The translations under genes and the position numbers were made by a program. A DNA stretch of 33,036 bases, taken from positions 1 through 33,036 of IMG/VR virus record IMGVR_UViG_3300012920_000136; one strand, written 5' to 3'. Positions 1 through 33,036 of the stretch are shown here, piece by piece. This stretch comes from a virus. Position 1 is the first letter of the stretch. Each line of letters starts with the position of its first letter. The notes under the pieces are model-generated. The model was given only the letters and a program-made list of their open reading frames with translations, was not told the origin of the DNA and made no database searches.

Positions 1-1178
1 GCATCAAATGCGCTAGAACCTTTATAACCTACTGTGAAGTACTGCTTACCAGAGGCTGAGCTGAAGTATGGGTCGATGTAAACACGTACGCGACCGTTCA
101 GGACACCAGCAAAGGTGTTACCTGTATCGTCAACACTCAGGTTGGATGACAGAGCTGGAGTGTAATCCAGGACGCCAGCCATTTGCAGGGCAGAAGCAAC
201 ATCACTCGATGTGATGATGATGTTACCTTTACCGCGACGTGTAGCTTTTGCGATAGCATTGGCTTCACGCTCGATTTGGAAGATCAGACCTTTGAAGCGC
301 TCAACTGACCAACGACCGTTTGAGTCTGTATCCAAGTCATATGTACCAGCAGTTGTGGTATCGTCTTGGGCACCGGCTGTAGCAGTGTAGTTGATTGTAC
401 GAACGATTTCGCGGTTGATTTCAGACAGAATTTCTGCTGACAGGATGTTAGCCAATTCTGTTTCAGCGTCCAGACCATGAATTGCTTTAAGGTCTTGGGC
501 CAGTTCCATTGTGTACTCAGCTTTCAGAGCACGGGAAACGGCTGTTACGCTGACTTTCTCGATTGAGAAAGCCATTTCAGAGAAGGCGTTAGCAGCTGAG
601 TCGCCAAGGGCTTCGCCAGTTGCTGTGCTCATGCCTTGCTGGACTGTATAACCAGAACCAGATGCACGAGACGTTGGATCGCTACCAGCTTGCAACGTAC
701 CGTCAGCACCATCGATTGGGCCGCCGAAGTTAGCTGTGTTAGCGTTTGTTGAACCTGTTGCAGAATGTGAAGTGTTAGCTTCGTTGAACAGTGCTTCGTC
801 GCCACCTTGGCTGTTGAGGCGCGAACGCATTGCGAAGATCAGGCGTGTTGGTCCTGTCATTGGCTGGACGCCGCAGATATCGTATGCGATCAGGTTAGGC
901 ATTGAACGACGAACCAGTGAAATCAGTACTGGGTCGAATGTGTCAATAGCGCCATCAGAAGCAGTGGAGCTAGAAGCGCCCATTGCGTTTGTTGGAGCTG
1001 CCTCACCAAGCAGGCTTGGTGTCGAGTATCCGCCAGAATTCTGACGAGATTCTCTTTCGGTGTTTTCGAGCATAGTTGCGACAACTTGACGTTTATGCGG
1101 ATCTTTGATCTCAGAAAGATCATCGTGATCCAACACAGGCTGCCACTTTTCTACAAGCTCTTCAGTTACATATGACAT
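1..1178 (-). CDS. 23: Major capsid protein gp23 (5' part; cut by window edge)
   Basis: N-terminal 392 codons of a T4 gp23-type major head protein; the C-terminal part lies before base 1. It forms the hexamers of the prohead shell. The start ATG at 1178 follows an AAGGAG ribosome site at good spacing, and a TATAAATA late-promoter match lies 30 nt further upstream. Residues 1-59 look like the removable propeptide: an acidic, Glu/Asp-rich segment ending in LLGE, followed by AAPTNAMG, fits the (L/I)-x-E cleavage rule of the T4 prohead protease. The following sequence (DPVLISLVRRSMPNLIAYD, then GVQPMTGPTRLIFAMRSR) is characteristic of the family. It is last in the order 20-67-21-22-23, as in T4. 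The assignment is firm from sequence and synteny; the cleavage site is inferred. Confidence 0.96.
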   Translation of the reverse strand, partial: MSYVTEELVEKWQPVLDHDDLSEIKDPHKRQVVATMLENTERESRQNSGGYSTPSLLGEAAPTNAMGASSSTASDGAIDTFDPVLISLVRRSMPNLIAYDICGVQPMTGPTRLIFAMRSRLNSQGGDEALFNEANTSHSATGSTNANTANFGGPIDGADGTLQAGSDPTSRASGSGYTVQQGMSTATGEALGDSAANAFSEMAFSIEKVSVTAVSRALKAEYTMELAQDLKAIHGLDAETELANILSAEILSEINREIVRTINYTATAGAQDDTTTAGTYDLDTDSNGRWSVERFKGLIFQIEREANAIAKATRRGKGNIIITSSDVASALQMAGVLDYTPALSSNLSVDDTGNTFAGVLNGRVRVYIDPYFSSASGKQYFTVGYKGSSAFD

Positions 1179-1208
1179 TGGTTTCTCCTTAGATGTACTA
1201 TGTCTTAT

Positions 1209-1216
1209 TATTTATA
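1209..1216 (-). promoter_or_regulatory. T4-type late promoter of gp23
   Basis: Exact TATAAATA on the minus strand, 30 nt before the gp23 start codon, in the short gp22-gp23 gap. This is the T4 late -10 element, which needs no -35 box and is read by the gp55-type sigma factor. The same octamer recurs before several other capsid and tail genes here. Confidence 0.75.
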
Positions 1217-1234
1217 ATTTAAGCTGTTTGAACC

Positions 1235-2389
1235 TTATTTCTTTGTTCTCGAAATGGCATTAACATAGTTAGCCATCTGAGGGTCCGTGAAAGTTGGTTT
1301 AGTTTCCTCATCCAACTCTACCGGCTCCTCATCGTCAGCTGTTACGCTTGTCTCAGAGCTCTTACCGGTGAAGTAAGATTCTTTGATTGTTTCGACTTTA
1401 CGTCTGTAGTCGTCTTCACTTACAAACTCAAGACCTTCTGTCAGAGACGTCAGCTTGTCAGCTTCTGTGTCTGTCAGATCTTCAGCGATATCAGAAACGA
1501 TTACTGTAGCAACGTGGCCTTGCAATTGTTTCTTCAATTCGATGTTTTCTTCAATTTGTGAATTGAGTGAAGCCTCATACTCGTCAACCTTGGCTGCGAG
1601 TTCCTCAGCCACATCGACTTTATCCTCTGGGATATCGATATAGTGTTCAGTGAACAAGTCTTTCAGACCTTCCATGAACTCCGTGGCAATAGTTGAACGG
1701 ATACCTGAGTCAACAGCAAGCTCATTCTCTTTCATCCAACCTTCAACAACATACTCGAGGTAGTCATCAAGTTTGGTTTCCATTTGAGCAGCCATCTCTT
1801 CTTTGGCTTCCGTGATTTCTTTTTCAACATCAACAGTTACTTTTTCAAGTGTTTCGTTGATTTTCGATACAACAGCGGCTTCGAAGATTGTAGTAGCTTT
1901 TTCAACAAAGTCTTCAGACAAATCCTCACCACTAAACATAGCGGCGACATCTTCTGAGATGTCCAGATCTTCAGCACCTACTTTCAGACCTTCGTCTGAT
2001 TTAAGTGTAATAGTGTCTTCTTCTGTTGTTTCTTCAACTTCTTCTTCTGAAAGAGCTGCGGCCAGCTTACCAAACTTGGCTTCGAGATCTGCAGTGCTCA
2101 TGCTTTGCATTTCTTTAACCATAGCATTGACCATGCCAGCTTTTGTTTTAGGGGTTTTAACTGTAGCTTTCGCTTCAGGAGCAGCACCACTATCGCCAGG
2201 CGTAGCAACATTAGATGAACCTTGGGCAGCCTGTGGCTCACTTTGGTCTTTATCACCTTTACGCTTTTTAGCTTTGGCACTAGTTGGTTCTGGAACTTCG
2301 GAAGGGTCGCCCATGCTTGATTTAAACTCGTCAAGCTCTTGGGTATCAACTACTTCCTCGGTTTCGACTTCGTAGTTTTCTTCAGACAT
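1235..2389 (-). CDS. 22: Prohead scaffold (core) protein gp22
   Basis: 384-residue, very acidic, Glu/Lys/Ala-rich protein between the protease gp21 and the capsid gp23, the position of T4 gene 22. In T4 the protein forms the internal core around which the capsid assembles and is then degraded by gp21 and expelled. No enzymatic motif is seen. Residues about 40-95 form a low-complexity Lys/Pro/Ala/Ser segment. The rest reads as long charged helices, probably coiled coils, with many Glu residues in L/I-x-E contexts suitable for the prohead protease. It is longer than T4 gp22 (about 269 residues). Its own late-promoter octamer lies 36 nt upstream. The assignment rests on composition and synteny, because scaffold proteins diverge quickly. 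Confidence 0.88.
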   Translation of the reverse strand: MSEENYEVETEEVVDTQELDEFKSSMGDPSEVPEPTSAKAKKRKGDKDQSEPQAAQGSSNVATPGDSGAAPEAKATVKTPKTKAGMVNAMVKEMQSMSTADLEAKFGKLAAALSEEEVEETTEEDTITLKSDEGLKVGAEDLDISEDVAAMFSGEDLSEDFVEKATTIFEAAVVSKINETLEKVTVDVEKEITEAKEEMAAQMETKLDDYLEYVVEGWMKENELAVDSGIRSTIATEFMEGLKDLFTEHYIDIPEDKVDVAEELAAKVDEYEASLNSQIEENIELKKQLQGHVATVIVSDIAEDLTDTEADKLTSLTEGLEFVSEDDYRRKVETIKESYFTGKSSETSVTADDEEPVELDEETKPTFTDPQMANYVNAISRTKK

Positions 2390-2425
2390 TTGTTTGACTC
2401 CTTAATAGTCTTATATCCGTAGTAT

Positions 2426-2433
2426 TATTTATA
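2426..2433 (-). promoter_or_regulatory. T4-type late promoter of gp22
   Basis: Exact TATAAATA on the minus strand in the gp21-gp22 gap, 36 nt upstream of the gp22 start. It would allow the scaffold and capsid genes to be transcribed separately from the protease gene upstream. Confidence 0.72.
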
Positions 2434-2444
2434 AAAGTACAACT

Positions 2445-3101
2445 TTATAGCTTTGAAACAAAGTCTTCAAATACTTTGAGCTTAACTTGTTCCAATTTGG
2501 CAGACGTTGCCTGTTTAATTTGTTCATGGTGATAGGCGGCATCAACTTCTTTGAATAAACCGTTATCCCATACCCACTCTTTGCCTTCCATAATTCCGTC
2601 AACATATGCATCTGGAGCTGATGGATCAGCAACAATATCTGCCGCAGTGGCGAGATGAAAGTCCGATTGGACCATTTGTGTTCCGTCTCTTGTTGGTTTC
2701 AAAGAACCCATACCGCGTGACGATACACCCAACTGAGCACCACCTTCCATAAGATTTTTTACAATCTTACCCATTGGTGTGTCCAGAATCTTTGCTTTAC
2801 CCATGAAGTTGTTACCATCTTGTTTTAACTCAGTAATCATGTGCGATACACGATCCAAGTTGATGGTAGGTCCTGAAGGGTGACCAAGCTCACCGAGAGC
2901 TCTATTTTTTTCAACGTAGTTTTCATTATACTTGTCGACTTCTTTTGCAAGTGTATCAACAGGATACATACGTCCATTTCTATTTTTTATTCCACCTTGC
3001 ATAAACACACCTTGAATATACTGTTCTTTTTTGCCAGTAGCTTCGTCGATGATTTCTTCGCTAAGGAAAATGTCTTCGGTAAGTTCGGTAATCAGTTTCA
3101 T
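2445..3101 (-). CDS. 21: Prohead core protease gp21
   Basis: 218-residue serine protease of the T4 gp21 family, which matures the prohead by cutting capsid and core proteins after (L/I)-x-E. Visible family motifs are ELGHPSG with the candidate catalytic His74, and LGVSSRGMGS with the candidate nucleophile among Ser127/Ser128. The N-terminal pattern GVFMQGGIKNRNGRMYP is also typical. The ATG at 3101 is chosen over an in-frame ATG at 3122 because AAGGGG lies 8 nt before it and because the upstream start would run into the preceding gene. The length matches T4 gp21 (about 212 residues). It sits directly before scaffold gp22 as in T4. Confidence 0.94.
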   Translation of the reverse strand: MKLITELTEDIFLSEEIIDEATGKKEQYIQGVFMQGGIKNRNGRMYPVDTLAKEVDKYNENYVEKNRALGELGHPSGPTINLDRVSHMITELKQDGNNFMGKAKILDTPMGKIVKNLMEGGAQLGVSSRGMGSLKPTRDGTQMVQSDFHLATAADIVADPSAPDAYVDGIMEGKEWVWDNGLFKEVDAAYHHEQIKQATSAKLEQVKLKVFEDFVSKL

Positions 3102-3105
3102 TTTT

Positions 3106-3372
3106 TTATCCCCTTGATACATTCGTTGCTTTTACACCAGCAACTGAAATAATTGTATCTGTAGGTTGTTTTCTTAGAATGATAGATGCACCAGCTTCTA
3201 GCATGATGGATCCAGCATCTCCACCACCATTTTGTGGTGATACAGTATTAGCAACTGTAATAACTTGTTCTGATCCAACTGTGTTTACACAATACACATA
3301 AGATGCTTTACTGACATTATTAGCTGCAGCAAGGCCTGTGTAAGCTGATTTTACTTTTACTACAGCTGTCAT
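3106..3372 (-). CDS. Small beta-rich protein between the prohead core genes and gp21 (unknown)
   Basis: 88-residue protein not recognised with confidence. The sequence alternates short hydrophobic strands with Gly/Asn/Thr turns (VITVANTV, SIMLEAGASIILRK, TIISVAGVKATNV), suggesting a small all-beta fold. It has no signal peptide or membrane segment. It is packed between the 113-residue gene (1-nt gap) and gp21 (4-nt gap), so it is expressed with the prohead genes. T4 itself has no gene at this exact place. A minor capsid, decoration or head-tail component is a reasonable guess from position and fold, but not shown. Confidence 0.7.
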   Translation of the reverse strand: MTAVVKVKSAYTGLAAANNVSKASYVYCVNTVGSEQVITVANTVSPQNGGGDAGSIMLEAGASIILRKQPTDTIISVAGVKATNVSRG

Positions 3373-3373
3373 C

Positions 3374-3715
3374 TTATGCTCCTGATGTTACTGGCTTAAG
3401 GTCACCCTGGCGTTTATCGCCACGACGAGCTGGTGTTTGTGAGTCTTGAGCACGTTTCAAGAATGTAGCAAAGTCAATCTTCTTTGGTGCTTCTGAATTA
3501 GGATGTGTTTCTTTGCTTGTATCCTGTTTACCAGATGAAGTAAACTGATTATCTTGAGCAACAGGGTGTTCTTTTTTTGCAGTAACGTGAGCATCCTTGA
3601 AATCTTGCTCGCCTTTTGAGCGAGGTTTGATATCAGTGGCTTCTTTATCATCGTCTGCTGGAGCAACATAGTCAGCAGCCATGTTGTTTTCCATTAAGTC
3701 TTTAAAGCTCTTCAT
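3374..3715 (-). CDS. Hydrophilic protein in the gp68 position, possible prohead core component
   Basis: 113-residue, strongly charged, low-hydrophobicity protein that starts MKSFKDLMEN and is rich in Lys, Asp, Gln, Ser and Pro, hence probably disordered. A short conserved-looking helix IDFATFLKRAQDSQ lies near residues 80-93, followed by a basic tail. It overlaps the preceding acidic gp67-like gene by 14 nt and precedes the 88-residue gene. T4 has the prohead core gene 68 at this location between 67 and 21, so a core role is plausible by position. I see no convincing sequence similarity to gp68. A cargo or scaffold-linked role fits equally well. Confidence 0.72.
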   Translation of the reverse strand: MKSFKDLMENNMAADYVAPADDDKEATDIKPRSKGEQDFKDAHVTAKKEHPVAQDNQFTSSGKQDTSKETHPNSEAPKKIDFATFLKRAQDSQTPARRGDKRQGDLKPVTSGA

Positions 3716-4013
3716 CAGATTCCTCTTCTGTTTCAGGTTCTTCGCTGTCTTCTACTTCTGGTTCCAATTCGATGTCGTCATCTAGATCTTCATCTTCATC
3801 TTCACCGCCAATAGGTTCATCAGCTACATCCCCAATAGTTTCATCGCCAAACATTGAAGATGCAATATCGTGTTGTTTTACTGCAATTGCATCAGCAACT
3901 TTGGTATAGAGCATTGCGTCAACTTCATTTTTAAAGTTTGTAGCGTCACCATTCAATGCATACTGTACAGCTTTTTGAGCTGGAGACACTTCAATTTCTG
4001 TTTCATCGTCCAT
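3702..4013 (-). CDS. 67: Prohead core protein, gp67-like
   Basis: 103-residue protein with a helical N-terminal part (residues 10-55, including VDAMLYTKVADAIAVKQ) followed by an almost purely Asp/Glu tail from residue 66. T4 gp67 has the same two-part plan, is about 80 residues long, and lies at the same place between portal gp20 and protease gp21. It is an internal prohead core protein cleaved during maturation. A TATAAATA late-promoter octamer lies 21 nt upstream of the start and would drive the 67-to-21 block. The assignment rests on synteny, size and the acidic tail; acidic tails alone would be weak evidence. Confidence 0.8.
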   Translation of the reverse strand: MDDETEIEVSPAQKAVQYALNGDATNFKNEVDAMLYTKVADAIAVKQHDIASSMFGDETIGDVADEPIGGEDEDEDLDDDIELEPEVEDSEEPETEEESDEEL

Positions 4014-4034
4014 TTTATAACTCCTATATGTACT

Positions 4035-4042
4035 TATTTATA
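4035..4042 (-). promoter_or_regulatory. T4-type late promoter of the gp67-like gene
   Basis: Exact TATAAATA on the minus strand in the 44-base gap between the collagen-like gene and the gp67-like gene, 21 nt before its start codon. Its position would uncouple the prohead core block from the collagen-like gene upstream. Confidence 0.72.
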
Positions 4043-4057
4043 AGACTTTAATATTCA

Positions 4058-5590
4058 TTATGGGAATAGTTTTGTTCCGGCAGCGTTATATACCTCTAAA
4101 GGTCCTGATAGGTCAGAGTAATTGCCTGAAAAAGACGATGTACCCGCACCTATCAGTGTTCTAACCTCTGCTGCTGTGATACCTGATTTGAGTTCTGGTG
4201 TACCACTATTATCAATTATCGCAATTTTGCCTTCTGTGGTAGCGATAGATGAATTGGTATTTGCAAGTGCTGCCTTTGTTTGAACATCACCTGTTGTATA
4301 GCTTGAGCTATCTAATTTTGTTGCAATGAAAGCATTAGTATTACCTAATGCTGCTTTTGTTTGTACATCAGCAGTAGTATAACTTGATGTAGCAAGTTTT
4401 GTGGCTATTGCTACATTTGTATTTGCTAGAGCTGCTTTGTCTTGTACATCACCCGTTGTGTATGATGATGAAGCTAGTTTAGTAGCTATAGCAGCATTTG
4501 TATTAGCCAATGCGGCCTTATCTTGAACATCTGCCGTTGTATATGAACTTGAATTTAGTTTAGTTGCAATGAATGCATTTGTGTTAGCTAGTGCAGCCTT
4601 GTCTTGTATGGCGCTTGTTGCTACCAATGAATTTACATTGGCAACTTGCATTCTATCAGAAACCAATACACGTATAGCTGTATTGGTAGCAACTATACCT
4701 GATCTTGCTAAACTGTCTGATGTACTTCCACCGCCAGATGCATCAGCACCAACAAACTTACCAGATGACGAATCAAATTTTAAAAACTTACCATCTACTT
4801 TTGCAGTTGCTCGATCAACATCATCTAGAAACTCTAAACGTACTTCACCACCACCAGATGATCCGCCACCCATAGTAGCAGCACGACGAATATCAGCTTT
4901 GAACTTTTCAACATCTTTAATTATAGGTTCAATGTCAGGTGTTTTTCCATCTTCACCTTTTGGTCCTACCGGGCCTTGAGGTCCAGGAGAACCTTTCTCC
5001 CCTGCAGGACCTTGTGGACCTTGCTGTCCTTCAGGACCAGTGAGACCTCGTTCACCCTTTTCACCGTCAGCCCCATCTTGTCCAGACTCGCCTTTTTCAC
5101 CTTGTATTCCTTGTTCACCTTTTGGACCGATTGGTCCCATGAGCCCACGCTCACCAGGTTCACCCGCCACACCGGTTGCACCTTGTTCACCTTTTTCTCC
5201 TTTAGGACCTTGAGGTCCTTGATGACCTCTTGGACCTTGTTCACCTCTAAGACCTTGAGGTCCAATTGGTCCTTCTGGACCTGTATCACCTTTTTCGCCT
5301 CTTTCACCTTGAGAACCTTGAGGTCCACCAGCAGGTCCTTGTGGACCCTGTGGACCTTGTTCACCGGCATCGCCTTTTGGACCTTGTGGACCTGTTAATC
5401 CTTGAGGACCTTGTGGACCTGCTGGTCCAGGCTCACCTTGTTCACCTAGTAAACCAGGTACACCTTGAGGACCCTCTGGACCTTCTATTAATGTGGGATA
5501 TTGTACACTTTCATCAACCTGTTTGGCAACAGTTTTTTCAACGTGTTTAAGAAGCGCTGCTAATAGCTTAGCCTTTTCGACATCATTCAT
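4058..5590 (-). CDS. Collagen-like repeat protein, putative virion fibre
   Basis: 510-residue protein in four parts: a helical N-terminus (1-36), 60 Gly-X-Y triplets (37-217) with one extra Gly at 88, a Gly/Ser-rich linker with a short globular stretch (about 218-327), and about 4.7 tandem 27-residue repeats (328-454) before a short C-terminal tail. The GXY block is rich in GPQ, GPK, GEK and GER and should form a homotrimeric triple helix. The start at 5590 is preferred to the ATG at 5596 because GAGG lies 6 nt before it. The gene starts inside the end of gp20 (8-nt overlap), so it is probably co-translated with the portal, and a late promoter follows it. T4 has no such gene here. Function as a head fibre or adhesin is inferred from the repeats and the location. 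Confidence 0.9.
4229..4609 (-). repeat. Tandem 81-bp coding repeat (27 residues, about 4.7 units)
   Basis: Units begin (I/V)Q(D/T)KAAL and end SSSYTT(A/G)D, at residues 328-354, 355-381, 382-408, 409-435 and a partial 436-454 of the collagen-like protein. The protein repeats are nearly identical while third codon positions differ, so the array is maintained at protein level and is not a very recent duplication. A degenerate earlier copy ([12 protein letters not shown]) precedes it. The units probably form a trimeric helical stalk. Confidence 0.9.
4940..5482 (-). repeat. Collagen Gly-X-Y repeat tract (60 triplets)
   Basis: Coding tract for uninterrupted Gly-X-Y triplets except for a single extra Gly at residue 88, giving 17 triplets, G, then 43 triplets. 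At the DNA level it is a 9-base-periodic mosaic of codons such as GGTCCTCAAGGT. Spurious long open frames on both strands are a by-product of this periodicity. Confidence 0.95.
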
Positions 5591-7229
5591 CGTCATCCTC
5601 GACTACTGTTGACATAAATTCAGTCATTTGTTCAACCAGTCGTTTCTCATCATCTGAAGGCTCGCTAGGAGGGATGAACGGTTCTATAGGAATAAATGAT
5701 TCTTCTTGTGGAGCATCTTCGCCCTCATCATCATCATATTCTCCAGCAGCTTGCTCAGCTGAAATCTCTTTGTCAATACGTTCAATATCTTTTTCTGTCT
5801 GTCTAAGAACTTCTTCTCTGACATATTTTTGACTGAAATACTTACCAACATATTGATCCAAATCATTGAGAAGAGTCATTCTTTCTCTCATCAACTCGCC
5901 AGCTTTCATCTCAGCGTAGTGATTGTCTTCTGCATAGTGAAAGAAAATATCCTTCTTCATACCATGCCATTCTTCTCTGGTTGTAACACCTTTGAGAAGA
6001 AGCTGAGTTTCAAGAATTTTGTAGAACATCTCATTAAATCTTGAGCGAAGTCGATTAATAAATTTCTTAAACTTAATCTCATCTCTAGTAATCTCTGAAG
6101 CACGACCAAGGTTGAATTGGTTTTCAGCTTCCATTCTGGAGATAGGAACATTCAATGATTTGTATAACTTTTTGCGGAAGTAGTCAACATCTTCCATTTC
6201 GCCAAGGTTTTGTCCACCAGGAAGAGTTGAAATCTCTGTACCACGACCACCTTCACGACGAGGAAGCCAGAAGTCTTCCATCATAGTCATAAATTTACGG
6301 TCGTCTCTAACTTCACCAGTCGATGCATCATAGACCAGTTTGTTTTTATGCTTAACCATCATGTCGCGAAGATATTGTTCAGCTTTCATCTTAGGCAGAT
6401 TACCCACGTCGATATAGAAGATCCGACGCTCTGGTGCTCTTGACAGACGATAGATAACAACAGCATCCTCAAGCATACGAAGCTGGTTAAGTGGTTTGAT
6501 TGCTTTGTGTAGATATGATAGTACGTGTTTATTGTCTTTTGAGTAGTGACCAGAGTGACAATATACTACTGAATCTGAGGAAATCTTTAGACCTTGAGTC
6601 TGACCATTCTTCAGACCTTTAGGTGCATAGAGGAAGTACTCGTTGAACCCTTTTGGAAGTGGGATAGACTTTCCATCCATAGCTTGGATTTCTGTCTTCT
6701 GTTTCTTCTTCTCTCTAACTTTCTTAATTTTACGTGGATCAATGTAGCGAAGTTCCTTGATACCTTCTCTAGGATTCTTCTCATCAATCATCATGTGGTA
6801 GTAGTGACGTCCATCAACATACCATCTTCTGAAAATCTCGTAGCCTTTATTTTGAAAGTCAACCAGTTTGAGGACATTATCAAACTCAGCTCTGATTGTT
6901 TTCTTGATACTTGCGCTGTAGTTTAGATTCTCAACATCGATAGCAACTGGTGCAATATCACCTTCAATAATGATTGCTTCGTTTACAATGTCATCTACAG
7001 CCTGGTCACATTCGGCTTGAAGGACCATATCACGATAGCGAGTCACTAACTCGCCTTCTGTTTTTGCTGCACCCTCCATATCAACGTAGGTGCCGTATGC
7101 ACCGCCGGGAGCAAGCTCTAAAGCACCATCCATATTTTCTGGTGGTGCGAAAGACCTTACCTGTTGATTTTCTTCGTTTGGTTTTTCCGGGGTGCCAAAT
7201 TTGAACCCGAATAGGTTATATTCTGCCAT
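5583..7229 (-). CDS. 20: Portal vertex protein gp20
   Basis: 548-residue portal protein of the T4 family, which forms the dodecameric ring at the unique capsid vertex through which DNA is pumped by the terminase and to which the neck attaches. Characteristic stretches are [15 protein letters not shown] (131-145) and [13 protein letters not shown] (161-173). Later comes a conserved core with [20 protein letters not shown] and [17 protein letters not shown]. The C-terminus is a Glu/Asp-rich tail. Length is close to T4 gp20 (524). The gene follows tube gp19 as in T4, and its end overlaps the start of the collagen-like gene. A CATAAATA late-promoter variant lies 31 nt upstream. Confidence 0.97.
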
Positions 7230-7245
7230 TTTATACCTCAGTTAA

Positions 7246-7276
7246 GGGGGCTGCATATCTTATTTATGCAACCCCC
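7246..7276 (-). terminator. Hairpin between gp19 and gp20
   Basis: Two 11-base arms, 7246-7256 and 7266-7276, pair with one mismatch around a 9-base loop; on the minus strand GGGGGTTGCAT faces ATGCAGCCCCC. The hairpin lies 16 nt after the gp19 stop. No clear U-run follows it, so it may act as a leaky terminator, an RNA 3'-end stabiliser or a processing site instead of a strong terminator. The only late-promoter-like octamer before gp20 spans its loop. Confidence 0.6.
7261..7268 (-). promoter_or_regulatory. Late promoter candidate of gp20 (CATAAATA)
   Basis: One-base variant of TATAAATA, 31 nt before the gp20 start codon, a spacing like that of the exact copies before gp23 and gp18. It sits in the loop and inner stem of the gp19-gp20 hairpin. 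Confidence 0.5.
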
Positions 7277-7292
7277 ATCACTTATTCACTAA

Positions 7293-7856
7293 TTAGCCAG
7301 CGACTGTATTAGTCGTCTCGCCACCGCCTTGAGCTACTTTCCAGTAGTCATAAGCGAAGGAAACCTGGAATTCTTCAATTGCATCCTGATCCCAACTCAG
7401 ATCAATCGGAGCGATTGATGTTGGATAGATGCCGATGAATTCGTAGGTTCTAAGAAGCTGACCTTCTTTACCAAACTGCTTAACTGTAGCAACTTGTTTG
7501 TAAGAAGTAGCACCTTCTGTAGAAACCATACCAGGAAGTCTGGTGTTTCCTTCATGCAGATTGATTTGGTTTGACCAAGTTTCCAGTGCATTTCTGATCT
7601 GAAAGTCTTCGTCATTAAGAACCGTTACAGTCCAGTCAGCAAATGTTCGGTTACCTGCATACTTGATCTGACGACCAAAGTAGCTTTGTGTAATCGTGTT
7701 AATTGTTGCTTCTGGAACCTGAGCAGCTCTTACCAGCACAGGAGCGTTTGGAACACTTGGAACTGATGCTGGAGTCTCGATAGTCACCTCAAACAGGGAA
7801 TTACGAGCACCGCCAAATCTAAGGCCTGACTTAAAGTCGTTTACGTTGAAAGCCAT
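7293..7856 (-). CDS. 19: Tail tube protein gp19
   Basis: 187-residue T4 gp19-type tube subunit, which stacks as hexameric rings inside the contractile sheath. Family features include the N-terminal MAFNVNDFKSGLRFGGARNS, the central region with the GRQIKYAGNRTFADWTVTV block, and the C-terminal WDQDAIEEFQVSFAYDYW. It is slightly longer than T4 gp19 (163) because of a Gly/Thr-rich C-terminal tail. The ATG at 7856 follows an AGGAG ribosome site. The gene lies directly after sheath gp18 and before portal gp20, as in T4. Confidence 0.97.
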   Translation of the reverse strand: MAFNVNDFKSGLRFGGARNSLFEVTIETPASVPSVPNAPVLVRAAQVPEATINTITQSYFGRQIKYAGNRTFADWTVTVLNDEDFQIRNALETWSNQINLHEGNTRLPGMVSTEGATSYKQVATVKQFGKEGQLLRTYEFIGIYPTSIAPIDLSWDQDAIEEFQVSFAYDYWKVAQGGGETTNTVAG

Positions 7857-7875
7857 TTACTTTCTCCTCTTTCCC

Positions 7876-7883
7876 TATTTATT
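7876..7883 (-). promoter_or_regulatory. Weak late promoter candidate of gp19 (AATAAATA)
   Basis: One-base variant of TATAAATA overlapping the gp18 stop codon, 19 nt before the gp19 ATG. The leader would be very short, so this is the least convincing of the late-promoter matches. Confidence 0.3.
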
Positions 7884-9837
7884 AGAATTGACCTACGATT
7901 TCATTAAAGTCAACACCAGTTCTTACAGCTACAAAGTTCAACTGGATAAAGTTGATGCTTCTTGCTGGTTTGATGTAGATGTCTCCAATAAATTCGTTAC
8001 GGTCGATTACTTCACCTGTGTTGTTTGTATCATCGCAGACAACACGGAAGTCCGTGATACCGCGGCGACCTTGAACATCACGCAGGAATGGTTCTACCAA
8101 GTTACGGAACTGCTGTCTTGTAAACTCATCATTAAATTCAAACAGTGAGCTTTGAGCAGCGATTGCGATAGCTTTTTCAAGAACAATGAACAATCTGCGA
8201 ACATTGATTCTATCAAATGCACTTGGTCTTGCTAGAAGTGTCTTGTCACCAAACAGTACTGTGCCTTGACCTGGGAACGATACGACAGGGTTAACACCAG
8301 CTTTGTACAGTTCATCACGCTCAGCTTTGTTTGGATTGTAAGCCAGTTTAACAACGTTCTTTACATTACCGCGGTTGAAACCAGCTGGCGAATACCATGG
8401 ATCACGATTTGTATCCGTGCGTACCATTAGACCTGCTGTGTCACCGTTAAGTGGAATATAGCGGAATGTGTCATTGTATTTGTCGTAGATATACTTGTAG
8501 CCACTATCCATTGTCACATAAGAGGATGATGGAAGTGAATCGCGGAATGCGATAATATCTTCTGCTTCTGCACCTGCAAAGCCACTGTTGTTAACAACGT
8601 CAGCTCTTTCTGGTGAAATACAAACAAGACAGTCTTTACGTACTTCAGCAATGTTATTGATCAGATGAAGTGCTTTAGTTTGGCTTGCTTCACCTGCAAT
8701 AATCAACGCGACGTCAATATCTTCAGAAGATTTAAACTTATTGTAAGCTGTGATATAATCTCCGTCAACTGGATCAGCTCCTAGTGTACCACCAGTCAGG
8801 GAAGCATTAACAACATCATTACCACCTGTAAAGGTTGTAGTAGCTGCACTACCTGCTCCTGTTTTGATTGATCCATGGTCATTCCAGTAGAAGTATGCTG
8901 ATCTATTATTAAGTACATCTTTGTAGTAATTAGATGCGCCATCTTCTGTCTTAGCATCAGAAGCTACAGAAATATTGCTAAATGCTTCAAGGATTGTACC
9001 TTTTGTACCTGTCCATTCGCCGTCTTCATCAACAACAGCAAAATGAATTTCATCACCAGATCCACCTGCGTTAGTAGCATATGTAGAAGTTCCTGGTGCA
9101 GAGTCAAAGTTTGTATAAAACTCCCAACGACGCTGAACATTATGGTCAGTTACCAATACATTGGAAACAGTGTTACCATTGTATACTGAAGCAAGTGTGA
9201 CAGTGTTACCACTGACAGATTCAATCTTTTTCTGTACTCTATCTGGTCCAACTGTGATCAAATCACCTACATTTAAGTATGAAGCTGTGTTTGAGCTAAC
9301 ATTGTTACCAAGAGCACTTGGATCGCCGCTAACTGACAGAATTTTTGTGTTAGTTGTAATGCTGTAACGAAGCGATGTGTTACTAGCAGCAGATGCAACT
9401 GTTTCTTCCCAAGCTGTAGCAGATGGGCAAACAGATGCTTTAAGTGAATTACCAAGCTCGCCTGGGTACTTCGCAACAACGATACCCTGGGCTCCAGCTG
9501 GTGTATAATTTTCCTCGTAATCATCTTCATTCTTAATCAACTGAGCTGTGCCTGATGCAACAGCATTTTTAGCTGAACTTGCAACAACACGAGTTGTAAA
9601 CAACTGGTTGCTGTAAGCAAGGAAGTTAGAAGCTACGAAGAAGTCAGTTGCAGTGTTTGAGTTTGGCGTTTGAAAGTTAGCAGCCAAAGTATCTTCACTG
9701 TCAACGATGACGATTTGATCTACAGGACCCCAACGGAAGTGACCGGCGAAGGCAGCTGTAGAAGTCGAAATATTCGGTACAACTGTAGTAAGATCAATCT
9801 CACTTACATTTACACCTGGTGAAACCTGAAATGGCAT
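7882..9837 (-). CDS. 18: Contractile tail sheath protein gp18
   Basis: 651-residue tail sheath protein, the same size as T4 gp18 (659). The N-terminus MPFQVSPGVNVSEIDLTT is the classic sheath start (inner domain that contacts the tube). The C-terminal part, with GITDFRVVCDDTNN and GDIYIKPARSINFIQLNFV, is the conserved sheath C-terminal domain that links neighbouring subunits. The middle (about residues 100-380) is more variable and probably forms the outward domains. It is transcribed after terminase gp17, with an exact TATAAATA octamer 37 nt upstream of its ATG, and is followed by tube gp19. Confidence 0.97.
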   Translation of the reverse strand: MPFQVSPGVNVSEIDLTTVVPNISTSTAAFAGHFRWGPVDQIVIVDSEDTLAANFQTPNSNTATDFFVASNFLAYSNQLFTTRVVASSAKNAVASGTAQLIKNEDDYEENYTPAGAQGIVVAKYPGELGNSLKASVCPSATAWEETVASAASNTSLRYSITTNTKILSVSGDPSALGNNVSSNTASYLNVGDLITVGPDRVQKKIESVSGNTVTLASVYNGNTVSNVLVTDHNVQRRWEFYTNFDSAPGTSTYATNAGGSGDEIHFAVVDEDGEWTGTKGTILEAFSNISVASDAKTEDGASNYYKDVLNNRSAYFYWNDHGSIKTGAGSAATTTFTGGNDVVNASLTGGTLGADPVDGDYITAYNKFKSSEDIDVALIIAGEASQTKALHLINNIAEVRKDCLVCISPERADVVNNSGFAGAEAEDIIAFRDSLPSSSYVTMDSGYKYIYDKYNDTFRYIPLNGDTAGLMVRTDTNRDPWYSPAGFNRGNVKNVVKLAYNPNKAERDELYKAGVNPVVSFPGQGTVLFGDKTLLARPSAFDRINVRRLFIVLEKAIAIAAQSSLFEFNDEFTRQQFRNLVEPFLRDVQGRRGITDFRVVCDDTNNTGEVIDRNEFIGDIYIKPARSINFIQLNFVAVRTGVDFNEIVGQF

Positions 9838-9874
9838 CGTTTCTTCTCCTTATGAAGTGGTTATTCTTCATGAT

Positions 9875-9882
9875 TATTTATA
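9875..9882 (-). promoter_or_regulatory. T4-type late promoter of gp18
   Basis: Exact TATAAATA on the minus strand in the gap between gp17 and gp18, 37 nt upstream of the sheath start codon. It would allow higher expression of sheath and tube than of the terminase genes upstream. Confidence 0.72.
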
Positions 9883-9894
9883 AAAAAGGCAAAC

Positions 9895-11532
9895 TTAGTA
9901 CCAGCCGCCTGGTTCGTCTGGTTCGCTGTCCATCCATCCAGGCTGATACGTTTCTTCTGGTACTGGTTCATTGCCATCCTCATGAAAACCAAATGGCAGT
10001 AGTGATGATTCTTCCATCTCGAGTTTCTCAGCTTGTAATCTTGCTCGGATGTCAGTATCAGAAATATCCTTAAAGTATTGTTGTTTAACTAACCATCCAA
10101 ACAGAACAAGACACATAACTAGGTCATCATGTGCGCCTTCTTCTGCAGCAAAGCTAGTACCTTTACTTATGAAACTTGCAAGTTCGGAGATAGTGTCAAA
10201 ATCTTCTATCAGTAATTTATCATTTTCAATAAGGTCTTTAAGGTTTCTACAGCCTAATGCCTTGACAGACTTAGTTGTCCTTACGCCTAAAGTAACTTGT
10301 CCACCAAAGCCTGTACCAAGGACCATACCAGCACGGCCACGAGAAGCAGAAGTGAGTACATGCTCATACTCCAAATCATTATGAAGGATATCAGCAACTT
10401 GTCCGCCGATATCATTGGTTTCAACTAATACATATGCGTCATTATATTCTTTACAAACATTCATAATAACTGTAGGAAACAGCATAGGTGCAATTGTATT
10501 GTTGGTATACTTAGCTACCATCCTATAAGGAATGGCAGTAGTATCAACGACGACAAATGTATTGTAGTCTATACCTATACCTCTTGAACAGTCAACAGTC
10601 ATTATATATGTTTTGCCTTTTTGTGGCTCTTCATATATGTCAAGATGGTCAAATGACCTTGAAGGTTTTCTGAATGCAAGTTGACGCAGTTTTGTTGAAG
10701 TAATTAAAGTACTAGCTGATCCAATAAACTCACATTCAAACTCTTGTCGGAATTGTTCTTCCGATGTATTGCGGATAGTTTCTTCTTTCCATTTTTCATC
10801 TCGGCCAGGAATTTCAGACCAGTGAATATCAATAGGAATATAATCACTATTATCATTCTCTGCATCACTCCACATTTTATAGAAGTGATTCATTCCATTA
10901 GGTGTTGACACAATGATAACTTGTGATGTAGTACCAGATGAAATTGTAGGATACACAGAAGCAAAGAACTCATCAGCAAGATGGTTGCCAACAAACGCAA
11001 ACTCATCTAGGAAGATAAGGTTGTAAGAACCACCACGAATAGCTGACGATGATGTGGAAGCTGCTACTACTCTACATCCATTTTCAAGTTCAATATTACC
11101 TTTATTCCAAACAAGTACACCTTGTTGTAGCCACTTTGGAAGATATTCATATGCAAGCTGAATCTTACCAAGCAAGTCACGAGCTAGTGCGCCTTTGTTA
11201 GCCAGGATAGCTATATTCTGATCTGGATGAAACAGCACTTTCCATAAAATATATGAAGTAGTAGTTGTTGACTTTCCCGACTGACGTGGTAGCTTACAGA
11301 TGTTGAATCGGTTATGAACAAACTGATCCAGCATTTTTTTCTGGAAGCTCCAAGGCTGAAACGGAATTAGTCCCTTGTCGACATTTACAATCTGAACATA
11401 AGTCTCTACAAAATACTGAATGTCTGATTGACACTTCAAATATTCTGAGAGTTGTTCTTTAGTAAACTCTACAGGTACATTGGCTTTTTTAAGATTAGGA
11501 TTGCCTAGATAATGATCAGCCGTCTGACTCAT
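9895..11532 (-). CDS. 17: Terminase large subunit gp17 (packaging ATPase and nuclease)
   Basis: 545-residue motor that cuts concatemeric DNA and pumps it into the prohead through gp20. The N-terminal ATPase domain shows Walker A LPRQSGKST (81-89, Lys87) and Walker B LIFLDEF (172-178, catalytic Glu177 next to Asp176). The C-terminal RNase-H-like nuclease shows the acidic motifs MTVDCSRGIGIDYN, VLVETNDIGGQ and GAHDDLVMCLVLF, which supply the metal-binding Asp/Glu residues. The extreme C-terminus is Pro/Glu/Asp-rich and ends GGWY. It is shorter than T4 gp17 (610). The start overlaps the gp16 end by 17 nt, consistent with translational coupling of the two terminase subunits. Confidence 0.97.
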   Translation of the reverse strand: MSQTADHYLGNPNLKKANVPVEFTKEQLSEYLKCQSDIQYFVETYVQIVNVDKGLIPFQPWSFQKKMLDQFVHNRFNICKLPRQSGKSTTTTSYILWKVLFHPDQNIAILANKGALARDLLGKIQLAYEYLPKWLQQGVLVWNKGNIELENGCRVVAASTSSSAIRGGSYNLIFLDEFAFVGNHLADEFFASVYPTISSGTTSQVIIVSTPNGMNHFYKMWSDAENDNSDYIPIDIHWSEIPGRDEKWKEETIRNTSEEQFRQEFECEFIGSASTLITSTKLRQLAFRKPSRSFDHLDIYEEPQKGKTYIMTVDCSRGIGIDYNTFVVVDTTAIPYRMVAKYTNNTIAPMLFPTVIMNVCKEYNDAYVLVETNDIGGQVADILHNDLEYEHVLTSASRGRAGMVLGTGFGGQVTLGVRTTKSVKALGCRNLKDLIENDKLLIEDFDTISELASFISKGTSFAAEEGAHDDLVMCLVLFGWLVKQQYFKDISDTDIRARLQAEKLEMEESSLLPFGFHEDGNEPVPEETYQPGWMDSEPDEPGGWY

Positions 11533-11965
11533 TGTCGTTTTTCTTTAACATCTTCTGAAGCTCAGCAGTACTGCCGACAAATAAAGCATTCGTTACTTTA
11601 TTAGGCTTTTCACGTTCTTTACCTGTTATCCTATTCTGTTTCTCTCTCAAAGTCAACAGGTCTTTTTGTGCATCTGTCATTTGCTTCATTAGAGTTGCAA
11701 GCACTTCGAAAGCTCTTGGATGCTCCGATGATTGTGCAATGTCTATCATTGATTCTAATGCTTTGTTGCCTAATTCTGAAACTTTATACAAATTTTCTCG
11801 GGCATATTGAAAATCACTGTTGACCTCTGTCTCATCTTCGATTATAATCGACTCTGTCGCCCCGGGCAGAACATCATTAGGTCCTAGTATCTCATCAGCT
11901 TCTACTGGTAAGTTTAAGGCTTCTTCTATACTCTTATCAAACTTTGTTTTCTTTTTTCCGGGCAT
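11516..11965 (-). CDS. 16: Terminase small subunit gp16
   Basis: 149-residue small terminase subunit, which recognises viral DNA and stimulates the gp17 ATPase. It has a basic Lys-rich N-terminus (GKKKTKFDKS), an acidic segment, and a central helical region (about residues 55-110, with ALESMIDIAQSSEHPRAFEV and then a predicted coiled coil) similar in plan to the oligomerisation domain of T4 gp16 (164 residues). It lies between gp15 (3-nt gap) and gp17 (17-nt overlap), as in T4. The assignment relies on synteny plus the helical pattern. Confidence 0.92.
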   Translation of the reverse strand: MPGKKKTKFDKSIEEALNLPVEADEILGPNDVLPGATESIIIEDETEVNSDFQYARENLYKVSELGNKALESMIDIAQSSEHPRAFEVLATLMKQMTDAQKDLLTLREKQNRITGKEREKPNKVTNALFVGSTAELQKMLKKNDNESDG

Positions 11966-11968
11966 ACT

Positions 11969-12778
11969 CTATTCACTTTCTTCAATAGTAGTAACAAATC
12001 CATAATCATTATTACTATAAATCTGGGAACTGCTGATTGTAAGATTAGCTAAATTAGTAGGCTCACCATTAGCAGTTAGTCCAGGTACCACAGCTACATT
12101 AGCAACAGCTGTCTGTGTATTTTTAGGTAATTCATCAAATAAATTCGTAACGGTTCTTTTGATAACACCAGACTTACGAATTGGTCCGTAGATATAACCT
12201 TTTGCTATAAAATCCAATGTCCATATTATAGCTCTTCTTGTCTCAAAGTCACCCTCATAAACATCCTCATAATTTACACTTTGTAAGACAAGAGGGATAT
12301 CCATTTTTATATTCATCGATGGAATTAGATTGACTGTCGTTGTCCACTCTGGTGTAAAGAATGGTAAGATCTGCTCTAATACCTGTGTACCGTCGTCAGC
12401 GTTCTTAACAAGAATAGACATCTGAAAGTTTATGTCGTATGGTGTAGGTGTGTATTGAGAGTTAATTGTATCTGAGTCATCTGTCAAAACAAATTGATTT
12501 CGGATCGTTGATGCTAGCTTTCTTTCACCTGCATAGTTTATTCCTGTAATCTCAAAGCCTATACGAGGCAGTTGGATTGCAACGTCACGATCTAAATTTG
12601 GATCTTGGGATAGTCTTACCAAGAACTTTTGCTTTGGACCATATGCAATTGGCACCTTTAAGTTTTGTACAGTCTGACCTGCCTTGTTTATTCTACGAAC
12701 ATGAATGTCGTTAAACAAGTTGCCAAACATAACGACATACTTGCGTAAAGATTGGTGATAATACTGAAAGCCAAACAT
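11969..12778 (-). CDS. 15: Tail completion / sheath stabiliser protein gp15
   Basis: 269-residue T4 gp15-type protein (272 in T4). It forms the hexameric ring at the head-proximal end of the tail and joins it to the gp13/gp14 neck. The N-terminus MFGFQYYHQSLRKYVVMFGN and the blocks VPIAYGPKQKFLVRL and LPRIGFEITGI are typical of the marine T4-like members. Its ATG overlaps the gp14 stop by one base (TAATG), so the two are translationally coupled. Confidence 0.95.
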   Translation of the reverse strand: MFGFQYYHQSLRKYVVMFGNLFNDIHVRRINKAGQTVQNLKVPIAYGPKQKFLVRLSQDPNLDRDVAIQLPRIGFEITGINYAGERKLASTIRNQFVLTDDSDTINSQYTPTPYDINFQMSILVKNADDGTQVLEQILPFFTPEWTTTVNLIPSMNIKMDIPLVLQSVNYEDVYEGDFETRRAIIWTLDFIAKGYIYGPIRKSGVIKRTVTNLFDELPKNTQTAVANVAVVPGLTANGEPTNLANLTISSSQIYSNNDYGFVTTIEESE

Positions 12779-13632
12779 TAATATCTATCCACTTCTGAGA
12801 ATGGGTTAGCTTCGCTGAAGTCGATTACACTATCTGCTTCATATTGGTAGTATGCATTATTGGCTTGAGCATCTGCAGTCTCAACAGTGTATTCCTGCAT
12901 AATAGATCCACCATCTTCTGACTTCCATTTTGTTCCATCTTCAAGCAAGAACTCATAGAACAGAATGTCTTGGGACAATTCATCCTCAACACTATCAATC
13001 TCTGTAACCCCAGTATCCAGTCTTTCTGAACTGTATTCAAATAATTCACAACGTAGATCATATGTTTGTAATCTACCTGTCTGATAGAAAAGGTCTTCAT
13101 GTTCTACAAACTTAATTTCAAACAACTTATCCATCAAAGGCATGTAGATTAGATCACCTTCTGTAGGACGGTTATTAGTGATATTGTATCCATCAGAGGT
13201 TGCAGCTTCTAATTCCAATGATTCAGTTTCATGATCACCAGTCAAGAATCTACGAGAAGGTGCATTGTTATCACCATCTTCCAATGTGATGTTAAAGCCA
13301 ACTTCTGTCATTGCTTTTTCTGTACGAATTTGATCGTAGCGTTTTCTTGCTACTGTAAGAGTCATACTGTCTCTAATCTCAAGACCAAACTTTGATAGGA
13401 AGTCTCCATCACCATCAAACCCTTCAGTATTTTTTACATACATTTCAAGGTCTGCAGCTGATTCAAACTTACTAAGTACACTCTCACCATATAGGTCATC
13501 GCGCTCTACGATAGTACGCGGAATGTACTTGAAGTTGTGACCGTAGATCTTTATCGATTCTATTGCCAAGTCTTCAAGTAAATCTTGTTCGCGTGCAAAT
13601 GCGAAGTTGTTGAAATACTTGTTCGTAGCCAT
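12778..13632 (-). CDS. 14: Neck protein gp14
   Basis: 284-residue neck (head completion) protein of the T4 gp14 type. It begins MATNKYFNNFAFAREQDLLE, followed by the conserved block IYGHNFKYIPRTIVERDDLYGE. The protein seals the packaged head together with gp13 and provides the tail attachment site. The ATG at 13632 is preferred to an in-frame TTG three codons upstream; it starts 1 nt after the gp13 stop. The end overlaps gp15 by one base. Its length is close to T4 gp14 (256). Confidence 0.94.
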   Translation of the reverse strand: MATNKYFNNFAFAREQDLLEDLAIESIKIYGHNFKYIPRTIVERDDLYGESVLSKFESAADLEMYVKNTEGFDGDGDFLSKFGLEIRDSMTLTVARKRYDQIRTEKAMTEVGFNITLEDGDNNAPSRRFLTGDHETESLELEAATSDGYNITNNRPTEGDLIYMPLMDKLFEIKFVEHEDLFYQTGRLQTYDLRCELFEYSSERLDTGVTEIDSVEDELSQDILFYEFLLEDGTKWKSEDGGSIMQEYTVETADAQANNAYYQYEADSVIDFSEANPFSEVDRY

Positions 13633-13633
13633 G

Positions 13634-14377
13634 TTAACCAATCATGTCCATTAGGATACCACCGTAATTGGTTGTAACCTCAGACTCTAATCTTTGAATT
13701 TCTTCTACAGCTTCATTGTAGATCTGTTGTCCGTTAAACTGTAGTCCGCCAGGAAGCTGCATTCCTTCAAACTTCTTTAGGTTGTCACCCCATTGACGTT
13801 TGAACAATTGAGTTGTATAATCTCTCAACCATCTGTCACCATAAACATCAGTATATGTATCTGGATCAAGTATTCTATAACATTCAATGATGATGAACTC
13901 ACCCACAGCTACATCATCCGACCAATCCATATCAATCTTTAGTGTGTTGCGATGTCTTTGGAATCTGATAGGCTGTTCGCCAACAAACAACTCTTGTAAT
14001 GCTTCAACATGAGTCATAGCCATTTGATATTGAATGTAACTAGCGGATGAAAAATCAAATAAATCATTTAAGTGTAATTGATATCTAATGTTGAAGATAC
14101 CACCGGTGTTTAAATTATTGCCAATTGGAAAGATTCTTGTAACACCAATAACTGCTTCTGGGATAGATATGTATTCATTTGATATGTCTTCAGCAGTAAT
14201 CTGATGCTTCATATAAATACGTTCAGATCCATCATAATGATAATCTTGATAGAATCTTAGAGCATCATCTACTCTATCTTCAAGCTGCTCAGGGTCAACA
14301 TTAATGTCAATCACTGGAGCGCCTAGTCTTCTTAGGCAATAATCTACTAATTGTTGTCGTGAAGCTGGATTTGCCAT
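13634..14377 (-). CDS. 13: Neck protein gp13
   Basis: 247-residue neck protein of the gp13 type found in marine T4-like phages, shorter than T4 gp13 (309). The N-terminus MANPASRQQLVDYCLRRLGA and the next segment PVIDINVDPEQLEDRVDDAL are diagnostic of this family, and the block DVYGDRWLRDYTTQLFKRQWG near residues 180-200 is conserved. It acts with gp14 to close the filled head. It is the first gene of the minus-strand core block; immediately upstream the accessory island runs in the opposite direction. A GATAAATA late-promoter variant lies 27 nt before the start. Confidence 0.94.
   Translation of the reverse strand: MANPASRQQLVDYCLRRLGAPVIDINVDPEQLEDRVDDALRFYQDYHYDGSERIYMKHQITAEDISNEYISIPEAVIGVTRIFPIGNNLNTGGIFNIRYQLHLNDLFDFSSASYIQYQMAMTHVEALQELFVGEQPIRFQRHRNTLKIDMDWSDDVAVGEFIIIECYRILDPDTYTDVYGDRWLRDYTTQLFKRQWGDNLKKFEGMQLPGGLQFNGQQIYNEAVEEIQRLESEVTTNYGGILMDMIG
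14212..14219 (+). promoter_or_regulatory. Plus-strand late promoter candidate for the accessory island
   Basis: Exact TATAAATA followed by CG on the plus strand, inside gp13 and 210 nt before the first island gene. It is the only exact plus-strand copy I noticed and the only recognisable promoter-like signal upstream of the island. On the opposite strand it is part of the codons for IYMK, so chance is a real alternative. Confidence 0.35.
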
Positions 14378-14404
14378 AGTTGTCCCTTTTTAAGTTCTGT
14401 TGTA

Positions 14405-14412
14405 TATTTATC
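14405..14412 (-). promoter_or_regulatory. Late promoter candidate of gp13 (GATAAATA)
   Basis: One-base variant of the T4 late octamer on the minus strand, 27 nt upstream of the gp13 start, in the divergent gap between gp13 and the accessory island. Its spacing matches the exact copies before the other virion genes. Confidence 0.5.
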
Positions 14413-14429
14413 ATTCAAAGGACCGTAAG

Positions 14430-15017
14430 ATGAACTATGAGATAAATGTATCAAGAACATTTAACGATGAGATTCGTTCGTTCTATCAATCTGTAGTAGA
14501 TAATCATGCTGGATCAATGAAATACCTTGATAATGTTGATCAGTATCACCCAGATATAATTGAAAAACTACCAGCAGTTTACTATTTTTTAGTAAATGTT
14601 GAAGGGACACCACAGTCTTGTCATATAGTGACTAAGAATGATTGGATGCCCGAAGGTTGGGTAAGGATACTTTCAAGATTGTATAATACTAAAGAATTTA
14701 CCTCACATCCTGATCATTACAAAATTAGATCAGAAGAGTTTAAAATTTTGTCTAAACTACCTGGGATTCAAAACATTCTTGTCACTCAAAATCTTGTTGA
14801 AGATGGTGAGATAAATTTTGAAAATTATCAAGACCATTATGTTAAATATAAACGACTATGGAAATTCTTTAGTAAGAAGATGCCTGACTGGAATTTTTAT
14901 TTTGATTTTAATCAGCTTCTTTATATTAACAAGACACCACAGATTAGTTTCTATGCAAGTCTAGGAGATAAGCCTGATATAACATGGCTTGAAGAGTTTG
15001 CTGTTCATGAAGATTAA
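14430..15017 (+). CDS. Unknown protein, first gene of the accessory island
   Basis: 195-residue soluble protein, not recognised with confidence. It begins MNYEINVSRTFNDEIRSFYQ, and the ATG at 14430 is chosen because AAGGA lies 7 nt before it; a TTG further upstream lacks such a site. The middle (FLVNVEGTPQSCHIVTKNDW, then GWVRILSRLYNTKEF) has a faint GNAT-acyltransferase look: a strand, then an Arg-containing segment before a helix. No clear acetyl-CoA motif is visible. Its 3' end overlaps the carbamoyltransferase start by 11 nt, so it is the leading cistron of the operon. An acyltransferase acting on the same substrate as its neighbours is one possibility only. Confidence 0.8.
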   Translation: MNYEINVSRTFNDEIRSFYQSVVDNHAGSMKYLDNVDQYHPDIIEKLPAVYYFLVNVEGTPQSCHIVTKNDWMPEGWVRILSRLYNTKEFTSHPDHYKIRSEEFKILSKLPGIQNILVTQNLVEDGEINFENYQDHYVKYKRLWKFFSKKMPDWNFYFDFNQLLYINKTPQISFYASLGDKPDITWLEEFAVHED

Positions 15018-16335
15018 AGGTCTATCATATGGTTTTCACGATGCTGCTGTTGCTGTGTTTGAGGGCAACAAATGTATCTTTGCGTCATCGGCAGAAAGAT
15101 ACACTAAAATAAAAAATGATCCAAACCTACCAGACTATCTTAAAAAACTTTCTTCTGATCAAGAAATCTTCTATGAAAATCCTCACAATAAAAATGACAG
15201 ATTAAAAAGATTTAATATACCATTTGATAATGAAGTTGATCAGGTATTGTACCAGGACCATCATTGGTCCCATGCAGCAGCTGGTTACTATACAAGACCT
15301 TTTGAAGAAGAACCTGTATGCGTAGTCATTGATGCAGTTGGTGAATGGGACACAGTGTCTATCTGGTATAAGCAGGTTAAAGTGTCAAGTTGGAAATATC
15401 CCACATCGTTAGGTTTGATCTACTCAGCAATTACAGAATACATTGGCTTAAAGCCAATGGAAGATGAATATATTACAATGGGCTTAGCCGCATATGGAGA
15501 ACCAAAATATGATATGTCCCCACTGCTTGATATCAATTGTCAATACATCCTTCCCCGCGATATCTTTCCTTCTAATGCTAGAAAGGAAGACCTTGCTGCA
15601 AGTGTGCAATATTTCCTTGAGAAGCAAATACGAAAGATTATGCAGCTTGCAAGAACATTTTCTCATCACTTAGTCTACGGTGGTGGTGTTGCCTTGAATT
15701 GTGTGGCCAATAGTATGGTCAACAAAATGTTTGATAATGTTCACATCTTTCCTAATCCTGGCGATGCAGGTTCAGCATTTGGTTGTGCTGCAGCTATGAT
15801 AAAAAAACCTGTTGACTGGTCTGCTTATATGGGTTATGATATAAGATCAAATACGAATCCAAAAGAGGTGGTCAATGAGTTGGTTAGAAAGTCCGTTGTC
15901 GGGGTCGCTAACGGAAAAGCTGAGTTTGGGCCTCGTGCTCTTGGCAATCGTTCCCTTCTTGCCGATCCTCGCCTTGATATTAAAGATACGGTCAATGATA
16001 TCAAAAGAAGACAAAGATACAGACCATTTGCCCCTGCTATTTTATCAGAGTTCGCAGAAGAATACTTCGAAGGACCAATGAACCAATGGATGCAATATGT
16101 GGCTAGGGCAAAGCACGATTACACTAGTGTATCTCATGTTGATGGGACTGCACGGGTGCAACTTGTAGAACCTGATTGTGAGTCTGTAATAAGACCAATA
16201 TTAGAAGAATGGTATGACAAAACAGGATGTCCAGTTTTGTTGAATACTTCGCTAAATATAAAGGGCCAGCCAATGGTCAATGACGAACAGGATGCTCGTA
16301 AGTTTGAACGTAAGTATGGAGTAAGAGTATTATGA
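15007..16335 (+). CDS. Carbamoyltransferase, NodU/TobZ/CmcH family
   Basis: 442-residue enzyme predicted to carbamoylate a hydroxyl of a sugar or other small molecule using carbamoyl phosphate and ATP through a carbamoyl-adenylate. The N-terminal Kae1-like domain begins MKIKGLSYGFHDAAVAVFEG and contains DHHWSHA (84-90), with metal/adenylate-type histidines, and MGLAAYGEP (158-166). The C-terminal domain has the family signature EFGPRALGNRSLLADPR (306-322) and ends with LLNTSLNIKGQPMV. It is about 100 residues shorter than typical bacterial members (about 550-600), mainly from a compact middle, but all signature motifs are present, so it should be active. The ATG at 15007 gives the expected family N-terminus. 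Neighbouring glycosyltransferases suggest a sugar substrate. Confidence 0.93.
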   Translation: MKIKGLSYGFHDAAVAVFEGNKCIFASSAERYTKIKNDPNLPDYLKKLSSDQEIFYENPHNKNDRLKRFNIPFDNEVDQVLYQDHHWSHAAAGYYTRPFEEEPVCVVIDAVGEWDTVSIWYKQVKVSSWKYPTSLGLIYSAITEYIGLKPMEDEYITMGLAAYGEPKYDMSPLLDINCQYILPRDIFPSNARKEDLAASVQYFLEKQIRKIMQLARTFSHHLVYGGGVALNCVANSMVNKMFDNVHIFPNPGDAGSAFGCAAAMIKKPVDWSAYMGYDIRSNTNPKEVVNELVRKSVVGVANGKAEFGPRALGNRSLLADPRLDIKDTVNDIKRRQRYRPFAPAILSEFAEEYFEGPMNQWMQYVARAKHDYTSVSHVDGTARVQLVEPDCESVIRPILEEWYDKTGCPVLLNTSLNIKGQPMVNDEQDARKFERKYGVRVL

Positions 16336-17051
16336 AGCATGTAGTATGCTTACGATGGGGTGATGCATATTCTGATGAATATGTTGATAACCTCAAAGAG
16401 CAGCTAGATGAACATCTAACTGTTGATTTTCAATTTCATTCCTTCACCGAAGAAGATCTACCAGAAAGTAACTGGGCCGAACTGTCTGAGTTTTATCAAG
16501 CTATTAGAGACCCTCGTCACTATACGTTTGATGATATGAGAGACTCAGGTGGTCTTTCTCACTTTCGTAAATTACAATTGTTTGGTAATTGTGACTTAGA
16601 AGGTGATATTGTTTATATGGATCTAGATGTAAAGATTCAAAAAAATATTGATTGGCTATTTGATCTTGACTCTGCAAAGCCATGGCTAATAAAAAACTAT
16701 TGGTTTGCTGGTGAAAGATTTAGAAAGAACTTTGCAGTCCACCGTTCTCCAATGATTAACAGTAGCGTAGTAAAATGGACTGGCGATCAAATGAAACCTA
16801 TTAATACATTTATTGATACAAATATTGATAAAGTAATGTTTACATATAATGCTATAGATAACTTCATCCAAGATCAATTCTGTGGCTTTCATAATGGTAA
16901 ACCCCATATGTTTAACTACTATGACAAGGGTCGTATAGTAAATTTCTCAGAAGTTAATGAAACAGAGCTTGAAGAATCTGATATTATTACATATCCTGGC
17001 CTGCCAGTTTGGGTTAAAGAAGAGCATGTGTTAGGAGTAGAGAATGTTTGA
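16332..17051 (+). CDS. GT-A-type glycosyltransferase-like protein (first copy)
   Basis: 239-residue protein with a nucleotide-sugar transferase look. It begins MKHVVCLRWGDAYSDEYV (first beta strand of a Rossmann-like fold) and has HFRKLQLFG followed by GDIVYMDLDVKI, where Asp97-Leu-Asp99 is the probable DxD metal/nucleotide-sugar motif. The later WLIKNYWFAGERF and SSVVKWTG segments resemble acceptor-side regions of phage members of this group. No membrane segment is seen. Its ATG overlaps the carbamoyltransferase stop in an ATGA arrangement. A distant paralogue is the last gene of the island. Donor and acceptor are unknown. Confidence 0.8.
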   Translation: MKHVVCLRWGDAYSDEYVDNLKEQLDEHLTVDFQFHSFTEEDLPESNWAELSEFYQAIRDPRHYTFDDMRDSGGLSHFRKLQLFGNCDLEGDIVYMDLDVKIQKNIDWLFDLDSAKPWLIKNYWFAGERFRKNFAVHRSPMINSSVVKWTGDQMKPINTFIDTNIDKVMFTYNAIDNFIQDQFCGFHNGKPHMFNYYDKGRIVNFSEVNETELEESDIITYPGLPVWVKEEHVLGVENV

Positions 17052-17691
17052 GTATACACCTGAAGTAGCTAAAGATTGGACATCAGCATTCAATAGAATT
17101 CAGAATGATATGCCATGGCGAACAAAGGACTGGTTGACTAGTATAGGTCCAGATCAACTTCGTTCTAAAAAATGGATTACAGATACATTATCTTCACTTC
17201 AAGAAGAAGGAAGAATAGAAGCACCTGGTGAGCATGATTGGGTATGTCAAATAGCAGCATGGAATAATCCATTTCTTTCTCAGATGCTAATTGATTATGG
17301 TTACGAAAATATTGTATGTATGGATATGGACCCTGATGCAAAATTAATTCATAATGCAGCTAATAAACGTCTTCGTTCAATGCATTCTATTGAGTATAAG
17401 ACTCGTGATGTAGTATTTGAAAAGCCCGATTGGTCTCAATTTAATCTTATCATAAACACATCTTGTGAACATATGTTTCCAATGAAAGAAGTATTTAAAA
17501 ATAGAACTATACTTCCAGGTACTACATTTGTTTTCCAATGTTCTAATCTTTTTAGCGAGAAGGGTCACATAATGTGTGTTGATTATGTTGAACAATTAAT
17601 TGATATTACAGGCCTGACAGACATATACTATGCAAACGAACTTCTATTGAGTAAGCAAAAACGTTTCATGGTAGTTGGAACATATGAGTGA
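17044..17691 (+). CDS. Methyltransferase-like (SAM-dependent, class I fold) protein
   Basis: 215-residue protein with a probable class I methyltransferase core. The block VCQIAAWNNPFLSQML (67-82) takes the place of the usual glycine-rich SAM loop, YENIVCMDMDPDA (87-99) gives the acidic residue after strand 2, and NLIINTSCEHM (134-144) matches the post-strand-4 motif seen in phage members. The glycine-rich loop itself is degenerate (AAWNNP), so SAM binding should be confirmed. A roughly 60-residue helical N-terminal extension precedes the core. It overlaps both neighbours by 8 nt. Substrate unknown; a sugar or small molecule fits the context. Confidence 0.68.
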   Translation: MFEYTPEVAKDWTSAFNRIQNDMPWRTKDWLTSIGPDQLRSKKWITDTLSSLQEEGRIEAPGEHDWVCQIAAWNNPFLSQMLIDYGYENIVCMDMDPDAKLIHNAANKRLRSMHSIEYKTRDVVFEKPDWSQFNLIINTSCEHMFPMKEVFKNRTILPGTTFVFQCSNLFSEKGHIMCVDYVEQLIDITGLTDIYYANELLLSKQKRFMVVGTYE

Positions 17692-18367
17692 ATATGTTGA
17701 ACAAGCAAATAAAATTGCAGAAGAGTTTCCTGGCTTTTATCTTAAACTAAAATTGCAATTACCAAAGGAGTCTATCCATGAAGTCCAAAATGTATTCGAT
17801 GAAAATTTCTTTGTTAAACATCGTGGACGAAATCATCTGGGTTGGATGTCTGCCACTATTCATGGTCTTGATGGCGATTGGTATAAGACGATGTCTGGCA
17901 AGCAATACGGTTACACTGGAGACTCTGATCCATCAATCAATTGGACTTGGACCGAGGTCGCAGAATACTGTCCAGAAACAGTCAGATGGCTAAAGGAAGA
18001 GTTTCCTTCTAAAACATTTAGACGCGTTCGTTTTATGTTACTTGAGCCAGGTGGTTATATCCTAGATCATAGTGACTACAATCCTAGAAATGGACCTCCT
18101 TCAAAAGGTCCTATAATGAATGCATTCAACTGTTGCTTGACGCAGCCAGATGAATGTGCTTTGGTAAATACGAAGTCAGAAATTAGTGTACCTTTTAAAC
18201 CTTTAGAGGTATACTGTTTTAATAATAATGTAAATCATCATGCTTATAACAATAGCGATGAGAATCGCTTTCATTTGATTGTTCATAACCATGAATATCG
18301 TGATGACTTTTATAAGTTATTTGTAGAGAGTTTTGAGCAAAATTATGACGGGCATATTTACCAATGA
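17684..18367 (+). CDS. Aspartyl/asparaginyl beta-hydroxylase-like 2-oxoglutarate/Fe(II) enzyme
   Basis: 227-residue double-stranded beta-helix dioxygenase predicted to hydroxylate a substrate with Fe(II), O2 and 2-oxoglutarate. RFMLLEPGGYILDHSDYN contains the iron-binding His129-x-Asp131. The distal iron ligand lies in NNVNHHAYNNS (His185 or His186), and Arg195 in SDENRFHLIVH is the likely 2-oxoglutarate ligand. This spacing matches the Asp/Asn hydroxylase family, which also includes free-amino-acid and proline hydroxylases. The ATG at 17684 is chosen over an upstream TTG; it overlaps the methyltransferase-like gene by 8 nt. The substrate is unknown. Confidence 0.82.
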   Translation: MSEYVEQANKIAEEFPGFYLKLKLQLPKESIHEVQNVFDENFFVKHRGRNHLGWMSATIHGLDGDWYKTMSGKQYGYTGDSDPSINWTWTEVAEYCPETVRWLKEEFPSKTFRRVRFMLLEPGGYILDHSDYNPRNGPPSKGPIMNAFNCCLTQPDECALVNTKSEISVPFKPLEVYCFNNNVNHHAYNNSDENRFHLIVHNHEYRDDFYKLFVESFEQNYDGHIYQ

Positions 18368-19790
18368 GGATTATGCAATTGGTGGTTCTCCTAAGATTGA
18401 ACCTAACACAGTTGCATTAGGGTTCATTAACCAATCACATATAGATAACATAGATGACTTACTCTGTAAGCATTCTGTGCAATCACATACTGAAAATACA
18501 ATTTTCAATTTACATAATCGCAGGATTGATTATATTGGTTTTTATGATCAGCCAGATGATGTAATAGAAGCTGCATATAAGGTTGGATATAAAGTAGTAA
18601 TTGTATGTGACATAGGCACCTTTATAAACAGTCAACCTTTGATAAGTATGTTGAAATCTATCAACGAAGGTTATTCGTTGATTGGACATATATTAGATAA
18701 AAGGCACAAGTACTATCAATTACATAATCAATGCTTTGTACTTGATCTTGAGTCTTGGGAAGAGGTTGGTCGTCCTAGATGGGATGATAGAGAGGATGGA
18801 CCTTTACAGAGAATTATACGTAGTGGTGATAACTTTCACGATGACTATACACCTACAGAGTTAGTAAAAGGTCAAGGAACTGTTGATGTTGGCAATCCTG
18901 ACAATGGATCAAAAATAATTTCTCAACTAGTAAAAAATAATTTTAAGATTCGTCCATTCAACGAAGAAGAACGAAATGGAAAATATTTCCTTTATCACAA
19001 TGATGAATGGAAAGCAAATTTACGGATTAATGATTATCATGAGAAGAACTTTTATCCAACATATGCTTACTTCTATGCTGTAGAAACAGAGAAGACACCA
19101 AAGTTTAAAATTGATGATACGATTACATCTTATGTTGGTATTTGTGCATCACTTCATCCATTTAAGATGATTCGTCATTTTGAGCTTGACAATCTAAGAC
19201 AAATGGTATTATATGATATTAGTACTGCAGCTGTAATGTTTTATCAAGGGTTAGAAGCATGGGACGGAGAAGATTATCTTACAGTTGTAAAAAACTCTCA
19301 TGCTGTTATTGGCACTAGAACAGATGAAGATATAGAAAAGTATTTTGAGCAGACAAAGAGTTTTTGTCAGCCTTGGGAATTTGTAATGGACATCTTTCAT
19401 GATACCCAAAAGATGTATGAGATGGGTAATCTAATGACAGATAAGATACAACGTCAGATTATGCATAAGCATAATAAAACAGATAATGTATTATTCCATG
19501 TAAGCAATATCTTTAACTATGAAATTACTAATCATGATGTGTCTATCTACTACAGATATTTTGCTTGGTTAAACCTTTTATTTTATGCAAAAAAATATAC
19601 TAATCGTACACACTTTATTGGTAGTAATATTTTTGGTAAGTCCCATGTAAATACAGATGACTTAAATCTTCAACAATGTCTTGATTATGTAGATCAAATT
19701 ACATTTACACCATGGCAGGAAGCTCAGAAAGAAAAGTTTAAGGAAAGTATTGTTCTCAGATATGAGAAGAATATGAATGTATCAATATGA
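18345..19790 (+). CDS. Large two-part protein of unknown function, possibly transferase
   Basis: 481-residue protein, not recognised. The first half has a Rossmann-like beginning: VGYKVVIVCDIGTFIN (80-95), then GYSLIGHILDKR and QCFVLDLESWEEVGRP, a pattern that recalls nucleotide-sugar transferases. The second half (from about 260) has SYVGICASLHPFKMIRHFE and MVLYDISTAAVMFYQGLEAW (287-306); the acidic end of that strand looks like a SAM-binding fold. A glycosyltransferase-methyltransferase fusion is therefore conceivable but not demonstrated. The ATG at 18345 is preferred to an upstream TTG; it overlaps the hydroxylase by 23 nt. The 3' end overlaps the 33-residue gene in an ATGA arrangement. 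Confidence 0.72.
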   Translation: MTGIFTNEDYAIGGSPKIEPNTVALGFINQSHIDNIDDLLCKHSVQSHTENTIFNLHNRRIDYIGFYDQPDDVIEAAYKVGYKVVIVCDIGTFINSQPLISMLKSINEGYSLIGHILDKRHKYYQLHNQCFVLDLESWEEVGRPRWDDREDGPLQRIIRSGDNFHDDYTPTELVKGQGTVDVGNPDNGSKIISQLVKNNFKIRPFNEEERNGKYFLYHNDEWKANLRINDYHEKNFYPTYAYFYAVETEKTPKFKIDDTITSYVGICASLHPFKMIRHFELDNLRQMVLYDISTAAVMFYQGLEAWDGEDYLTVVKNSHAVIGTRTDEDIEKYFEQTKSFCQPWEFVMDIFHDTQKMYEMGNLMTDKIQRQIMHKHNKTDNVLFHVSNIFNYEITNHDVSIYYRYFAWLNLLFYAKKYTNRTHFIGSNIFGKSHVNTDDLNLQQCLDYVDQITFTPWQEAQKEKFKESIVLRYEKNMNVSI

Positions 19791-19888
19791 TAAAAAGATT
19801 CTTTAATAAACTACGATTAAAATGGAACTTGTACAAACTGAAGCGTAGCAAGAAAAAGTATAACGATAAATTTACATATCATGGTTAA
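19787..19888 (+). CDS. 33-residue basic micro-protein
   Basis: Short frame encoding 33 residues with nine Lys and three Arg but one Asp, beginning MIKRFFNKLRLKWNLYKLKR. Its ATG overlaps the stop of the 481-residue gene (ATGA), and its own stop lies 8 nt inside the next gene, so it completes the chain of overlaps along the operon. It bridges what would otherwise be a 90-nt gap between two genes. It could be a real small protein with an amphipathic, nucleic-acid- or membrane-binding helix, or a coupling frame that carries ribosomes to the SGNH-like gene. No homologue is recalled. Confidence 0.55.
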   Translation: MIKRFFNKLRLKWNLYKLKRSKKKYNDKFTYHG

Positions 19889-20750
19889 ACATATACTAGC
19901 AAATGGTTGTAGCTATACGTCAGGAGGATTAAATGATACAGCTGATCGTCTAGATGTAGCCTGGCCACAAATCTTAGCTAATAAGTTAGATTGTAAGGTT
20001 ACAAATTTAGCCACATCCGGTGCTGGCAATACTCGTATATATGATTTAACAATAAAAGAAATATCAGATAATCCTGACAAATACGATCTAGTTGTAATCA
20101 TGTGGTCAGTGGCTACAAGAATAGACATTCCAGCACTTACTATAGATACTACTAATGGCAAAGGAAATGGTTATATTAGTTGCTGTCCATTTAGAGTAGG
20201 ATTTGAAGGCGAGAACTTTAGCTTTGAAACTAATAAATTAGAATATATGGATTCCATAAAAGAGCCTGATAATTGGCAATATCAAATGCATTCATTTGCT
20301 GAGTTTGTTGCCTACATGAATCTTATAATGGATAGAGATTTTCGATACATAGGTAAAGAAAAACGTACAACTATTGTTAATAAATTCCTTACTACTGAAT
20401 GGACCAAAATACTTGGATTACAAAGTTTTTTAGAAACACAAGGAATTAAATATATCTTTGCTCAAGGAACACCTATGATAACATCTAATGTTTTAATTAA
20501 CTTGGGCTATTTAGAAGCACAAGAACTTATAGGTGAGTTTATAATAAGTAATCCATTAATTGATTTGATTGATACAGATAAATGGGTTAACTGGTATCCT
20601 TGTATATCTTTAGGTGGATACGACTATACCCAAAAACTTGTAGATTTAAATCTTTATCATTCTGGAACTGATAATCATCCAAACGAAGAAGGTAACATAA
20701 TGATAGCAGAAGATTTCGAAAACAAATATAAGAAGCTATATGGATCTTGA
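19881..20750 (+). CDS. SGNH/GDSL-like hydrolase
   Basis: 289-residue protein with an SGNH-hydrolase plan. Block I is ILANGCSYTSGG with candidate nucleophile Ser11, a member of the G-x-S-x-T-x-G type. A middle strand holds KYDLVVIMWSVATRID. The last block is GTDNHPNEEGN with Asp264 and His266 as the likely triad partners. These enzymes remove or transfer acyl groups on sugars and lipids. The G and N residues of blocks II and III are not obvious (SGAGNTR at about 46-52 may supply them). It lies in the accessory operon, overlapping the micro-gene by 8 nt and the radical SAM gene by 11 nt. An esterase acting on an O-acylated glycan would fit the neighbours. Confidence 0.75.
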   Translation: MVKHILANGCSYTSGGLNDTADRLDVAWPQILANKLDCKVTNLATSGAGNTRIYDLTIKEISDNPDKYDLVVIMWSVATRIDIPALTIDTTNGKGNGYISCCPFRVGFEGENFSFETNKLEYMDSIKEPDNWQYQMHSFAEFVAYMNLIMDRDFRYIGKEKRTTIVNKFLTTEWTKILGLQSFLETQGIKYIFAQGTPMITSNVLINLGYLEAQELIGEFIISNPLIDLIDTDKWVNWYPCISLGGYDYTQKLVDLNLYHSGTDNHPNEEGNIMIAEDFENKYKKLYGS

Positions 20751-22044
20751 AGACGAAACAAAAGTAAAGTGGTTTTGTCCTGAACCATTTGCAGCCATCA
20801 CTACAGACACAACAGGCTTGTATAAACCTTGTTGCGCAACTGTTGGTCTTGATGGTTATTCATGCTCTGTGTCTACACATACCCCTGTAGAAGCTATGAA
20901 TAGTCCAGCAGCTAAGAAATTACGTAAGGCATTTATCGATGATGATAAAGAAATATTAGAGCAAACCTGTAAGACGTGTATGACACAAGAGGAAAATGGT
21001 ATTCGTTCTCATAGACAGTATTATAATGATAGATATACAAAATCAAATAAAGATGAACCACCAGAATTCTCTACTCATGTGTATGACCTTGTCGAGCTTG
21101 TTGAAAATGTTCGCAAAGATCCCGAAGCAGATATAGATCCAAAATATTTTCATACAATGGAACATACAGCAGGCGGAGGAAACTATTGTAATCTAAAGTG
21201 TGCTATGTGCACTGCAAGTTCAAGCAGTTCGTTTGCCAAAGAGTCATTTGAGCTAGATGAGTTGTATGCAAAAGTACATAAGCATAGATTTGGAAGACAT
21301 AAGTATGTTCCTCAAGTAGCAAATAGAACTGATAAAGAAATAAAAGAGCGTGTTTTACCAAATCTGAAAGAAATAAAATTGACGGGTGGAGAGCCACTAG
21401 CTATTCCTTACAATTACGATTTACTTAAACATTCTGTATATAGTGGATATTCAGAGAATCAGACTCTAAGAATTATTACTAATGGTACAATGACACCTAA
21501 GCATCATGGTATAGATATCTTTGATATTATTCCAAGATTTAATAAAGTAATCATAAATGTTTCAATTGAAGCATGGGGTGTAAGAAATAACTACATTAGA
21601 TATCCTAGTGAATGGAATACAGTATTAAAAAATGCTATAAGTTTATCTAGATTTGAAAACTGTGATGTCACATTTGTTTCTACTATAAATGCATTGAACA
21701 TTGGATACTTAAATGAAATTATACAATACAATCCTGACTCATTGTTAAAACCAGTCGCTGTATCTTATGTTGTAGATGGCCATCCAACAGGAATGAATAT
21801 CTCAGCTATACCTGATGATATCAAAGAACAGTACATTGATAAAATTTACAGCCTACCTATAGAAGTATCTAAAATGTTGCAACCGCACGTAGAAATGCTA
21901 GAGTCAAAAACACATAATCAAGTAGAGCAAAATATACTGTTGACTAGAATGGCAGGACGTGATAGATTAAGAGGAACCAATCTACTAGAGCTTTGGCCAG
22001 AATGGACCCCATATTATGAAGATTTTTTGCGTACGGATCGGTGA
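20740..22044 (+). CDS. Radical SAM enzyme with N-terminal cysteine-rich (twitch/SPASM-like) region
   Basis: 434-residue radical SAM protein. The iron-sulfur motif CNLKCAMC (Cys150, Cys154, Cys157; CX3CX2C) binds the cluster that cleaves SAM, and KLTGGEPL (213-220) is the typical SAM-contact motif. The first 80 residues carry an additional cysteine set: WFCPEP (Cys13), KPCCATV (Cys31-32) and CKTCMTQ (Cys77, Cys80). Its spacing resembles a twitch/SPASM auxiliary-cluster domain, but placed before, not after, the barrel. Similar proteins occur in marine T4-like phages. The reaction is unknown; relatives modify peptides or sugars. It is the ninth gene of the island and overlaps the SGNH-like gene by 11 nt and the second glycosyltransferase by 29 nt. 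Confidence 0.88.
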   Translation: MDLEDETKVKWFCPEPFAAITTDTTGLYKPCCATVGLDGYSCSVSTHTPVEAMNSPAAKKLRKAFIDDDKEILEQTCKTCMTQEENGIRSHRQYYNDRYTKSNKDEPPEFSTHVYDLVELVENVRKDPEADIDPKYFHTMEHTAGGGNYCNLKCAMCTASSSSSFAKESFELDELYAKVHKHRFGRHKYVPQVANRTDKEIKERVLPNLKEIKLTGGEPLAIPYNYDLLKHSVYSGYSENQTLRIITNGTMTPKHHGIDIFDIIPRFNKVIINVSIEAWGVRNNYIRYPSEWNTVLKNAISLSRFENCDVTFVSTINALNIGYLNEIIQYNPDSLLKPVAVSYVVDGHPTGMNISAIPDDIKEQYIDKIYSLPIEVSKMLQPHVEMLESKTHNQVEQNILLTRMAGRDRLRGTNLLELWPEWTPYYEDFLRTDR

Positions 22045-22723
22045 CAAATACGGACCTCAGTATGAGAAATACTTAGAGGAAAAGTTACCTGAATACGACT
22101 TTCATTGGATTCGCAAACCATTTGATAAACGTATAGCGTTGCAATGGAATAAAATGGCAATCATGAATATGGATATTGATGAGCCAGTTTGTGTAATGGA
22201 CATTGATGTTCTTCTTATCAATGACTACCGTCAAGTATTTGAGTATCCTATTAAACGTGGTCAGTTTCTAGCAATGCCTGGCTGGTGGCGTGATAATGAC
22301 TATCATGAGTTTAAGATTAACGGTGGCTTCCAGAAGTATTATCCTACAGATATGAAGTATGTATATGAAAAGTTTATGCAAGATCCATTATATTGGCAAC
22401 GCTACTATATTGAAGAAGGATATACTACAGGACCAGTAAACGGCGAGCAGTATTTTGTAGAGAGTAGTGCTAGAGAGAATCTACAAGTTGACACATTACC
22501 AGAAGCATGGTTCTGTCGTATGCTTAGCGATAAGACGTATGATGAAGAACCATACTACTACACAGATTGGCTAGCAAAGAAGAACCAGAAGTATTGCGAC
22601 TTAACTGGTAATGACTTTATGTTCTTGGATGGGGAGTTCCATGAGGATATAAAGTTTGCGCACTTTACACACAGTCTAAATAAACCACACGAATGGAAGT
22701 ATTACTCAGAATTTTCTTCTTGA
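22016..22723 (+). CDS. GT-A-type glycosyltransferase-like protein (second copy)
   Basis: 235-residue protein with the same plan as the glycosyltransferase-like gene at 16332. It begins MKIFCVRIGDKYGPQYEKYL, then ALQWNKMAIMNM, followed by EPVCVMDIDVLLIND, where Asp62-Ile-Asp64 is the probable DxD motif. INGGFQKYYPTDM and the Trp/Tyr-rich segments before the C-terminus are further shared-looking features. No strong ribosome site precedes the ATG, but the start lies 29 nt inside the radical SAM gene, so translational coupling is likely. The last 22 nt overlap the end of the convergent minus-strand gene. Confidence 0.8.
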   Translation: MKIFCVRIGDKYGPQYEKYLEEKLPEYDFHWIRKPFDKRIALQWNKMAIMNMDIDEPVCVMDIDVLLINDYRQVFEYPIKRGQFLAMPGWWRDNDYHEFKINGGFQKYYPTDMKYVYEKFMQDPLYWQRYYIEEGYTTGPVNGEQYFVESSARENLQVDTLPEAWFCRMLSDKTYDEEPYYYTDWLAKKNQKYCDLTGNDFMFLDGEFHEDIKFAHFTHSLNKPHEWKYYSEFSS

Positions 22724-23277
22724 GTTTCTTCTGCAAGAAGCATAGGTGCAGCTGCTGCAAGAATTTCTAATGCTGATTGTGCCTTACGGATCTTAGACTT
22801 AGCTACTTTATCCTGACTTCCACGAACTTTTTCTTGCTCAAATATTTGAATTTTCATAGCAAATAAATCTTCTTTAGACATCTGCTTATTAAGTACTTCC
22901 ATAATGTCTTGGTCTTTGTAAACTGTCTTTACACGACCACCAGAGCTATCCTTGTTCTTAGTAATCCAATTAGTTTTATTCTCTAATTTTTGTCTAAGAT
23001 CATTGATTTCTTCTTGAAGCAAATTGTAGTTTTGTATCTTCTCATCCCACTCTAATTGTTGCTTACGATTACTCTCATGGTCTTTCTGCATATCTTCTAA
23101 AGATTTCCACTTGAGCAACTGTAAGTAATCTTCATCACTCGGGTCTTCGGTACGTACAATAAAGCCTATATAATTTCCAGGAGAATCTTCTTGTTCTACT
23201 GTAACTTCAATTGTTGTCATGTCATCATCAATAAAACGTATAGAGTATGGAGACATACTCTCATTCAAAACAGTCAT
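22702..23277 (-). CDS. Coiled-coil protein of unknown function, end of the fibre cluster
   Basis: 191-residue protein, not recognised. A short beta-rich N-terminus (residues 10-45, with IRFIDDDMTTIEVTVEQ) is followed by a charged helical region (about 55-105) that should form a coiled coil, a basic loop, more helix, and an Ala/Leu-rich segment (ALEILAAAAPMLLAEE, 169-184) before an acidic C-terminus. It follows two fibre-like structural genes, so a tail-fibre assembly chaperone or an attachment protein is a possible role. Its 3' end overlaps the last 22 nt of the plus-strand island. Confidence 0.75.
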   Translation of the reverse strand: MTVLNESMSPYSIRFIDDDMTTIEVTVEQEDSPGNYIGFIVRTEDPSDEDYLQLLKWKSLEDMQKDHESNRKQQLEWDEKIQNYNLLQEEINDLRQKLENKTNWITKNKDSSGGRVKTVYKDQDIMEVLNKQMSKEDLFAMKIQIFEQEKVRGSQDKVAKSKIRKAQSALEILAAAAPMLLAEETQEENSE

Positions 23278-23290
23278 TATAAAATCCTCA

Positions 23291-24217
23291 TTAAGATGTT
23301 TTAATTACATAAAGTGTAAAAGTTGATTGTACCGCATTAGATCCACTAGGAAAGTTCCTAGATCTGTAATCATTTGCATTAACAAATAAATTAAATTGTG
23401 TTGAAGTATTGAGTTGTTGATCTACAGAAGAACCTCTAGAATTAACAGTTGCACCAGATGGAACAGATGTATGCCAATCATACCTAAGACCACCAGATGA
23501 TAAAGTAGCTTGATATCTTATTGCATTTTGAAGTAATGTTTGAAAGTTACCATCAGTCAATGGTTGAATTTGATTACTAGAGCTATTCCAACCTGCGGGT
23601 ACTGTAAAGCTAGCTGATGATCCAGTATATTGTAATAACCGATAAGTATTATTTGTTACGATATGTGAACCTGATGAGTTTTTAAAGGTATCATCTGTAA
23701 CATGAGCAGCTACTGTAGCTGATGAATTATATCTAGAGTCAGAGAACGCAATAGTACCAGAAGATGCAGAACTACTTAAAAAGTATGTGCCAGGCCCATT
23801 GGCGGCAACAAGAACATCAATAGCTGGATCAGCAAATGTATCTCTAAAATCTTGAGCACTAAATTCTTGTAGTTGAGTACCAGTCCAATACAAAGGTGCT
23901 TCCATACTTCCTAGTGTAATATCAGAAAGAGATGCAACTGTTTGATACATTGTATAATTAGTAGCAAACGAACCAGTAGCAGGTGCTGATGGAAAGGCTG
24001 ATACGTTAGTAGCATCATCTCCTGCAACACGAAAATTATCTGTCTGAGTACCAATAGCAGTACCAGAAGACATATTCAAAGTTACGGAAGGATTGAGCGA
24101 GAATTGATAAGCAGCCTGATTAACAATCTCAGTAATTTGACCAGCTGTCATTTGGCGGAGGCCGCCTTCATTACTATTTAGAGTTGCGTCCCAGTATACA
24201 GGAGTACGTACAGCCAT
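23291..24217 (-). CDS. Fibre- or baseplate-associated structural protein
   Basis: 308-residue, Ser/Thr/Asn/Gly-rich protein without obvious enzyme motifs. The N-terminus MAVRTPVYWDATLNSNEGG, followed by LRQMTAGQI, resembles the start of small structural proteins found beside the giant DUF4815 protein in marine T4-like phages. The rest alternates short hydrophobic strands with Ser/Thr turns, suggesting a beta-rich fibre or adhesin domain, ending FTLYVIKTS. AAGGA lies before the ATG. It sits 9 nt after the preceding 304-residue gene and is probably co-transcribed with it. Confidence 0.8.
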   Translation of the reverse strand: MAVRTPVYWDATLNSNEGGLRQMTAGQITEIVNQAAYQFSLNPSVTLNMSSGTAIGTQTDNFRVAGDDATNVSAFPSAPATGSFATNYTMYQTVASLSDITLGSMEAPLYWTGTQLQEFSAQDFRDTFADPAIDVLVAANGPGTYFLSSSASSGTIAFSDSRYNSSATVAAHVTDDTFKNSSGSHIVTNNTYRLLQYTGSSASFTVPAGWNSSSNQIQPLTDGNFQTLLQNAIRYQATLSSGGLRYDWHTSVPSGATVNSRGSSVDQQLNTSTQFNLFVNANDYRSRNFPSGSNAVQSTFTLYVIKTS

Positions 24218-24226
24218 GATTTATCC

Positions 24227-25141
24227 TTACCAGAGTCTTGATCCACCACTATCATAGACCTTGGTGATTAAATTGTCAACATCAATGTTTTTGTTGCCAC
24301 CTAGATTACCAAAAGAAATAGTAGCTTCTTTACCTGCCCCACCACTATTTCTTTGTAGAGTAAATGATTGAGTAGGAAAGTTTAAAGCGCCTGAATCTTG
24401 GATATGAACATTTGATGCAAGCATGTGGACGTTACCGGTGAATGTGGAGATATCACCCTCAACACGCACGTCACCAGTAAAGACATTGTTAGCGCCACGG
24501 AAACTTGAGTTGGCAGAAATTCTTAGATAATTACCTCTGACATGAGCAAGTGATGGTTGAGTGAATACAACGTTCGATTCAACAAACAGGTTACGAGCAA
24601 CAGTAGCATTCTGGAAGGTAGCTTCTTCAATATCTGGCTGTCCAAACTCAACTGTACCAAGTTGTGCGTTAGCAAGTTTCAATACGTTACCAGTTGAACC
24701 TGGGTTCTGACCAGCAGAAGCACCTTGGAATCTAAGTGATCCAGCTTTAGTTACCAATCTACCAGATGTCTCAATAAGAATCTTACCAAAGACGTTCATG
24801 TTAGCAGATTGTGTTACGTTAGCAGCAAGAGTAAGTTCATCTGGAAGTTGGTTTGACTTAATCTGTCTAGCAAACTTTAGCTCACCATTAGCAGTTGTTG
24901 CAAGTGTAAGAATAGCATTGGCATGTGCATTATCACCTGCAAGAATTTTTAAGTTGTTTAGTGAACCGATAGAAACTACAGATGTAGCAGGTGCAGTAAA
25001 GGATGTGTTTGCCGTAATCGAGTTAGCAAATAAATTTGATTCATCAGTTGCAAATTGATTTACTCTTGATACCAATTGGTTTGATCTAATACGCCACGTA
25101 TTAAAGGTATCTGAAAGCTCTGTATTTGAAATAGCTGCCAT
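24227..25141 (-). CDS. Tail-fibre-like structural protein
   Basis: 304-residue structural protein. The N-terminal motif MAAISNTELSDTFNTWRIRS, continuing NQLVSRVNQFA, is the attachment-type helix found in several tail-fibre-like proteins of marine T4-like phages. The body is Asn/Ala/Thr/Gly-rich with repeated patterns (NVFGKILIETSG, NLFVESNVVF, NNVFTGDVRVEGDISTFTGNV) that look like a trimeric beta-helix stalk. It ends with a short segment SGGSRLW. No chaperone-cleavage motif is seen. It lies just after the 82-residue coiled-coil gene and its internal late-promoter octamer. Confidence 0.82.
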   Translation of the reverse strand: MAAISNTELSDTFNTWRIRSNQLVSRVNQFATDESNLFANSITANTSFTAPATSVVSIGSLNNLKILAGDNAHANAILTLATTANGELKFARQIKSNQLPDELTLAANVTQSANMNVFGKILIETSGRLVTKAGSLRFQGASAGQNPGSTGNVLKLANAQLGTVEFGQPDIEEATFQNATVARNLFVESNVVFTQPSLAHVRGNYLRISANSSFRGANNVFTGDVRVEGDISTFTGNVHMLASNVHIQDSGALNFPTQSFTLQRNSGGAGKEATISFGNLGGNKNIDVDNLITKVYDSGGSRLW

Positions 25142-25146
25142 TTCTA

Positions 25147-25395
25147 TTAATCCTTTTTAACAAGTTGAACGAGTAAATCTTTCAACTCATGCAATTCATT
25201 TCGTATAGTATTTATATCATTGTTCACTTGATTCATCTGATCTTTCACAGCTTTTCTTTCAGCAAGCTCACGCTGCTTAGCAGCTTTCTCTATTTTATAT
25301 GCCTCGAATGACCGTACATCATCATTTATAACACCACCGTTTGTGGTGTCCTTTACTAAATTTTGGTGGTCTTTAATTGGCTTTAACTGTGACAT
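25147..25395 (-). CDS. Small coiled-coil protein after the giant structural gene
   Basis: 82-residue protein: a short N-terminus (MSQLKPIKDHQNLVKDTTNG) followed by a long charged helix (residues 31-78) with heptad-like hydrophobic spacing ending LHELKDLLVQLVKKD, so probably a coiled coil. It overlaps the 3' end of the 2440-residue gene by 13 nt and precedes the fibre-like genes by 5 nt. Comparable small proteins occur at this place in cyanophage genomes. It may be a minor baseplate or fibre-joining component; function unknown. Confidence 0.78.
   Translation of the reverse strand: MSQLKPIKDHQNLVKDTTNGGVINDDVRSFEAYKIEKAAKQRELAERKAVKDQMNQVNNDINTIRNELHELKDLLVQLVKKD
25209..25216 (-). promoter_or_regulatory. 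T4-type late promoter inside the 82-residue gene
   Basis: Exact TATAAATA followed by CTATA on the minus strand, 67 nt before the tail-fibre-like gene at 25141. It is the best sequence match to the extended T4 late consensus in the window and would drive the three downstream fibre-cluster genes. Confidence 0.6.
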
Positions 25396-28300
25396 ATCAT
25401 TCGGAAGTTTTTAACTTTAGGAACATTTACTGGGTTAGATGATTTCATCACCAATTTAATTACAGCAACTTTAAAGTCATCAAGGTCTTCAATATTGATA
25501 GTTACTTCTCTGAAACCACCTGTCTCTGTATCAATAGCAGATGAAACAAAACCTGAATCAATATATGTTTCAACCGAATCTAATCTTTCAAGATCTGAAG
25601 CTATTTTATACATAGCCTGTATAGAGCAGCCTGCTGGAATATTTACATCCATAATAATCTTTATAGATTGAGCAGCTGTAGTAAGACTTAGAGGTCTTGT
25701 AATATAGTTAGCAAGGTTAGTTGCACCCTCTACAGCAATATCATCAACAAATCTATCTAGCAAGTCGATAGAGAAGTTTGCACTATTAGATTGAATTCTA
25801 TAAGCCGAGGAAGACATTCCTTCCAGCGCACCTGCTGCCAGGGTAATAGTAGTATCATCAGTAATAGTTGTTACTTTACCAATCACATTACCTGTAGCTG
25901 TCTCCAAGAAGTCACCAACAGTTACTTCATCTTGGAATTGTGTTGATGAACCAGAAACACCTGTTGTACCATATGTTACAGAAGCTGTACCTGTTCCAAT
26001 AAACGATGAAGTAGCATTTACTGCATGTAGTCTAACTGCAACTGATGAACCTGCTTGATTTGACTTAGTGAATGGTGATCCAAGAGTAATAGTTGTTTTA
26101 TCTTGATCGGGGTTACCACCAAACGTATTGTTAGCTGATGTAAGAGTCACACCTGTAACAAGATAAGAACCATTGATACCTGACATTACGCTCTTAATGT
26201 CAAGATGCTGACCAACCTTTACATTTTGAAGTGTATCATCAACTGCATCTACGTTTGTGACAATTTGACCTGCTGTAGTATTAGCATTACTGAATGTAAT
26301 ATTACCATTTGATTGAACAACATATGAAACTGGTGAGCCATCTGTAATCTCTGCATTCTTAGTCATCATAACTTGTGTTGCAGAGTTTACAGTCAACACT
26401 GTACCAATTACAGCTTGATCAGCTGCTCTTCTAATAATATCACCTGGGAATAATTCACCAGCAAAGTTTGTACTACTACCTGTAATAAAGTTATTGGATG
26501 AATTGTAGGTGATTGAACCAGAGCCAGTTGACTGGACTGTTGTATTTGAAATACTTGAGCTGTTAGTCATAGGTGTGGAATCAAGTTCAACAACATTAAA
26601 CTGCGAATCAGTAAAACTACTAACTCGGTTTTGAATTCCATATCCAATAATCTGCTGAAGGTCAATTACTGGTGAAATGTTATCGTTATTCGAGAACAAC
26701 TCTGCCTTAACCTTCAAAGACGAAGTTTTCAAAATTGGCGGACCTGCAGCTTCAGTAGCTTGGTTTTCAAACGACTTCAAGAATTTACGAGTTGTAAGAT
26801 ATCTTGTCTGACCTGGAGTAATACCTGTGAATCCAGAGAAAGTACTATCATTATTTTCTACATCAAAGAAATATTTTAATGTTGTATCGCCTAATACAAT
26901 GTCTTGAGAATTCAGGAAGAATCCATCTACAGGTAGCTGTCTAGAACACGTCACACCACTACCACCATAAAAGCCTTTTACAAAGCTATTGACAGAGCCA
27001 ACCAAAGCACCATCATCAGTTGGAAGTTCGATAATAAAGCTATCAGGTTCTAAGCCGGTTGCTATAACAGTATGCGTTCCATTAATCGCAGAAGCCTGGA
27101 ACCCATTACTAGTTGATCCAGATCCGTAAATACCTTCTTGAACACCACTAATCAATGCTTTTTGTCCAGTTTGGAAACCATGATTTGGAGCCAACACTCT
27201 TACTTTATTTGTGTTAGGTGCAAACTGTAATGGGTTTGCTTTCAAGGTCATTGGAACTGGTGGAACACCTTTAAAGTTTACAGTCTTAGTTTCATTAATA
27301 GTAAACTTAGCTTGACGCAATGTAAACTTCATATCTTTAAGCGGATGAGCTACAAACTCTTGACCGTTTTGAGACAGATATAAAGAACCTTTTAGTGGAT
27401 TCTGGTTTACAGGACTACTGTTAGTCAAATCAGTACCACCAAGCTCACTCACATAAACTTGACATCCAGGCTCATCGGTCTTTACTACCAAGGCATATGT
27501 CTCACCATGCTGAACATAGATTGGAGCCTTGAAAGTAAAGTTAGTTGCAATAGATGCATCAGAAGAAGTAAACACATCAAATGTTTGTTTAGTTACCTGT
27601 GAGAAAGGAAGAACTTTAGTTGATGGAACACCAGTACTATTAGTTGTTCTAATCTCAACAGTCACAGGTCTCCGACCTGTAGCTGAGAAATACAAATCAA
27701 CATCAGTAAGGAATGCACCGCCAGGTGATCTTACAGTAAATGTCTGTGCTAATGGATCATGACCTGTTGTCCATGTAGCAATAAGTCTTTGAGTTGAACC
27801 AACACGTCTAGTTACTTGTCTATCGCCTGAGAATAATCTATCAGTTGCAAACTCAACAGATCTTGAACTTACCAATGTTCTTTCTTTAGACAACGTATAA
27901 CCTTGTGAAGCAAAATTAGCTCTACCAATAGAATCAAAGTCTTCATCTGTATTACTAATATTATCACTAAGTTTAAAAGCTCTTTCACCAACTCGGAAAG
28001 CGTTTCTTTCATTGTTAGGAAGATTAAATACACCTACAGCTGTACCTTCAAGATCAGACTTAATATCATCTCCTGGTACTTTCATTGTTGGAGCAGATGT
28101 ACCATCTGCACTACCATTAATAGCAGTAATATCAACTACGTTAAATGTTGAAGCAGCAATCTCTGTTTTACCAAGTAGTCTATCACCAATTGCAAAACCA
28201 TTTACAATATTTACAAGATGGATATCTTGGTTTGTAATTGTTCCAGCAGGTGCAGTTACATTTACAAATCCTGCATGAGCAACTACAGCAGATGCTGTCA

Positions 28301-31300
28301 ATCTTTGTACTTTACCACCATCACCAACACCATAGTTAGCAGTACTATAAGCATCAAAAGCTGCTATAGTTGCACCCTCTGGATCTTCCAAAGTAACTAA
28401 ATTAGTATCTGTATCAGTAGCCGTTACTTTAAATACTCTACCTTCCAGTTGTTTAGAGGTATTACCAGAACCTGTAATAGTATGAGCAGAAGTAGCAGGA
28501 CGTCTAAACTGGAAAGTATTGTTACGAGGCAAATACTCACCTGCAGCTAAAGTAAGTTCTGTTGTATTAGAAGCTGATGTTCTTAATTTTGTTGCTTTAG
28601 ATGCATTACTTTGCATACTATTTTTTGAACCAAGTTCCTCTGCATCTCTAGCAGCGCGCTTACCAAAATTATGTAGATAAACCAAGTGACCTGGTGAAAT
28701 ACCTGTCAAAGAGTTTAACGTCATTGTAAATGAAGTTGCACCACCACTATCAGTGATATGATTTACAGCTGTTGCAAAAGTTGCTGTATGGTCTGCATTG
28801 GTTACAACATCACCAAATTGGAACGCAGCCTCATAAACACCTTCAGAAGCTCTTCTAGGGTCATCTGCAAGAACCTTATTAGTAAGTTCATCTGGATAAA
28901 AATTGAAAGATGAATAACCAGTAGGAAGTTCAACTTGAAATATATCGGCTGGCCTGATATAGCTATCAACTGCTACATCGTCAAAGAAACCAAAGAATTT
29001 TGTATCCGGTTTCAAATTAGCAGCAATATATGTAATAGGTTTAGCTCTCATAAATTCTGCATAGCTAATATCTATAACTCTATCACCATAATCTTCAGGT
29101 GGATTTTCTTGACTTGTTAGTGTAATGTTTGTACCTGTTCTAGATTGATATCCAATCTCATCAGTATACACATCTTGATACGTATTGAACCTGTTACCTT
29201 GTTGTTCAGAATAAATACTACCATCAGTTTGATAAGTTCTACCAGTCCAATTAGTTTCCCATTCATTCCACTCTGTACCAGTAATACCAGCTTCTTCCGC
29301 AATAAACTTAATTGCATCAAAATTATTATCATCAACCTTTATAAGGTCTGGTCGTCTATCAACATCTTTCCATAAATCAGCATTAGGAATTATTTGAATC
29401 TCACCTTTAAATGCACCAACTTTATAAGGGTTAACATCAATAGATCTAGTAGCCTGTGTATTCTCAATGTATGTTGATGATGTAAATGGCAGTGTAATCA
29501 AGTCACCAGTTTTTGCATATGTATTAGCTTGACTAGAACGAGCAGCACCCGTAGTAAGTGTTTCTACAATATTTACAGCTTCTGTAAAGTGCATTGGACG
29601 AAGTACTTGATTTACTCTATCAACAGAAACTCTATAGTCTCTTTGTTTAGGGTCACCAATACCGTGACCAGTGAATGCATCTACAATAAAGCCATTCTTA
29701 AATCTATCAAGACCAGTGTTACTATCTTTGATAGCAAGTCTAGCGGTGTCTTGTTCTAACAAGTTAAGGACAATATAATATTCCAATGCGCGAACACGTC
29801 TGTCCAACGAACCAATATCTTTCATAGTATATCTACGGTTCGATCTCTGATCTATCTTCACATCCTTAGCTGTTTTTGTATAAGGAGGAATAAACAATGT
29901 AGCAAGAACCATTTGATCGTTTGGATCTTTAGGTTGTTGAGGTTCGATAGCAGGTGTACCAGCAACAATATTAAATGTACCTGAACTGTCTAAGGATAGT
30001 TTGTCTATACGTCCAACATAATAAGCAAGATCTGTACTAAAATCAGAACCTAAAGCTGGTATCTCATGATTGAATGCGTTTGATCCAGAAATAACTGGAC
30101 GGAAGTCAATACAATCATGAAGTGGAACTGTAAATGTTTGACCATCTACAGTTGATTTAAATTCAAGAATATCTTCTAAGTCTTGACTATAAGAGTTAAC
30201 ACTAAAGTAATTACCATCGCCACTGTAGCTGTAAAAGTCATACGTGATACGAATAGCACCAGATGGTGGCTGAGCACCTGGATTAAGTTTTATTTGACCA
30301 GCTTGATAATGAGTTGAACGCTGACCATTGTCTAGTGTATATCTATCAGTGATATCGACAGCATTAGAATCATTATAAGTTGCAAAGTCACCTGGTGTCA
30401 TTCTAACACTTTCCAACTTAAAGATATCAGCGTGGTTCAAAGTAATAGAACGAGCTGTTACACTTTTCTTAGTAGTAACGGTCTGTGTGTTATCATTTAC
30501 AAGAGTCTTTGTTTTCTCACCAGCGTCTGTACCAGTCTGTCTAATTGAACATATAAGTGAATAAGAACGACCATTTGTTAAGGTTGACAAATCACTATCT
30601 ATGGTAATAATTTTTCTATTTGCATCGTTATCAAAACTAATATCTGATGCACCTATATTGACATGAGTATTGGTAACATTATCGATTAAGGTATAGTTGG
30701 CTACAACTTGATCTGATACAAATGTTTCGTTTGTAGCAGTCAGTGTATGAGTAAATCCACCAGAACCTGCATTCTCTGTAATAATTCTTCTTGTAGTAAA
30801 GTCAGCTGATTCTACAGTATCATTACCTGATCCATCAACACCTCTAAGTGTTTTAATCATATTATAGCCTACAGGATAAAGCAATGATGTAAATTCTGCT
30901 TCAAATAATTCTGTCAAACCAACGCCAGGACGAGCATCCGTTAAAGAACTAGCTGCATTAGCTGTAAGTTCTAGTGCTGTGGAACTTGTAATACTGCTTA
31001 CTATACCCATAAACGTGTCATTGGCATAAAAGGCATCACCTACTCTATATGCATCTATAAAGTTTGTACCCTTACCAGTTACAGTTGGATCTGAGGTGGT
31101 AGTTACTAGACCAACTGCTTTAGAGCCATCAACTGTTTGTACCACATCTGCAGTGAATTCAGATCCGCTACCACCAGTTGTAGCTACAGACAATACGTCT
31201 CTTTCAAACACTTTGCCTGAATCCATTTGTATATCAAATAGACCAAGTTTAAATTGAGTAGCAGTTCCACCACTGTGGTTACCACTATGAACCTGATACA

Positions 31301-32705
31301 TTCTTACTCTAGCAGAACCAACTTGGTTTGCTACTCCTGGGGATGTTCCATTAGAGGAAATCAATGCATCACACAAATGTATTTCTTCAAACGAATCAAA
31401 GTTTGGAAAATGGGTTGCATCTGTAACAATTATAAAGTTACCGGTAGGCGTACCCACTGGTTGTTCTGCCAACCTGACAACATGACCATTCTCAGCACCA
31501 GCAGAATCTTCTCTAGCGCGAGGAAAGTCAATATATCTTACAGCGGTATTTTCAATTTCAAACCCTCTAACATATGCCTTAGCTGGATCAATAGATACAG
31601 CAAACTTTGTAGCATCCCCGTATTTGATACCTTCAACAGCAGCACCAACTTGTTGTGGATATATACCATCATTTGTACCAGTGTCAAGATGCTCGCGAGC
31701 TGCAAGTTTGAATTTGTTTACTTCATAATCACCAGACTCATCATAAGTACGACGTGCAAGAGTTTTTTCTAACTCAGCATAGTCAGATTGTTTTACAACA
31801 CTATTGACTTGACCATTCTTTAATGAAATTAATTTAACAAACTTCTTAGTTACATCTGTAGGTGGTTTACCCATAGACATATCTACTTTCAGGCGGTGTG
31901 CACCTGGAGCAGCGTAGTTAGGAGTTCCACGAGCATTATCGTTTAGACTATTATCATCTTCTGGTCTAACTATAGTCTCTGTGACAGTGAAACCAACATT
32001 AACTGATGGATTGTTTTGGAAACGACCAGCATAATAATGAAGCTCATCATTTTTTACAAAACGTCCATCAATATAGTAAATACCTTCTTTTACTTCAGTA
32101 AGTAGACCGTTACCTACAACATCAGTAGTAGGAGAATTAGTATATGATGTCGCAAGACCACCATCATCTGCATTAGATCTAATAGTTACAGTTATATCAC
32201 TTGCAAGAGCAGTAGTTAATCTTTCATTTGCAGCTAAAGTGTTATCGCTTTTCTTAGCTGTAATAACTTCACCAGGTACAAATCTTTTTGTAGTATCATC
32301 AGAACCAGTTCCCTCAAAAACAAAGTATAGAGTTGCAATTGTACCATCATCTACACAACCACATTCTGACGTATCAAGTACACGAGCTTGAAGACCACTA
32401 GTACCACCAGTAATAATCATATCTTTAAACTGTTTTAGATATGATTTTACATCTGTACCACTTTGAATGTTTTCTAGTTTTGCAAATGAGACATCAGCAT
32501 TAATGTTTACCTCACCAGGTATAACCATGGATCCATCTTCAAACACATGGTCACCAAACTTGGAAACCTGGTTTTGTAAGATAGTTTGCATTTGTGTAAG
32601 CTCGCGAGCTTGCACTGAAACAGCTGGACGATAGAGGATTCGATAAAACTTTTTGGCCTCATCAAAGTCATCGTAATAGGGACTTGTATTTAAGTCAATT
32701 GCCAT
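25383..32705 (-). CDS. Giant DUF4815-type virion structural protein (2440 residues)
   Basis: Very large structural protein. Residues 1 to about 550 show the DUF4815-type start: MAIDLNTSPYYDDFDEAKKF, then the YRILYRPAVSVQARELTQMQ block, and AKAYVRGFEIE near 375-385. A later conserved section contains RFKNGFIVDAFTGHGIGD. Around two thirds along is a beta-sandwich-like region with WTTGHDPLAQTFTV and APIYVQHGETYALVVKT, typical of phage baseplate and fibre proteins. Related 50-75-residue modules occur near 540-590, 2058-2132 and 2235-2310. The C-terminus ends KVKNFRMICHS. Starts follow AAGGA at good spacing. It overlaps the 82-residue gene by 13 nt. A baseplate periphery or fibre role is inferred from family and neighbours. 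No frameshift or stop interrupts the frame. Confidence 0.92.
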   Translation of the reverse strand: MAIDLNTSPYYDDFDEAKKFYRILYRPAVSVQARELTQMQTILQNQVSKFGDHVFEDGSMVIPGEVNINADVSFAKLENIQSGTDVKSYLKQFKDMIITGGTSGLQARVLDTSECGCVDDGTIATLYFVFEGTGSDDTTKRFVPGEVITAKKSDNTLAANERLTTALASDITVTIRSNADDGGLATSYTNSPTTDVVGNGLLTEVKEGIYYIDGRFVKNDELHYYAGRFQNNPSVNVGFTVTETIVRPEDDNSLNDNARGTPNYAAPGAHRLKVDMSMGKPPTDVTKKFVKLISLKNGQVNSVVKQSDYAELEKTLARRTYDESGDYEVNKFKLAAREHLDTGTNDGIYPQQVGAAVEGIKYGDATKFAVSIDPAKAYVRGFEIENTAVRYIDFPRAREDSAGAENGHVVRLAEQPVGTPTGNFIIVTDATHFPNFDSFEEIHLCDALISSNGTSPGVANQVGSARVRMYQVHSGNHSGGTATQFKLGLFDIQMDSGKVFERDVLSVATTGGSGSEFTADVVQTVDGSKAVGLVTTTSDPTVTGKGTNFIDAYRVGDAFYANDTFMGIVSSITSSTALELTANAASSLTDARPGVGLTELFEAEFTSLLYPVGYNMIKTLRGVDGSGNDTVESADFTTRRIITENAGSGGFTHTLTATNETFVSDQVVANYTLIDNVTNTHVNIGASDISFDNDANRKIITIDSDLSTLTNGRSYSLICSIRQTGTDAGEKTKTLVNDNTQTVTTKKSVTARSITLNHADIFKLESVRMTPGDFATYNDSNAVDITDRYTLDNGQRSTHYQAGQIKLNPGAQPPSGAIRITYDFYSYSGDGNYFSVNSYSQDLEDILEFKSTVDGQTFTVPLHDCIDFRPVISGSNAFNHEIPALGSDFSTDLAYYVGRIDKLSLDSSGTFNIVAGTPAIEPQQPKDPNDQMVLATLFIPPYTKTAKDVKIDQRSNRRYTMKDIGSLDRRVRALEYYIVLNLLEQDTARLAIKDSNTGLDRFKNGFIVDAFTGHGIGDPKQRDYRVSVDRVNQVLRPMHFTEAVNIVETLTTGAARSSQANTYAKTGDLITLPFTSSTYIENTQATRSIDVNPYKVGAFKGEIQIIPNADLWKDVDRRPDLIKVDDNNFDAIKFIAEEAGITGTEWNEWETNWTGRTYQTDGSIYSEQQGNRFNTYQDVYTDEIGYQSRTGTNITLTSQENPPEDYGDRVIDISYAEFMRAKPITYIAANLKPDTKFFGFFDDVAVDSYIRPADIFQVELPTGYSSFNFYPDELTNKVLADDPRRASEGVYEAAFQFGDVVTNADHTATFATAVNHITDSGGATSFTMTLNSLTGISPGHLVYLHNFGKRAARDAEELGSKNSMQSNASKATKLRTSASNTTELTLAAGEYLPRNNTFQFRRPATSAHTITGSGNTSKQLEGRVFKVTATDTDTNLVTLEDPEGATIAAFDAYSTANYGVGDGGKVQRLTASAVVAHAGFVNVTAPAGTITNQDIHLVNIVNGFAIGDRLLGKTEIAASTFNVVDITAINGSADGTSAPTMKVPGDDIKSDLEGTAVGVFNLPNNERNAFRVGERAFKLSDNISNTDEDFDSIGRANFASQGYTLSKERTLVSSRSVEFATDRLFSGDRQVTRRVGSTQRLIATWTTGHDPLAQTFTVRSPGGAFLTDVDLYFSATGRRPVTVEIRTTNSTGVPSTKVLPFSQVTKQTFDVFTSSDASIATNFTFKAPIYVQHGETYALVVKTDEPGCQVYVSELGGTDLTNSSPVNQNPLKGSLYLSQNGQEFVAHPLKDMKFTLRQAKFTINETKTVNFKGVPPVPMTLKANPLQFAPNTNKVRVLAPNHGFQTGQKALISGVQEGIYGSGSTSNGFQASAINGTHTVIATGLEPDSFIIELPTDDGALVGSVNSFVKGFYGGSGVTCSRQLPVDGFFLNSQDIVLGDTTLKYFFDVENNDSTFSGFTGITPGQTRYLTTRKFLKSFENQATEAAGPPILKTSSLKVKAELFSNNDNISPVIDLQQIIGYGIQNRVSSFTDSQFNVVELDSTPMTNSSSISNTTVQSTGSGSITYNSSNNFITGSSTNFAGELFPGDIIRRAADQAVIGTVLTVNSATQVMMTKNAEITDGSPVSYVVQSNGNITFSNANTTAGQIVTNVDAVDDTLQNVKVGQHLDIKSVMSGINGSYLVTGVTLTSANNTFGGNPDQDKTTITLGSPFTKSNQAGSSVAVRLHAVNATSSFIGTGTASVTYGTTGVSGSSTQFQDEVTVGDFLETATGNVIGKVTTITDDTTITLAAGALEGMSSSAYRIQSNSANFSIDLLDRFVDDIAVEGATNLANYITRPLSLTTAAQSIKIIMDVNIPAGCSIQAMYKIASDLERLDSVETYIDSGFVSSAIDTETGGFREVTINIEDLDDFKVAVIKLVMKSSNPVNVPKVKNFRMICHS

Positions 32706-32716
32706 TATTTAATTCC

Positions 32717-33036
32717 TTAGAAGCGGATTACGAGTTTAATGTCTTCAATTTGGTCATCAGCCCTTGCGATAGGACCTCTGTTCTCCATGTAAAGCATGTC
32801 TCCTGAGAATTGGACGATATCATTATTTGTAATACCAGAAATAGTAGCTGTCACTGAACTGGTATTACCAGTGATTGTTTCTGGATTTGAAAAGGTCTTA
32901 CTTGTACCTATTAATGATAATATACCTTGTGAAGAATCTGCATTTGTATTAGCAAACGAAACAACACGACCAGAAGCACCAGACGTACCCCCATTAACAA
33001 ACTCATCATCCGTATATTCACCAGAAACGTTTGTAA
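32717..33036 (-). CDS. C-terminal end of a structural protein, probably baseplate or fibre (cut by window edge)
   Basis: Frame open from the window edge to a TAA at 32719-32717, giving the last 105 residues. The C-terminus MLYMENRGPIARADDQIEDI, followed by KLVIRF, is a recurrent ending of virion structural proteins of marine T4-like phages. Upstream sequence is Thr/Ser/Asn/Gly-rich and beta-like. It precedes the giant gene by 11 nt, so the two are transcribed together. Which baseplate or fibre protein it belongs to cannot be decided from this fragment. Confidence 0.85.
   Translation of the reverse strand, partial: TNVSGEYTDDEFVNGGTSGASGRVVSFANTNADSSQGILSLIGTSKTFSNPETITGNTSSVTATISGITNNDIVQFSGDMLYMENRGPIARADDQIEDIKLVIRF

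Follow-up and report, generated by a model that had tools for sequence, protein, structure and literature searches.

In marine T4-like phages, a virus-borne enzyme cassette recurs within the host recognition cluster, beside two genes designated n2 and n1. A ten-gene enzyme island in a T4-like phage fragment (IMG/VR record IMGVR_UViG_3300012920_000136) is an expanded copy of this cassette in inverted orientation. The window referred to below is the whole stretch of DNA analyzed, which is the entire record of 33,036 bases. The probable product of the cassette is a sugar with unusual decorations, destined for either the virion or the surface of the host. The reading that we tentatively prefer, with a probability of roughly 0.42, is that the cassette makes a modified sugar and attaches it, most likely to a virion host-recognition appendage (n2, which n1 would partner or help to assemble).

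Layout and gene content of the island

The island occupies positions 14430 to 22723, between gp13 and genes of the fiber region, where the sequence-only reading had placed it. Its ten plus-strand genes begin with ATG and overlap by 11, 4, 8, 8, 23, 4, 8, 11, and 29 nt, exactly as that reading had described. The flanking virion genes all lie on the minus strand, also as described: those for prohead protease, portal, tail tube, terminase, gp15, gp14, and gp13 to the left and the VrlC-like gene n5 to the right, the right side also carrying n1, n2, n3, and n4. The island genes and the neighbors that bear on them are as follows.

Positions 13634 to 14377, minus strand: gp13, neck protein; boundary of the cluster, with a late-type motif 35 nt upstream (5' end at 14412).
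Positions 14430 to 15017, plus strand: g1, 195 aa, no family match; 46% identity to its relative, dN/dS of 0.28.
Positions 15007 to 16335, plus strand: g2, NodU/TobZ-type O-carbamoyltransferase, 442 aa (Pfam Carbam_trans_N/C, 157 bits); optional cassette member.
Positions 16332 to 17051, plus strand: g3, glycosyltransferase-like, 239 aa, with a DLD motif and a weak PHROG glycosyltransferase match; core.
Positions 17044 to 17691, plus strand: g4, class I methyltransferase/spermidine synthase-like, 215 aa, family signature INTSCEH; core.
Positions 17684 to 18367, plus strand: g5, AspH/LpxO-type 2-oxoglutarate oxygenase, 227 aa (Pfam PF05118, 40 bits; cutoff, 22.6); core.
Positions 18345 to 19790, plus strand: g6, 481 aa, two domains (AlphaFold2 pLDDT, 72); core.
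Positions 19787 to 19888, plus strand: g7, lysine-rich microprotein, 33 aa, 85% identical in the relative, dN/dS of 0.17.
Positions 19881 to 20750, plus strand: g8, SGNH/GDSL-like hydrolase (DUF6071), 289 aa (Pfam, 31.6 bits; cutoff, 27); optional.
Positions 20740 to 22044, plus strand: g9, N-twitch radical SAM protein, 434 aa (NF033640, 265 bits; cutoff, 170); optional.
Positions 22016 to 22723, plus strand: g10, GT8-like glycosyltransferase, 235 aa (AlphaFold2 pLDDT, 93.7); most conserved core gene.
Positions 22702 to 23277, minus strand: n1, 191 aa; cassette companion.
Positions 23291 to 24217, minus strand: n2, 308 aa, Ser/Thr rich (26% S+T), in the fiber region; cassette companion and candidate acceptor.
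Positions 25383 to 32705, minus strand: n5, VrlC-like baseplate gene, 2440 aa, DUF4815 (Pfam); other boundary of the host recognition cluster.

The same ten genes were found in identical order and in the identical slot in IMG/VR 3300021964_000232, at 46 to 95% identity. Between the window and this relative, dN/dS was 0.01 to 0.07 for most island genes, with the higher values of g7 and g1 given above; for g3 and g8 dS was saturated, and hence no ratio was obtained. These low values show that the island genes are real and under purifying selection. The island had been described as richer in A and T than its flanks, which holds against the left flank (GC of 0.348 versus 0.401; p = 0.0008) but not against the right flank (0.366; p = 0.36, not significant).

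Curated cutoffs and motifs upheld the assignment of the carbamoyltransferase, the AspH-type oxygenase, the SGNH/DUF6071 hydrolase, and the N-twitch radical SAM protein. The g2 product matches NovN, GdmN, and TobZ in sequence and has the two domains of its family, together with the motifs HxxxH (as HHWSH) and ALGxRS (as GPRALGNRS). The HxD...H...R motif is present in g5 (HSD...H...R), for which a PDB sequence search returned spurious cellulase matches and nothing else; g8 contains GCS and DNHP, and g9 contains CX3CX2C. Family profiles support the methyltransferase-like call for g4, members of whose family match methyltransferase and spermidine synthase models.

The glycosyltransferase call for g10 was borne out by fold search, in which the predicted structure, a GT-A fold, matched the GT8 enzymes LgtC, glycogenin, and GlyE. 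Its DxD motif (DID) is invariant in 27 sequences, yet g10 falls below the cutoff for Pfam Glyco_transf_8, as for every Pfam glycosyltransferase family. A neighboring gene in Pelagibacter phage Mosig scores 23.9 bits for Glyco_transf_8, against a cutoff of 24.3. Alignable with g10 at low identity, g3 may be regarded as glycosyltransferase-like on weaker evidence than g10. In PDB fold searches the N-terminal part of g6 gave a GT-A-like match with low TM-scores and the C-terminal part a weak methyltransferase match; a motif scan of g6 found no DxD. The fold match of g6 to collagen-modifying enzymes was a general GT-A resemblance, with TM-scores of about 0.2. No clear transmembrane segment was found in any island protein (top 19-residue hydropathy, 1.63, in g8).

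Recurrence of the cassette in marine viruses

A scan with g4 recovered at least 547 relatives in viral contigs and three in bacterial metagenome-assembled genomes (MAGs), two of the latter three contigs carrying n1, n2, or VrlC-type phage genes; a scan with g10 recovered 296 relatives. The search patterns for g5 and g6, made from two-sequence alignments, were poor, and those scans missed relatives that were later found. Read with profiles built in this analysis and counted as distinct g10 sequences, 91 distinct viral loci contain the core cassette of g3, g4, g5, g6, and g10, with g10 at approximately 30 to 60% identity. Because retrieval went through g4 and g10, the counts apply to cassette-bearing loci rather than to marine phages at large.

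Gene order within the loci is largely fixed: g4 precedes g10 in 64 of 64 cases and g6 precedes g10 in 42 of 42, while g3 lies before g10 in 59 of 67 and the AspH-type gene before g6 in 34 of 39. The carbamoyltransferase (18 of 91 loci), SGNH hydrolase (13), and radical SAM (46) genes are optional, and g1 was seen solely in the window and its one full relative. The fullest loci read n5-n4-x-n2-n1-carb-SGNH-g3-g4-AspH-(rSAM)-g6-g10-x-gp13. In some, L177 among them, the VrlC genes lie on the gp13 side, with n2, n1, and the cassette still together. Several co-directional loci, among them L090 (positions 10120 to 10896), have a gene of about 260 aa between g10 and gp13 that resembles a degenerate ATP-pyrophosphatase (SSSSDS) and has no Pfam match. 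On a single-cell marine virus contig (L087, positions 4762 to 7953), SGNH, carbamoyltransferase, and radical SAM genes are consecutive.

The block thus behaves as one unit, as first proposed: all ten genes stand in order in one relative, and the core stays together, mostly in order, across divergent marine viruses. The proposal of a complete ten-gene pathway fared less evenly. The core is kept together and sugar decoration fits the enzymes, but the carbamoyltransferase, SGNH, and radical SAM genes are each missing from many loci, and g1 is confined to two. Nor is the island a one-off insertion among the assembly genes; the cassette more often shares the direction of the virion genes, and the slot that it occupies was previously described as hypervariable (PMC7029224).

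The next-closest relatives with a visible flank (L006 and L007; gp13 71 to 72% identical) contain no island and have fiber-size genes directly upstream of gp13. A near-identity DNA search of cultured phages gave no match to the window, and the nearest neck proteins to its gp13 come from phages with mixed hosts. No bacterial host operon for the cassette was found: none of the 247 genomes examined in the sampled host order contained g10 beyond a single short match on an already-known phage contig, and two of the three g4 matches in MAGs lay on contigs with phage genes. An origin from a host operon was therefore rejected.

Orientation and expression

The cassette is co-directional with the virion genes in 65 of the 91 loci and inverted in 20. 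In the window g10 adjoins n1, and the carbamoyltransferase gene lies at the gp13 end, with g1 between the two; co-directional loci show the opposite arrangement, so the block has been inverted as a unit. An invertible DNA switch is disfavored, no long or near-perfect inverted repeat joining the island ends.

A late-type motif, NATAAATA, lies 27 to 75 nt upstream of seven minus-strand genes and also upstream of the capsid gene end at 1216. All eight minus-strand sites (1216, 2433, 4042, 7268, 7883, 9882, 14412, and 25216) precede virion genes and resemble T4 late promoters. No such motif was found close upstream of any island gene in the window, and the single match on the plus strand, at 14212, is not retained in 3300021964_000232. 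Because the island lacks a conserved late-type motif in the window, its timing may differ from that of the virion genes. Elsewhere, gp13 is preceded by the motif in 36 of 43 cassette loci, and in several inverted relatives the motif lies just ahead of the first inverted gene. A consensus scan for an early promoter upstream of g1 gave no information (51 sites versus 49 expected).

Linkage of the cassette to n1 and n2

Where the VrlC side was visible, n1 and n2 were both present in 47 of 50 cassette loci and in 0 of 16 loci without the cassette (Fisher p, 1e-12). Since the former were collected by g4 and g10 and the latter by gp13, this link may partly reflect clade or shared ancestry. Among eight large T4-like phage records, n2 was found only in Mosig, which is also the record with a close g10 match and whose VrlC is 33% identical to n5 over 804 aa. 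In Mosig, n2 is Mosig_00097 and n1 is Mosig_00095; more distant n1 relatives occur in C48C1 and in a 234-kb contig (L269) that has a g10 relative, where n5-n4-x-x-n1 lies about 2 kb from g10. On the same contig (positions 172000 to 190000), a gene set including fatty acid synthase-like and QueC-like genes adjoins the n1 and g10 relatives.

In co-directional loci a cassette gene follows directly after n1 in 38 of 45, mostly abutting or overlapping, and a late-type motif between n1 and the next gene was absent in 45 of 45. The distances of g10 and n1 are correlated (rho, 0.80; 0.64 after allowing for gp13), and those of n2 and g10 are correlated weakly (partial, 0.15).

A collagen-like protein encoded in the window (positions 4058 to 5596, minus strand) has two long Gly-X-Y runs, and its gene overlaps the start of the portal gene. 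It was rejected as the target because, of 14 genomes or fragments with the cassette, 1 gave a clear match, compared with 4 of 6 lacking it; collagen-like relatives occur in phages both with and without the cassette.

Proposed function and alternative explanations

The core comprises two glycosyltransferase-type proteins, a two-domain protein resembling glycosyltransferases and methyltransferases, a methyltransferase-like protein, and an AspH-type oxygenase. Together these would assemble a modified sugar and then attach it to an acceptor, and the optional carbamoyl, SGNH, and radical SAM steps would alter the outer chemistry of the sugar from phage to phage. The acceptor would be a virion host-recognition appendage (n2, with n1 as its partner or assembly factor). 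What makes such an appendage the likeliest acceptor is the linkage of the cassette to n1 and n2, its direct junction with n1 in most relatives, and the absence of membrane proteins from it. Consistent with this reading are the core order held at about 30% protein identity, the constant slot, the inversion of the block as a whole in 20 of 91 loci, and the GT8-like fold predicted for g10. A more specific version, which we regard as rather unlikely, is a protein glycosylation system dedicated to a single appendage, in which n2 (with n1) would be the acceptor or carrier of a methylated, hydroxylated, and sometimes carbamoylated sugar, with exchangeable outer steps and the block in either direction.

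Several points count against a virion appendage: the n1/n2 link may partly reflect clade, n2 distances track g10 weakly, and the island in the window has no conserved late-type motif. GT8 enzymes, moreover, are often enzymes of lipopolysaccharide (LPS) synthesis.

The main rival, possible though doubtful, is that in infected cells the cassette remodels a glycan of the host surface (LPS core or O-chain) and so blocks superinfection by competing phages. This has been proposed for the glycosyltransferases of the same cluster (PMC7029224), and it fits the resemblance of g10 to LgtC, a GT8 enzyme of lipo-oligosaccharide synthesis. Placement on the opposite strand without a late-type motif could also mean earlier expression. 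However, most relatives are co-directional with n1 and directly follow it, which suggests late expression, and the cassette has no flippase, polymerase, or other membrane protein. The membrane-bound flippase or transferase required for gtrABC-type O-antigen conversion was likewise not found among the island proteins. Host glycan remodeling also leaves the n1/n2 link unexplained. The sequence-only reading had named virion or host surface modification; the tie to virion genes is strengthened by this linkage, which does not settle the choice between the two targets.

It is improbable that the island is a gathering of unrelated auxiliary genes in a hypervariable hotspot. Other enzymes do occupy the slot elsewhere, as in Pelagibacter phage HTVC008M (six genes, with ferrochelatase and dioxygenases) and in L020 (Rieske and two 2-oxoglutarate oxygenases), and the carbamoyltransferase, SGNH, and radical SAM genes come and go, but the order g3-g4-g5-g6-g10 is held across divergent viruses and in both orientations. 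The L020 genes (positions 7811 to 10025, minus strand) are three AT-rich genes opposite in strand to their surroundings, encoding a Rieske protein and two 2-oxoglutarate/Fe oxygenases.

Phage DNA hypermodification, in which a modified base would be the substrate of the carbamoyltransferase, is very improbable. The 5-hydroxymethylcytosine carbamoyltransferase belongs to the same superfamily as g2 (PMC8670742), but the carbamoyltransferase is optional here, and a search for PF00303, the partner thymidylate synthase family, gave no match in Mosig (141 kb) or in a 115-kb contig bearing the carbamoyltransferase. The gene list of the 33-kb window contains no thymidylate synthase/dCMP hydroxymethylase either, and carbamoyltransferase genes beside glycosyltransferases form the unmodified class in PMC8670742. 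Least likely is a RiPP-like peptide pathway with the 33-aa g7 as precursor and the radical SAM protein and oxygenase as modifiers; a small conserved ORF does adjoin radical SAM, oxygenase, and methyltransferase-like genes, but g7 is lysine rich without a recognizable leader and core, and about half of the loci have no radical SAM gene.

Comparison with known systems

The slot is already known as the host recognition cluster of pelagimyophages, a hypervariable region between VrlC and the neck gene that holds glycosyltransferases (GT8 being the most represented) and radical SAM cassettes beside fibers (Zaragoza-Solas et al. 2020, PMC7029224). The slot of the island is identical, with the VrlC-like n5 on one side and gp13 on the other, and shares the variable content, glycosyltransferases, and fiber-type genes. 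That cluster was termed nonsyntenic, and no carbamoyltransferase or oxygenases were named in that paper; in contrast, the cassette described here recurs in ordered form from virus to virus, inverts as a unit, and is tied to n1 and n2. The phages with 5-hydroxymethylcytosine carbamoyltransferases (PMC8670742) have an enzyme of the same superfamily as g2; for the cassette, no thymidylate synthase partner was found and the carbamoyltransferase is optional.

Enzyme blocks on the opposite strand are also visible in two deposited genomes. HTVC008M (KC465899.1, positions 56402 to 59681) carries enzyme genes opposite to the virion strand immediately before the neck gene; these are six genes (L263, positions 10403 to 13682), including those for ferrochelatase, 2-oxoglutarate oxygenases, and phytanoyl-CoA dioxygenases, in the slot of the island. 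Unlike the island, HTVC008M has dioxygenases and ferrochelatase and no g10, n1, or n2. Closer to the island is Mosig EXVC030M (MT647606.1, positions 60990 to 71305), with a plus-strand enzyme operon on the opposite strand in the same slot, homologues of g2, g3, g4, g8, and g10, MoaA-type radical SAM proteins, and n1 and n2 alongside. It differs in its order (carb-g4-GT8-g10...g3), in extra nitroreductase and aminotransferase genes, and in that no g6 was found.

A search of the main text of openly available papers found no account of the ordered cassette, of its inversion as a block, of the families of g4 and g6, or of the linkage to n1 and n2, all of which are apparently undescribed. The cassette also brings to light two protein families without described function, g4 (INTSCEH) and g6. 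Because relatives of g4 or g10 occur in hundreds of marine viral contigs and no counterpart was found in the sampled host order, the cassette likely represents a virus-made chemistry that is common in the ocean and uncharacterized. Linkage to n1 and n2 supplies named candidate acceptors, and with both genes beside a related block in Mosig, the question of host surface versus particle becomes testable in a cultured phage.
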